From a virus, in IMG/VR virus record IMGVR_UViG_3300036830_000036, positions 1 through 41,843 of that record: a DNA stretch of 41,843 bases; one strand, given 5' to 3'. The translations under genes were made by a program, and so were the position numbers. Below, one piece after another: positions 1 to 41,843 of this stretch. How positions within the stretch are numbered: the stretch's first letter is position 1; every line of letters begins with the position of its first letter. The notes beneath the pieces are model-generated. The model had not been told where the DNA came from and did not search any database. It saw nothing but the letters and a program-made list of their open reading frames with translations.

Positions 1-127
1 GGCGCGCCGGAAAACTATCCGTGGCAAGAACACGGCAACAGCTTAAAACAGGATGCGGCACGCGACTATGCACGAACCGCATTAGCGACACTATCTCATC
101 CCCCGCAGCCGGTGACGCCAGTGGAGG
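1..127. repeat. Left copy of 127-bp direct terminal repeat
   Basis: These 127 bases are identical to 41717-41843. The reading frame of the last rightward gene continues in phase across the join. This marks a circular molecule opened arbitrarily. The exact length of 127 matches a common assembler k-mer, so an assembly overlap is more likely than a biological terminal repeat. Confidence 0.95.
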
Positions 128-276
128 CGAAGATGACGGACGGAATGGTCGAACACGTTGGGCGTGGACTTTACATTTATTGGGACGATAAAACGCGCCT
201 GAAATACTCGGAGAAGGTCCGCAAAGTTTTGGAGTCGATGCCAGTGGACGCGCAAGGCGATGGCGGGAAGAGTTAG
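1..276 (+). CDS. C-terminal part of the junction-spanning rightward gene, unknown function
   Basis: Continuation, in phase, of the gene that starts at 41333; base 1 is a codon first base. Joined across the circle the protein is about 219 aa, and the last 91 aa are encoded here. The segment ends ...DAQGDGGKS before TAG at 274-276. It is soluble and polar, with no family I recognise. It is the last gene of the rightward unit, and its stop codon overlaps the stop of the leftward tail-tip gene (273-1175), leaving no room for a terminator between the converging units. Confidence 0.75.
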   Translation, partial: GAPENYPWQEHGNSLKQDAARDYARTALATLSHPPQPVTPVEAKMTDGMVEHVGRGLYIYWDDKTRLKYSEKVRKVLESMPVDAQGDGGKS

Positions 277-1175
277 ATCGCGCGCTGGAAAACGGGGTTC
301 CAGCTCCAGAGAGGGTTGTTGTCCTGCACGATCTGACCGATCTGCATGGGACGCGCGCAGATCCAATTCTGCTGCATGGTGTCCTGATCGTAGATGATCC
401 CGTTCGATTTCGTTCCAGAGCCGAAGCCCGCGCTCGGCAAGTCGCACACTGCACATAGTTCAGTCGTCGCGAGGAAGTCGCGCAATGTCTTGAGCGAGAT
501 CACGCCTGAACCGCTGCCGGACTTGATCGTCGACATTGCATCGCTGTTCACGTCCGACGTCGAGAACAATCCGAGTTGCCCGGAAACGATCTGTTGCGGC
601 TTGCGCATGAGTTGATAGGTCTGACCGCCACTGGAACGGCTCCATGCGGTTGAATCCTGCACGTCTGCCGTCGGCTGCGAGCCGCTTGACGGTGCCACGA
701 GGGTCGGCAAGCGGATCACGCGCCCGACGAATATCTCGCCGATGCCGAAGGTCTGGCCGGCGGTGATGGGCGACGAACCGCTGACGTTATTGAAAATCCG
801 AATCTTGAACGAGTTGCCCGTGGAGAATGGCAGCATCCACGCGCACAGTTGACCGCCGACGCCATTCGCCACGTTCTGAGTCGCGAGTAGCGTTGCGCTG
901 GAGTCGAGCACTTGCATCACAGTTCCTAGCGGTAGCCCCTCGATCGCGGCGATCCCGACCACACCGAGCACGGCAGTTGCATCGAGCGGCGAGGAAACGG
1001 TGACGTCGATCTCAACGTAACTCGACGTTGTCTGCGAGCCGCCAATCCATGACATCGAGCAGGCGATCCCTTCGCGTCCGTCGTTCATCGCAGCAGCGGG
1101 CGTCAGGAAGGCAGCGCCGCCAGCGGAGCCGGTGATCGTGAAGGAAAGTTGGTTGTTGCCGTAGCCGATGTCCAC
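273..1175 (-). CDS. Tail-tip-associated structural protein (putative)
   Basis: A 300-aa protein starting at GTG 1175, with AGGAT about seven bases upstream. It is the last gene of the leftward structural unit, nine bases after the tail hub-like gene. The first half is beta-rich and Gly/Ser/Thr-rich like a jelly-roll or carbohydrate-binding tail part; the second half has TAWSRSSGGQTYQLMRKPQQ and a WNPVFQRAI end. I do not recognise a named family. Position and composition suggest a tail-tip or receptor-binding accessory. Its stop (TAA, 275-273) overlaps the stop of the converging gene. Confidence 0.6.
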   Translation of the reverse strand: MDIGYGNNQLSFTITGSAGGAAFLTPAAAMNDGREGIACSMSWIGGSQTTSSYVEIDVTVSSPLDATAVLGVVGIAAIEGLPLGTVMQVLDSSATLLATQNVANGVGGQLCAWMLPFSTGNSFKIRIFNNVSGSSPITAGQTFGIGEIFVGRVIRLPTLVAPSSGSQPTADVQDSTAWSRSSGGQTYQLMRKPQQIVSGQLGLFSTSDVNSDAMSTIKSGSGSGVISLKTLRDFLATTELCAVCDLPSAGFGSGTKSNGIIYDQDTMQQNWICARPMQIGQIVQDNNPLWSWNPVFQRAI

Positions 1176-1184
1176 TGCGCGATC

Positions 1185-3386
1185 CTATTTCAAGACGGTA
1201 AGGGTGAGCTTTTGGGCAAACGGGAATGGTTCCCATCCGACGACTTCCGCGAACACAGGACCGCCATTCGCGCTGACGATGCTATGCGACGGGTAGTACA
1301 TCGTCACGATGTCGCCGTAAAGGATGTCGTTCAGTGCTGCAGTTGTGATGATGCCGACCGCAGCCGGATCATCGAAGAACGCCGTGAAGGTGATTCGCAG
1401 TCGCTTACCGGTGCCGATGGTGCCATCGGAATAAATCTGCGGTGCGCGTATCGAAACGACGCGATCGATCTCGATCTGACAATCCGCGATCAGATCCCAG
1501 ACCATGTCGAAGATCGGTGCATTGATTGCGTTCGCATACTGTCCGGCAGGCGTGACGCTGGAATATGCCCAGAACTGCGAATTGCGCGAATACTGCGTCT
1601 TGACCGTCTGCGGCACGATCGCCTGATCGGAAACGAAGTCAGACGGATTGAAGACATACCAGTTGCGGCGCGAGCCAGCGAGCGTGGTCAGATATTGCGC
1701 GACGTCGGGAGCAACCTGAATCGGACGGAAGATGTTGGCTTCCGTGAACGCGGCTTTGATCGTGCCCTGATTCGCCGGATCGCTCGGGTCTACCTGCCGG
1801 CGGAAGCGCAAGGTGCCAGTCGCATCTGTGAACGTGACAGCGCCCGCGGAATCGAGCGGAATTCGCAACGCGTCAAGAATGTTCGGCGGCGCATCGAAGT
1901 GAACACCGATCGGCGCTATCGTACCGTCGGCGCGCGTAATGATCGCCGCCGCTTCCGCGCTATTGAAAATGCTCGGGTCTTCGCCGGCTCGATTGACGAG
2001 GATTTCCGTACAGTATTGGTCGTAGGGAATCCCGCTCAGCGGCAGTTCGAGGTATTGGCCCAACTGCTCCACCAGCACGTTGAACAGAGTTCCAATGACG
2101 GAGCCGACCGCGACGTTGCGACTCAACCCTTCCGACGGCGCGAAACAGAAGTACAGATTGCGTGCCGAGCCTTGCGGCGTCGTGAATTCAAAGGTGAAAT
2201 TCTGTTCTTTGAAGTTGCCGACCGCGATCGGTGAATTGACGCCAGAGATGTAGTCGCTTGCATTGGCTGTGAGACCGATCGCTAGAACGACACCGCCTGA
2301 CATGCCGCCGATGATTGCGGGCGCATTGACGGAGATGTTCCATAGCGAGAAGGTGACGCGGTACGAAACGCCCGGTTGAAAGATGGCGGTCGCATACTCC
2401 AGCGTCTCCCCGTACTGGGCGCTGCCGACCGGATCGAACGGGGTGACGGACTTGATCGTCGCGCCCGCTGTGGCCCCAAGGAATGTGTTGGGCGGATTGT
2501 TGATCTCGTTGATCGAACTGCCGGTGTCGTGGCTGAACGTCCAACCGGGCGGAACGGCAGGCGACCCCGTCCATGTGCCTGAGAACGCACCATCGCCCGC
2601 CAGAACGTCTTTCACGCCGGGGATGATGGCTTGGGAGCCTACGGAGGAACATTGCGCTGTGAGCACGCCTACGGGCATCGTCTCGAGCTGGATGCCGGAA
2701 TTGTTAAGCGCCGGGGTGTACTGCGGCGGTGTCGCGTTCGGATCGAGCGGAGCCGCCATATCGGCGATTTGCGTCACGTTCGAGATCGGCGCGTCATGCA
2801 GTTGAAACAGGCGGTTCGGCGAATCCACGAGCAGCGGTTTGATGTTGCGGCACGCGCCGAAGGTCATCGGCACCATGACGTTCGCCGCGCCCTCGTCGAC
2901 ATAGGGCGGATTGAAGTGCGCCGGCAGCGTCTTGTCGAGGCGCGCGAGGGTGTCTTTCAACTGCAGGTAGATCGTGTCCTCGTCGTCGCTGGATACGCTG
3001 TCGATAACCGCCGTCGCGATGGTCATGGCATCGGCCATCGTCGTGCCGGGCAGCAGCAGTCCCGCCGGGGCAATCTTGATAATGACCGTCGTATCGCGCA
3101 GGTCCGCCGACAGCAGGAAATCGAATGCGCCGTCGTAGTTGGAGATTTGCAGCTCCCCGAATGCCGCGGACTGATTCGACGTACTGCCCTCGAACCACAC
3201 GACCGGCGCGCGCTTAATGCTGAACTGTTCCGGGTTCAGAATGCGCGGCTTGAACTGTTCGTTCGCTGGCGTGTCGCCCGGTCCGGTCGTCATGCCCTCG
3301 TCGATGATCGCCAGATAGACGGTCGCGATGCCTTCGCTGTTCGTGACGGACCAACCGGCGAGTTGTACGGGCTGGAGTGTGCTCAT
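1185..3386 (-). CDS. Tail tip / hub-like protein
   Basis: A 733-aa protein whose ATG at 3386 overlaps the stop of the upstream SPRY-like gene by four bases (ATGA). This start is preferred over the longer open frame, which would run back through that gene. The N-terminal region is a beta-rich tail-hub type with ISNYDGAFD and LLVDSPNRLFQLHD, resembling segments common in siphophage tail-tip proteins. The middle (about 270-430) looks like a carbohydrate-binding or jelly-roll insert (FSLWNISVNAPAIIGGMSGG). The C-terminal part resembles an adsorption-type region. Size and position between the adhesins and the end of the tail cluster fit a central tail-tip protein, but the exact family is uncertain. 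Confidence 0.6.
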   Translation of the reverse strand: MSTLQPVQLAGWSVTNSEGIATVYLAIIDEGMTTGPGDTPANEQFKPRILNPEQFSIKRAPVVWFEGSTSNQSAAFGELQISNYDGAFDFLLSADLRDTTVIIKIAPAGLLLPGTTMADAMTIATAVIDSVSSDDEDTIYLQLKDTLARLDKTLPAHFNPPYVDEGAANVMVPMTFGACRNIKPLLVDSPNRLFQLHDAPISNVTQIADMAAPLDPNATPPQYTPALNNSGIQLETMPVGVLTAQCSSVGSQAIIPGVKDVLAGDGAFSGTWTGSPAVPPGWTFSHDTGSSINEINNPPNTFLGATAGATIKSVTPFDPVGSAQYGETLEYATAIFQPGVSYRVTFSLWNISVNAPAIIGGMSGGVVLAIGLTANASDYISGVNSPIAVGNFKEQNFTFEFTTPQGSARNLYFCFAPSEGLSRNVAVGSVIGTLFNVLVEQLGQYLELPLSGIPYDQYCTEILVNRAGEDPSIFNSAEAAAIITRADGTIAPIGVHFDAPPNILDALRIPLDSAGAVTFTDATGTLRFRRQVDPSDPANQGTIKAAFTEANIFRPIQVAPDVAQYLTTLAGSRRNWYVFNPSDFVSDQAIVPQTVKTQYSRNSQFWAYSSVTPAGQYANAINAPIFDMVWDLIADCQIEIDRVVSIRAPQIYSDGTIGTGKRLRITFTAFFDDPAAVGIITTAALNDILYGDIVTMYYPSHSIVSANGGPVFAEVVGWEPFPFAQKLTLTVLK

Positions 3387-3961
3387 TTGTCGAAGGTGAA
3401 AATCGGGTAGGAGAGAAGGTTCTGGCCGGCATTGATGAAGGCCGAGACGTCGCCGACAATTGTCGAACCGATGCTCACGGCCAGCACGTAGAAAAGTCCC
3501 GCGGTCAAGGTGGCCTGAAAGATGACATTGCCGTTCACCATCCATACGGCGATCGGGGGCGAGACCGTGTTGTCTATCGCCACACCGATGACTTGCCGCT
3601 CCGGCGTAACTTGAAGGGCTGGGGTGTACGATCCTGAGATCGATGCGCCATTGTTGTAGACCGCAGCCTCCGTCGGTCGATAACCCCACGAGGTTGCTTC
3701 CTCGCCAACGTACATGCTGAGTGAAGATTTCGCCCCAGCCACGCCGACGCTGCACAGATTCGCAAGCCCCGCCGCTGGTTGCGACACGCTATAGAACTGA
3801 CACTCGAAGCACGAGACGCCAGCCGCTTGCGCCAACGTCCCGAACACCGCGCGCTCGATATCGCAGACGTCCGTCGTGGTGACGACGAGATTGCCTTGGT
3901 CGAGTGTGAGGCTCGGACCGAGACGGTGCGGGTCGAACGTGGCGAGTATCTTTGTGGTCAC
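3383..3961 (-). CDS. SPRY/B30.2-like tail-associated protein
   Basis: A 192-aa protein. It shows the pattern of phage SPRY-domain proteins: a Gly-rich SVGVAGAKSSLSMYVGEE segment, SWGYRPTEAAVYNNG, then VIGVAIDN and an IAVWMVNG strand. SPRY folds are beta sandwiches used for binding proteins or glycans, so a receptor-recognition or tail-decoration role is likely. It overlaps the upstream adhesin gene and the downstream hub gene by four bases each, so the three are probably translated together and assembled on the same structure. Confidence 0.6.
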   Translation of the reverse strand: MTTKILATFDPHRLGPSLTLDQGNLVVTTTDVCDIERAVFGTLAQAAGVSCFECQFYSVSQPAAGLANLCSVGVAGAKSSLSMYVGEEATSWGYRPTEAAVYNNGASISGSYTPALQVTPERQVIGVAIDNTVSPPIAVWMVNGNVIFQATLTAGLFYVLAVSIGSTIVGDVSAFINAGQNLLSYPIFTFDK

Positions 3962-6255
3962 GTTCCAAACAATCCGCAGGCTTCCGCGAAATCGGCCGCA
4001 TCGTTTGCCGTCAATGCCGACGTGAAAAACGCGACGTGGCCGATCATTCCGTTAGCCCCGAGCGTGCCGTCATAGTTGTTGGCGATGAAGCTGTTGACCG
4101 TTGAGCCACCCGCGGGTTCCGTCGTATAGGTTTTGGTGAGAAGCGGGATGCCGTTGTAATACCAGTCGATTGTTTTCGCGCTCGCGTTTTTGACAATCAG
4201 GATGGAATAAACCTTCATCACAGCCTGATCGCCCGTGAATGTCGTTAGCCGGTCGACGCCGGCGCCGCTTTCCCACAATACATTCGGCTTGCTGCCAGAG
4301 GCGGTAGAGATATAGGGCAAAAATTGTACGTTAGCTACCTCTGTTTCACCGGCTGCCGTCATCGCCATCAGAATGTTATTGCCAGCCGGTGCATCCTGCG
4401 TGCGTCGGTAAACGCAATGGAAGGAGTAACTGCCAGTAAGCGGCGGTGTCAACCCGAGCGTTCCCGAACGGCTGATGCTGTCCGTTCCCGTTAATGTTTG
4501 CGGCACCAACAGATAATTGTCCGAGTCGTACTGTGATTGGAACAACCGTCCATAGCCGCAGTGAATGGAGCCGTTCGTATTGGTGACAGTGAAATTGAGT
4601 CCATTCCCCGATGAATCGACGAGGCTCGTCGCGCCGGCTGCTTCGTTACATTTTAGATACAGCAGCGGACTTTGGGCGAGAATCTTTGTCGACAGATCGC
4701 CGGATTTACGGCCCAAGCGGTATTCGTCCCAACCCGATGCGTTCGGGGCAACTGACATAACCGGTGTGTCCGTTGCGATATAAATTGAACCGGTCGGTCC
4801 TGTAGCGCCACGCGATGCGTACAAGCCTTCACTGACATTGGCGCTTCCCGATGGCCCAGTGGGACCGATTGCTCCCGTAGCACCCGTCGGCCCCGCTGGG
4901 CCGGTGCTCGACTCGCCGAGAATGTCGAAATTCGTCCCGTTGTAAACGAGATCGACCGTGCTCACTGCTGCGAGATAGCCGATGGGTGGACCGAGCCCGT
5001 TGAACAGAACCGTCTTCGCGCCGAGGCTGTCGGAGTCAAGCGTTACCGTCGTGCTGGTATTCGCGTTCGTGAACTTGACCGCAACAAGTTGTCCCGTCGT
5101 GTAGCTCGAAAGGCCGAGCGTGACAGCGTAAGTGTTCGTGCCGGATGCTACACCGTAGGGAGTTCCGCCCCCGCTACTACCGGCTGGAATGTCGACGGTC
5201 GCGATACCGTCCGTCACTGAAACGGTCGGGCTTGAAGTCCCCGTGAAATTGTAAGCAAGGATATTGGGATCGCCGATCGTCGTTCCGTTCTGCTGCACGG
5301 ACTGCTGCGCGTTTGCGTTCAGGAAAACCAATACGCCCTGCGCAACGGTGATAGTCCCGCCGAGTGCGTCCTTTCCGCCGACCTCAAGCAATGCTCCATT
5401 CGGATAACCGCCCGAATAAGAAATCGGAAACTGCGTCAGAGTGCCTGTGACTTCGCCGGTTTGTGGATTGACGGAAAGACCGAGGGAACTTACGGAGCCG
5501 AATTTTTCTTCCAGATGATAGGGGCCAAGGCCACCCGTAATCGTGAGCGTCGCAGAATACGGGATACCAAGGTACAAGGGCGGCAGATAGGATGACGGGC
5601 CTCCGGTAGTTCCGGGTTGGTCGCCGAGATTGTCGAAATCTGCGCGTGGCGCGGCGTATACATCCAGCGTTACGGGAATGGAAATGCTGTCGCCGGTCCC
5701 GCTATCGCTGACCGTGATCGCAACCGGATAATCGCCTGCAGTACTAGCGGCGACCGTGCCACTTAAAACACCGGATGACGTATCAATCGAAAGGCCAGTC
5801 GGCAGCGTGCCCGTGCAACCCCAAGTCAAGGTGCCCGTGTAGCCTGTGACGGAAAACGTGTAGCTGTACGCCACCAGTTCTTCGGCTGGCAGCGGAGTGT
5901 TTGCGACCGGCACGAGATCATGGTTCACATCGATCTCGAAATTGCTCTCGAAGATCGTCGTCGTGGAATCCTCGCACGCGGCGATGAATTCGACTTGCCC
6001 CGCAGTCGTTGGCGTGCCAGTGATGAATCCGGTCGCCGAATCGAGCGAGAGTCCAGTCGGCAAAGACCCGGAAGCGATGGAGTACGCATAAGTCGGTGTT
6101 CCGCCTTGCGCCACGAACGCAAGCATACCGGCGGCGATGGCGACGCCTACTTTGATGGGGAGTATCACGGGGTTGGCCTGTAGTCGAAGGGTGAGCGGAT
6201 TGTCGCCCCCGGCAACGAGGGTGACAGCGAGATTGCGGCGGATATTGGTCGGCAT
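3958..6255 (-). CDS. Tail adhesin with Ig-like, collagen-like and LamG-like regions
   Basis: A 765-aa protein. About residues 45-310 contain repeated putative-Ig (He_PIG-type) modules with the hallmark phrases SGSLPTGLSLDSATGFITG and GTLPTGLSIDTSSGVLSG, and a third diverged copy. A beta-rich linker follows, then a collagen-like G-X-Y run near residues 448-485 (GPAGPTGATGAIGPTGPSG, and later GATGPTG). About residues 520-765 look like a concanavalin/LamG-like lectin domain. This is the architecture of a trimeric tail spike or side fibre with a sugar-binding tip. It starts one base after the tape-measure stop, so it is expressed with the core tail genes. Confidence 0.7.
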   Translation of the reverse strand: MPTNIRRNLAVTLVAGGDNPLTLRLQANPVILPIKVGVAIAAGMLAFVAQGGTPTYAYSIASGSLPTGLSLDSATGFITGTPTTAGQVEFIAACEDSTTTIFESNFEIDVNHDLVPVANTPLPAEELVAYSYTFSVTGYTGTLTWGCTGTLPTGLSIDTSSGVLSGTVAASTAGDYPVAITVSDSGTGDSISIPVTLDVYAAPRADFDNLGDQPGTTGGPSSYLPPLYLGIPYSATLTITGGLGPYHLEEKFGSVSSLGLSVNPQTGEVTGTLTQFPISYSGGYPNGALLEVGGKDALGGTITVAQGVLVFLNANAQQSVQQNGTTIGDPNILAYNFTGTSSPTVSVTDGIATVDIPAGSSGGGTPYGVASGTNTYAVTLGLSSYTTGQLVAVKFTNANTSTTVTLDSDSLGAKTVLFNGLGPPIGYLAAVSTVDLVYNGTNFDILGESSTGPAGPTGATGAIGPTGPSGSANVSEGLYASRGATGPTGSIYIATDTPVMSVAPNASGWDEYRLGRKSGDLSTKILAQSPLLYLKCNEAAGATSLVDSSGNGLNFTVTNTNGSIHCGYGRLFQSQYDSDNYLLVPQTLTGTDSISRSGTLGLTPPLTGSYSFHCVYRRTQDAPAGNNILMAMTAAGETEVANVQFLPYISTASGSKPNVLWESGAGVDRLTTFTGDQAVMKVYSILIVKNASAKTIDWYYNGIPLLTKTYTTEPAGGSTVNSFIANNYDGTLGANGMIGHVAFFTSALTANDAADFAEACGLFGT

Positions 6256-6256
6256 G

Positions 6257-9200
6257 TTACGGCGTCACGGTTGGGCGCATGTTGCGCGAGCCGGCGGAAC
6301 TGCCGTACAGGCCGCGTTGCACGCCGGTCGCGATAGCACTCGCCATGTCTTGCGGAGTAAATGTATCGGTGACGCCGGGGCCGCTGACGCCGGGGCCGCC
6401 AATGAGCTTCGCGACCGCAGTTGCTACGGCTGCGCCGATCGCCGTGGGCAACGCATTGATCGATGCTTCCAGCGAAGCGGAATCCTGATGCTGCGAATCC
6501 GTCTGCGACTGTAGCGTCGAGATGTATTTCGCCAGATCGGCGTCGGATTGCAGTCCCAACCCTTTTTCGAGGTCGGATTGTTTGATCCCCATGTCGGTGA
6601 GGACTTGCGTGAAATCCTCGCCTTTGACCGTGGCGATCTCGGCGATCTGCTGCGCGAGGGTTTGAAACTGGCCGGCGGTTTGTGCGGCTTGGAGGACGGA
6701 TTGCTCTTTCTGGAGCTGCGCAAGCCTCGCCTGATCGGCAGATGACAGTGTGACCGATTGCGCGCCGCCGGAACCGCCGCGTGTCGTGCCCGTCTTCGTA
6801 TGGTCGCCGATGCCCTGCACTTCGGCGAAGAGTTGGTTGTACGCCTCGCTGCTCGCATAGAGCTGGCGTCCGATAGTGAGCACTTGGTCTTGCGTAACGG
6901 ATCCGGCGCGCAAGCCCTGCAACGCCGTCTGCAACTTCTGCTGATCGTTGAGCGGGGATAGCGAGCCGAGCAACAGGTTCATCGCGTCCGTGGCTTTCTG
7001 CGAGGCTTGCTTCATCGCATCGCCTGCCGAGCGGATTGCGGGCGCGGCACTCGCCGACGAACCGGTGAGGGCTTGGATTTCCTGATTGACCTCGTCGAGC
7101 GTGCCGGTCGTGCTGACGCCGAGCGAGAACGCGAGGGATTGCGCACTTATCTCGAGCTGCTGCGTCAGCGCCGCCGCTTGGTTCGCATAGCTCTGCTGAA
7201 TGTTCGTCAGGTCGGTAATGCTCGCGCCTGTGGCTCCCGCCGCTTGCGCGAGGGCGTTCGCTTGGTCCACAGCTGCACCGAACTGCGCATTGAGCTGCGA
7301 TAGCGACTCTTCAAACGGGTCGACATAGGTCTCGGCCGGCGCGAATTGCGCGACGAAGGAATCGTATTGCTGCTGCGCTTGCTCGATCCGAGCGAAGGTC
7401 TGATCGATCGTCTCGCCGGAGGCTTGCATCCCTTCTGCAAGTTTCAGGACGGCCGACAGGGATTGATCGGTGCCGAGCGCGAGGAACTTGCCTCCGCTCT
7501 GGAACATCATCTCCGCAGACGTCAATCCCGTCGTGACTTGCGTCAGCATGTCGGACGTCGCGCGGAACGTATCGAGCATCCCGCTGAGCTTCGAATCGAA
7601 CGTGTCGAGAATCGACAGATCGTTTTCATCGATCAAGCGTTGGCCGAATTGCTCCTGTGTCTCGCCCGAATATGTCTGGCCGAGAACCGTCGACGTCGTT
7701 CCGGTTGCCTTGCCGTTTTTGTCGAACGTCTGCTGGAAAGAGCCGCCAACAATAGTCCCGACCGTAACGTTGAACTGCTGGGCGAACTGATCGGTGTTCT
7801 TCTGGATCGAATCGAAAAAGGCGTTTGCAGCAGCAACCGCAGCGGGATCTGCTGCGACGTCTTTGGTCGTGTACTTCGTGCCGCCGAAAAATGCCTTTTG
7901 GCCCTTGAGCGTGTACGACTCGTCGACCGTCGCCCCTGTTGCGCCGACGTCCAGCGTGCTTTGCGAACTATCGAGTTTTCCCGCTGTGCCGAATAGCTTG
8001 CCGCCTGAAATGATGTTAACGGCCATCGCCGCAAGGCCGATCCAGCCGACAACCGGGATCGCCGCCAACCCGGCAGCGATGCCGCCACTCAAAGCCGCAC
8101 TCGCACCGATCGCTAGACCAGCAGTACCAACGCCATATGCCGCGCCGCCAGCCAGACCGCCGATGCCACCGCCAGCCGCTTTGAATTCACCGATCCCGGC
8201 CATGACGCCGCCGAGGATAGGCAACGCTTTGCCGAGGAACGATGCGCCCGCAGAATCGCCGAGCGTGCTGCCCCAATCCTCGTAGACCGGCTGACCGCCT
8301 TCGGCAATCGCGCCCCAATCGGTGACGCCTGCGCCGACCTCGCCAACATCCCCAGCGAGAATTCCCGTGCTTTGTGCAGCACCGAGTGCGCCCGCGCCGC
8401 TGTCACCGAGATCGGCAAAGATGCCAGTGCTCTGCGCTGCGCTCGCTGCGCCCGCGCTATCTCCGAACAATGTCCCGAAGACGCCGTTCCCGGTGAATGC
8501 GCCGGAAAGACCGCCGCCGCCAAAAATACCGTTGCCCGCCCCGCCGCCGCTGAGTAATGACCCGATGCCACCACCATTGCCACTGAATAGTGTTGGCAAC
8601 GCGCTCGATCCGCTCAGCCCGAAGATCGAGTTGAGCAGCGGATTGATGATCGCCAGCTTTTCGAACTCGGCAAGGATCGCCTCGACGACTTGCTGCGCCG
8701 TGCTCTTGAGCGCATCCATCAGCGAGCCGCCCTCGACGAGCGCCTTGTTGAAATCCCCCATCGCGCTTGTCAATCCGCCGCTGACGATGTTCTGCCAGTC
8801 CTTCATGACCTCAATACTTTGCTTGGTCTGATTGATCTGATCGACTTGCGCGGTCGCTATGTCGTGGATCTGCTGCTTGTACTCCTCCGACATCGGGATG
8901 CCTTCCCCGACCGATTTGTTCCAATCGTCCTGCGCGATCTTGAGATCGATCAGGTATTGCTTTTCTACTTGCTGCGCTTCCCCGATTCCCTTGATGCTGC
9001 CGAGTTGTTCCTGAAACTTTTCGTCGATCTGGCCGAGCGCGTCCGATGCCGCGTAAATCTTCTGCATCGTGTTGTCGTAGCTTTGCGCGAGCGCGGCAAG
9101 CCCCGTGTTCTGCAATGCGATGACCTGGTCGACATCAGCGCCTTTAATGACCGCATCTTCTGCGGCCTGATTCAATTTGATAATGGCTGCGGTGTAGTCG

Positions 9201-10819
9201 TCCCACGCTTTTTGCGCTGGCCCACCGGCTGCACCGGTAAGTTTGTCGACCATAGCTTGCAGAGAATCGAGCGCCGCACCACCGACATCCGCAGCGTTTT
9301 TTACCGTCTTCGCGAAACCGTCCGTTGCGATCTTCGCGTCGATCGTCGTGACCCCGAAATCTTTCAGGACGACACCGGCTTTTTTGGTCGACTCGTCGTA
9401 GTCGATCATCGCCTGAACGACTTGCTTGTCGCTGACGATTTCCTTGTCGGATGCCGCGACTATTTCCGCCTTGCGTTCGGCGAAGGTCTTTATCTGCGTG
9501 TTGGCTGATTCGAGGGAACTCGCATACGCCTGCATTTGAGCAGCGGCAGCGCCTTCCCCGGGGATGCTGGAAAGTACCGATGCAAGTTCAGAGGCGAGGG
9601 AGGCGATTCCAGAACGCACGCCAGCGATGACGCTATCCCACGCTGATTCGAGCGCGGCAAGCGTTACCTGACCCGCCTCTTTGATGTAGTCCCATCCGAC
9701 AATGACAGCGCCCACGAGCGCGGCTGCGGCGGCTTTGACTTCGGAGAACCCGTTCAGCCAGTTGCCGATCGCCGTGCCGATGTCCCATGCCGCGATCGAG
9801 CCGACAATGGCACCGACGGACGTCTTTAGAGTGACCGCCGCCGCGTCGGCTTTGAGGAGATTGTTGCCGAAAAGTATGGCGTCCTGCGCCCACGTCAACA
9901 GATACCGCGCCGCCATGATTTCGGCCAAATCCTTGATTGCCGTCGTCACTGCATCGATGTGCTCGGCGAGGAAAATAATCGCCTGCGCGCCATCGTTGAC
10001 CGCGTCCTTCAATCCTTGGCTGTGCGAGATGAAATTGAAAACTTCTGTTGCCGCACGCTGCAATTGCGGGAGCACCTCAATAAGTGCTTGCGTAAAATCG
10101 CCGCGAATCGCGAGACCGATGTCGGTCACGGTAACGTCGAATGCTTTCAGGTCTTTGGCTTGCGCATCATTGATTGCCAGACCAAAGGCAATTGCTTTTT
10201 GACGTGCTGCGTCGACGCCTTCTCCGAGATCGGAGAGCAGGGGAATGAGCGCCGCGCCACCACGTCCGAAAATTTCGGTAACGATTGCAGTCTTGCCGAG
10301 GCCATCCTGCAACTTGTCCAGACCGACGGCAACGTCGCGCAACAAATCGTCCGCGCTTTTCAGATGACCGGCCGAGTCCGTGACCGAGACCCCCAATTCC
10401 TTGAACGCATTCGCCTGCGCTTCTTCACCGTGCGCCGCATCGTTCGCGCTGCGCGCCATCTTCGATAGCGTGTTCGCGAACGTATCGACGCTGATACCAG
10501 CTTCGGCAGCGGCAACGCTATAGCTCGAAAGCGTCTGCGCCGAAATGCCGGTCTTCAAACTGACGTCGTAAATCTGCAAACCAGCTTCGACGACAGATTT
10601 CGTGAACTCGGCGAGTTTGTCGATGCCGAAACCTAGCCCGATCGTCGCGGCCAAATCTCGAAAACTATCGCCAACAGCATCAGCGGCTTCCTGAAACGAT
10701 CTCTGAATTTCCTTAGATGCCTTCGTCGCCTCGGCTTGTGCTTTGCCGAGATCGCTCACCATATTGGCGATGTTCGCAAGTACAGAAATCTCAAGGGTGC
10801 CCAACGTACCACTGGCCAT
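6257..10819 (-). CDS. Tape measure protein
   Basis: About 1520 aa, the largest gene of the window, in the expected place between the tail chaperones and tail-tip genes. ATG 10819 has GAGG seven bases upstream; an in-frame TTG six bases earlier lacks this spacing. The protein is mostly helical and Ala/Gln/Asp-rich. It has a Gly-rich stretch at about 745-830 with repeated AQSTGI motifs and hydrophobic segments at about 880-960 (SAALSGGIAAGLAAIPVVGW), as expected for a tape measure that also helps DNA cross the membrane. By the usual length rule of about 0.15 nm per residue it predicts a tail a little over 200 nm long (inference). Confidence 0.93.
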   Translation of the reverse strand: MASGTLGTLEISVLANIANMVSDLGKAQAEATKASKEIQRSFQEAADAVGDSFRDLAATIGLGFGIDKLAEFTKSVVEAGLQIYDVSLKTGISAQTLSSYSVAAAEAGISVDTFANTLSKMARSANDAAHGEEAQANAFKELGVSVTDSAGHLKSADDLLRDVAVGLDKLQDGLGKTAIVTEIFGRGGAALIPLLSDLGEGVDAARQKAIAFGLAINDAQAKDLKAFDVTVTDIGLAIRGDFTQALIEVLPQLQRAATEVFNFISHSQGLKDAVNDGAQAIIFLAEHIDAVTTAIKDLAEIMAARYLLTWAQDAILFGNNLLKADAAAVTLKTSVGAIVGSIAAWDIGTAIGNWLNGFSEVKAAAAALVGAVIVGWDYIKEAGQVTLAALESAWDSVIAGVRSGIASLASELASVLSSIPGEGAAAAQMQAYASSLESANTQIKTFAERKAEIVAASDKEIVSDKQVVQAMIDYDESTKKAGVVLKDFGVTTIDAKIATDGFAKTVKNAADVGGAALDSLQAMVDKLTGAAGGPAQKAWDDYTAAIIKLNQAAEDAVIKGADVDQVIALQNTGLAALAQSYDNTMQKIYAASDALGQIDEKFQEQLGSIKGIGEAQQVEKQYLIDLKIAQDDWNKSVGEGIPMSEEYKQQIHDIATAQVDQINQTKQSIEVMKDWQNIVSGGLTSAMGDFNKALVEGGSLMDALKSTAQQVVEAILAEFEKLAIINPLLNSIFGLSGSSALPTLFSGNGGGIGSLLSGGGAGNGIFGGGGLSGAFTGNGVFGTLFGDSAGAASAAQSTGIFADLGDSGAGALGAAQSTGILAGDVGEVGAGVTDWGAIAEGGQPVYEDWGSTLGDSAGASFLGKALPILGGVMAGIGEFKAAGGGIGGLAGGAAYGVGTAGLAIGASAALSGGIAAGLAAIPVVGWIGLAAMAVNIISGGKLFGTAGKLDSSQSTLDVGATGATVDESYTLKGQKAFFGGTKYTTKDVAADPAAVAAANAFFDSIQKNTDQFAQQFNVTVGTIVGGSFQQTFDKNGKATGTTSTVLGQTYSGETQEQFGQRLIDENDLSILDTFDSKLSGMLDTFRATSDMLTQVTTGLTSAEMMFQSGGKFLALGTDQSLSAVLKLAEGMQASGETIDQTFARIEQAQQQYDSFVAQFAPAETYVDPFEESLSQLNAQFGAAVDQANALAQAAGATGASITDLTNIQQSYANQAAALTQQLEISAQSLAFSLGVSTTGTLDEVNQEIQALTGSSASAAPAIRSAGDAMKQASQKATDAMNLLLGSLSPLNDQQKLQTALQGLRAGSVTQDQVLTIGRQLYASSEAYNQLFAEVQGIGDHTKTGTTRGGSGGAQSVTLSSADQARLAQLQKEQSVLQAAQTAGQFQTLAQQIAEIATVKGEDFTQVLTDMGIKQSDLEKGLGLQSDADLAKYISTLQSQTDSQHQDSASLEASINALPTAIGAAVATAVAKLIGGPGVSGPGVTDTFTPQDMASAIATGVQRGLYGSSAGSRNMRPTVTP

Positions 10820-10837
10820 TTGCAATCCTCAGAAACT

Positions 10838-10861
10838 AAAAATGCCCCTAATGGGGCATTT
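10838..10861 (-). terminator. Intrinsic terminator between truncated GIY-YIG gene and tape measure
   Basis: Perfect 9-bp stem AAATGCCCC / GGGGCATTT with a four-base loop. Read leftward it is followed by TTTTT shared with the stem end. The stop codon of the GIY-YIG frame lies in the loop. Confidence 0.75.
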
Positions 10862-11111
10862 GTGAATTTGTATCCGGAACAATCTCTACGATATAAAATT
10901 TCAATACACCTTCTGGATGTTTATTGAAGCGCTGCTGCAAATGTCTGCTGTGATGCTTCCCGGCTTTCAATTCTTTAATGTGACAACGCCAGCGGTCACG
11001 AACATTGCTTGACGAACCGATATAGAACTTGTCGAGGAACGTGATCTTATAGATCGCTGACACTTTAGAACTGTCAAGCTCAGGCATTACGATAGAATCG
11101 TTATCAGCCAT
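10848..11111 (-). pseudogene. Truncated GIY-YIG nuclease (homing endonuclease remnant)
   Basis: 87 aa from ATG 11111, with GAGG upstream. It has the GIY-YIG core: YKITFLDKFYIGSSSNVRDRW, then the H-I-K-E-L and H-H-S-R-HLQQRF segments. Intact GIY-YIG domains continue to a conserved metal-binding glutamate (ExxxI/W context) roughly 15-20 residues further on. Here the frame stops just after FYIVEIVPD with a terminator-derived tail SQMPH, so the catalytic Glu is missing. It is probably an inactive remnant inserted between the tail chaperones and the tape measure. Translation may still occur because the start signal is intact. Confidence 0.75.
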
Positions 11112-11140
11112 TTCAGACCTCACTTGTCTGCTGTGGTTAG

Positions 11141-11171
11141 GGCCGGGGCGTGTTTCAGCACGCTGCCGGCC
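11141..11171 (-). other. Strong hairpin just after the tail chaperone GT stop
   Basis: GGCCGG and GCGTG pair with CACGC and CCGGCC, with a small internal loop and a six-base apical loop. It begins about four bases after the frameshifted gene stop. There is no U-tract, so it may be an mRNA 3'-stabilising or pausing element rather than a terminator. Confidence 0.5.
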
Positions 11172-11174
11172 TTC

Positions 11175-11776
11175 TCATTGTAACCCTTCCTGTTTCCGCA
11201 TCTCTTCGACGAGTCGTCGCGCACGTTCTGTTTTCAGATCTTCCACGAGAACGCTTTTCTCGTTTCTCAACGCGTAGAACGCGCGTATTTCCTGAAAATC
11301 GTGAAACGACCACTCTTCGAGTTCTTCTGGTGATTTGCCTAGCTCGACCGCGATGGCTACTAACTGGTGGCGCTCGTGGTCGAAGAAGAGTTTTTTGCGG
11401 AGTTCTCCAAGGTTGGGCTTTGATATTTTGCGACCGCAACGAAATACGCATTGCGCCGCATGTCAGTCCAGACATCGAGATCATCCAGATCGTCCGGCTT
11501 GATCGTGGCCTTACCTTCCGTATCGCAGATCGATTCGCAGATGATGTCGGAAACGAATTGCATCTGCGCTTCGATGGGAGCCTTGTCGAATTCGGTCGTG
11601 CCTGCTGCATTGCGCAGCGCGGCATACATGATTGATCGGCGACGCCATTTCAGTCGCTTGATGTGGACGTGTTCGATCGTGCCGGTTCCTTCGATGGGAA
11701 CCTGTTTCTTCTCACCGTCCTCGTCGACTTCGTTGAAGTCTTGACCGTAGACGATGTCGAGCTTGTCGATAACCAT
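11175..11776 (-). CDS. Tail assembly chaperone, -1 frameshift fusion (gpGT-like)
   Basis: Predicted fusion of about 200 aa made by -1 slippage at A AAA AAC (11396-11390). The first 129 residues are those of the gpG-like protein. After the slip, 71 residues follow in the -1 frame (LFFDHERHQLVAIAVELGKS...), ending at TGA 11177-11175. The extension has no start codon of its own, is helical and charged, and lies exactly where lambda encodes gpT. By analogy with lambda, the fusion recruits the tape measure and the tube protein during tail assembly. The low-abundance fusion and the abundant short form are both needed in that family. Confidence 0.85.
11360..11776 (-). CDS. Tail assembly chaperone, short form (gpG-like)
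   Basis: 138 aa from ATG 11776 with a strong AGGAGA site. It follows the tail tube gene and precedes the tape measure, the invariant position of gpG-type chaperones. The acidic, helical body (IKPDDLDDLDVWTDMRRNAY) is typical. Ordinary translation ends with a low-complexity Ser/Thr tail (KNSSSTTSATS), the signature of out-of-frame read-on after the slippery site. Confidence 0.85.
   Translation of the reverse strand: MVIDKLDIVYGQDFNEVDEDGEKKQVPIEGTGTIEHVHIKRLKWRRRSIMYAALRNAAGTTEFDKAPIEAQMQFVSDIICESICDTEGKATIKPDDLDDLDVWTDMRRNAYFVAVAKYQSPTLENSAKNSSSTTSATS
11390..11396 (-). promoter_or_regulatory. Programmed -1 frameshift slippery site A AAA AAC
   Basis: The zero frame reads GCA AAA AAC at codons 127-129 of the chaperone, which allows both tRNAs to re-pair on AAA AAA. 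AAAAAAC is among the most efficient bacterial slippery heptamers. The -1 frame stays open for 71 further codons. Confidence 0.9.
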
Positions 11777-11827
11777 TTTTCTCTCCTGTGAATTCGGCCA
11801 GCGACGGAGTCAGGAGACACCGCCCCG

Positions 11828-11846
11828 CAGCGGCACCCCGCCGCTG
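11828..11846 (-). other. GC hairpin without U-tract after the tail tube gene
   Basis: CAGCGGC / GCCGCTG with a five-base loop, about 25 bases after the tail tube stop. No run of U follows, so mRNA 3'-end stabilisation of an abundant transcript is more likely than termination. Confidence 0.4.
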
Positions 11847-11868
11847 ACCGAAACTGGTTCGCGGGGGA

Positions 11869-12408
11869 TTAACCGTAGGTGTTTGCGATCACTTCGCCTT
11901 TCACGGACAGGACCGGGAAACCGGAACCCTGCAGCGACAGGTCGGCGCGGATGACGTCGTTGTCGGCATATTTGATCTGGAACTTGCTGATGTAGCAGTC
12001 CTGCAGAAACCCGGTACGGTTCCAATGTTTCGGCGATGCGGTCTGCGGAGGGACCAACGCGCCGGCGACAACGGTCGGCGCAGCCGTCGCATCGCTATTG
12101 CCGACGTAGAACTGCGTATCCTTCGCTGTGCCGCTCGCTTGCGCGGTGAACAATTTAATCAACGCCTGATGGTTGACGTTCGTCGGATCGAATACGACTT
12201 CGCCGGACGATTCACCGGGGGCAACGCGGCCGCCCGTGTTCTCGTCTGCGCCGGCCGAATCCATATTCGACTTGTCGATCTTCTTGCGCGCACCGTTCAG
12301 CGGAGTGAAGCCCTTGAGCTGATCACAGGGCAACACGACATGCGGCGAAACACTGGTATCCATGACGTAGACTTTTGTGCCTACGGTTGGTACGGACTTG
12401 GTGGTCAT
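11869..12408 (-). CDS. Major tail tube protein
   Basis: 179 aa. It has the pattern of lambda gpV/HK97-type tube proteins: an N-terminal strand (GTKVYVMD), a long loop with DKSNMDSAGADENTGGRVAPGE, then EVVFDPTNVNHQALIKLF and C-terminal strands (GSGFPVLSVKGEV). It sits just before the tail chaperones. An intrinsic terminator lies between it and the upstream glycosyltransferase gene, and a U-less hairpin follows it, so its message may be independently adjusted. AGGAA-type ribosome binding sequence lies upstream of ATG 12408. Confidence 0.88.
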   Translation of the reverse strand: MTTKSVPTVGTKVYVMDTSVSPHVVLPCDQLKGFTPLNGARKKIDKSNMDSAGADENTGGRVAPGESSGEVVFDPTNVNHQALIKLFTAQASGTAKDTQFYVGNSDATAAPTVVAGALVPPQTASPKHWNRTGFLQDCYISKFQIKYADNDVIRADLSLQGSGFPVLSVKGEVIANTYG

Positions 12409-12437
12409 TTCAATTTCCTCACGAGGGTTTTAGGCAC

Positions 12438-12460
12438 AAAAAACCGGCGCGAGGCCGGTT
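12438..12460 (-). terminator. Intrinsic terminator between glycosyltransferase and tail tube genes
   Basis: Read leftward: AACCGGC, loop CTCGC, GCCGGTT followed directly by TTTT. It separates the glycan gene block from the tail genes, so downstream tail expression needs read-through, antitermination or a nearby promoter. The + side also carries a short T run (ACGTTTTT), so it may act in both directions. Confidence 0.75.
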
Positions 12461-12511
12461 ACGTTTTTCAGGCTTTCGCGTGCCTAACGCGATTGCCAGA
12501 AACTTTGAATT

Positions 12512-13315
12512 TCAACTTCCGCGAACCACTTGGCCGGCGTGTTCCCATGCCGCGCCGGAACGAATCTCCTCCATGTCGAACTGGCACCACGCCAATTCGT
12601 CGGCCCACGCTTGTCGCGCAGGTTCCGATTGAATCTCGAAATCATGCGCTGCAATGGGATAGACCATCGCTCCACGATCAATCGCAACGACCGGTTTCCC
12701 TTCGAGCATGGCATCAACCCCTGCATTGCTATTGAAGGTTACGGCGACGGCCGCGCCTTCCAAAGCCTGCGCCAGCGTTCCGCGAAGCGTCTCGCATCCC
12801 GGCACGGTTTGCTTCTGTCCATACTCGACCGCTATGGGATGGGGGCGATACCGCACGGGCAACCCGAAAACCTTCCACATCTTCGCGGCCATGCGCGTCG
12901 CCCATGACTGGAAATCCATGCGGTACAACGACGCATCGCCTTCGACTTGCCCGATCAGCAACGCATAATCGCCTTCCGGATTCCACGGTCTGAGCAGATC
13001 GTCGAAATACTTCCGGAACCGATCCGAATCTTTCGCAGGCGCAAACTCGGCCCGCCCGTTCAGGCCATTCCAGCCGAAGGACGTCCATGCGTGCCGATCG
13101 CCGATGTAGCCGTGCTCCATGACGAGCACGCGCTTACCTGCTGCCGCCAAGGGATCCGCGATGCGCCATCCCCAACAGGCGCAAATATCGGACTTCACGG
13201 CGTCCCAAGGGGCAATCGTGCGGTTCGGCAGCCCATGCCTCGTCAATCCAGTCGCGAGCGCATCCGCGTGTGCAACGTGATGCGCCATGCTCGGCTCGGC
13301 GATGATGTCGATCAT
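12512..13315 (-). CDS. KpsC/KpsS-like capsular polysaccharide glycosyltransferase
   Basis: 267 aa starting at ATG 13315, overlapping the methyltransferase stop by one base (TGATG). The C-terminal half has the hallmarks of the Capsule_synth family: YRPHPIAVE, then EGAAVAVTFNSNAGVDAMLEG, then KPVVAIDRGAM and YPIAAHD. These resemble the donor-nucleotide side of GT-B-like Kdo transferases. It is the last gene of a block of four putative glycan enzymes within the head-tail genes. It may attach sugars to virion proteins or alter host surface glycan. The substrate cannot be read from the sequence. Confidence 0.65.
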   Translation of the reverse strand: MIDIIAEPSMAHHVAHADALATGLTRHGLPNRTIAPWDAVKSDICACWGWRIADPLAAAGKRVLVMEHGYIGDRHAWTSFGWNGLNGRAEFAPAKDSDRFRKYFDDLLRPWNPEGDYALLIGQVEGDASLYRMDFQSWATRMAAKMWKVFGLPVRYRPHPIAVEYGQKQTVPGCETLRGTLAQALEGAAVAVTFNSNAGVDAMLEGKPVVAIDRGAMVYPIAAHDFEIQSEPARQAWADELAWCQFDMEEIRSGAAWEHAGQVVRGS

Positions 13316-13896
13316 CAGACGCACCTCACCACGAGCGTATGCCCATCCTTGCCGGGAATGACATCGGATTGCGTGTCGTTTTGCTTGCACCACTCCACGA
13401 CGTTCCAACCGCAGGATTTCAGCAGCGATTCGAACTCGTGCGGCCGATAGTGCCGGAAGTGGAACGTCTGCCCGACATACGGCCAGATTTCCTCGTTCGG
13501 AACGCTCGCGAGGAGTATTCGACATTCCCGCCGCAAGGTCAGCAATAACGGACGCGGGTCGACGACATGCTCGATTGTTTCGAACGAGACCGCCGCTTCA
13601 AATCCCTCGATTTGATCCAGCGCGCAGGCATCGGCGACACGATATTGAGCGCGTTTGTGCGCGTAATGCGCTCGTGCGAACTCGATGGACTCCTCTGAAA
13701 TATCAGCGCCCGTCGCATCATGTCCCGCTTGCGCTAGCATCTTCGTGCCGTAACCAATGCCGCAGGCGATATCCAATACGCGCGAGGCTTCCGGCAATGC
13801 CTTCGCGGCCCATGCATATCTTGCGCGATGGTCGTACCTGATCCCCGTCAGCGTCGTCGCAACTTGCCGCTCTCCAGATGAAAGGCTGCGGTTCAA
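13315..13896 (-). CDS. Class I SAM-dependent methyltransferase
   Basis: 193 aa. TTG 13896 overlaps the preceding stop by four bases (TTGA) and keeps the whole domain. Motif I is VLDIACGIGYGTKML at about residue 40, motif II ATGADISEESIEFAR (acidic end binding SAM ribose), then VADACALDQIEGFEAAVSFE and TIEHVVDPRPLL. This is a Methyltransf_11/23-type small-molecule or glycan methylase; DNA-methylase motifs are absent. Being directly coupled to the KpsC-like gene, it probably methylates a sugar or an intermediate in the same pathway (inference). Confidence 0.75.
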   Translation of the reverse strand: MNRSLSSGERQVATTLTGIRYDHRARYAWAAKALPEASRVLDIACGIGYGTKMLAQAGHDATGADISEESIEFARAHYAHKRAQYRVADACALDQIEGFEAAVSFETIEHVVDPRPLLLTLRRECRILLASVPNEEIWPYVGQTFHFRHYRPHEFESLLKSCGWNVVEWCKQNDTQSDVIPGKDGHTLVVRCV

Positions 13897-14066
13897 ATCT
13901 TGACCTCGACATTGATGAAATGAACCACGACGCGCGGCACATCCTGCGGCGTGATCGTAATTTCGATCTTCGAAATGCCTGGAACAATCTCGCCAGTCTT
14001 GAGATCGATCATCCGATGTTGACCGCCCAACCTCTGAGCCTCTATTCGATAACGCGGCTCTTTCAT
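13893..14066 (-). CDS. Small conserved-looking phage protein, unknown function
   Basis: 57 aa from ATG 14066, with a near-perfect AGGAGG site and an ATGA overlap with the upstream paralogue gene. It is a compact beta protein: MIDLKTGEIVPGISKIEITI, then PRVVVHFINVEVKI. Similar small beta proteins occur in siphophage head-tail regions without known function. It may be a structural accessory rather than part of the glycan pathway. Confidence 0.6.
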   Translation of the reverse strand: MKEPRYRIEAQRLGGQHRMIDLKTGEIVPGISKIEITITPQDVPRVVVHFINVEVKI

Positions 14067-14632
14067 AAAACCTCCTGAATTCTTGCGCGGGGAAAACACT
14101 TCAATCCAGTCTCGCGACTGCAATTGATAACTTCGACGCCTTCGGATTTCAGGTCCGCGGCGAGGCGGTCAAAATGATGCTGCCGTGCCGAGAAGTCCGT
14201 CGCATCCTGCAATCCCTGCGGATGATGGCCGAACCAATGGCCCAGACCCTTCATGTCGTAGCCGAGCAGCAGGATTCGATCCGGCGAGCGATGGAACGCG
14301 AAATTGATGCCTTGATAACCGCCGTTCTCGCCTTCGTGAATCAATGCTGGATCACACGCAAGTCCTTTCCCCGGCGCGCTGCGAATCCAATTCAGATTCC
14401 AACGCTGTGCGGCATCGGGATCGCGCGTCCAGCGTTCACCCGCGAAACTGCGCGAGGCTTCCTCGTGCAATTTCCACCAGCCATAGTCGCAAGCCCAGAG
14501 CCAATCAGCCCACGGCGCAATGCGATAACCGTCGTTGACGACGAGAACGCGCGCCTTGTCGCAGCAGTATTCGACGTCTTCGGCAACCAATGAAGGACCG
14601 CTCGCAACGCAAACTATCGTTTCCGCATTCAT
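14063..14632 (-). CDS. Sialyltransferase/MptE-like (DUF115-type) protein, paralogue B
   Basis: 189 aa from ATG 14632, which overlaps the tail-terminator stop by ATGA. It shares the same ordered motifs with the 16533-17204 protein: CVASGPSLV, VVNDGYRIAPWADWLWACD, GENGGYQGINFAFH, RILLLGYDMKG, HWFGHHPQGL and a C-terminal VINCSRETGLKCFP. The GPS...N...G..A...RI.L.G.D order is that of GT42 sialyltransferases and MptE/DUF115 proteins, which act on nucleotide-linked or glycan substrates. It heads the coupled set with the small beta protein, methyltransferase and KpsC-like transferase. Confidence 0.6.
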   Translation of the reverse strand: MNAETIVCVASGPSLVAEDVEYCCDKARVLVVNDGYRIAPWADWLWACDYGWWKLHEEASRSFAGERWTRDPDAAQRWNLNWIRSAPGKGLACDPALIHEGENGGYQGINFAFHRSPDRILLLGYDMKGLGHWFGHHPQGLQDATDFSARQHHFDRLAADLKSEGVEVINCSRETGLKCFPRARIQEVL

Positions 14633-15033
14633 CGACTCTGCCAAAGACTCCAGTCACTCGATGAACGGTACCGCCGAGTATCGGGGTCGAAATCATTGCC
14701 GTTGAAACCGATGCACTGCGCGCCGAGACCGTAGGTTGTCGGCACCGTGGAATCTTCCAACGCCGCACGGATGGCCTCCTCGATCGCCTGCGCGTTGTCG
14801 AAATCGAGCGACCAACAATCAATCTGAATGCGCTTGTTGTCGGCCGGCGCACGTTCGAAGACATTGGCCGGAGAACCCGCGATCGTTTGATAGGTCGCCC
14901 CCGGCAGCACATCGTCTTGATTGATCCTGCCCGCGGGATAGAACCGCACAATGACCGGCGAACCGCTCCCGATCAAAGCCTGTACGCCCGCGTTCGTCGA
15001 AACGACGGAATATAGGGCCGATTCAATACTCAC
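14629..15033 (-). CDS. Tail terminator / tail completion protein (DUF3168-like)
   Basis: 134 aa starting at GTG 15033 (GTGA overlap with the upstream gene). The N-terminal helix IESALYSVVSTNAGVQALIG, then VIVRFYPAGRINQDDVLPGATYQTIAG, then IQIDCWSLDFDNAQAIEEAIRAAL is the usual layout of DUF3168/gp17-like proteins that cap the tail tube and join it to the head. Gene order after the gp10-like protein supports this. Confidence 0.75.
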   Translation of the reverse strand: MSIESALYSVVSTNAGVQALIGSGSPVIVRFYPAGRINQDDVLPGATYQTIAGSPANVFERAPADNKRIQIDCWSLDFDNAQAIEEAIRAALEDSTVPTTYGLGAQCIGFNGNDFDPDTRRYRSSSDWSLWQSR

Positions 15034-15506
15034 GACGAAACCTCCGCTGCCGCCGCTTGAACGCCATCGGCGAGCGTTACGCGAAATACTTCCAGAGCCG
15101 CGTTTTTCTGAGATTCAAATGCAGGCCGCAGGAAAGGGCGCGCGCTCATCTTTGCCGTGCCAAATTCGAGGAAACGCCAATAAAACGCTTCGTCTTGAAG
15201 TTGCACGCCAGACTCGCCGCCATTCGCTTTGCGAAGGATTCGTAGCACTTTTTTTATCTTCGTATTCAGGCGCAGCTTTCGGACCCCGATCGCATAATGC
15301 GCCGTATTGCCATCGCTTGAACGCTTGAAGATGGCGATCTTCGATTTCAGCAAACCCGTTCGAACTGGTGCGCGTGAGATTGCGTCGGCTTCAATCAAGG
15401 CTGCAGCGGTGAACGTGGCGCGCTTGAGATATTTTTGAGCGAGCACGGTCGGAAAGTCCTTGAGGGCTTTCCCCAGTTCTTCGAGGCCATCAACGCGAAC
15501 TTCCAT
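15030..15506 (-). CDS. HK97 gp10-like head-tail joining / tail completion protein
   Basis: 158 aa. It begins MEVRVDGLEELGKALKDFP, a hallmark start of HK97 gp10-type proteins, and later has RAPVRTGLLKSKIAI and YWRFLEFGTAKMSARPFLRPAFE, the strongly conserved core of that family. It lies between the head-closure and tail-terminator genes, as in HK97-like phages. The 15030 end overlaps the next start by four bases. Confidence 0.88.
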   Translation of the reverse strand: MEVRVDGLEELGKALKDFPTVLAQKYLKRATFTAAALIEADAISRAPVRTGLLKSKIAIFKRSSDGNTAHYAIGVRKLRLNTKIKKVLRILRKANGGESGVQLQDEAFYWRFLEFGTAKMSARPFLRPAFESQKNAALEVFRVTLADGVQAAAAEVSS

Positions 15507-15509
15507 TAT

Positions 15510-15854
15510 TCAGCCCTGATTGAGTCCGGCCATAGCGAATATCGACATGAAACGACCGCGTTTCTGATTGTTCGGGATGCCGGTTATATCCAGCGGCTGT
15601 CCGTTCCATATTGCGCGCATGTTCGAATTCAAGTCGCCGCGCCAGCGAACCCAGATGGTGTATTCGTTGCCGGTCAATTCCTGCTGCGCGAGGAAACGTT
15701 CGCTCGCCTTCGTTGCGTCCACGCAAGCCCAGATCGTCGCGTAATCGTTCCATGTAATTTGCGGCGCACCCGTACCGCTCGGCGTCGTGACCTTGACCTG
15801 AAACGTCACACGCTGATCGAGGCGGCGCGCATTGGTGCGGCTGAGAATGCTCAT
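15510..15854 (-). CDS. Head-closure / head-tail adaptor protein (SPP1 gp16-like)
   Basis: 114 aa. RRLDQRVTFQ near the start, then WNDYATIWACVDATKASERFLAQQELTGNEYTIWVRWR and ITGIPNNQKRGRFMSIFA match the phage head-tail adaptor (head-closure) family of beta-barrel proteins. It starts at the one-base stop/start overlap (TGATG) with the connector gene. Four bases separate it from the gp10-like gene. Confidence 0.82.
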   Translation of the reverse strand: MSILSRTNARRLDQRVTFQVKVTTPSGTGAPQITWNDYATIWACVDATKASERFLAQQELTGNEYTIWVRWRGDLNSNMRAIWNGQPLDITGIPNNQKRGRFMSIFAMAGLNQG

Positions 15855-16531
15855 CAGAAGTTAAACGAGCGGTAGGACGTCAAGCAACCGTCGATGCCAT
15901 CGCCCAGCATCTTCCACTGATCCGGCGTCTGCGGGTCGTAATGCTGCCGGATGTGTAGCTTCATCGCGCGCTTGATGCTGACCGGGATGTTCGCCGCATA
16001 GTCGTATACCGGCGGACTGCCCGTCACCTTCGGCGTATAGCCCGCGTCGTAGGCGATCTGCACCGCATCTTCGCGGAGATAGGTCGGGGGCCAGAAGTTA
16101 CCGATCAGAAGCTCGATCGTCGCAGCCTGCTCGTCGGAATGCACGAGATACAGCGTCGGGTCAAGCGTCTGCAAAGCATTGTTCGTGTCGTAATACTGAA
16201 CCGACGTCAGCGCGAGAAGATCGGGGCGCAGTAAACGAATATGCTGCGGCTTCAAATCGTAGCCGTTCGGCTCGCTCCACAACGTCTCCTGCGTGCGATA
16301 CCAAACGCGATCGTAGGGAAAGCGCGAATGCGTGAGCAGGATCGATTCCTTGCACAGCGCGCGCCGCGTATATCGCTGAACGAAATCCGTCGCGTCGGCA
16401 ATCAGTTCGACGAGCAATACGTCGTCCGGATTCGTAGGCGGCGAACCGCTCGCATCCAAGCGCAAATCGAGATAGCAGTCGGACGGTACTAGAACCGGTT
16501 GTGATGCTGGCGTTGTGATTTGAATCCGCAT
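15854..16531 (-). CDS. Head-tail connector protein (gp6-like)
   Basis: 225 aa from ATG 16531, with GAGGATT upstream; the longer frame would overlap the preceding gene. It has the gp6/YqbG-like helical plan: LLVELIADATDFVQRYTRRAL near residue 45, a central beta part with LLRPDLLALTSVQYYD, and a C-terminal SIKRAMKLHIRQHYDPQTP helix. These proteins bind the portal and extend the DNA channel. It begins two bases after paralogue A. Confidence 0.78.
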   Translation of the reverse strand: MRIQITTPASQPVLVPSDCYLDLRLDASGSPPTNPDDVLLVELIADATDFVQRYTRRALCKESILLTHSRFPYDRVWYRTQETLWSEPNGYDLKPQHIRLLRPDLLALTSVQYYDTNNALQTLDPTLYLVHSDEQAATIELLIGNFWPPTYLREDAVQIAYDAGYTPKVTGSPPVYDYAANIPVSIKRAMKLHIRQHYDPQTPDQWKMLGDGIDGCLTSYRSFNF

Positions 16532-16532
16532 T

Positions 16533-17204
16533 TCAATCCTCTTTACCGAATGCCAGTTCCATGCGTTTTTCCAAACTCTGATTTTCACTTACGCGCTCGT
16601 TCCAGAGCGCATCGTCGAGCCGCATCATCGGGAAACACGTCAGCGCCGAATCAGGCGTGCAGTTAACGACGTCGACGCCCATTTCCGGGAGCAACGGCGC
16701 GAGCTTTTCGAACTCGGGAATGAATAGCTTCCGCTGGACGTCCGAAATAGCGTCGGCCAAACCGTGCGGATGCTCGCCGAACCAGTGCTGGCCGTGCATG
16801 TCGAACCCGCACAGCAGGATTCGCCTAGCGCCAGCGTGTATCGCGACATGCAACGCCTGATAGCCCGAATTGTTGCCCGTCCGGATGAAACTTGGATCCG
16901 GATCGAATCCACTCTTCCCGCTTACCTGTAGCTGCAGCACGCAATCCCACGGCACAACATCGCGGGTTATTTTCAGACCTTCGAATTTAAGTGCCTGCTG
17001 TGCATGATAGGCCCACCATTTCGCATCCGCCGCGTAAAGCGCATCGGCCCAAGGTGCGAGCCGATGCGTATCGTTGACGACAATCGTTACGAGTTTACTT
17101 TTTCGAACCTTGTTTGCCACCTGCTGATTCATCGACGGGCCGCTTGCCAGTATCGCCACCGTCCTTCCCGGCCACAGCTTCGGCACTGTCCACAGCGTTG
17201 TCAT
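16533..17204 (-). CDS. Sialyltransferase/MptE-like (DUF115-type) protein, paralogue A
   Basis: 223 aa from ATG 17204, preceded by GAGG; a GTG nine bases earlier is possible but overlaps the Shine-Dalgarno. The domain starts at once (TVAILASGPSMN), then VVNDTHRLAPWADALYAADAKWW, RTGNNSGYQALHVAIHAG, RRILLCGFDMHGQHWFGEHP and VDVVNCTPDSALTCFP. Motif order and many identities match the 14063-14632 protein, so they are paralogues. The first 110 bases overlap the 95-aa gene upstream. A glycan-active role is inferred from the fold pattern; no substrate is visible. Confidence 0.6.
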   Translation of the reverse strand: MTTLWTVPKLWPGRTVAILASGPSMNQQVANKVRKSKLVTIVVNDTHRLAPWADALYAADAKWWAYHAQQALKFEGLKITRDVVPWDCVLQLQVSGKSGFDPDPSFIRTGNNSGYQALHVAIHAGARRILLCGFDMHGQHWFGEHPHGLADAISDVQRKLFIPEFEKLAPLLPEMGVDVVNCTPDSALTCFPMMRLDDALWNERVSENQSLEKRMELAFGKED

Positions 17205-17382
17205 TTTTTTCACCCTCTTTCACTTCGACGGCGATGCCGTTCGCGATTCGGTAGTCCGCGCGATCCTTTCGGAGCGAATGGATTGAACCCTCCTCGTAAG
17301 TGAACGGCTGCTCGCCAGCGCGATGAACCTTGTCTTCCTTGAGGAACTTGACGGTTTTGGTTTCCGGTGCGCGCGTCTTCAT
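17095..17382 (-). CDS. Small head-region protein with low-complexity tail
   Basis: 95 aa. The first half (KTVKFLKEDKVHRAGEQPFT ... YRIANGIAVEV) looks like a small folded beta domain; the second half is charged and Gly/Lys-rich with no clear fold. That tail is encoded where the next gene begins in another frame, so the DNA is read twice. It lies between the 150-aa post-capsid protein and paralogue A, four bases after the former. Function unknown; a minor head protein is likely. Confidence 0.6.
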   Translation of the reverse strand: MKTRAPETKTVKFLKEDKVHRAGEQPFTYEEGSIHSLRKDRADYRIANGIAVEVKEGEKNDNAVDSAEAVAGKDGGDTGKRPVDESAGGKQGSKK

Positions 17383-17385
17383 GGC

Positions 17386-17838
17386 TTACACCGATACGAT
17401 CTGAACGACCGTTGCCGGATCGAGTAGCGACGCAGGATCATTGAACGCGTCGAAACCGTCGAGCGTTGCCGCGACGAGCGAAGCGGCCGTTCCGACCGTG
17501 ACGATCATTGCGACGTAGCCATAGCCGTTTGCGGTATCGAGCGAATCGGTGTTCAGATTGATGCACGCGATTTTACCGTCGCCGGACGCTTTGAGAATCT
17601 GCGTAATGGCCGCACCCGTGATGTCCTTCGCTGTGCCGCCACCGGACGTTTTGGCTTGCTGCAATTTGAAGTCGACGGTTGCAGACGAGCCGAGAACGCC
17701 CGTGTATAGCGTGGCGAGAAAACGACGGAACCCTGCGGCACTGACCCATACCGCACTCGATGCGGAGCTGGAGGAGATGGGAGCGACGACAGCGCATCGG
17801 CTAACACGCTCGGTTGGAAGTGAAGTTGTATTGTTCAT
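17386..17838 (-). CDS. Post-capsid structural protein, possibly head decoration
   Basis: 150 aa from ATG 17838, with AAGGA seven bases upstream. It follows the major capsid gene. FLATLYTGVLGSSATVDFKL, QQAKTSGGGTAKDITGAAIT and YGYVAMIVTVGTAASLVAAT are typical of small beta proteins found just after capsid genes in many siphophages. No enzymatic motif is seen. A head-decoration or connector accessory role is plausible from position. Confidence 0.6.
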   Translation of the reverse strand: MNNTTSLPTERVSRCAVVAPISSSSASSAVWVSAAGFRRFLATLYTGVLGSSATVDFKLQQAKTSGGGTAKDITGAAITQILKASGDGKIACINLNTDSLDTANGYGYVAMIVTVGTAASLVAATLDGFDAFNDPASLLDPATVVQIVSV

Positions 17839-17856
17839 TTTCGTGTCCTTGGTTTA

Positions 17857-17874
17857 GCCCCGGCGGACCGGGGC
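17857..17874 (-). other. GC hairpin without U-tract after the capsid gene
   Basis: GCCCCGG / CCGGGGC with a four-base loop, just downstream of the capsid stop. No U-run follows in the leftward direction. It could protect the 3' end of a processed capsid message. Confidence 0.45.
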
Positions 17875-17882
17875 AATGGTGA

Positions 17883-19307
17883 TTACGAGCGAGTGGCGAG
17901 CGTGACGAAAGCGCCGCGTGGATTGCTGTTGTTTGCCTGCGCGATGGATGAGGTATACCACGGCTGACCGCCGACGCGCAGAATGAAGCGGAACGCCGTG
18001 ATGTCGTAATCGAACCACAAATGGATCGAGACATCGGAGCGGATGCCGCCGGTCTTGACGATCGATAGGTATTGCGTCCAGTCACCGAGGATAATATCGC
18101 CGACCGTGCCGAGCGCCGAACACGATTGCAGCGGAATCACCGGGCGACCGAGCAGCGTGCTGAATGGCGAGCCGGACAAACCATTCGGGGGCAGATACAC
18201 CGGAACAACCGTGCCGCTACCCTGATTGGGGAACGCAAGCTGCATCAGTTGCACTTCGACGTCGGGTTGGATTGCCCACACTGCATTCGCACGCAGATTC
18301 GGGGCGAGCCGCGTCCACATTTTGATAATGTTCTGGAACACGATGGTCGCAGCGACCTGCGCAGACTCTTCCGCGACGGAAACTGTCGCCGCCGAATTCA
18401 GCACGCCCAATGGCATACCCGCACCAGTGCCGCGGATCAAAGCATCGTTCACCTTGAAATTGATCTTGTCCGGCACCTTGCGGTTGACGTAGTTCGACAT
18501 CGACGGCGCATCGTCGAGCAGTTCGTCGGTGAGCGGCACGAGCGCGGTCAGCTTGTTGAGCTTAACGGTCGTTTCCTGCAACTGCGGCTTGGATTGGCCG
18601 AGCTGTGCAGCCTCGCCTTCCCACGCTGCTTGCAAGCCGCCTGTCGTCTGCCACGGCGTCGTTTCGTCCTTCGGGAAGGTGAAACTATTGCTCGAACTCG
18701 TCTGTTGATCCGTGCGGCTGAGAAGCTGATCCTCGCCCATGACCTTAATCATGATCTGGGTGCGGAAGTCGGGAGGAACAGCGAAGCCGCCATCAGCGCC
18801 CACGCCTTCCGAACCGAGCGACGTCGGAGCCGCGTTGGCGATCAAGCGCGGATCGATCGCGCCGCCTTTGGCGCTGGAACGCATGACCGCGTTCAGGAAC
18901 TCGCCGGCGGACCGGAATCCCCACTTATTCGGATCGGAGTCGCGCGGCGTTGCGAAGGTGCGCGTTTTCGGACGCGTCGGTTCGTCGGTGGCGTTGTTCT
19001 GCGGGGCATCGTCGGATGCGGTTTTACGCGCGGCCATTGTCGGATTGATCTTGGCCTTCATCTCGTCGATGCGCTCGCGGCGCGCGATCTCGGCTTCGCA
19101 ACCTTCGAAGGCGTTGGAAATCTGTTCGACTTCCTTCGACTCGTCTTCGCTCAACGGGCGATTTTCTGCATCCGCACGCGCCTGAATGTTGACGGCGTTG
19201 CTATGCAGTTCGGTGAGGCGAGCGTGAAGCTCGTCGATGGTCACAGGCTTGGCGTCATTGAAGAACAGGCCAGCCGCAACCGCAACACTCAAAGAGTTCG
19301 GTTTCAT
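17883..19307 (-). CDS. Major capsid protein (HK97 fold)
   Basis: 474 aa from ATG 19307 with AAGGA upstream; the much longer open frame upstream is the shadow of the protease gene. Residues 1-110 form a helical, charged scaffold-like (delta) domain (IDELHARLTELHSN, EQISNAFEGCEAEIARRERI). The shell domain follows from about 130 (FLNAVMRSS, GADGGFAVPPDFRTQIMIKV), with LVPLTDELLDDAP in the middle and DYDITAFRFILRVGGQPWY near the end, all typical of HK97-type capsids. The adjacent ClpP-like protease probably removes the N-terminal domain. Confidence 0.92.
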   Translation of the reverse strand: MKPNSLSVAVAAGLFFNDAKPVTIDELHARLTELHSNAVNIQARADAENRPLSEDESKEVEQISNAFEGCEAEIARRERIDEMKAKINPTMAARKTASDDAPQNNATDEPTRPKTRTFATPRDSDPNKWGFRSAGEFLNAVMRSSAKGGAIDPRLIANAAPTSLGSEGVGADGGFAVPPDFRTQIMIKVMGEDQLLSRTDQQTSSSNSFTFPKDETTPWQTTGGLQAAWEGEAAQLGQSKPQLQETTVKLNKLTALVPLTDELLDDAPSMSNYVNRKVPDKINFKVNDALIRGTGAGMPLGVLNSAATVSVAEESAQVAATIVFQNIIKMWTRLAPNLRANAVWAIQPDVEVQLMQLAFPNQGSGTVVPVYLPPNGLSGSPFSTLLGRPVIPLQSCSALGTVGDIILGDWTQYLSIVKTGGIRSDVSIHLWFDYDITAFRFILRVGGQPWYTSSIAQANNSNPRGAFVTLATRS

Positions 19308-19372
19308 TTCGGAAATCCTTATTTCGGGAATTAAATCCGCCTCTCGGCGGCTCGTGGGATGACGGCTGGCCG

Positions 19373-20062
19373 TCAGTTCTGCGTCGGGCTGGCCCTTCGC
19401 AAATTCTTGCTCATGCCCATTTTGGCGATGAGAACGTTCGTCGCGCGCGACTTCTCGGCGAGCGGCGCAGGTGTATTTTTGAACTTGTTCAGCAGAGCGA
19501 ACGCCATGTCGGCAGGCTCCATCGTCTGTTCTTCGATCTCGTCGACGAAACCCTGCGCTTTCGCGTCCTCGGCTTTCATCCACGTTTCCGCCGCCATCAT
19601 GTCGGAAATCTTCGCCTTGTCGCCTTTCGTGCGGGCGACGTAGGTATCCAACAGCGTATCGCGGATCTGATCGAGCGTGCCCGCAGTAGCGCGCATGTCT
19701 TCGGCCGTGCCGACGCACATGCCCCACGGATTATGGATCATCATCATGGCGTTGGGCGCGCACTTGATGACGTCGCCAGCCATGCAAATGATCGAGGCGA
19801 TCGAGGCGGCGATGCCGTCGATGTGAACCGTCTTCTTCGCGGCGATGCGTTTCAATTGGTTGTAGATCGCGACACCGTCGAAAACGGAGCCGCCCGGACT
19901 GTTGACGTAGATATCAAGCGTGTCGACCGCGCCGAGTTCCTTCACGGCATCTGCAAAACTCTGCGCCGTGATGCCGCCGAACCAGCCGTCACCGATGTCC
20001 TGATAGATGTAAAGCTCGCCGGCCTTGTTGCCTTTGGCTTTCGCGAAAAAGGTAAGTTTCAT
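19373..20062 (-). CDS. ClpP-like head maturation protease
   Basis: 229 aa from ATG 20062, overlapping the portal stop by one base (TAATG). It shows the phage ClpP plan: DIYVNSPGGSVFDGVAIYNQL, then HIDGIAASIASIICMAGD with the nucleophilic Ser, and MMMIHNPWGMCVGTAEDMR with the catalytic His. The order portal - protease - capsid is the standard HK97-type set. It should cleave the scaffold domain of the capsid precursor inside the prohead. The C-terminal 40 residues are disordered-looking. Confidence 0.92.
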   Translation of the reverse strand: MKLTFFAKAKGNKAGELYIYQDIGDGWFGGITAQSFADAVKELGAVDTLDIYVNSPGGSVFDGVAIYNQLKRIAAKKTVHIDGIAASIASIICMAGDVIKCAPNAMMMIHNPWGMCVGTAEDMRATAGTLDQIRDTLLDTYVARTKGDKAKISDMMAAETWMKAEDAKAQGFVDEIEEQTMEPADMAFALLNKFKNTPAPLAEKSRATNVLIAKMGMSKNLRRASPTQN

Positions 20063-21678
20063 TATTGCTTCCTCAAAAATGCAGCGACCAAATCCAGCGC
20101 GGCGACGTCGGGTGACATCTCGCCGTTGATGACTTTGCGGCCAATCGAAAGAGCGGGTTCGAACGTCTTGGCCTTGACGGCCTTGTTGAACGCGGAACAC
20201 GGCAATGCGAGCGAATCGCTCAGGAATTCTTCCTGCGCATCCGCAAAGACGGTCATGGCCGTATCGATGTCGTCGTCGGACTTCGCGTGGCGTTCGAGAT
20301 CAGCGCGGCGATTGAAACGGCGCTTGTCGACGCGCTCGTAAATCGACTGGAACATGATGCGGAACGAATCGGAAATGATCTCCTCCGCGCCGCTCTCATC
20401 CTGCCCTTTTCCTGTCGACGTGGTGTCGTTGTCGTCCGTCGCTGGCGTCGAACTGCTGTCGTCATCCGTCGTCAAGGTGTAGTTTTCCCCGACGTCTTCG
20501 AGCTTGATGTTCGCCGAGTTCACAACGCGGATATCCCCGTCCGGACCAATGGTATCGCGGCCTTCCAGTTTCAAAATATCGTTCACGCTGAACGCGCCCA
20601 TATTGCGCATGATCTGATAGCCGCCGGCGCGCGAGGCGAAATCGCCCTGCAGCGTCCAGCCGATGTCGATCAGCGAGAACCGCGCCGGTCCGCGCGAGGA
20701 AAATAGTTTGAAGTCCGCTTCCTGCTCGAGCCGTTTCTTCCATGGCGTCAACGCGTCGCGCGCGAACTCGATGCCTTGGTGCTCGATATTGTTATTCGTC
20801 GCCCGTTGCAGCGATTGCACCTTGTGCGGCGGTACGCCGAACCAGCGGCAGATTTCCTCCACCTGAAACTGGCGCACTTCGAGAAGCTGCGCATCCTTGG
20901 CTTTCGTCGTCGTGACCGACCATTTCAACCCGTTGTCGAGAATCGCCGGACGAAAGGCGCGGTGTGGGCCTTGATGCCGTTCATCCCATGCCGTCTTGAG
21001 CCGGTTATAGGTGGCGTCGTCGAGTTTGTTCGGCGTCTCCAGAACGCCGCCAATTTCGGTGTTATTGCCGAAATAGGTCTCGCCATACCGTTCCGCCGCG
21101 ATCGCCAGTCCCAATGCGTGAACCGCTTTCGAAACGACGTTATCCCCGATCAACCCGGTGATGCCGGGGCCGCGTAGATGGAACACATCCATCGGGTCCA
21201 GAAAAACGACGCTGCCGTCATCGTTCTGCACGCGATAGGCCAGATCGCCGTTCTCATAGCGCCAGGGCGTCACGCGATCCGGTGTGATCGGATACAGCGC
21301 CGTCACCTTGCCCGCGGTTCGAACGATCTCGGCATAGCCGTTGCCCCATGAGAGCGCCGCGATCAGCAACGCTTCCTTGAAGGCCATCGCCGTCATTTCG
21401 GTATTCGGCCGCACGTTCAGCAGATAGCCGAGCGGATCGTCCGCCATCAGATCGCGATTGCCGTTCGGCAAGCGTTGGAATATCTGCCACGGCGAGGGTG
21501 CAATTGCAATGAAGATCGCCTGAATGCAGCCCCAAAATACGGAAATCTGAAAGGCGTCCTCCGGCGCAACGCGGACACCGGCCGGCGTTCGATTCCACCA
21601 CCAGCCGACATAGTTGCGCGGGTTCAATGGCTTTGTGAGCAGCCCCGTAATTCGATTGAAGACAGCAGGCAGTTTCAC
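20062..21678 (-). CDS. Portal protein (HK97 family)
   Basis: 538 aa from GTG 21678, which overlaps the terminase stop as GTGA. Conserved features: PEDAFQISVFWGCIQAI near the start, ALLIAALSWGNGYAEIVR, LYPITPDRVTP, VFHLRGPGITGLIGDNVVS, and the clip/stem region FGVPPHKVQSLQRATNNNIE with LTPWKKRLEQEADFKLF. These identify an HK97-type portal (Phage_portal). The C-terminal tail is acidic and Ser/Thr-rich (TDDDSSSTPATDDND) and then helical. It forms the dodecameric DNA entry ring and docks terminase. Confidence 0.93.
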   Translation of the reverse strand: MKLPAVFNRITGLLTKPLNPRNYVGWWWNRTPAGVRVAPEDAFQISVFWGCIQAIFIAIAPSPWQIFQRLPNGNRDLMADDPLGYLLNVRPNTEMTAMAFKEALLIAALSWGNGYAEIVRTAGKVTALYPITPDRVTPWRYENGDLAYRVQNDDGSVVFLDPMDVFHLRGPGITGLIGDNVVSKAVHALGLAIAAERYGETYFGNNTEIGGVLETPNKLDDATYNRLKTAWDERHQGPHRAFRPAILDNGLKWSVTTTKAKDAQLLEVRQFQVEEICRWFGVPPHKVQSLQRATNNNIEHQGIEFARDALTPWKKRLEQEADFKLFSSRGPARFSLIDIGWTLQGDFASRAGGYQIMRNMGAFSVNDILKLEGRDTIGPDGDIRVVNSANIKLEDVGENYTLTTDDDSSSTPATDDNDTTSTGKGQDESGAEEIISDSFRIMFQSIYERVDKRRFNRRADLERHAKSDDDIDTAMTVFADAQEEFLSDSLALPCSAFNKAVKAKTFEPALSIGRKVINGEMSPDVAALDLVAAFLRKQ

Positions 21679-23192
21679 AGTAATCGAATCCTTGGTTCGG
21701 TGTCGGGTTCTTCGGGCGCGCTTGCGGCGCAACCCATTGCCATCGCCAACGCAACCACGCCATCAATGCGTCCGGTCGCTTTCGACTTGTCGAGCTTTCG
21801 ATTTCCGGCCTCGTCCATTTTCACGACCGCATTCGCAGCACACATTCGCAATACCGGATTTCCGCCGTGCCGCAGAGAACCGTTGAGAACCGCACTTTCC
21901 AATGCTTCCACCGCCGGCGACATGTCCTTGAATCCTTGACCCCACTCCACCAGCGGCAGCGAGCGGCCCATCCGCTCCAATTCGTGCAGCAGAAACTTGA
22001 TCTTCCACCGGTCGAATGCGATGGCCTTGACGTTCATCGTGTCCGCAACATCGCAGAGTCGCTTCGCAACCCACGCATAATCGACCGAGGCTCCCGGCGT
22101 CAGCGTGATATAGCCCTCTCTGGCCCACACGTCGTACGGCACACGGTCTTTGTGCGAACGGTCAGCGCAGCCTTTCTCCGGCGCGAAGAAGTTCGATTTT
22201 GCGTGCCAAATCTCGTCGCGCTTGCAAATTGCAATAGCAGCGGTCAAGTCGTTCACGAACGACAGATCCAATCCGATGATGACGGGCTGCGTAAGAAACG
22301 CCGCATCGTCCGGCTCGCCCGCGCACGTTTCCCACACCGTCGACGAGAACAGCGGACTCGTCACCGTGACGCGCTGATTCAGCACGAGGTTGCGGTAACT
22401 ATTCTCCGAGGATGGCATCCGGCGCGCGCGCTCGGCCTGATCGCGCACTTCCTGCTGATTCATGAAAATATCGAAATGGGGGTTCGCCTGCCGAATCGCC
22501 TCGTCCGAAAAGGGATCGAGTCCTTCATCCGCCGTGTACAAAACGACCTTCGTCGCCGGATCCGTTTGCGTCAACGCTTCGTCGATCAGGACCGACAACA
22601 GGTCCGCATCGGTCGGAGCCTGTGTCGAAATGATGAGCGACAGCGGTTCCTCCTGTGCGCCGGCCCCGGTCTCGATCGCCTCGTAAAGCTCTGAGCGCGG
22701 TCCGCGCACCTGTCCCAACTCGTCATGCACGGCAAACGCTGGACTCAATCCGTAGGCCGTCGACGCCTCTGCCGACAGCGCCCGATAGATCGTGCCCAAC
22801 TCAGCGCACACTAGCTGCTTCGTCGTGTCGCGAACGTTCACATATTCGCTCAAATCCGGCGACATCCGCACGACCTTCGCCGCGAGCGAAAATAGCAGCG
22901 CCGCCTGGTCTCGGGATTGCGCCGCCGAATATAACTGCGAGTTCGGCTTTGCCTCCGGCCCCACAAGGTGCAGCAGCAGCAGAAACGCGCAGAACGCCGT
23001 CTTCGCGTTCTTACGCGCCATCGACAGAATGAAGCGTCGTGTCCTCGACCCGTAAATCTGTTCTATCCAGCTCTTTTGCTGCCGCGTCAGCTCGACGAGC
23101 TGCCCGACTAATCGCCCTTCGGGGATTCGGCAATGGGTTTCGATCCATGCAATGTTTCGCCCTGCACGTTCGGAATAACGCGATTCCCCCAC
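21675..23192 (-). CDS. terL: Terminase large subunit
   Basis: About 505 aa from GTG 23192; the frame is open further upstream, but this start gives the usual family N-terminus (AWIETHCRIPEGRLVGQ). No strong Shine-Dalgarno is seen, so translation may depend on coupling with the overlapping small subunit gene. ATPase part: deviant Walker A FILSMARKNAKT and Walker B AFAVHDELG. Nuclease part: GLDLSFVNDLTA, IAFDRWKIKFLLHEL and KATGRIDGVVALAMAMG with conserved acidic residues. This is a Terminase_1-type packaging motor that translocates and cuts DNA at the portal. Confidence 0.93.
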   Translation of the reverse strand: MGESRYSERAGRNIAWIETHCRIPEGRLVGQLVELTRQQKSWIEQIYGSRTRRFILSMARKNAKTAFCAFLLLLHLVGPEAKPNSQLYSAAQSRDQAALLFSLAAKVVRMSPDLSEYVNVRDTTKQLVCAELGTIYRALSAEASTAYGLSPAFAVHDELGQVRGPRSELYEAIETGAGAQEEPLSLIISTQAPTDADLLSVLIDEALTQTDPATKVVLYTADEGLDPFSDEAIRQANPHFDIFMNQQEVRDQAERARRMPSSENSYRNLVLNQRVTVTSPLFSSTVWETCAGEPDDAAFLTQPVIIGLDLSFVNDLTAAIAICKRDEIWHAKSNFFAPEKGCADRSHKDRVPYDVWAREGYITLTPGASVDYAWVAKRLCDVADTMNVKAIAFDRWKIKFLLHELERMGRSLPLVEWGQGFKDMSPAVEALESAVLNGSLRHGGNPVLRMCAANAVVKMDEAGNRKLDKSKATGRIDGVVALAMAMGCAASAPEEPDTEPRIRLL

Positions 23193-23605
23193 GGCCGCGC
23201 GGCTACGTTGGCTGCGTTGCTTTTGGTTGCGGCCTTTTGCGCGTTGTACCGGCTTTGCGGCGTCAGGCGCAGCTTCGTTGCGAGCGATGCGATGTGCTGT
23301 TGCTGCTCGCGTTGCATTTTCAGAAGTGCCTTCCACAGTTTGAATCCCTCAACATCGCGAACGCGCGTCCGGTCGAACGCGTCGATCTCCGCGGCGATTT
23401 CCTCGTCAAGCGCAATCGCTCGGCATAGGCCAGCGAGCACCGGTTTCGAATCGGCCTGAAACCAGTCGACCGGTTTCGTCGCGACGATGTCGCGCCAAAT
23501 CTCCGCCTGACGCTCCTGAAAGCTCTCAGGCGGCTCCGGAAGCTGCCCGAACGTGCCGCTCAGCACCGTCAGCGATGCGGCTGACTCGCGTCCTCGAAGT
23601 CCCAT
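23108..23605 (-). CDS. terS: Terminase small subunit (P27-like)
   Basis: 165 aa. The N-terminus carries a Gly/Pro-rich lead and PEPPESFQERQAEIWRDIVATK, then a helical core (ALDEEIAAEIDAFDR, LWKALLKMQREQQQHIASLATKLRLTPQSR) like P27-family small terminases. It recognises the packaging site and hands DNA to the large subunit. It lies between an HNH nuclease gene and the large subunit, the usual set for cos-type phages. Overlaps the large subunit gene by about 85 bases. Confidence 0.82.
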   Translation of the reverse strand: MGLRGRESAASLTVLSGTFGQLPEPPESFQERQAEIWRDIVATKPVDWFQADSKPVLAGLCRAIALDEEIAAEIDAFDRTRVRDVEGFKLWKALLKMQREQQQHIASLATKLRLTPQSRYNAQKAATKSNAANVAARPWGNRVIPNVQGETLHGSKPIAESPKGD

Positions 23606-23727
23606 GATGTGTTGCCTATAAACAACAAAACGTTACAGTTTATGAAAGGGGAACGTCACGGGCGGTTTCCAAGCGTGCGCTCCCAAGGAATTTGCATACC
23701 CCCGTCTTAACAATGTGACACTGAGCG
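23606..23727. other. Non-coding gap between HNH and small terminase genes; candidate cos region
   Basis: 122 bases with no gene. It is AT-richer than its neighbours and has an ATAAAC / GTTTAT inverted repeat close to the small terminase start. In HNH-TerS-TerL phages the cohesive-end site often lies here. I cannot locate the cut from sequence alone. Confidence 0.3.
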
Positions 23728-24024
23728 TCACCACGCGTTGGGCCTCAACGGTTGACCGTTTACGTCGCATCCACGCATCTTGCCTGTGGCTTCGAACGAT
23801 GCCTTCGGTCCGTTGTGGCAATCAGCGCACAGGCTTTGTAGTTTGCCGTTCCAGAACAAGTGTTCGTTGCCTCTGTGTGGGATGACATGATCCGCGACGG
23901 TTGCGATCGTGGTTCTGTCGAGTTCCAGACACATCTCGCATAGCGGATATTCGTTTAACTGCGCTCTGCGCTTCTTGCGCCAGCGCGTGTTGTTGTAGAG
24001 GTAATGATAGGCCGGGTTCGCCAT
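23728..24024 (-). CDS. HNH endonuclease, packaging-associated
   Basis: 98 aa. CEMCLELD (first Cys pair), VADHVIPHRG with the catalytic His, FWNGKLQSLCADCHN with the HNH Asn and second Cys pair, and a C-terminal basic tail give a full HNH/zinc nuclease. HNH proteins next to terminase in HK97-like phages take part with the large subunit in cos cleavage. The start lies two bases after the previous stop. Confidence 0.88.
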   Translation of the reverse strand: MANPAYHYLYNNTRWRKKRRAQLNEYPLCEMCLELDRTTIATVADHVIPHRGNEHLFWNGKLQSLCADCHNGPKASFEATGKMRGCDVNGQPLRPNAW

Positions 24025-24026
24025 CG

Positions 24027-24239
24027 TCAGTCTGCGGGGGTGTCCATCGTGTGCAGGCTGGGTTCGCCATCGCTTGTCGCAGTACCTAAAGGGATGCCTT
24101 TTTCGACATCCTCAGTAATGAGGTTCAGCAGCAGCGCGTTCGAAACCTGCAACGCTTCCATTGAATCGGCGAGTCGTTCGTTGCTTGCCGTGTTGCGATC
24201 GAGATACTCCATCAGACGTTGGAACTGTTGGTCGGTCAT
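24027..24239 (-). CDS. Small helical protein upstream of HNH, unknown function
   Basis: 70 aa, mostly helical and acidic (FQRLMEYLDRNTASNERLADSMEALQ), with a short polar tail. It follows a terminator and lies directly before the HNH gene. No known family is recognised. It resembles small coiled-coil packaging or regulatory proteins, but this is only position-based. Confidence 0.5.
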   Translation of the reverse strand: MTDQQFQRLMEYLDRNTASNERLADSMEALQVSNALLLNLITEDVEKGIPLGTATSDGEPSLHTMDTPAD

Positions 24240-24253
24240 GCTGGTCGATCTCG

Positions 24254-24288
24254 AAAGAAAGCCCCGTCTTATGGGTAATGCGGGGCTT
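24254..24288 (-). terminator. Intrinsic terminator upstream of packaging genes
   Basis: Read leftward: AAGCCCCG, 14-base loop, CGGGGCTT then TCTTTCG. An 8-bp perfect stem with a broken T-run, between the 115-aa gene and the 70-aa gene. Confidence 0.6.
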
Positions 24289-24307
24289 GGTAGAACGTTC
24301 TGTCGGC

Positions 24308-24655
24308 TCAGGACTTCGCGGCAGCAGGCGGTGTGCCCGCCGAGACAGCGGAAGCGAGCGCAGTGGCGTTCGTGTTCACCGTGTTGGCTACGTCTTCCAC
24401 TGCGGCACGTAAGTCTGTGTCGTTGCTCGCTAGTGCTGCGGCCAGCATTGCGGCGAACCCGTTAATAAGGGTAATTGCCGATTGTTCAACGGTTGTATCG
24501 TTGGCGACTGCGGCTTTCAGATCATCGATCTCGGCCATGACTTTGTTCTCCAGTTGAGTGATTTTAGCTGCGAGCACGTCGATCTTGCAGTTCAAACGAT
24601 TCTCGTCGATCGACAAACCGCGCAGCCAGTTGATAATAACGCTGAAAATGTTCAC
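24308..24655 (-). CDS. Helical protein with amphipathic N-terminus, unknown function
   Basis: 115 aa from GTG 24655, with GAGG about nine bases upstream. NIFSVIINWLRGL is an amphipathic or membrane-touching helix; a coiled-coil segment follows (CKIDVLAAKITQLENKVMAEIDDLKAAV), then an Ala-rich tail. It lies between two intrinsic terminators at the end of the lysis region. It could be a lysis accessory, but there is no clear transmembrane span and no family match. Confidence 0.5.
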   Translation of the reverse strand: MNIFSVIINWLRGLSIDENRLNCKIDVLAAKITQLENKVMAEIDDLKAAVANDTTVEQSAITLINGFAAMLAAALASNDTDLRAAVEDVANTVNTNATALASAVSAGTPPAAAKS

Positions 24656-24683
24656 TGCTAGTTACCTCGCAGCGCGTGATCTC

Positions 24684-24721
24684 AAAAGAGGCCGGCGGGT
24701 TGCTACGGAACCGCCGGCCTC
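24684..24721 (-). terminator. Strong intrinsic terminator after the lysis genes
   Basis: Leftward: GAGGCCGGCGG, 12-base loop, CCGCCGGCCTC followed by TTTT. The 11-bp perfect GC stem is one of the strongest in the window. Packaging genes lie downstream, so late transcription must pass it. Confidence 0.8.
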
Positions 24722-24791
24722 CACTACCAACAATGTCGAGCTTTCTGTTCTTACAACACTCCTAGACTTACTTGACCACAGGGCTTTTCTA

Positions 24792-25109
24792 CTACTTCGC
24801 TGCTGCCGGTGCGGTCGGTTGAACCGCGCCTGGCTTTGTCAGATTTTGCGCCAGCGTCCGAAGCTGACTTACGAGTGCAACGATCTGCTCGAAGGGTGCT
24901 TCGAATGCCTGCACGAATGCGCCGGCAGTGCCGATGTCGGCGTTGAACAGATTGAACGCTTGCTTGACCAATTCCAGATTCGCAGTTGCGGTGCCGGGAC
25001 CGAGCTGGGTCTCGATCAGCGACACCGAGGCGATGACGTTCGCATTGAACTGCTCGATATTGCCGAAGGCTGCGTTGATCTTGCCGATGAGACTGGCGGG
25101 GTTAATCAT
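24792..25109 (-). CDS. Helical Asn/Gln/Ala-rich protein of the lysis region
   Basis: 105 aa from ATG 25109, which overlaps the lipoprotein stop. It is helical and low in charge (MINPASLIGKINAAFGNIEQ, then NLELVKQAFNLF and FEQIVALVSQLRTLAQNL), with a Pro/Ala tail. No signal peptide or clear membrane span is seen. The style is like the following 115-aa protein. A lysis-region or minor virion role is possible, but no function is assigned. Confidence 0.5.
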   Translation of the reverse strand: MINPASLIGKINAAFGNIEQFNANVIASVSLIETQLGPGTATANLELVKQAFNLFNADIGTAGAFVQAFEAPFEQIVALVSQLRTLAQNLTKPGAVQPTAPAAAK

Positions 25110-25308
25110 GGGACCGTTTCTCCTCAAGGTTGCATGTGAGTTTCAGGACCGCCCCGTCGGGCTTTACGGTCCCGGCATCGTCCCACATGAAGCCGATGCT
25201 TGACTTGCAAATACTATCAGACGTTGGGCGGAATTGGGGCCGCGTCAGGTGCGGATTTACGCACGCCGTCAGCATTGGTAGCAGTAGCCAGAGTGCTGAT
25301 CGTTTCAT
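25102..25308 (-). CDS. Small outer-membrane lipoprotein, o-spanin candidate
   Basis: 68 aa with a lipoprotein signal: MKRSALWLLLPMLTACVNP, lipobox L-T-A-C. The mature part is about 53 aa with two further cysteines. It overlaps the two-TM protein gene by 92 bases in another frame. Position in the lysis cassette suggests an outer-membrane spanin subunit (Rz1-like), but an inner-membrane partner with one TM and a coiled coil is not evident, so this is provisional. Confidence 0.55.
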   Translation of the reverse strand: MKRSALWLLLPMLTACVNPHLTRPQFRPTSDSICKSSIGFMWDDAGTVKPDGAVLKLTCNLEEKRSHD

Positions 25309-25540
25309 CTTTCCGACTCGTCCCCGCGCTGTAGCCGAAGAAAAACGCCACGATGCTGATGAACACGTTCTGCAAAATCGTCTGCTGCTGCGCGAGCAGT
25401 GTTCCGTTGCCGCGCTCCGGGTTGTATCCGAAATACGGCGCTATCGCGATGAAAATTACAGCCGTCGTCACCGCAATAGCGATGAACGCCGCGACAGCGA
25501 CCATCCAATCCGAAGGCTTGCTGTCGATCGTGAATGGCAT
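25217..25540 (-). CDS. Two-transmembrane holin candidate
   Basis: 107 aa from ATG 25540. Two hydrophobic spans: WMVAVAAFIAIAVTTAVIF (about 12-30) and TILQNVFISIVAFFFGYSAG (about 55-74), with a polar C-terminal tail. Size and position beside the endolysin gene fit a holin. No good Shine-Dalgarno is present; instead GGAAT / ATTCC flanks a seven-base loop just before the start, which might fold and limit translation. Confidence 0.6.
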   Translation of the reverse strand: MPFTIDSKPSDWMVAVAAFIAIAVTTAVIFIAIAPYFGYNPERGNGTLLAQQQTILQNVFISIVAFFFGYSAGTSRKDETISTLATATNADGVRKSAPDAAPIPPNV

Positions 25541-25565
25541 GGTGGGAATTCGTGGGATTCCGTGG

Positions 25566-26015
25566 TTAAACCATTCCGCGCACAGGATCATACGTACGCT
25601 TGAATCCTTGCCCTTTGAGCTTTGCGTTGCCGTCCCATGCGAATTGGCCGCCGAGCGCAACCGCTTCGTAGATCGCGCGCACGGTCACGGGATCGACTTT
25701 GAGCGCGTACATGGCTTGTTCGAGGATTGAGTCTGCATAGACCTTGGTCGTAGATTGATCCCAATACAGCCAATCGTGAATGATCGCGGCCGGACCATAT
25801 TTGCCCCAAGGCCCGTAGATGTTCTGCAACATTTTCGGCACCGAGGCGAAATCTGTACAGAACTGCGCCGGCACAGTGATTGCGCGCGCCGTGAATGGCA
25901 GTACTGCATCAGCGTTGTAAACGAAATCGTCGACGAGATACCAATTCACCCCGTCTGTCGTGCCATCGTGCCACACCGGGCACAACTCAGGTGCAGCAGG
26001 AAAGAATCCGCTCAT
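25566..26015 (-). CDS. DUF1353 phage protein
   Basis: 149 aa from ATG 26015, overlapping the 57-aa gene by ATGA. DDFVYNADAV, ITVPAQFCTDFASVPKM and YGPAAIIHDWLYWDQ are the hallmarks of DUF1353, a small phage-associated family often found near lysis or tail genes. The HDWLY and D-F-A-S motifs suggest a metal-binding or hydrolase-like site. The function is not established. Confidence 0.8.
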   Translation of the reverse strand: MSGFFPAAPELCPVWHDGTTDGVNWYLVDDFVYNADAVLPFTARAITVPAQFCTDFASVPKMLQNIYGPWGKYGPAAIIHDWLYWDQSTTKVYADSILEQAMYALKVDPVTVRAIYEAVALGGQFAWDGNAKLKGQGFKRTYDPVRGMV

Positions 26016-26185
26016 GCCGTGAAATTCACCGCGGCAAACCCGCAGCGCTCTTGTCCGAATTGAAATCGTTCCGCCAAACAGCGGCGGTTCGTGATTGCGC
26101 AGATCGCATCGAGCAGGAAGTCCCGCACGCGGCAATGTACGCAATCGATGCACCGAATCGATGCGATCTCGTATTTGCCGTTCAT
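26012..26185 (-). CDS. 57-aa Cys-rich protein between endolysin and DUF1353
   Basis: ATG 26185 overlaps the endolysin stop by ATGA, and its TGA overlaps the DUF1353 start by ATGA, so it is a coupled gene too short for ordinary ORF thresholds. The protein has IRCIDCVHCRVRDF near the start and further cysteines at CAIT, RRCL and ERCGF: seven Cys in 57 residues, suggesting metal binding. It is likely cytoplasmic, as no signal peptide is seen. Function unknown. Confidence 0.7.
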   Translation of the reverse strand: MNGKYEIASIRCIDCVHCRVRDFLLDAICAITNRRCLAERFQFGQERCGFAAVNFTA

Positions 26186-26682
26186 GCCGTTAGTTCCACG
26201 TGGAACGCTGCAATCTTTCGCACGTAATTCGCCGTCTCGTCGGCGTTCGCCGCGCCCGTTACCGTCGGCAGTGCTGCGATGATCGAATCGTAGTCAAGCG
26301 CACCGCCAGCGACCTTCTGAGCGCGCGCCATGTTCTTTATCCCGGCGTCGTAGGTTGCCTGTGTCAACTGCAGGCGATCCAGAAACGGGCGCGGTGAATG
26401 CCACTGATCCCACATTCGACGAAGGTAGTACGCGCCGCATTTGAGCGCGGAGATCGGCTCGAAAGCCGAAACCGTCGCCGGGATGCCAAGCGCGTAGGCG
26501 CACTCGCGAAACGTCGCCGGCATGAACTGACATATTCCCTGCGCACCGCTTTTCGGATTCGTGATGTTGGGATTGAGTCCGCTTTCGGCAAGCCACTCGG
26601 CTTTGCACCACTGCCACGGCACGTCCGGCAACCACTCGGCTGCTGCGCCCTTGATAACCTCGTCGTATTGCGTCGAGATCAT
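26182..26682 (-). CDS. Lytic transglycosylase-type endolysin
   Basis: 166 aa from ATG 26682 (a TTG nine bases earlier is less likely). The SLT/lysozyme-like domain is clear: WCKAEWLAESGLNPNITNPK with catalytic Glu in AESGLNP, SGAQGICQFMPATFREC, and LKCGAYYLRRMWDQW and LTQATYDAGIKNMARA downstream. It cleaves peptidoglycan between MurNAc and GlcNAc, and here probably acts as the endolysin because no other muralytic gene is seen. No signal peptide is present, so release should depend on the holin. A parS-like palindrome lies in its last codons. Confidence 0.85.
   Translation of the reverse strand: MISTQYDEVIKGAAAEWLPDVPWQWCKAEWLAESGLNPNITNPKSGAQGICQFMPATFRECAYALGIPATVSAFEPISALKCGAYYLRRMWDQWHSPRPFLDRLQLTQATYDAGIKNMARAQKVAGGALDYDSIIAALPTVTGAANADETANYVRKIAAFHVELTA
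26193..26206. promoter_or_regulatory. Perfect 14-bp parS-like palindrome GTTCCACGTGGAAC
   Basis: The 14 bases are a perfect palindrome identical to the core of Pseudomonas-type ParB sites and close to the general parS core (GTTTCACGTGAAAC). It is embedded in the end of the endolysin gene (codons for FHVEL). No phage ParA or ParB gene is seen, so a host ParB would be needed for function. Confidence 0.45.
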
Positions 26683-26734
26683 GGAACGCAAAACGAGTTT
26701 TTCCGATAGCGTGCGCTTTCAGGAAGCCGCTCGC

Positions 26735-27133
26735 TCAAGGCTCGTCCCTTAAATACCGCACGAACTCCACCAGTGCTTGAAACAGTTCCGAGGGCTTGAC
26801 GTTCGCGCTCAAGTTCCCGCGCCAACTGTGCCCATTCGCTCCGCGTGTAACCAGTCTGGCAACTTCGTAACCCCTCGCAGAAAGCCCGGTGTAACGCGTC
26901 TGCACGCCTTCCGTCGCTTTTTCCATCTCTTCCGAGAGTTGGATAAATTCCGCGTGCTCCAGAATGAGATTCTGCAGGCGGTCGGGATGCTTGAGTGGCA
27001 TCGCTTTGGTCGACAAGGCGCGCGCTCTCAAGTCCCGCGAACGCTGTATCACGGTTTCGATGCTCAAGCATGTGGTCTCGACTCGTGGTTGTAAGGATGC
27101 GCGACGGGGCTGCGGATCATCGTGTATTCGCAT
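26735..27133 (-). CDS. First gene of the late leftward block, unknown function
   Basis: 132 aa from ATG 27133; an internal ATG at 27001 (residue 45) is an alternative start because the first 44 residues are Arg-rich and no Shine-Dalgarno precedes 27133. The C-terminal 85 residues look globular and helical (RLQNLILEHAEFIQLSEEMEKA, YEVARLVTRG, LFQALVEFVRYL). It lies between the antiterminator region and the endolysin. No family recognised. Confidence 0.5.
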   Translation of the reverse strand: MRIHDDPQPRRASLQPRVETTCLSIETVIQRSRDLRARALSTKAMPLKHPDRLQNLILEHAEFIQLSEEMEKATEGVQTRYTGLSARGYEVARLVTRGANGHSWRGNLSANVKPSELFQALVEFVRYLRDEP

Positions 27134-27245
27134 ATACAGGGTGTGGCCGTCAAATTAGGAGTTAAACCGGCCGTACACGATGCCATCAGCGCGCTTCACA
27201 GCGGACCTCGACGGAAACGCACTCTACCTGCCGCGCATGTAAGGT

Positions 27246-27300
27246 CGCCCGCTTTTAGGCTCGGCCTTGACTGAGGGGGTCAGAATCTCGAGAGCGGGCG
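27246..27300 (-). other. Extended hairpin in the 27134-27394 non-coding gap
   Basis: CGCCCGCT pairs with AGCGGGCG (8 bp, 27246-27253 / 27293-27300); inside, CTCG/CGAG and CTGA/TCAG stack toward a five-base loop. It lies just after the terminator, in the leader of the late block. A further imperfect repeat, GTGTGGCCG / CGGCCGTACAC, is at 27141-27178. The rest of the 260-base gap shows no gene. Confidence 0.4.
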
Positions 27301-27304
27301 GCGG

Positions 27305-27338
27305 AAACGAAAAGCCCCCGGTTTTTGGCCGAGGGCTT
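27305..27338 (-). terminator. Intrinsic terminator after the Q-like gene
   Basis: Leftward: AAGCCCTCGG, seven-base loop, CCGGGGGCTT then TTCGTTT. A 10-bp stem with one G-U pair. It marks the end of the early leftward block, the position where a Q-type antiterminator would act. Confidence 0.75.
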
Positions 27339-27394
27339 GTATCGCACTATGCGCGGAATTTATTCGGTCGTCGCCTACTTTGCAAGGTTTATTT

Positions 27395-27811
27395 TCAGCG
27401 TCTTGCAATTTCCATTGCCGAGAACCATCCGCCGAGAAAGCCGCGGCCCTTGTGCAGCAGTTGGTGATACTTCCCTTTTCGGACGCTCAATCCTGATTCG
27501 GCGAGTAGCGCATAACGTTCGTCATCTGCCGATGCGCTGCCGATCAGGTAGTGGACGCGGAGCACCTTCGCTGAGTCGCTAGTGCCGTAGCCGCGTTCGG
27601 GTTTCTGCACGCGCCCCATGATGGTGACGACCTCTTCGACATCGTCGCCCCACGTTCGACTGCGGCCACGTATGCCCCTATGCGGGATGAAGCCTTTGTG
27701 ATCGATCAGGGTTTGCAAGATATTATTGGAACCGCCGCCACCAGTATCGTGACCAGAGCCGTACTCGCGCACCCATGAGCGCAGGTAGTCGTTGAGGCGG
27801 CCGTCGTTCAT
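27395..27811 (-). CDS. Putative late antiterminator, Q-like (DUF1133-like)
   Basis: 138 aa from ATG 27811, overlapping the RusA stop by ATGA. The C-terminal half (SDSAKVLRVHYLIGSASADD, then LAESGLSVRKGKYHQLLHKG) resembles the helix-turn-helix-like end of phage Q/DUF1133 antiterminators, which load onto RNA polymerase near the late promoter. The gene order RusA - this gene - terminator - lysis genes is the classic Q position. Sequence identity to a named Q family cannot be checked here. Confidence 0.5.
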   Translation of the reverse strand: MNDGRLNDYLRSWVREYGSGHDTGGGGSNNILQTLIDHKGFIPHRGIRGRSRTWGDDVEEVVTIMGRVQKPERGYGTSDSAKVLRVHYLIGSASADDERYALLAESGLSVRKGKYHQLLHKGRGFLGGWFSAMEIARR

Positions 27812-28323
27812 GCGCGCCACATCTCTCGACCGGTGGCGCGAGGCGTGTCGATATTGGTCAAATCGACCGCATAACCGATTTGTTCCAGCTCGATATAAGC
27901 GCCCGGATAGCTAAGCGAGTGCATACCCTCATGCGGGAAGCGTTTCGCGAGCGCGTATTCAACAATGCGTGCGTCGTCGGCGATGATTCCAGACGTCACG
28001 AGAGCGTCTTCCGTGGATCGCGCCAATTTTGATAGGTCGGGCTTTCGATGCGGGTAGGTGCGCTTGGTTTTGGGAGCCGATTGCGGCTTCGGCAACGTGA
28101 AAACCATCGTACAGCGCAGCGGCCCATCCAGTTGCTCGAATTTTCCGCCGACCGATTCGGCTACGTCGATGACGGCGGCGCAAGCGGTGACTACACATTG
28201 CCGCCACGGCTTTACCTTTTTCGACGACTCAATGAGGATACCGCGCCCCGTTCCCTTGGCTATGCCGACAAAGCGTTTCGACCCCTGCGGTGCAGGTTCC
28301 CCGATTACGACTATCCGAATCAT
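27808..28323 (-). CDS. rusA: RusA-like Holliday junction resolvase
   Basis: 171 aa from ATG 28323 (ATGA overlap with the Ref-like gene); the longer frame would run back through that gene. IVVIGEPAPQGSKRF at the start, RKPDLSKLARSTEDAL in the middle and IIADDARIVEYALAKRF after it are the RusA core, with conserved Asp residues (PDL, DD) for metal-dependent junction cutting. Length exceeds E. coli RusA (120 aa) because of a longer central loop and C-terminus. It probably resolves branched replication or recombination intermediates before packaging. Confidence 0.9.
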   Translation of the reverse strand: MIRIVVIGEPAPQGSKRFVGIAKGTGRGILIESSKKVKPWRQCVVTACAAVIDVAESVGGKFEQLDGPLRCTMVFTLPKPQSAPKTKRTYPHRKPDLSKLARSTEDALVTSGIIADDARIVEYALAKRFPHEGMHSLSYPGAYIELEQIGYAVDLTNIDTPRATGREMWRA

Positions 28324-28664
28324 ACGACCGCCCTCAATCGTTCGTTCTGTAACTGTAGCAAATGATCGTCGCTGCCGTAATGCTCGTGAAAGGTTCGGGA
28401 ACCGTTGGCGAGGCTTGGCCCCATCTGATACCACGATTCGATGAACTGAATCGGGCAAGCGCGGTGGTGCCACGGACATAGGCCGATCGTGAATTCGTGA
28501 CCGCGGCGGATATTGCCGCTTTTCAGGTGATGGATTTCAGGCGCGTTGTAACCGTTGCCGTCGATGTGACAAGCCAAACATCCATCGAGCTTGATCTCGA
28601 CGAAACGGCGCTTCTGCGCGAACGTCGCTGGTTTGCCGCGGCCTCGTGGGGTTTTCGGAATCAT
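28320..28664 (-). CDS. Ref-like RecA-dependent nuclease
   Basis: 114 aa with the P1 Ref pattern: GCLACHIDG, APEIHHLKSGNIRRGHEFTIGLCPWHHRACP, and a C-terminal MGPSLANGSRTFHEHYG. The HNH-type core with Cys pairs and H-H is typical of the Ref family, which cuts DNA at RecA-made D-loops. It lies in ATGA overlap with both the HNH-AP2 gene upstream and RusA downstream. It probably supports recombination together with RusA and the NinB-like protein. Confidence 0.85.
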   Translation of the reverse strand: MIPKTPRGRGKPATFAQKRRFVEIKLDGCLACHIDGNGYNAPEIHHLKSGNIRRGHEFTIGLCPWHHRACPIQFIESWYQMGPSLANGSRTFHEHYGSDDHLLQLQNERLRAVV

Positions 28665-29173
28665 ACGTCACAATACCGTTGGCGATGGCTGCCGTGGTTC
28701 GGATGAAAACCGTAGATTATCTCAGCGTGTTTTCGCGCCGCCGCGCATTCCGCTTTATTTGAGAACACTCCGAGATGAATTGTTTCGCCATCTACGCATA
28801 TTTTCCCAACCCATGCGTTCAAGTCGTCGCGCCAATAAACGCCACAGATGCCTGACGTATTATTAGATCTCAAACGCTGGTTTCTTCCGTTGCTCGTGTT
28901 GTCTGCCGCATTCAGATTCTTCCATCGATTGTTATCTCTATCGCCGTCATCATGATCTATTTGAAAAGTCGGGAAGGCTCCAGTCATGTAAAGCCACGCA
29001 AGACGATGTGCCCTGTACCTGCACTTGCAAACGCCGATATACCTATAGCCTGCCGACTTTATATCGCCGACGACTGAACCTGCTGCTGAGCGCCGCTGAT
29101 GAATCAGCCGAGTGAAAACGCCGGTCGTGGGATCGTAATGAAGATGCTTTTTCAATTCAGCTTGCGTAATCAT
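28661..29173 (-). CDS. HNH-AP2 homing-type endonuclease
   Basis: 170 aa. HNH core: YRAHRLAWLYMTG, FQIDHDDGDRDNNRWKNLN, followed by the NTSNGRNQRLRSNNTSGICGVYW segment and an AP2-like DNA-binding part (WVGKICVDGETIHLGVFSNKAECAAARKHAEIIYG). This is the usual structure of phage free-standing homing nucleases. It sits between the NinB-like and Ref-like genes with four-base start/stop overlaps on both sides, so it is translated in the operon. It is a mobile element or has been adopted as part of the recombination set. Confidence 0.88.
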   Translation of the reverse strand: MITQAELKKHLHYDPTTGVFTRLIHQRRSAAGSVVGDIKSAGYRYIGVCKCRYRAHRLAWLYMTGAFPTFQIDHDDGDRDNNRWKNLNAADNTSNGRNQRLRSNNTSGICGVYWRDDLNAWVGKICVDGETIHLGVFSNKAECAAARKHAEIIYGFHPNHGSHRQRYCDV

Positions 29174-29631
29174 TTTAGATCAGCATCCCTCTTTTCCTTC
29201 CAAAATTTATCTGGGTCTGGAATGTAAACGCCGCCCTCTGACGCCTTGCGCCGAATATGCTCGACGAAATCCCAGAACGTTTTCCCGTCGAGCGTGTCTT
29301 TGTCGCCGTTCTCGTCGGTTGTAGTGGTGCGGACCGGGCGCGAGACCTTCTCGCCGTTCGGTTTGGTGTGAATGTAGCGCCCGAAAAATTCCATCAGGTA
29401 GAACTCGTGCAGGTCTTCGTCAGTGAATCCCAACTCGCGCACGAGGTACGGATATACGACCGACCAAAGGTACTGATTCGAGTCCAGCGTGCGCGGCTTG
29501 CGGTAGCGCACAATGCTGATCTTCCACGCGAACGAATCGTCGAGCGTTGCGATTTCCTTCGAGACGTTCTGCATAACGCCGTCTCGGGTCGAGTCGCCTT
29601 TCGGGTGCAGGATGTAGGTGATGGGCTTCAC
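29170..29631 (-). CDS. NinB-like recombination protein
   Basis: 153 aa. KISIVRYRKPRTLDSNQYLWSVVY resembles the conserved LDQN-W helix of NinB/YbcN proteins; YIPDPDKFWKEKRD at the C-terminus fits the family end. NinB-type proteins bind ssDNA and help load RecA-like recombinases. Coupled by ATGA to the methyltransferase upstream and to the HNH gene downstream. The family assignment is moderate because the middle part is diverged. Confidence 0.6.
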   Translation of the reverse strand: MKPITYILHPKGDSTRDGVMQNVSKEIATLDDSFAWKISIVRYRKPRTLDSNQYLWSVVYPYLVRELGFTDEDLHEFYLMEFFGRYIHTKPNGEKVSRPVRTTTTDENGDKDTLDGKTFWDFVEHIRRKASEGGVYIPDPDKFWKEKRDADLK

Positions 29632-30731
29632 GAGGTCACGCTTGCGAAGAGTGGTGCGTCGCCAGTGATGCGTCGCTCGGCGATAGCGGCGTAATCAGGA
29701 TTCAATTCGATGCCGATGCAATTGCGCTGCAGGCGATCAGCAACGAGTCCGGTTGTGCCTGCACCGAAGAATGGATCCAGAACAGTCCCGTCAACGGGAC
29801 ATCCGGCTTTAATGCACGGCTCAATCAAGTTCGGCGGGAATGTGGCGAAATGCGCTTCCTTGAAACCTGTCGTCGAAACGTTCCAAACAGATTTCTTATT
29901 GGCCGTAAAGTCACCGCTAGCGTCGGCGTTGCGCTTGTCCGCTGTGAATCCACTACCGCCCTGTGTCGGATGCCATTCTTTGCCGCTTTGTAAACGCGTA
30001 TCGGAACATGGATTGTTGCCGCCAAACTTGACAGCCTTCATGTTGCCGTTTGTCTTTGCGGGCACACGATCGCTGCCAACTTGCGATTCCACGTCTTGTG
30101 CGACTCTGGCGACGCTGGAAGGTTGCGCGGGTTCACGAATGGCTTTCTGATCGTAAAAATAATTCTTGGACTTACTGAGCAAGAAAATATATTCGTGTGA
30201 CTTCGTGCAACGATCAGTCACGCTTTCCGGCATCGGATTCGGCTTGTGCCAGATGATGTCCTGACGCAGATACCAGCCCTCGGCGCGAAGCGCGAAGGCG
30301 AGCATCCACGGAATGCCGATAAGATCCTTTGCCTTGATTCCGTCGAACGTCTTACGCGTGACATTTGTCACGGCCGCCTCGCGCGCTGTCTTGCCCGTTC
30401 CGTACAGGCAACCTACGGACTGCGATCCTGCGTTCGTGGCTTGCTTACTTGAGCCAGGATCGGGGTTGCCGCCTTTGCCGCTGCCCGCATAGCTATCGCC
30501 AATATTGAGCCACAAAGTACCGTCGCCGCGCAAAACGCGCCTGACCTCGCGGAACACCTCGACCATGCCGGCGATGAACGCCTCCGGCGTTTCTTCGAGT
30601 CCCATCTGTCCGTCGACACCGTAGTCGCGCAGGCCGAAATACGGCGGTGATGTTATGCAACAGTGGATGGATTGATCGGGCAGTGTCTTGAGGACATCGC
30701 GGCAATCGCCTTGAATTATGCGCGTGCTCAA
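29628..30731 (-). CDS. DNA methyltransferase (TSPPY type)
   Basis: 367 aa. Catalytic motif IV CCITSPPYFGLRDYG at about residue 30, AKDLIGIPWMLAFALRAEGW and HKPNPMPESV in the middle, and motif I VLDPFFGAGTTGLVADRL near the C-terminus, with NCIGIELNPDYAAIAERRI. This is a beta-type amino methylase; TSPPY is common in N4-cytosine enzymes, but N6-adenine cannot be excluded. No restriction partner is seen, so it is an orphan that probably protects phage DNA from host restriction. It overlaps the helicase gene by ATGA. Confidence 0.92.
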   Translation of the reverse strand: MSTRIIQGDCRDVLKTLPDQSIHCCITSPPYFGLRDYGVDGQMGLEETPEAFIAGMVEVFREVRRVLRGDGTLWLNIGDSYAGSGKGGNPDPGSSKQATNAGSQSVGCLYGTGKTAREAAVTNVTRKTFDGIKAKDLIGIPWMLAFALRAEGWYLRQDIIWHKPNPMPESVTDRCTKSHEYIFLLSKSKNYFYDQKAIREPAQPSSVARVAQDVESQVGSDRVPAKTNGNMKAVKFGGNNPCSDTRLQSGKEWHPTQGGSGFTADKRNADASGDFTANKKSVWNVSTTGFKEAHFATFPPNLIEPCIKAGCPVDGTVLDPFFGAGTTGLVADRLQRNCIGIELNPDYAAIAERRITGDAPLFASVTS

Positions 30732-32155
30732 AACGCCCTCTCCTGCAACGGAAGGTCTGCCGTCGCTGCGGCAGCTTTCTTTCTCAGCCCGCGTTTTGGA
30801 ATGACCGGCGGAGGCGGAAGTGGTAGCGGCCCGGACAGCGTGCGCAGTTGCATCAGGTCGTAATGCGCTTCCAGAAAGACGCTGTGGTTTGTGCCGATGT
30901 TGCGGCCCTTGCCGAAGATGATTTCGGCGTAACCTTTCAGGTGCGTATCGGGTTTGTATACTTCTTCGCGATGTATAAAAAGTATCACGTCACCGACTTC
31001 CTCGATTTCGCCGGAGCCGCGAAGATCGCCCAAATTGGGCCGCACTTCGCCGCGCAACACGTCGAGCATTTTTCGATTGAGTTGGACGAGTAGCACGACA
31101 GGTATCTTTAGCTCTTTTGCCAGAGCTTTCAACTTCCGGTTTATGTCGCCAAGTTCCGACACTTTCGCGCTTTCCGGGCCAGTGCGTTTTATTTCGCCCA
31201 AATGGTCGACGACGACCATTTTCAACGGGTGACGCAAATGTTCGCGTTTGGCGCGCGCGATTATCTGATCGACGGTGATCTGCGCCTGATCGTCGATATG
31301 CAGCGGCGCGGCGTTCAGCGCGCACATCGCCTTCGTGATGAGCGGCCACTCGTCGTCGGATAGAAGCTTCGGTCGGCGGATCGTCGCGTGCTTTATTCCG
31401 GTCATTTCCGACACAAGACGCTCGACTATGCTTTTGCCAGACATTTCCAGCGAGAAGATCGCCGCTGCTCCCTGCGTCAGCGCGCAAAAAGCGGCGGCGC
31501 AATGTCCCATAACGCTTTTTCCGTTCGACGTTCTGCCGGCGATGATGGTCAGTTCTTCCGGCTGGAAACCTAGCGTCGCGTTATCCAGATCCAGCCACGG
31601 CGTAGTGACACCGGTCATCTCGATCCCGCGCTCGTATCTGGCATGCATGTCGGCCCACCACGAGGCGAGTACGGTCTTGACGGGCGACAGTCCGCCGACG
31701 CGCGAATCGCCAACCATCGAAGAAACCAGCGTCGCGGCTTTGCTGGCGATCACGGACGCGTTGCCGGTGCGATCGAAGGCTTCCGAGGTAATCGCGCTTC
31801 CGATGTCGATCAGCTCGCGCAGCTTCGCCTTCTCGCGCACGATCTCGCCATAGGCCACGATGTTCGCCGCCGAGGGCACCGCCGCGCCCATCTTTAGGAC
31901 ATACCCGGTGTCTATCTCTGGGGCATTCGCTTCAAACCATTCCGCCAGCGTCACGTTGTCGTGCGGCTTGCCTTGCGCGTTCAGGTCGATAATGGCCTTG
32001 AACATCGCCCGGTGATCCGCGCGATAGAAGTCCGATTCATGCAACCAGTCCGACACCTTCGACAACGCGCCTTCGTCGATCATCAGCGCGCCAAGTACAG
32101 ACTCCTCGGCATCGTTGGCATGGGGCGGCGTGCGCAGCATTTCAGGGCGCGCCAT
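30728..32155 (-). CDS. dnaB: DnaB-like replicative helicase
   Basis: 475 aa from ATG 32155, with GGAG upstream; the longer frame upstream is the shadow of the preceding gene. N-terminal DnaB domain: NDAEESVLGALMIDEGALSK to about residue 110. RecA-like motor: LTIIAGRTSNGKSVMGH (Walker A), AAIFSLEMSGKSIVERLVSEM, KMVVVDHLGEI (Walker B), and GSGEIEEVGDVILFIHREEVY with the arginine-finger region. It unwinds DNA at the fork and probably pairs with the DnaT-like protein encoded just upstream. No primase is seen, so host DnaG is likely used. Confidence 0.93.
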   Translation of the reverse strand: MARPEMLRTPPHANDAEESVLGALMIDEGALSKVSDWLHESDFYRADHRAMFKAIIDLNAQGKPHDNVTLAEWFEANAPEIDTGYVLKMGAAVPSAANIVAYGEIVREKAKLRELIDIGSAITSEAFDRTGNASVIASKAATLVSSMVGDSRVGGLSPVKTVLASWWADMHARYERGIEMTGVTTPWLDLDNATLGFQPEELTIIAGRTSNGKSVMGHCAAAFCALTQGAAAIFSLEMSGKSIVERLVSEMTGIKHATIRRPKLLSDDEWPLITKAMCALNAAPLHIDDQAQITVDQIIARAKREHLRHPLKMVVVDHLGEIKRTGPESAKVSELGDINRKLKALAKELKIPVVLLVQLNRKMLDVLRGEVRPNLGDLRGSGEIEEVGDVILFIHREEVYKPDTHLKGYAEIIFGKGRNIGTNHSVFLEAHYDLMQLRTLSGPLPLPPPPVIPKRGLRKKAAAATADLPLQERAF

Positions 32156-32516
32156 ATTCGCGCTCCGCCTGCTTGCCTGCGTTGGTAAGCTGGTAATTGC
32201 CTTCTGTGTCGATGTACCAGAAGCGCGGCCAGCCATTGCGGATCGAGTTCGTGAAGTGCGCCGGCCAGTCCGTATAGCGTTTCTGTTTCTTCTGCTGCCC
32301 GTAGTAGTTCGCGAACCATTCCCACGCAAGCTCGATGAACTGATCCGGCATTCCGACTTTCTTCGCGTACTCGTAGGGCTTCGAGTCGTCCGTGAAAACC
32401 GTGTGATCCTCCGGGAATTGAGCCATCCATTCGCCGAAGGTCTGGCCTTTCGACTTTCGCTTCGCGCCGTTGAGCGCGAGCTTCTCGGTGTCTTTTCCGC
32501 AATGGGGACAAATCAC
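32142..32516 (-). CDS. Replication protein with zinc ribbon and DnaT-like C-terminus
   Basis: 124 aa. It starts MICPHCGKDTE, a half zinc ribbon. The C-terminal WEWFANYYGQQKKQKRYTDW and PAHFTNSIRNGWPRFWYI resemble the conserved end of DnaT-like/phage helicase-loader proteins (W..HF.N..R). It overlaps the helicase start by 14 bases and the small gene upstream by ATGA. The role as a loader of the phage helicase is inferred from this and from the gene order. Confidence 0.6.
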   Translation of the reverse strand: MICPHCGKDTEKLALNGAKRKSKGQTFGEWMAQFPEDHTVFTDDSKPYEYAKKVGMPDQFIELAWEWFANYYGQQKKQKRYTDWPAHFTNSIRNGWPRFWYIDTEGNYQLTNAGKQAEREYGAP

Positions 32517-32659
32517 TTGCGCACCAGCCGTAACGGTCGCGGCTGATTCTCTAACCGCGCCTCGCGCCGCCAGAAAACGACAGCCTCGGCAGGTTTGAGA
32601 TCGCGCGGATGCGTGCGCTCAAGGCGGTGCGCATAGCGGATGCAGGTTGACCAGTTCAT
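32513..32659 (-). CDS. 48-aa basic protein, unknown function
   Basis: ATG 32659 is preceded by GAGGGGAG, a strong site, and the frame ends in an ATGA overlap with the zinc-ribbon replication gene. The protein (MNWSTCIRYAHRLERTHPRD, then AEAVVFWRREARLENQPRPL) is basic and helical. The Rmf-like gene stops 11 bases upstream. The longer open frame would lack a start signal. Possibly a small nucleic-acid-binding protein. Confidence 0.6.
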   Translation of the reverse strand: MNWSTCIRYAHRLERTHPRDLKPAEAVVFWRREARLENQPRPLRLVRK

Positions 32660-32670
32660 CGAACTCCCCT

Positions 32671-32859
32671 CTAGGTTTGCTGAAACGCTTGCTGCTCGTC
32701 GAAACCACGCAGCCACCAAGAAACAAGCATTGTGGTTCGTATATTTGCCGATGCCCCTTTCAAGCCGCATGGATGCACGCGAGGTTTACCTTTTGACCGC
32801 GCTTCGCGTCCAGCGTTATAGGCATTTCGATTCGGCGTTCCCTTGTTTGGCATCAGCAT
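32671..32859 (-). CDS. Rmf/CrpP-like small protein
   Basis: 62 aa from ATG 32859, with AGGA about nine bases upstream. The core NAYNAGREARSKGKP, then PCGLKGASANIR and VSWWLRGFDEQQ has the order of ribosome modulation factor and the related phage/plasmid CrpP family (A..AG...G.....CP......R..W..GW). RMF dimerises ribosomes; CrpP was reported to act on antibiotics. In a phage replication operon a translation- or metabolism-modulating role is possible, but untested. Confidence 0.6.
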   Translation of the reverse strand: MLMPNKGTPNRNAYNAGREARSKGKPRVHPCGLKGASANIRTTMLVSWWLRGFDEQQAFQQT

Positions 32860-32932
32860 GTAGCCGTCCTAATTCTTAGAAAACCTTTCGCTCTCAAAGC
32901 TCTTCCTGTAGACGCTCTTTCGAGGCTTTCAG

Positions 32933-32976
32933 ATTATAAAGATCCATTCGTGAAGACCGTTCCAGCTTGTCTGGAA
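32933..32976 (-). promoter_or_regulatory. Candidate leftward promoter with adjacent inverted repeat
   Basis: Leftward TATAAT (32938-32933) is a perfect -10 element, about 70 bases upstream of the Rmf-like start. No good -35 is found at 15-18 bases; instead a perfect TTCCAG-N5-CTGGAA repeat (32960-32976) starts where the -35 should be, which suggests regulator control. A rightward TATAAA overlaps the same bases. Confidence 0.45.
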
Positions 32977-33021
32977 TGGCGCACCGCCCCCCATCCCCCA
33001 ATCCATTGAAGGTGAGAAACG

Positions 33022-33269
33022 GCGCATCGTGCGCACTGATCCGGCTGGGCCTATCGACCCGGAGAACCGTCTAGTTCTCCCCATCGGCTCGCCCGGACCT
33101 AAGCCCACGAGCGCACGCTACCGACCATTCTGCTTGCGTGCAGAATCGGGGTTGCGTTGCCTTGGGGGGATCGGTTGCGGTATTCTGCAAATCGATCGGA
33201 GCGCGCGGCAACGCTTCTCCGACATCAACCCCCGGTTTTGCTGGAATGCGAACCGGGGGTTTCTTTTTA
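33022..33269 (+). ncRNA. Candidate structured non-coding RNA ending in an intrinsic terminator
   Basis: The interval has no convincing protein gene but several perfect inverted repeats. CGTGCGC (33028-33034) pairs with GCGCACG (33111-33117) and encloses GGAGAAC-N6-GTTCTCC (33061-33080), with GGGC/GCCC and CGA/TCG pairs between them separated by small symmetric internal loops. ATTCTGC-N6-GCAGAAT (33127-33146) and CGGAG/CTCCG follow, then the terminator. The terminator works only rightward, yet no rightward gene lies upstream, so it must serve an RNA. A start near TTGCCT-N18-TATTCT (33157-33186) would give about 75 nt; an earlier start would give about 250-320 nt. The whole region could instead be an origin. 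Confidence 0.5.
33227..33269 (+). terminator. Rightward intrinsic terminator
   Basis: Perfect 11-bp stem AACCCCCGGTT / AACCGGGGGTT with a 13-base loop, then TCTTTTT. There is no U-run in the leftward direction, so the orientation is clear. Confidence 0.85.
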
Positions 33270-33348
33270 CGCCTTCTGAAACCTAACTGTCAAATCCGCC
33301 GCGATTTCGCTCGCGGACAGCGCTGGGTTATCTATCCGAGGAGCTACC

Positions 33349-33573
33349 TCAAACTTCGACCGGAGGCTTTCCGTCGTCGCTCAACGCCACGCGCGCGCAA
33401 CCCCGACCAACAACTTCGACCTGTTTCTCAGGTTCTATCGGCGGAAACCCGCAACACGCCATGAAGTGAAGCATCGTCACGCCCGGAGTATGGCATTCGC
33501 ACGTACAGAGCGACCCGTCTGCGAGATAGCCCGCTGGCGTGCTTAGATCGGGAAATCGACTGTTGATGCTCAT
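33349..33573 (-). CDS. Small Cys-rich phage protein
   Basis: 74 aa. LCTCECHTPGVTMLHFMACC holds a compact cluster of Cys and His residues likely to bind zinc, with a Pro-rich continuation (GFPPIEPEKQ). Small proteins with this CxCxCH...CC pattern recur in phages of Gram-negative soil bacteria, without known function. Starts in an ATGA overlap with the 60-aa gene, so it is co-translated with the regulator set. Confidence 0.65.
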   Translation of the reverse strand: MSINSRFPDLSTPAGYLADGSLCTCECHTPGVTMLHFMACCGFPPIEPEKQVEVVGRGCARVALSDDGKPPVEV

Positions 33574-33752
33574 GCCGCAACTCCCATCCGCGCTTCCATG
33601 CGCCGAATCTGCTCAGGCGACCGACCGTGAATAAGGTTCGTCTGCAGAGACCAGTAATAGCGGCGCAGCGATTCCGTCAGCCCGGATTGTTGTCCGAGCT
33701 TGGTCATGTCGCTGATCGCTTTTTCTCTTTCCATATCCGTAAGGGTTTGCAT
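33570..33752 (-). CDS. Small helical protein after the regulator, unknown function
   Basis: 60 aa from ATG 33752, with GGAGAG about nine bases upstream. It is charged and helical (REKAISDMTKLGQQSGLTES, then IRRMEARMGVAA). The start overlaps the end of the regulator gene by 49 bases in another frame. No family recognised; a regulatory partner is possible because it is the second gene of the leftward unit. Confidence 0.55.
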   Translation of the reverse strand: MQTLTDMEREKAISDMTKLGQQSGLTESLRRYYWSLQTNLIHGRSPEQIRRMEARMGVAA

Positions 33753-33952
33753 GATGGTGCTCTCCGCTTGCTCTTATCCAGAGCGATTAGGGGCAGCCCG
33801 ATCCTCGTGCTTGGGTCTTGCCCGTTTTTGATCCTGTGAATTTGTTGCTGCGAGGAACCGATCTGTACCGCGATCTCTCCCTCCGACCAGTCGCGCGATA
33901 TGAGATTGCGGACTGCCAGCGTCGCCTCATTGGTTCCGTTTGGTTTCTTCAT
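33704..33952 (-). CDS. XRE-type helix-turn-helix regulator (Cro/CI-like switch protein)
   Basis: 82 aa from ATG 33952. The HTH is WSEGEIAVQIGSSQQQIHRI, followed by a basic C-terminus. A longer frame to 34024 would cross the leftward promoter and is not expected to be translated. The A of ATG is only ten bases after the -10 element and the bases between are CCCC-rich, with no Shine-Dalgarno, so the message is leaderless or nearly so, as for lambda cI from PRM. No CI-size repressor or integrase is present, so this single small protein probably balances the two divergent units by binding the CACACGGATRTG sites. Confidence 0.72.
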   Translation of the reverse strand: MKKPNGTNEATLAVRNLISRDWSEGEIAVQIGSSQQQIHRIKNGQDPSTRIGLPLIALDKSKRRAPSCKPLRIWKEKKRSAT

Positions 33953-33961
33953 GGGGCGGGA

Positions 33962-33990
33962 ACATAGCGCAAAAGAATCCACTTGTCCAC
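33962..33990 (-). promoter_or_regulatory. Leftward early promoter for the regulator operon
   Basis: Read leftward: TGGACA (33990-33985), 17-base spacer, TATGTT (33967-33962). The predicted start is at or within a few bases of the regulator ATG (33952). Confidence 0.65.
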
Positions 33991-34000
33991 ACGGATATGA
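33989..34000. promoter_or_regulatory. Operator O2, CACACGGATATG
   Basis: Near-palindromic copy of the 34023-34034 site. It overlaps the end of the leftward -35, so binding could control the regulator's own promoter. The bases just before are shared too (CCACACGGAT). Confidence 0.55.
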
Positions 34001-34011
34001 AAAATAGTTGT

Positions 34012-34040
34012 TGACGATGCCCACACGGATGTGTAATCTC
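34012..34040 (+). promoter_or_regulatory. Rightward early promoter TTGACG-N17-TAATCT
   Basis: Near-consensus -35 at 34012-34017 and -10 at 34035-34040 with optimal 17-base spacing. The spacer is occupied by operator O1. It should start the rightward early operon near 34047, leaving a leader of about 140 bases. Confidence 0.75.
34023..34034. promoter_or_regulatory. Operator O1, CACACGGATGTG
   Basis: CACA-CGGA-TGTG is a clean inverted repeat in the spacer of the rightward promoter. The second copy lies 34 bases to the left. Binding of a small HTH dimer here would block RNA polymerase. Confidence 0.6.
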
Positions 34041-34044
34041 CGTC

Positions 34045-34160
34045 CCTGTGATGACGAACGGGGTAGCTGACCGTTCAGGGCTTGGCGCTCGGGTCTCCCC
34101 TACCTTGATGCGCAGCAAGTCCGCCTCACCACAGAGGCAAGCCGGGATCAGCTCCGGCCA
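34045..34160 (+). promoter_or_regulatory. Structured 5' leader of the rightward operon
   Basis: CCCT (34045-34048) pairs with AGGG (34078-34081), and GAACGG (34057-34062) with CCGTTC (34072-34077). Further short stems follow: CTTG/CAAG near 34100-34120 and CCGG/CCGG near 34140-34160. A leader with hairpins close to the start of an early operon recalls put-type antitermination RNA of phage HK022, but no sequence match is claimed. Confidence 0.4.
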
Positions 34161-34187
34161 TCACGCTAACCAAAACGGGAGAACACA

Positions 34188-34334
34188 GTGAACAAATTCA
34201 TCTACGGCGAAACTCGCCTACGTTTCAAGATCGCTTTGATTATCGCGGTGATCTTTCTGGCCGGCCGCGTCTCTGGCGAAGTGCGCGACGGCCTGATTGA
34301 TTCTCTCGGCCAACACTCAACGGGGCAACCATGA
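34188..34334 (+). CDS. First rightward early gene, single-TM micro-protein
   Basis: 48 aa from GTG 34188, with GGGAGA seven bases upstream. It begins MNKFIYGETRLRFK, then one membrane span (IALIIAVIFLAGRVSG) and a polar tail. It ends in an ATGA overlap with the next gene. First genes of early operons with a single membrane span are often superinfection-exclusion or host-takeover factors; here this is inference from position only. Confidence 0.65.
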   Translation: MNKFIYGETRLRFKIALIIAVIFLAGRVSGEVRDGLIDSLGQHSTGQP

Positions 34335-34483
34335 AAAAGGTTATCGGTTTACTGATCTTCGCCGCGCTCTTGTGGGGCGCGATTGCTGCCGCTCAACCTG
34401 CACCGGAAGACGACGGGATATTCATCGACGGGTTCGATCTGCCGTTGGAAATCTACCCGATCGTTTTGCCGCCGGAGGAGTGA
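34331..34483 (+). CDS. Small secreted or periplasmic protein
   Basis: 50 aa. Signal peptide MKKVIGLLIFAALLWGAIAA with a likely cut after AAA-Q (near residue 22). The remaining acidic peptide (PEDDGIFIDGFDLPLEIYPI) is about 28 residues. Starts in ATGA overlap with the single-TM gene, so the two may act together at the envelope. No family recognised. Confidence 0.6.
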   Translation: MKKVIGLLIFAALLWGAIAAAQPAPEDDGIFIDGFDLPLEIYPIVLPPEE

Positions 34484-34486
34484 GGC

Positions 34487-34801
34487 ATGATCGACGTCAG
34501 CACGTTCCAGATCGCGCATAACGAGTTAGACAACTGCCTCGAAGTGACGCACGAGCACCGCACAGCGGCGAAGGAATTGATCGGACAGGACGATTACAAG
34601 GTGTTCGACTTCGTGCTCGAAACGATGGGCAGCGCGGATCGGCACGACGTAGCGCGCGCGATCTACAACACGTTCTCGAAGGAACAGTTGGCCGCTTTCG
34701 AGAAACATTTCGCGGCCAGCATCGAAGAACGCGCCATCGAACTGCGCGACGAGCAGGAAGACTACCTGCGCCGCGAGGCTGCACGAGGAGAAGACGCATG
34801 A
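34487..34801 (+). CDS. Early acidic helical protein, unknown function
   Basis: 104 aa from ATG 34487, with GGAGG 8 bases upstream overlapping the previous stop. It is helical and charged (CLEVTHEHRTAAKELIGQDD, VLETMGSADRHDVARAIYN, FEKHFAASIEERAIEL). No transmembrane span and no family recognised. It ends with ATGA into the next gene. Confidence 0.6.
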   Translation: MIDVSTFQIAHNELDNCLEVTHEHRTAAKELIGQDDYKVFDFVLETMGSADRHDVARAIYNTFSKEQLAAFEKHFAASIEERAIELRDEQEDYLRREAARGEDA

Positions 34802-35022
34802 CGCCAGAACAGATCGCAGAGGACGTGCGCGTCTATGCCGAGACGCTGCCGATGGGCGACATCCACATCGAAATCGCCATCAGCGCCGGGGTACAGATGC
34901 GCTCAGCGGAACACGGCCGCATCGTCGCCGAACGCATCGCGCGCAAGCTCGAATCGATCCGGCACAAATTCAGTGCTCGACTCAAATACGAAGGGGAAGG
35001 AAAGTGTGCTACTCAATCTTGA
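34798..35022 (+). CDS. Early small protein, unknown function
   Basis: 74 aa, ATGA overlap with the previous gene. Alternating beta and helical (DVRVYAETLPMGDIHIEIAI, then RIVAERIARKLESIRHKFSA). Acidic at the start, basic at the end. No family recognised; likely cytoplasmic. Confidence 0.55.
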   Translation: MTPEQIAEDVRVYAETLPMGDIHIEIAISAGVQMRSAEHGRIVAERIARKLESIRHKFSARLKYEGEGKCATQS

Positions 35023-35228
35023 TCGTTCGCTTCAAGGATAAGCAGGAACAGACAGTCAAGTGTGCCGATCCTGATGACGAGGTTCGGCAGGTCGAATTGA
35101 TGCAGGGGCGCGATCAGGCCGCGAAGATGACCGTCTACCGGGCGCACATGATCCACGAACTTGAGACGCGCTGGAATCGCACGCCTTACGAACCGAAACA
35201 GAAACCACCTACCGAGGGGCAACCATGA
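35004..35228 (+). CDS. Early small protein, unknown function
   Basis: 74 aa from GTG 35004, with AAGGGGAAGG just upstream; it overlaps the preceding gene by 19 bases. The start MCYSILIVRFKDKQEQTVK is beta-rich, followed by a charged helix (VRQVELMQGRDQAAKMTVYR) and a Pro/Lys tail. Ends in an ATGA overlap with the coiled-coil gene. No family recognised. Confidence 0.55.
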   Translation: MCYSILIVRFKDKQEQTVKCADPDDEVRQVELMQGRDQAAKMTVYRAHMIHELETRWNRTPYEPKQKPPTEGQP

Positions 35229-36253
35229 TCGAACTCACCATCACCGAACGCGCGCGCGAGGTTCTCAAGTTCGACGAGACCAAGGCCAGACTCGCCGAGT
35301 TGGCGCAGGTGTCGAAGGACATCACTACCGTCGACAGCGCCGACGAGCGCGAGATCGCACATGCGGCAATGATGCGCCTCGCCAACATGCGCGTGACGAT
35401 CGAGAAGACCGGGAAGGCCGGCCGCGACGACGCGAACCGATACGCGAAGGCGGTCATCGAAGCGGAAAAGGAATTGATCGCCATCGTGACACCCGAGGAA
35501 AAGCGTCTGCGGGGATTGCGCGACGGATGGGATCAAGCGCGCGAGGCCGAACGGCGCGCGAAGGAAGAGGCTGAGGCGAAGCGTATCCGCGACGACAATA
35601 CCTTTCTGGAACTGATTCGCGACATTCCGTTGATGGCGATGGGTGGTTCATCCGAAGCGTTGAGCGCGATTATCCACACGACTGCGGCGATGGACTTGTC
35701 GAACCTCCGCGACGATGACGCTCGAGCACGCGGCGCGGAACTTCTCAAAACGGCGCTGGATCGTCTCACTGCGATGCGGGATGGGCAGAAAGCCCTCGAA
35801 GACCAAAAGGCCGCTCAGGCCGAGCAGGACGCCGCCAGAGCGAGCGAGGCTGCCGAGGCCAGTAGGGTAGCCGAGGAAGCTGATCGCGCAGCAGCAGCGC
35901 AGCGAGAGGCCGATGCAGCGGCGAAACGGGCCGAGGACGACCGGCTTGCGGCAGAACGGCGTCAGGCGCTCGACGACGAGGCAGAAAAGCAGCGGGTTGA
36001 ACGCGTGCGGCTCGACGAGGAAACCCGGAAGTTGGCGGCGCAGAAAGCTGAACAGGCGACCAAGGATGCCGAGACGGCTCGTGTCGCACGGCTTGAGAAG
36101 CTTCGGGGCGAGACGGGATCGCTGGTCGACTCGGCGATCGATGCGCTGGCGCTGTTGGGCGCTGAGGGTTATTCCGACCATCCGGTAACACTGAAACTCA
36201 TGTTCGCGGTCGAGAAGTCGAAGCCGCGCGCCAAAAAGGACAAATCGAAATGA
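35225..36253 (+). CDS. Coiled-coil protein preceding ERF
   Basis: 342 aa. The N-terminal 60 residues (AREVLKFDETKARLAELAQV) form a small domain. About residues 170-310 are a long Ala/Glu/Arg-rich coiled coil (READAAAKRAEDDRLAAERR). It sits directly before the ERF gene in ATGA overlap. Similar coil proteins, often of the DUF1351 type, lie beside RecT/ERF annealing proteins and may help organise recombination complexes. Low-complexity composition makes a finer call unsafe. Confidence 0.6.
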   Translation: MIELTITERAREVLKFDETKARLAELAQVSKDITTVDSADEREIAHAAMMRLANMRVTIEKTGKAGRDDANRYAKAVIEAEKELIAIVTPEEKRLRGLRDGWDQAREAERRAKEEAEAKRIRDDNTFLELIRDIPLMAMGGSSEALSAIIHTTAAMDLSNLRDDDARARGAELLKTALDRLTAMRDGQKALEDQKAAQAEQDAARASEAAEASRVAEEADRAAAAQREADAAAKRAEDDRLAAERRQALDDEAEKQRVERVRLDEETRKLAAQKAEQATKDAETARVARLEKLRGETGSLVDSAIDALALLGAEGYSDHPVTLKLMFAVEKSKPRAKKDKSK

Positions 36254-36984
36254 ACGATGAAGCACGGCAAGTTGCGGTAGTGGAAAACGAGGGGTCGCAG
36301 ATCGACCGCATGATCGAGGTCGCCTTGCGCAAAGGCGGCGACTTGGATCGCGTCGAGAAGTTTTACGAGTTGAAGCTGCGCTACGAGGCAGACGAAGCGC
36401 GTAAGGCGTTCATCGCGGCGAAGGCTGCGTTCAAGGCCGAGCCGATCATGCTCACGAAGGACAAGGAAAACAAGCAGTACAAGTCGATGTATACGACGCT
36501 TGGAAACCTCGTCAACACGGTGACGCCGTTCCTCAGCAAGCACGGTCTTTCGATCAACTGGACGCAGACGCAAAGCGACGGGTTTGTCACGGTGACGTGC
36601 ATCCTCGAACACGCGCTGGGGCACAAGGAGACCAATTCCTTCACCGCGCCGATTGACACGTCCGGGCAGAAGAACGCTATCCAACAGCTCAAGAGCACGA
36701 TTACCTATGCGCGCGGGATCACGTTCGAGGGGATCTGCGGGCTGGCCTCGTCCGACTCGAATCTCGACGATGATGGCGGTGGCGCTTCCGAACTCACCCC
36801 GGAACAGATCGCGGAGAACGAACGCATCGAGACGCTTTACGACAAGATCAAGCTGTCCGAAACGATCGACGAGTTGCGCAAGCTGAAATCGGAGATCGAA
36901 CTGATCAAGGATGCCGCGCATCGGCGCAACCTGACCGGCGCATGGAACGCGCGCGCGAAGGAATTGAATGGGGCCAGCCCATGA
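36250..36984 (+). CDS. erf: ERF-family single-strand annealing protein
   Basis: 244 aa. The ERF core includes EADEARKAFIAAKAAFKAEP near the start, YKSMYTTLGNLVNTVTPFLS, GLSINWTQTQSDGFVTVTC and the conserved STITYARGITFEGICGLAS. This family anneals complementary ssDNA during phage recombination or genome circularisation. The C-terminal 50 residues are a helical tail likely to bind partners. The YqaJ-like exonuclease encoded downstream should supply its ssDNA substrate. Confidence 0.9.
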   Translation: MNDEARQVAVVENEGSQIDRMIEVALRKGGDLDRVEKFYELKLRYEADEARKAFIAAKAAFKAEPIMLTKDKENKQYKSMYTTLGNLVNTVTPFLSKHGLSINWTQTQSDGFVTVTCILEHALGHKETNSFTAPIDTSGQKNAIQQLKSTITYARGITFEGICGLASSDSNLDDDGGGASELTPEQIAENERIETLYDKIKLSETIDELRKLKSEIELIKDAAHRRNLTGAWNARAKELNGASP

Positions 36985-37169
36985 ATGAGGCCGCGCTGTT
37001 CGGATTCCGCCTGTTCCTGATGATGGTTCTCGCGTGCGCGATCTTCGGATGCGGCGCAATCGCTCTCGTCGAATTTCGCCGAGGCGCATGGCTCTACGTG
37101 TGGGTCATGCTTTTTGTGATGGCCCTGTGCGCGCTGCTGCTCGTGATGATGGCGACGACGCCGTTATGA
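36981..37169 (+). CDS. Small two-TM protein, unknown function
   Basis: 62 aa from ATG 36981 (ATGA overlap with the ERF stop). Two membrane spans: FRLFLMMVLACAIFGCGAIA and LYVWVMLFVMALCALLLVMM, joined by a short basic loop. No family recognised. It may be an envelope-acting early factor. The next gene is also membrane-borne. Confidence 0.6.
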   Translation: MNEAALFGFRLFLMMVLACAIFGCGAIALVEFRRGAWLYVWVMLFVMALCALLLVMMATTPL

Positions 37170-37336
37170 GCATCATCGCCGGAATTTTCCTGTTGTCATC
37201 GTCGCTGTATATGGTCGCCAACCTTTCCAAATACTCGCGACCGGGTCAACTGTCTGCGATCGAAATATCCGTCTTGATCGGATTCCTGGCCGGGCCGTTT
37301 TTCATCGGATGGGGCTTGCGAGGATTGTTCGTATGA
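37166..37336 (+). CDS. Small two-TM protein, second of a pair
   Basis: 56 aa from ATG 37166 (ATGA overlap). Two hydrophobic segments: IIAGIFLLSSSLYMVANL and AIEISVLIGFLAGPFFIGWG. Different from its upstream neighbour, but the adjacent pair suggests a shared membrane role. The longer frame reaching back to 37034 overlaps the previous gene and is not the real start. Confidence 0.55.
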   Translation: MSIIAGIFLLSSSLYMVANLSKYSRPGQLSAIEISVLIGFLAGPFFIGWGLRGLFV

Positions 37337-37515
37337 TGTGGCTAGAGTTTGTCGCGAAGGTAAACGCCGAGCTTGCGAAGCACGGTCTAACGGATGCCGA
37401 CCTCGGCGACTACATCGACACGGGGTACATCGGGGACGATGCGAAAGACCTCGGTGTGCATATCGACGAGTTTCGCAAGGGGCATTACGTTATCCACCTG
37501 GATATGTACTCATGA
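37333..37515 (+). CDS. Small acidic protein before the exonuclease
   Basis: 60 aa from ATG 37333 (overlaps the previous stop; a second ATG follows at 37336). It is acidic and compact (HGLTDADLGDYIDTGYIGDD, then HIDEFRKGHYVIHLD). Ends in ATGA overlap with the YqaJ-like gene. No family recognised. It may be an inhibitor or a partner of the adjacent recombination proteins, but there is no sequence evidence. Confidence 0.5.
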   Translation: MMWLEFVAKVNAELAKHGLTDADLGDYIDTGYIGDDAKDLGVHIDEFRKGHYVIHLDMYS

Positions 37516-38105
37516 CGGCCGAACTCGCCGCTGCCCGCCTCGGATTCATGACCGCTTCCGTCGCCGCGAAGATCATGGGCGGCTTGACGACTGACGGGCT
37601 TGCCTCGCTGGTGCAGTGCTTGGCGTGGGAACGCGTACACGGGGATCGCAACGAGGAAGGCTACCAGTCTGCGGCCATGAAGCGCGGCAATGAGGTCGAA
37701 GAGTTTGCGCTTGACACTTTCGTGTTCGAACGTGAGCTTTTCGGGTTAAAGCGTGGCGCATTCATAAAGCACCCGACAATCCCGTGGGTAGGTTGTTCTC
37801 CCGACGGTATCTATCTGCGCGAGGCGCGCATGATTCCGGTCGAGGTCAAGTCGCTGCTCGTCCCGGCGTTCATGGACGTGCTGGAAACGCAGAAGGTTCC
37901 AGCCACTTACCAATGGCAGTGCCGCTGGCAGGCATGGTGCTGCGGCAACAGCTTTACGGAATTCGTTGCGTGGCACCCCGCGCGCAAGCCGATCATCATT
38001 CAGTTTCCGGTGACGAATACGGACATCGCACAGATGACGGAGCGCGCAGCACTGGTCGAAGCGCGTATCCGTTCCAAGGTTGAACTACTGAGGGCAAGAC
38101 AATGA
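37512..38105 (+). CDS. YqaJ/lambda-Exo-like exonuclease
   Basis: 197 aa from ATG 37512. It shows the YqaJ viral recombinase plan: MTASVAAKIMGG near residue 12, SLVQCLAWERVHG, MKRGNEVEEFAL (conserved RG..E), PWVGCSPDGIYL with the catalytic Asp, and MIPVEVKSLLVP with the E-x-K metal site. The length suits lambda Exo-type proteins. It resects dsDNA 5'-3' to make ssDNA for the ERF protein, forming a two-component recombination system in the rightward operon. Confidence 0.9.
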   Translation: MTAELAAARLGFMTASVAAKIMGGLTTDGLASLVQCLAWERVHGDRNEEGYQSAAMKRGNEVEEFALDTFVFERELFGLKRGAFIKHPTIPWVGCSPDGIYLREARMIPVEVKSLLVPAFMDVLETQKVPATYQWQCRWQAWCCGNSFTEFVAWHPARKPIIIQFPVTNTDIAQMTERAALVEARIRSKVELLRARQ

Positions 38106-38314
38106 TCGTTCTATTCCTGACACTGCTCGGCGTGCCATCTCAACATCAGATCAGCGCGTTTTCCTTCGACTCTGGGGCCAAGTCGTTTTCGTACACCGAG
38201 GCAGGCGTGCAGCATTCGCAAGCGGGCATGGTGATTTTTTCTTACACCAACTCGAACGGCTCAGCGACATTGGTCGTCAAGAGTGATGCGATATTTGCAA
38301 ACGGCTTTAACTAA
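38102..38314 (+). CDS. Small protein with hydrophobic N-terminus
   Basis: 70 aa in ATGA overlap with the exonuclease stop. The first 13 residues (MIVLFLTLLGVPS) are hydrophobic, then beta-rich and Ser-rich (FSYTEAGVQHSQAGMVIFSY). The hydrophobic part may be too short for a typical signal peptide. No family recognised. Confidence 0.5.
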   Translation: MIVLFLTLLGVPSQHQISAFSFDSGAKSFSYTEAGVQHSQAGMVIFSYTNSNGSATLVVKSDAIFANGFN

Positions 38315-38325
38315 AGGAGAAAGAA

Positions 38326-38910
38326 GTGTTCCAAATAAACGCAAGCTGCACGCTGAAAAAGGTTCTCCCACGCAAGGGATCGAGCGACGAGTCCGAGGTT
38401 ATGGTCGACCTGCATTTTGAATGCGAGACGCTCACAAGCGAGGCGGCGTTCACCGCGCTCGGCTACCCGGCAAACAAGGATGCGGAAGACCCTTACGCCG
38501 ATGTGCGTGGAGCGTTCTTCCAGTCGCTTTCCGTCGATGCCGATCAGAACCGGCGCTTTCGTGGGCTGAAATATATTCAGACAGACTTCGCGCACGAGAA
38601 CAAGCATGCGATCACGGTATCGGGGCTGCGCAAGTTGCGGGTCTACAAATTGTCGAACGTGCGTCTCGTGCCCGCGCGCGCCGGCCAGTTCTCGTGTGCG
38701 TTCCGCGTGACGCTGGAACACCCGCCGGAGTCGTACATCGACGCGCTGTCGAACAAGATCAACTCGCTGGTGAAGGTTCGTCTCGATCAAGACGGCGACC
38801 TGTTCGATGCAGCGACCGAGGAACCGGCTGCGGTCGAAACCAAGGATTTGCTCACCGAGCAGGATACGAAGCCGAATAAGCGCACCAAAGACCGTAGTCT
38901 TACCCCATGA
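38326..38910 (+). CDS. Early protein downstream of exonuclease, possible ssDNA-binding role
   Basis: 194 aa from GTG 38326 with AAAGGAG six bases upstream. Beta-rich middle with VMVDLHFECETLTSEAAF, LKYIQTDFAHENKHAITVSG and KLRVYKLSNVRLVP. The C-terminal 40 residues are acidic and then basic (DLLTEQDTKPNKRTKDR). Proteins of this size in this operon position often bind ssDNA or serve recombination, but the OB fold cannot be confirmed by eye. Family uncertain. Confidence 0.55.
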   Translation: MFQINASCTLKKVLPRKGSSDESEVMVDLHFECETLTSEAAFTALGYPANKDAEDPYADVRGAFFQSLSVDADQNRRFRGLKYIQTDFAHENKHAITVSGLRKLRVYKLSNVRLVPARAGQFSCAFRVTLEHPPESYIDALSNKINSLVKVRLDQDGDLFDAATEEPAAVETKDLLTEQDTKPNKRTKDRSLTP

Positions 38911-39101
38911 CCCCGCCAACCTCAGCGGCGCAGAAGGAGGAATGTTGTGATGACTGGAAACCGAACGTAGATAAGATAAATAGTTTCATCACAACCGCAT
39001 GTGCGCGCGCTGGCAAATATGATTTGTACGACGGCAAGCCATTTGTATTTTGTCCTTGGTGTGGTGCAGCCCGCGCCACGCGCGACCCGGAGGATGTATG
39101 A
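38907..39101 (+). CDS. Small zinc-ribbon-like protein
   Basis: 64 aa in ATGA overlap with the preceding gene. It holds ECCDDW early and FCPWCGAAR (a C-x-x-C knuckle) near the C-terminus. Zinc binding is likely. The short internal segment is helical. It is one of several Cys-rich micro-proteins in this operon. Confidence 0.6.
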   Translation: MTPPTSAAQKEECCDDWKPNVDKINSFITTACARAGKYDLYDGKPFVFCPWCGAARATRDPEDV

Positions 39102-39262
39102 ACGACGTTATGAAAGGTGTCGGAATTGTGCTTTGGTCGATAGCTATGTTTCTGTGGGGCTTCCACTTTGGCACATGGGCTGTGTCAGACGACTGCAACG
39201 ACCACGGCCACTTCAAATACAACGGCGAGAAGTATGAGTGCAAAGCACCGGAGGCCAAGTGA
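39098..39262 (+). CDS. Single-TM micro-protein
   Basis: 54 aa from ATG 39098 (ATGA overlap). One membrane span VLWSIAMFLWGFHFGTWAV, followed by a polar, Asp/Lys/Glu tail. A longer frame from 39050 would cross the preceding gene. No family recognised; the periplasmic or cytoplasmic side is undetermined. Confidence 0.55.
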   Translation: MNDVMKGVGIVLWSIAMFLWGFHFGTWAVSDDCNDHGHFKYNGEKYECKAPEAK

Positions 39263-39777
39263 ACGCACAATGGCAACCGATTGAGACTGCGCCGAAGGAT
39301 GGAACTTGGCTGCGCGTCATGTGCGCCAACGGAAAAGAGGATCGCCAGCGGTGGTGTGACTATACCGGCGATAAATACCGCACGCTGGATGGTGAATGGG
39401 ATGCCGAGCTTGGCGAAGGTGATCCGACATATTGGATGCCGGTGAACGCGCAGGGCGAGACGTGGACGGCGGAGGTGTTAAGCGTTGACCCATTTGAAGG
39501 CGACTACGGCGGGAGTGGATCAGGTGATCGTATTTTGTCCGACGCAGTTGTTACGTGCCGCAAAGCTGCAACGTGTCATGCGTGCAATGGTCAATGCGAG
39601 CCTAAAACGGCAATCCGGCGACGTGTCGAAGTATACGACGGAGAACTAATGTCATTCGCGTGGTGCAACGCATGCTGTAAGGCAATGGCCGACTACAGCA
39701 AAAATCCAGAAGGACTAGAAGCTAGATACGAAATTGGCGAGTTAGCCCGCGCCCACGCACTAGGAGAGGAAAGGTGA
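39259..39777 (+). CDS. DUF551-like protein with zinc-binding C-terminus
   Basis: 172 aa from GTG 39259 (GTGA overlap). The N-terminus reads NAQWQPIETAPKDGTWLRVM, the DUF551 signature (W.PIETAPKDGT), and TYWMPVNAQGE closes that part. The C-terminal half has CRKAATCHACNGQCEP and WCNACCKAMA, paired cysteines likely to bind zinc. This fusion is longer than a typical lone DUF551 phage protein. Early accessory; role unknown. Confidence 0.7.
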   Translation: MNAQWQPIETAPKDGTWLRVMCANGKEDRQRWCDYTGDKYRTLDGEWDAELGEGDPTYWMPVNAQGETWTAEVLSVDPFEGDYGGSGSGDRILSDAVVTCRKAATCHACNGQCEPKTAIRRRVEVYDGELMSFAWCNACCKAMADYSKNPEGLEARYEIGELARAHALGEER

Positions 39778-40010
39778 TCGAGCTTAGATGCGATCAGAAA
39801 ACGCTTGAGATAGCGTTTGAAACATGCGGTGCGGATTGGCAAAACACGTTTCACGATGCGCTGGTGGCACACGCAATAGTTAAGGCACTCGATGAGTTTA
39901 TTGCTAATCCACACGGAATGCTGAATAACGCAAATCTCTCAGAAAGATATTCGGCGGTCTACTCGCGGGCAGCGTCAATTCTAGAGCACGAATTTGGAGT
40001 AAAGCCATGA
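39774..40010 (+). CDS. Early small protein, unknown function
   Basis: 78 aa from GTG 39774 (GTGA overlap, AGGA upstream). Helical and mildly acidic (KTLEIAFETCGADWQNTFHD, then YSRAASILEHEFGV). No family recognised. The DNA here is visibly AT-richer than the structural genes, which may mark recently gained accessory sequence. Confidence 0.5.
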   Translation: MIELRCDQKTLEIAFETCGADWQNTFHDALVAHAIVKALDEFIANPHGMLNNANLSERYSAVYSRAASILEHEFGVKP

Positions 40011-40417
40011 CCCCTCAACCCTCCGCACTGGCGGCGCTGCAACGGTATGACATCGACGGGAAAGGTGTGCGCTACTTATCGGTAAACGGTTATTACTTCG
40101 TCGCGGATGACGTTCTCGCCGCATGGCCGACGCAGGCGCAGGGAGCGGTAGCGTGGCAACAACGACGCAATTTTCATACTCATGGATATGGCGATTGGGA
40201 AAATATCAGCAAGAATGCTTACGACGATGGCGTAACCCACCCGAACATTAACTGGCAATACCGCAAGCTATCCACCCACCCCTCACCCTCGACGGCCGCC
40301 TTGCGCGAGGCGTATGAGCGAGCTATCGAAGAATGTCCAAATGCCGTGCTGAATCTAGGCGACGCTAAAGGATGGATACGTGAGCGCACCCGCACGCTGC
40401 TGGAGGGAGATAACTGA
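40007..40417 (+). CDS. Early accessory protein, unknown function
   Basis: 136 aa in ATGA overlap with the previous gene. It has a beta-rich N-terminus (YDIDGKGVRYLSVNGYYFVA), a Trp/Tyr-rich middle (WENISKNAYDDG) and a helical C-terminus (AALREAYERAIEECPNAVLN). The AALREAYE..I region recurs in phage accessory proteins. No domain confirmed. Confidence 0.5.
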   Translation: MTPQPSALAALQRYDIDGKGVRYLSVNGYYFVADDVLAAWPTQAQGAVAWQQRRNFHTHGYGDWENISKNAYDDGVTHPNINWQYRKLSTHPSPSTAALREAYERAIEECPNAVLNLGDAKGWIRERTRTLLEGDN

Positions 40418-40418
40418 A

Positions 40419-40952
40419 ATGATTACACCGAACAAACCGAAGTCGCCAAGTCAGCGCGCTAGTGATGCGCTAATTGCTGGTGCCATGAATGACGAGTCGA
40501 ATGTGCTGCGCGAAACACCAGAACAACTGCGCGAACTGGCCGTTGGTTTAATTGGCCCTGCCGGCGGCTCGATGAGCGACCGCGATACTTCTCGTTACAT
40601 CATGATCCTTGCTGACGCTATAGAGAATATCGCATCCCTCACGCGCGAGAAGGCGGAACTATTGATAGATGAGGAATGGCGCAAGAAAGCTATTGATGAT
40701 TTGCGCGACTTAACTTTAGCGAATGCAACCCTGCGCGCCGAACTCGACGCGGCGAAAGTTAAGGTTGCACGATATGACTGGCTGACAGATGGCAACGCTT
40801 ACGAACATGCGGACGACGATCAGCCGTATATCTCGCGACAGTATCGTGATTCCTACGGTAATAACCGCGATGAAATTCTATCGCCGGAAGATGCCGCGAG
40901 GGAAATAGACACCGCCTGCTCCCGTGGCGAGACAGGGGAGAAAATAGGGTGA
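40419..40952 (+). CDS. Early helical protein, unknown function
   Basis: 177 aa from ATG 40419 with GGAGGGAG upstream. Helical with a central coiled coil (IASLTREKAELLIDEEWRKK and LANATLRAELDAAKVKVARY) and an acidic C-terminal part. A serine-rich lead precedes DALIAGAMNDESN. Similar composition to phage coil proteins; no catalytic motif. Ends in GTGA overlap with the next gene. Confidence 0.5.
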   Translation: MITPNKPKSPSQRASDALIAGAMNDESNVLRETPEQLRELAVGLIGPAGGSMSDRDTSRYIMILADAIENIASLTREKAELLIDEEWRKKAIDDLRDLTLANATLRAELDAAKVKVARYDWLTDGNAYEHADDDQPYISRQYRDSYGNNRDEILSPEDAAREIDTACSRGETGEKIG

Positions 40953-41314
40953 GCGAATATACAAACCAATATCATGAGAACGCCTTCATCGACTTTCCGG
41001 GCAAGCAGGCCAAGGAAAAGTTTAGCTACCATCCATCGCCAGCCGAGTGCCCTAAGTGTTTCGGATATGGCGGCTGGAATATACGCATCAACGCTTACAA
41101 GTTGCGTGATGGGATGGAAAACACGCCAGAGAATCGTCATCGCCATGTTCACTTCCGCGCAAGCTGCGATCAGTGCAATGGCTGGGGATGGCTTAATCCG
41201 AAAAATGCCTCCTGCGTTCACGATTTCAGCATTGAGCGCAACGTCGGGAGGTGCCTCACGGAAAACACATGCAGCAAGTGTGGCTACAAACAAACCATTG
41301 ACAGCAGCGACTAA
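40949..41314 (+). CDS. Cys-rich protein with DnaJ-like zinc repeats
   Basis: 121 aa from GTG 40949 (GTGA overlap). Two C-x-x-C-x-G-x-G motifs, ECPKCFGYGGW and SCDQCNGWGW, resemble the zinc repeats of DnaJ; a third CxxC (CSKCGYK) lies at the end. It is likely to bind two zinc ions and may recognise protein or nucleic acid. Function unknown. The next gene starts 18 bases downstream and crosses the junction. Confidence 0.6.
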   Translation: MSEYTNQYHENAFIDFPGKQAKEKFSYHPSPAECPKCFGYGGWNIRINAYKLRDGMENTPENRHRHVHFRASCDQCNGWGWLNPKNASCVHDFSIERNVGRCLTENTCSKCGYKQTIDSSD

Positions 41315-41332
41315 AATACGAGGTGCCGCACC

Positions 41333-41843
41333 ATGAGCGATGACACACCAGTTAAAAATACTGATCGAGAACTATGGCGTGAGACTAAAGGCGATTATTA
41401 CGCACCGTCAATTCACGTTACTGAGCAAGGTGGAATAGGTATCAATGTCGGCGGCATGGCTTACGTCAAGTCACTGCGCGAATGGCACAAGTTAGCCGCC
41501 CCACCAGCTTCGCACCGCCACCCGTTGGCTGCGCGGCTGGTGAGTGATTTGCGAATTGAGGAACATCGCCTGCGAAAGTTAGGTGCGAACCATACTGCAG
41601 ATATTTTGCAGCGCGCACACGCCCGGATAGAACAACACGACACACAGCCCGCCGCGCAAGGCGATAGTGCGCAGATTGAACGTGCGGCTAAAGCGATTTA
41701 CGAAAGCTACCGATTCGGCGCGCCGGAAAACTATCCGTGGCAAGAACACGGCAACAGCTTAAAACAGGATGCGGCACGCGACTATGCACGAACCGCATTA
41801 GCGACACTATCTCATCCCCCGCAGCCGGTGACGCCAGTGGAGG
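41333..41843 (+). CDS. N-terminal part of the junction-spanning rightward gene, unknown function
   Basis: ATG at 41333 follows GAGG with about nine bases of spacing. The first 128 aa lie before the repeat boundary, and the remaining 91 aa are read from bases 1-276. The start reads MSDDTPVKNTDRELW, followed by a short Gly-rich turn and polar helices. The repeat copy at 41717-41843 is the same coding sequence as 1-127. No domain is recognised. Its position at the end of the early unit suggests an accessory role. Confidence 0.75.
   Translation, partial: MSDDTPVKNTDRELWRETKGDYYAPSIHVTEQGGIGINVGGMAYVKSLREWHKLAAPPASHRHPLAARLVSDLRIEEHRLRKLGANHTADILQRAHARIEQHDTQPAAQGDSAQIERAAKAIYESYRFGAPENYPWQEHGNSLKQDAARDYARTALATLSHPPQPVTPVE
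41717..41843. repeat. Right copy of 127-bp direct terminal repeat
   Basis: Exact copy of bases 1-127 (both start GGCGCGCCGG and end GTGGAGG). It lies inside a protein-coding gene, which argues against a packaging terminus here. The unique genome length is therefore about 41,716 bp. Confidence 0.95.

Follow-up and report, generated by a model that had tools for sequence, protein, structure and literature searches.

Four genes for putative glycan-active enzymes sit amid the particle-building genes of an uncultivated bacterial virus (IMG/VR record IMGVR_UViG_3300036830_000036; the window is this whole stretch of 41,843 nucleotides), all on the minus strand, and their best explanation is that they probably glycosylate a virion protein from a CMP-ulosonic acid of the host, CMP-Kdo for example, and that methylation accompanies this. 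Virion glycosylation is known as such; what is new is the enzyme set and its recurrent place in the head-tail operon. The set had been predicted to be undescribed, and this holds for the whole set within the literature searched, but not for one of its parts, the GT42-like family being already annotated at this place in D3-like phages and present in P1.

The enzyme genes within the head-tail operon

As predicted, the four ORFs lie between the genes of the capsid and the tail tube, at the coordinates given for them. The operon runs from the portal and capsid genes through the ORF at 17386-17838, the GT42-like gene A1, the connector and the closure gene, and continues with the HK97gp10-like gene, the tail terminator, the GT42-like gene A2, a small ORF, the methyltransferase, the KpsC-like gene and the tail tube gene. 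The features assigned are the following:

17883..19400, minus strand: major capsid protein (phrog_10, E=8e-52; start approximate, the true start lying inside the ORF 17883-19727)
17386..17838, minus strand: capsid-adjacent protein, putative decoration protein and possible acceptor (phrog_28483, E=4e-32)
16533..17204, minus strand: A1, GT42/MptE-like putative CMP-sugar glycosyltransferase, 223 aa (phrog_4603, PF01973 below cut-off, AF2 model, CstII profile match)
15854..16588, minus strand: head-tail connector/adaptor, true start likely the ATG near 16531 (phrog_442, E=1.5e-10)
15510..15854, minus strand: predicted head closure protein (position, and ORF-built family present in 78 related loci)
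15030..15506, minus strand: predicted HK97 gp10-like protein (position, and ORF-built family present in 75 related loci)
14629..15033, minus strand: tail terminator / tail completion gp17 (PF11367, E=1e-14; phrog_78)
14063..14632, minus strand: A2, paralogue of A1, 189 aa (phrog_4603; about 40% identity to A1; 4-bp overlap with the tail terminator)
13893..14066, minus strand: small ORF, 57 aa (4-bp overlaps with the A2 stop and the methyltransferase start)
13315..13896, minus strand: predicted class I SAM-dependent methyltransferase, 193 aa, TTG start (PF13649, PF08241)
12512..13315, minus strand: predicted KpsC-like retaining beta-Kdo-type transferase, 267 aa (Foldseek against PDB, KpsC profile, motifs)
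11869..12408, minus strand: tail tube protein (PF16460, E=2e-27)

The start/stop overlap with virion assembly genes that had been proposed was also observed, in such a way that three of the four enzyme genes (A2, methyltransferase and KpsC-like) are linked to the tail-terminator gene through overlaps of 1-4 bp: 4 bp for terminator/A2, A2/small ORF and small ORF/methyltransferase, and 1 bp for methyltransferase/KpsC-like. From this arrangement the enzyme genes are predicted to be translationally coupled to an assembly gene, and they are placed outside any early or lysogeny region. The small ORF gave no family match in the Pfam and PHROG scans, and no match was obtained when the 4.75 kb enzyme region was searched against phages with blastn. 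A single-sequence search with the capsid-adjacent protein found no relatives, and these were retrieved only after switching to an alignment as query.

Families of the four proteins

The original prediction called the products a KpsC/KpsS-like transferase, two paralogous GT42/MptE-like proteins and a SAM methyltransferase, and suggested that they decorate virion proteins with sugars or modify the host capsule late in infection. The family calls stand on the evidence below, and virion decoration is inferred as the best explanation.

The KpsC/KpsS call was barely supported by Pfam alone (E=0.11); a profile search reached KpsC at E=2e-7. Its AF2 model (pLDDT 96.3) was compared with the PDB by Foldseek, as had been proposed, and all ranks from 1 to 17 were KpsC or WbbB (best E=2.4e-9, TMq 0.48-0.62); the A1 model found nothing in the PDB below E=1e-3. 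The frame stays open upstream to 13525, but a start at the ATG at 13315 agrees with the methyltransferase overlap and with the homologues. Retaining beta-Kdo transferases are defined by a QXXXD motif with the nucleophilic Asp (PMC12887879, PMC10148158) and by a CMP-binding motif, (K/R)XHP (PMC12887879), which appear in the phage protein as Q123-V-E-G-D127 and R157-P-H-P160, respectively. Trp42, Glu66 and Asp67 are described as absolutely conserved in KpsC (PMC10148158); W48 and E67 of the phage protein align with the first two, and the Asp67 position is occupied by His68. The protein shares the GT-B-like fold, both motifs and the Trp42/Glu66 equivalents with KpsC (GT107), WbbB (GT99) and KrkA (GT140), but differs from them in being a single module of 267 aa encoded in a phage late operon, and KpsC proper has two GT modules and a C-terminal membrane-anchoring region that the phage protein lacks (maximum 19-residue hydropathy 0.91). 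Its prediction as a retaining Kdo-transferase-like enzyme is well supported by sequence and model. The QXXXD motif is kept in 14/14 members of the close KpsC-like subfamily but in 14/39 of the wider family, so that other chemistry is possible in the latter. Comparison gave no support for a common ancestry of the A1 and KpsC-like proteins.

A1 and A2 are paralogues, as predicted, and clear members by sequence of the large phage family PHROG 4603 (E=7e-40 and E=2e-39, respectively, over profile positions 1-174 of 178). Their putative activity is less certain. A1 scores below the gathering cut-off of the Pfam MptE-like family PF01973 (E=9e-5, 23 against 34.6 bits) and A2 does not match it; PF01973 is matched at E<=0.01 by 51 of 65 relatives of A1, the best at 1.4e-10. 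The AF2 model of A1 has a pLDDT of 96, and MptE-like structures were among the viral-protein matches. A broad-family profile of 27 members recovered the GT42 sialyltransferase CstII from the PDB in all seven best matches (E=2.4e-4), which points to CstII as the nearest solved relative, A1 and A2 being shorter than it; the PHROG itself is labelled "alpha-2,3-sialyltransferase". An earlier profile of 65 members had placed ferritin constructs first (E=5e-5), matches rejected as chance because the matched stretch holds a linker, the fold class is different and they fall behind CstII with the broader profile; a single-sequence PDB search with A1 gave chance-like matches only. Among the 65 relatives the GPS, N, NSG, GxD and H positions are strongly conserved.

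The methyltransferase was matched above the cut-offs by PF13649 (Methyltransf_25; E=9e-14, 52.4 against 27 bits) and PF08241 (Methyltransf_11; E=2e-13, 51.1 against 21.2 bits), which assigns it by sequence to the class I SAM enzymes, and its nearest solved structures are generic small-molecule methyltransferases. In the related loci L003, L012, L091, L092, L099 and L010 the methyltransferase gene immediately precedes the KpsC-like gene, and the role of the enzyme is possibly sugar O-methylation. No membrane segment was detected by hydropathy in any of the four proteins.

Recurrence and accessory status in other phages

A1/A2 have relatives in at least 565 IMG/VR stretches, and L003, the closest relative among the matches listed, carries capsid, A1-like, connector, closure, methyltransferase, KpsC-like, gp10 and terminator genes in one operon, which argues against a chance arrangement. 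In loci selected on the GT42-like gene, structural genes were found within 5 kb in 67/78, and head genes before with connector or tail genes after in 49/78, many of the contigs being short; all 19 loci selected on the KpsC-like gene contained connector or tail genes, and 17 of them a GT42-like gene as well. The enzyme genes occupy differing junctions across loci, mostly still inside the head-tail operon. Among the other ORFs around them (115 scanned), Methyltransf_24 was found in 12, GT2 in 11, FkbM in 9 and GT9 in 4, together with GT-D, pyruvyl transferase and sulfotransferase ORFs.

As controls, 77 loci were selected on the gene of the capsid-adjacent protein (phrog_28483), which adjoins the major capsid protein gene there. 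None of the 77 has a GT42-like gene, which rules out this protein as an obligate partner of A1, and their head-tail genes are nearly contiguous, with a median head-to-terminator gap of 1.9 kb versus 4.7 kb in the enzyme loci (p=6e-16). These data, and the fact that the GT42-like relative pmgO of P1 is non-essential (PMC10695390), show that the enzyme genes are accessory.

Among the D3-like Pseudomonas phages (D3, PAJU2, Psp6; orf7-orf12-orf13), D3 and Psp6 have a GT42-like gene and a methyltransferase among head-tail connector genes, as here, and PAJU2 has the same layout; P1 has in pmgO/pmgP/pmgQ a GT42-like gene and an annotated glycosyltransferase. Unlike in the present locus, no Kdo-transferase-like gene was noted in the D3-like phages or P1, and D3 orf12 was ruled out as a KpsC-like relative (hhalign probability 2.7%). 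The relatives of A1 in PAJU2 (ORF010) and P1 are annotated as "structural protein" and "putative morphogenetic function", respectively, and those of CcrColossus and phiNP lie beside tail or lysis genes instead of connector genes. XacN1 also carries the GT42-like family, and at least two glycoproteins were found in its proteomic analysis (PMC5852040).

Possible targets of the enzymes

Donors of both transferase types, GT42 and KpsC-type, are CMP-ulosonic acids. The four genes would form an accessory glycan-modification set of the late head-tail operon, whose enzymes would be made in the cytoplasm alongside the virion proteins. A1, A2 and the KpsC-like protein would most likely use CMP-activated ulosonic acids, with the host CMP-Kdo pool as the obvious donor, and would add a short glycan to one of the abundant proteins of the virion (capsid, capsid-adjacent, tail tube or connector) or lengthen one there, and the methyltransferase would then cap this glycan. 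Such a glycan may shield the surface of the particle or change it, for instance against adsorption-blocking factors, proteases or recognition. We infer this donor, acceptor, order of reactions and benefit.

Virion glycosylation is favoured because of the KpsC-like fold and motifs, the A1/A2 family, the coupling to an assembly gene, the recurrence, the glycan-type neighbours and the accessory status, and also because of the lack of membrane segments, the XacN1 glycoproteins and the mycobacteriophage precedent. Against it count the "structural protein" label in PAJU2, the gene placement in CcrColossus and phiNP, the empty PDB fold search with A1, the 14/39 retention of QXXXD and the lack of an identified protein-initiating transferase. 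Enrichment in Ser/Thr, which would hint crudely at O-glycosylation, was absent from the capsid and tail tube proteins of enzyme-bearing phages, and Ser/Thr-rich acceptor tails were unsupported, the capsid C-termini being if anything poorer, in a weak test in which the groups differ in phylogeny.

The other target originally suggested, the host capsule, is considered here together with LPS and would have nascent lipid-linked glycans altered late in infection, blocking progeny re-adsorption or superinfection. KpsC (PMC10148158) and CstII themselves work on capsule and lipooligosaccharide. Serotype-converting phages are also well known, but the four proteins lack a membrane segment, and across the varying junctions the genes mostly stay within the head-tail operon. 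Conversion genes usually lie near attachment sites and include membrane proteins, and in D3 the genes for serotype conversion stand apart from the GT42-like orf7; we consider a host-surface target unlikely. The PAJU2 and P1 annotations would also agree with a loss of catalysis in the GT42-like proteins, possibly in the KpsC-like protein too, which would have turned into assembly or structural components. This appears quite unlikely, given that the control phages do without the GT42-like gene with the same head-tail genes, that P1 pmgO is dispensable, that the KpsC-like protein of the window keeps its catalytic and CMP-binding motifs, and that the A1 relatives conserve the positions given above.

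Late-operon accessory genes often serve non-virion functions, and the position could reflect late expression only, with host defence, translation components or a small molecule as the target; the many glycan-type enzymes recurring alongside make this improbable. The chance that modified bases of the phage DNA are glycosylated is very slight: DNA-modifying phage glycosyltransferases are well documented, as cited in PMC12619734, but the genes lie in a late operon, and hydroxymethylase or base-hypermodification genes were absent among the larger window ORFs scanned, where only an N6/N4 DNA methylase was found, in a record that may be a fragment.

Returning to virion glycosylation, the recurrence of such inserts suggests that phages frequently glycosylate their own virions. 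More speculatively, and at present doubtful, many Gram-negative tailed phages may decorate capsid or tail with host Kdo or another CMP-ulosonic acid through operon-encoded KpsC-type and GT42-like enzymes and then methylate it, in a widespread and variable "virion glycan" locus with a gene content comparable to that of bacterial O-antigen loci. If this were true, virion glycosylation, so far demonstrated chiefly in mycobacteriophages, would prove common in phages that infect Gram-negative bacteria, with a gene set varying by phage; the large PHROG family now called "alpha-2,3-sialyltransferase" or "morphogenetic" would gain a function; sugar-coated particles would be predicted for the model phages D3, PAJU2 and P1; and the Kdo-transferase group, known from the making of capsule and LPS, would reach into phages. 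It is established for mycobacteriophages that phage-encoded glycosyltransferases attach glycans to the capsid and the tail tube (Freeman 2023, cited in PMC12619734 and in PMC10877033). In the F1 mycobacteriophage Maravista the transferases lie near the 3' end of the genome, whereas those of the window lie inside the head-tail operon.

Enzyme genes within the head-tail operon

The 41.8 kb IMG/VR virus record carries on its minus strand an operon of siphovirus type, with genes for terminase, portal, capsid and capsid-adjacent protein, then connector, closure, gp10-like protein and tail terminator, then tail tube and tape measure. Four enzyme genes break it up, and the original prediction of such genes among the head-tail genes was borne out in all their coordinates, listed here with a small ORF that lies among them:

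16533-17204 (-), GT42-like gene A1
14063-14632 (-), its paralogue A2
13893-14066 (-), small ORF
13315-13896 (-), methyltransferase gene
12512-13315 (-), KpsC-like gene

The last four follow the tail terminator in this order, with overlaps of 4, 4, 4 and 1 bp, which marks them as real genes, probably translationally coupled to the terminator. The closest phage by terminase is PAJU2 (59%).

Recurrence and accessory status

Structural genes were found within 5 kb in 67 of the 78 loci selected on the GT42-like family, and head genes flanked one side and connector or tail genes the other in 49, many contigs being short. Connector or tail genes accompanied all 19 loci selected on the KpsC-like family, 17 of which also carry a GT42-like gene. 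The junction occupied varies (capsid/connector, closure/gp10 or terminator/tail tube). As controls, 77 loci were picked on the capsid-adjacent protein; in them capsid, connector, closure, gp10, terminator and tail tube are near-contiguous, and none has a GT42-like gene, so the enzyme genes are inserted extras. In controls the terminator lies 1.9 kb from the last head gene, as against 4.7 kb in loci with the enzymes (p=6e-16), the two sets also differing in phylogeny. Many of 115 further ORFs scanned around the enzymes were methyltransferases or glycosyltransferases. Among 289 genomes sampled from the class of one MAG the GT42-like family is rare, with 3 genomes at E<=1e-20, and there its genes sit among phage structural or related genes.

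Among known phages, D3, Psp6 and PAJU2 share an arrangement in which a GT42-like gene, a gene of unknown function and a methyltransferase gene stand between those for head and tail. In D3 (4355-5073 of its locus) the match is a single open frame across orf6.5 and orf7, annotated as two genes that overlap, which makes the start given in the annotation look wrong; S20 seems to be alike. P1 pmgO, near the annotated glycosyltransferase gene pmgQ, also belongs to the family, and its knock-down did not lower plating (PMC10695390). XacN1 encodes another relative; at least two glycoproteins have been reported for this phage from proteomic analysis (PMC5852040). On virus contig L002 (7373-9678), two tandem GT42-like genes precede sulfotransferase-like and methyltransferase-like ORFs, and in a podovirus (MW202713, 4205-5613) a methyltransferase and an unannotated KpsC-like ORF lie together upstream of the terminase, near a TibC-like glycosyltransferase.

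The two transferase families

Pfam found next to nothing in the KpsC-like protein (E=0.11); among PDB entries, a 39-member family profile reached KpsC (E=2e-7), and the 17 best PDB matches of its AlphaFold2 model (pLDDT 96.3) were KpsC and WbbB beta-Kdo transferases. Retaining Kdo transferases are marked by QXXXD, in which Asp is the covalent nucleophile and Gln binds the Kdo carboxylate, and by the CMP-binding (K/R)XHP, and KpsC has invariant Trp42, Glu66 and Asp67 (PMC12887879, PMC10148158). Both motifs are present (Q123-V-E-G-D127 and R157-P-H-P160), as are Trp48 and Glu67, whereas His68 stands where KpsC has Asp67. This argues for a predicted retaining Kdo-type transferase distinct from KpsC itself, a refinement of the original KpsC/KpsS-like call. 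QXXXD and RXHP are kept in 14 of 14 close subfamily members; QXXXD is not kept in the remaining 25, mostly tandem paralogues. Since a pseudaminic acid transferase is reported to be a KpsC homologue (PMC12887879), the donor could possibly be another CMP-ulosonic acid. Tandem arrays of KpsC-like paralogues in loci L035 (2190-5645), L065 and L062 show GQRGIG-like or RPKP motifs in place of QXXXD, and likely represent separate subfamilies with different chemistry.

A1 and A2 match phrog_4603 across the full profile (E about 1e-39). A broad profile that took in relatives from D3, P1, PAJU2, Eowyn, CcrColossus and S20 ranked CstII (E=2.4e-4) as the best PDB match, with the pterin kinase MptE at only 0.94; the original GT42/MptE-like call is likewise refined. 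Foldseek with a confident AlphaFold2 model matched MptE-like and unnamed viral proteins, and nothing significant in the PDB. Strongly kept in 65 sequences are GPS, N44, D60, W63-W64, N112-S-G, G133-x-D135, H140 and N181, a pattern as would be expected of an enzyme.

Possible role of the enzyme set

Glycosylation of a virion protein would be the best fit, plausible and unproven, because the transferases are soluble, would be produced alongside virion proteins, are dispensable and variable in number, are accompanied by sugar-type methyltransferases and probably use CMP-ulosonic acids. Judging from relatives, the host would be Gram-negative; LPS synthesis in such bacteria entails CMP-Kdo, so the host may well supply it. 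A crude check of capsid and tail proteins for Ser/Thr richness turned out negative. Virion glycosylation is already known in phages, and the present set would be a variation on it; in mycobacteriophages, glycans on capsid and tail tube are established (Freeman 2023, as cited in PMC12619734, PMC10877033 and PMC11256854).

Elsewhere in the window, downstream of tape measure, a large ORF (3958-6255, -) with Ig-like (He_PIG) and laminin-G-like domains is perhaps a tail adhesin. A homing-endonuclease-like ORF (10848-11123, -; phrog_314, E=5e-12) sits between the genes for tail assembly chaperone and tape measure, the usual coding place of the chaperone frameshift product. The replication region carries an N6/N4 DNA methylase (29628-30731, -) and an HNH endonuclease (28661-29173, -).

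Follow-up and report, generated by a model that had tools for sequence, protein, structure and literature searches.

Why does a long phage operon carry, in a gap of about 490 nt between an ORF ending at 33349 and one starting at 32859, a stretch of strongly structured sequence? The window, meaning the whole stretch of DNA analysed here, is a virus record of 41,843 bases from a tailed phage (matches to terminase, portal and head proteins). Its nearest named-phage terminase is that of Pseudomonas phage PAJU2 (58.8%), and its loader and DnaB resemble those of Bordetella avium phages. The leftward operon is long: after a cro-like HTH gene (33704-34024) come small genes, the loader and DnaB, and then further genes (methyltransferase, NinB, HNH, RusA, lysis and head genes). 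A rightward operon carries Erf and a RecE-type exonuclease. The sequence in the gap is very likely a real control element, because a distant relative, IMG/VR record G049, keeps its hairpins with different letters, and it is probably read in both directions. The features discussed below are as follows.

About 30728-32155, minus strand: DnaB gene.
32142-32519, minus: loader gene.
32671-32859, minus: gene of 62 aa next to the gap, downstream in the operon, with a weak Rmf/CrpP-like match.
32913-32920, plus: boxA-like CGCTCTTT, upstream (5') of the element; possible, not essential.
32956-32980, both strands (independent folds on both): hp0, a 9-bp hairpin CCGTTCCAG/CTGGAATGG.
32981-33025, minus: 20-bp G.U-rich helix, 33025-33006/33001-32981, a pyrimidine-rich arm against a G-rich arm.
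33038-33099, minus: leftward stem 33099-33093/33044-33038 enclosing hpC; 7 pairs, 2 with double changes.
33061-33080, forms on both strands: hpC, 8 pairs, 6 with double changes on minus.
33109-33151, both strands: near-invariant block GAGCGCACGCTACCG..CATTCTGC.TGCGTGCAGAATCGGGG with two inverted repeats, identical in G049 except for 1-2 nt indels.
33113-33125, minus: ops-like GTCGGTAGCGTGC, 12 of 13 letters of ops GGCGGTAGCGTGC, with the mismatch at position 2.
33146-33223, plus: hp3, a long rightward hairpin and the most stable part (z -5.7).
33227-33268, plus: intrinsic terminator, an 11-bp perfect stem (33227-33237/33251-33261) and TTTCTTTTT (33260-33268).
33349-33573, minus: gene of 74 aa next to the gap, upstream in the operon.

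The original prediction described an untranslated, structured rightward RNA at 33022-33269. The inverted repeats that it named all exist when checked by position: CGTGCGC/GCGCACG, GGAGAAC/GTTCTCC (33061-33067/33074-33080) and ATTCTGC/GCAGAAT (33127-33133/33140-33146). Its boundaries were too narrow. The element extends left to about 32956, for a length of about 320 bases, and the most stable hairpin (33146-33223) had been missed. On the plus strand, 33018-33265 folds with z -5.9 (none of 200 dinucleotide shuffles was equally stable) and its flanks fold ordinarily (z -0.8 for 32930-33017, -1.4 for 33266-33348). Nor is the fold confined to the rightward strand, as had been supposed, since the minus strand of the same interval gives z -4.2. 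A 200-nt fold scan of the whole window, in which regression corrected for G+C, ranked 32951-33150 on the minus strand as the most extreme of its 1666 windows, and four more from the element region were among the top 14.

For the plus frame that stays open across the interval the score per codon is -0.05, where 88 gene windows give 0.24 +/- 0.15. As a tblastn query this frame found no phage match. The alignment with G049 contains 1- and 2-nt indels over the element, which speak against a shared reading frame. The interval is thus non-coding, as predicted, and strongly structured. No Rfam family reached its gathering score anywhere in the window; at relaxed E-values Atu_C7, NsiR1, rnk_pseudo and anti-hemB overlapped the terminator, far below their cut-offs, and were rejected.

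The relative was reached through a DnaB alignment scan of IMG/VR, among the best 80 of 511 relatives. Its homologue (locus L223) lies at the matching place, between cro-like and replication genes. When the gap was compared by blastn with 299 loci, the window's own copy being set aside, L223 was the one clear match, at 78% over 187 nt (E 1e-31), and there too the stretch lies antisense to DnaB. The neighbours are partly kept (60-aa gene 42%, loader 36%, DnaB 44%), whereas the operon's next genes downstream are not the same. No other nucleotide match between the two genomes is as strong as that of the RNA segment. In this comparison of two phages, whose proteins are mostly 23-47% identical, the sequence of the element is held more tightly than the surrounding genes.

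Compensatory changes were counted with a less biased test, in which each sequence was folded alone and confident pairs coinciding within 2 nt were scored. On the minus strand 85 of 97 pairs agree, with 27 double and 7 one-sided changes; on the plus strand 56 of 95 agree, with 21 double and 2 one-sided changes. In column shuffles (60 per strand) the mean was 7 for agreeing pairs and about 2 for double changes, and the highest values were 29 and 9. RNAalifold on a structure-naive alignment gave z -5.1 (plus) and -6.5 (minus), equalled by none of 200 column shuffles each. Since both tests far exceed the shuffles, the structure of the element, as judged from two members, is under selection. It is a structured RNA element without an Rfam match and with many compensatory changes between two phages. 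The prediction had looked to a relative for such changes, and they are there; of its elongated nested hairpin, the apical part is kept in G049 and the outer stem, CGTGCGC/GCGCACG, has no counterpart.

The claim of the leftward strand to structure is at least as good as that of the rightward strand. More can be said from G.U cells, i.e. those pairable on one strand only. Right of 33116 there are 9 on plus and 1 on minus; left of it, minus has 44 agreeing pairs and 18 G.U cells, plus 17 pairs and 2 G.U cells. Because these cells divide the element at 33116, strand use appears split: the left part (32956-33115) fits leftward operon mRNA, and the right part (33146-33268) a rightward RNA. A structured rightward RNA therefore survives for the right half, and the left half favours the opposite transcript.

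Individual helices follow the same division. The 20-bp helix region has z -6.6 on minus and -0.5 on plus, and the helix shows 4 double and 6 one-sided changes with 14 G.U cells in the independent folds; its loop is UGGA in the window and CGGA in G049. In hp0 the relative has CCGATTCCG/CGGAATTGG, with 3 double changes in a hand alignment. On the right, hp3 has 26 agreeing plus-strand pairs in the independent folds, with 4 double and 2 one-sided changes and 8 G.U cells, and is better by 15 kcal/mol on plus than on minus. Pairing of a C-rich linker with hp3 was considered and dropped, as the two phages use different positions.

The predicted 11-bp terminator with a T-run on the plus strand only is confirmed, and G049 keeps it rightward as AAACCCCGCCT/AGGCGGGGTTT followed by TTTTCTTTTT. 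Together, hp3 and the terminator with its conserved T-tract (33146-33268) fit a rightward RNA of about 125 nt. Among loci up to L261, 11 cases of an antisense terminator near DnaB were examined besides L223. In ten, an antisense ORF ends 19-178 nt short of the terminator, and the remaining one (L250) lies inside antisense ORFs; in none of the 11 does a strongly structured stretch precede the terminator (z -2.7 or weaker).

On the leftward strand, the near-invariant block holds the ops-like site, GCCGGTAGCGTGC in G049 (20639-20627, minus). Measured against the ops 12-mer GGCGGTAGCGTG, both phages have 11 of 12 letters on the operon's non-template strand, with position 2 the only mismatch. The pattern G.CGGTAGCGTGC occurs once per phage, both times on the operon strand, and twice in 4.45 million strand-bases of the other loci. 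In a dissection of ops (eLife 2018; PMC5995543), the passage available states that all substitutions but G2C reduced the RfaH effect; G049 has the tolerated C at position 2 and the window has T, a letter outside that passage's coverage. The JUMPstart family RF01707 scores 16.5 and 16.3 bits against a cut-off of 35 (E 0.81 and 0.89), which is not significant alone, and this lead arose from a scan of 4227 Rfam families. Conservation of the block reaches well beyond ops.

Several suggestions can be made regarding what the element does. The one we prefer, tentatively and at somewhat less than even chances, is a bidirectional control element: a leftward ops-like pause or antitermination leader with a short OOP-like rightward RNA against it. 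RNA polymerase coming leftward from the cro-like genes would cross the ops-like pause site and then make the conserved chain of hairpins. We infer that this leader would load a factor for antitermination or ribosome coupling, either RfaH or a different specialised host NusG; alternatively, it may otherwise set the expression of replication and late genes. Rightward, the RNA of about 125 nt would be made against the leftward mRNA and would damp it in the manner of lambda OOP, through pairing or a head-on collision. Several points stand against such two-way use: there are only two members, no sigma-70-like plus-strand promoter was found in 32300-34600, neither phage encodes a NusG homologue, and the hand alignment taken alone favours plus throughout. 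In its most specific form, a new phage RNA element of two opposed structured RNAs, with the leader loading a host RfaH-type factor at ops to carry transcription through replication and late genes and the terminator-ended RNA countering it, the suggestion is unlikely to be right in every part.

Instead, one non-coding RNA, about 320-400 nt long, could run rightward from near the boxA-like site to 33268, as an enlarged OOP-like antisense or trans-acting RNA; this would extend the original prediction. We consider this rather improbable, and it has its merits. In the hand alignment 71 plus-strand pairs carry 21 double changes, 1 one-sided change and no break, and 142 of 142 cells pair on plus against 133 on minus; the helices, however, were selected on plus, which biases these counts to that strand. 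The conserved terminator and the greater strength of hp3 on plus would suit such an RNA. So would the boxA-like site, which has a counterpart at the matching place in G049 (CGCTCTTA at 20433, plus, its sole copy in 32.7 kb, flanked by CTTCTGGT and ACCAGAAG). For boxA, the site of NusB/NusE, a role in shielding rRNA transcription from Rho has been proposed (PMC4807359). The site here, which is an 8-mer and was spotted only afterwards, would speak for an untranslated transcript running rightward. Against this stand the lower agreement of independent folds on plus than on minus, the 20-bp helix region, unstructured on plus and strongly folded on minus, and the lack of a recognisable promoter.

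Less probable still, the leftward mRNA alone might matter, as a structured leader with an ops-like site, and the rightward terminator would only stop stray antisense transcription. Fold agreement on minus, the ops-like site and the long operon downstream would all be accounted for; the 8 G.U cells by which hp3 pairs on plus across both phages, and its stability on that strand in the window, would not. A DNA element (replication origin or operator, acting through hairpins in single-stranded DNA or through protein binding to the invariant inverted repeats) is quite improbable: the place upstream of the loader and DnaB genes, a block invariant without covariation whose two inverted repeats resemble protein-binding sites and the partial match of the loader-like protein noted below speak for it, the G.U cells of the 20-bp helix and hp3 point to RNA, a repeat search of the gap found no iteron array, and for the origin or promoter mimic of the original prediction no evidence was found.

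No third member was found, and the element is known from two phages. Searching phages and plasmids for DNA similar to the region yielded nothing beyond short chance matches, and the top one, 34 nt in Paraburkholderia (E 0.09), folds differently; with the G049 RNA as query nothing better appeared. Single-protein DnaB scans of IMG/VR and GTDB genomes gave no relative, a neighbour-gene scan gave G049 alone, and DNA and DnaB searches of 45 contigs with TerL relatives (from the best 80 of 327, including most of the longer contigs) gave no RNA homologue. Covariance models of 33086-33225 (plus, R1) and 32954-33101 (minus, R2) found beyond chance only the two founding members in 88 sources each, and in 49 and 46 records they recovered G049 alone; because both models contain both members, their scores are not independent support. 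A weak R1 match in G048 is chance; there is another weak one in L275, and weak R2 matches have E 0.2 or more. Pattern scans returned 2 and 10 stretches in viral contigs and 4 in GTDB genomes, which besides G049 are all chance or a coding family.

A few further observations concern the surroundings. The protein encoded directly downstream of the element (32671-32859, minus) resembles Rmf/CrpP weakly, with matches below cut-off (NF041887, E 0.003). Between it and the element lies a possible leftward ORF of 17 aa (32893-32946, minus; MDLYNLKASKERLQEEL), with TATAAT near its start. By eye, TTGACA at 33288-33293 (minus) with TAAAAA 18 nt downstream makes a candidate leftward promoter, overlapping the rightward terminator. 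The loader-like protein is short (32142-32519, minus, in the window; 4579-4992, plus, in L223) and has a CPHCG/CEHCG motif at its start. As its match covers just a part of a longer replication protein of a Bordetella phage, the mode of origin recognition may be different. In G049 (26859-31459) the rightward operon is joined directly to leftward tail-side genes, and the window regions concerned are 1-4051 and 38311-41645. This gene order suggests that the genome is circular or permuted and that the two ends of the window adjoin each other in it; no integrase module was seen between them.

We know other systems with which the element can be compared. The lambda OOP unit (pO-oop-tO), as described in the passages cited (PMC5869508, PMC3985674), likewise lies on the strand opposite the early operon, on the way from the cro/cII side to the replication genes, and ends at an intrinsic terminator, as the element does in both phages. 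OOP lies at the equivalent place, and the rightward RNA may act as antisense against the leftward transcript, an idea that the original prediction had raised. The passages cited describe OOP as acting on cII mRNA in a way that depends on RNase III, and pO as influencing replication through its opposition to transcription from pR (PMC5869508, PMC3985674, PMC12197685). There are differences. OOP is described as overlapping the end of cII by 52 bases, whereas here the T-run ends at 33268 and the nearest leftward ORF at 33349, about 80 nt short. The RNA would be more structured here. As for a counterpart of the promoter pO, no sigma-70-like plus-strand site was found in 32300-34600. Neither of the two records, which may be incomplete, shows a tyrosine integrase or an S24 repressor, which makes a role in lysis-lysogeny less likely. 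If the opposed rightward RNA exists, it would make the role of OOP-position transcripts testable in phages seemingly without the lambda lysogeny genes.

Leaders for processive antitermination are another comparison. Like lambda nut, the element would be a structured untranslated RNA in an early operon with a boxA-like motif nearby; unlike in nut, the motif is on the strand opposite the operon. The put sequence of HK022 is also a phage processive antitermination leader to which the element may be likened.

The last comparison is with JUMPstart/ops (RF01707), the RfaH loading site. The likeness lies in 12 of 13 ops letters on the operon strand in each phage, with a conserved stem-loop upstream and a long operon to follow. 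The differences are position 2, the Rfam score below cut-off, the place in an internal gap rather than the first leader, and a host for which no RfaH is known; RfaH proteins are about 95% proteobacterial according to the passage cited (PMC7593976). The passages returned by our literature search held no phage use of ops. If the ops reading is correct, these phages would borrow a bacterial route of operon-polarity suppression for a long operon of their own.
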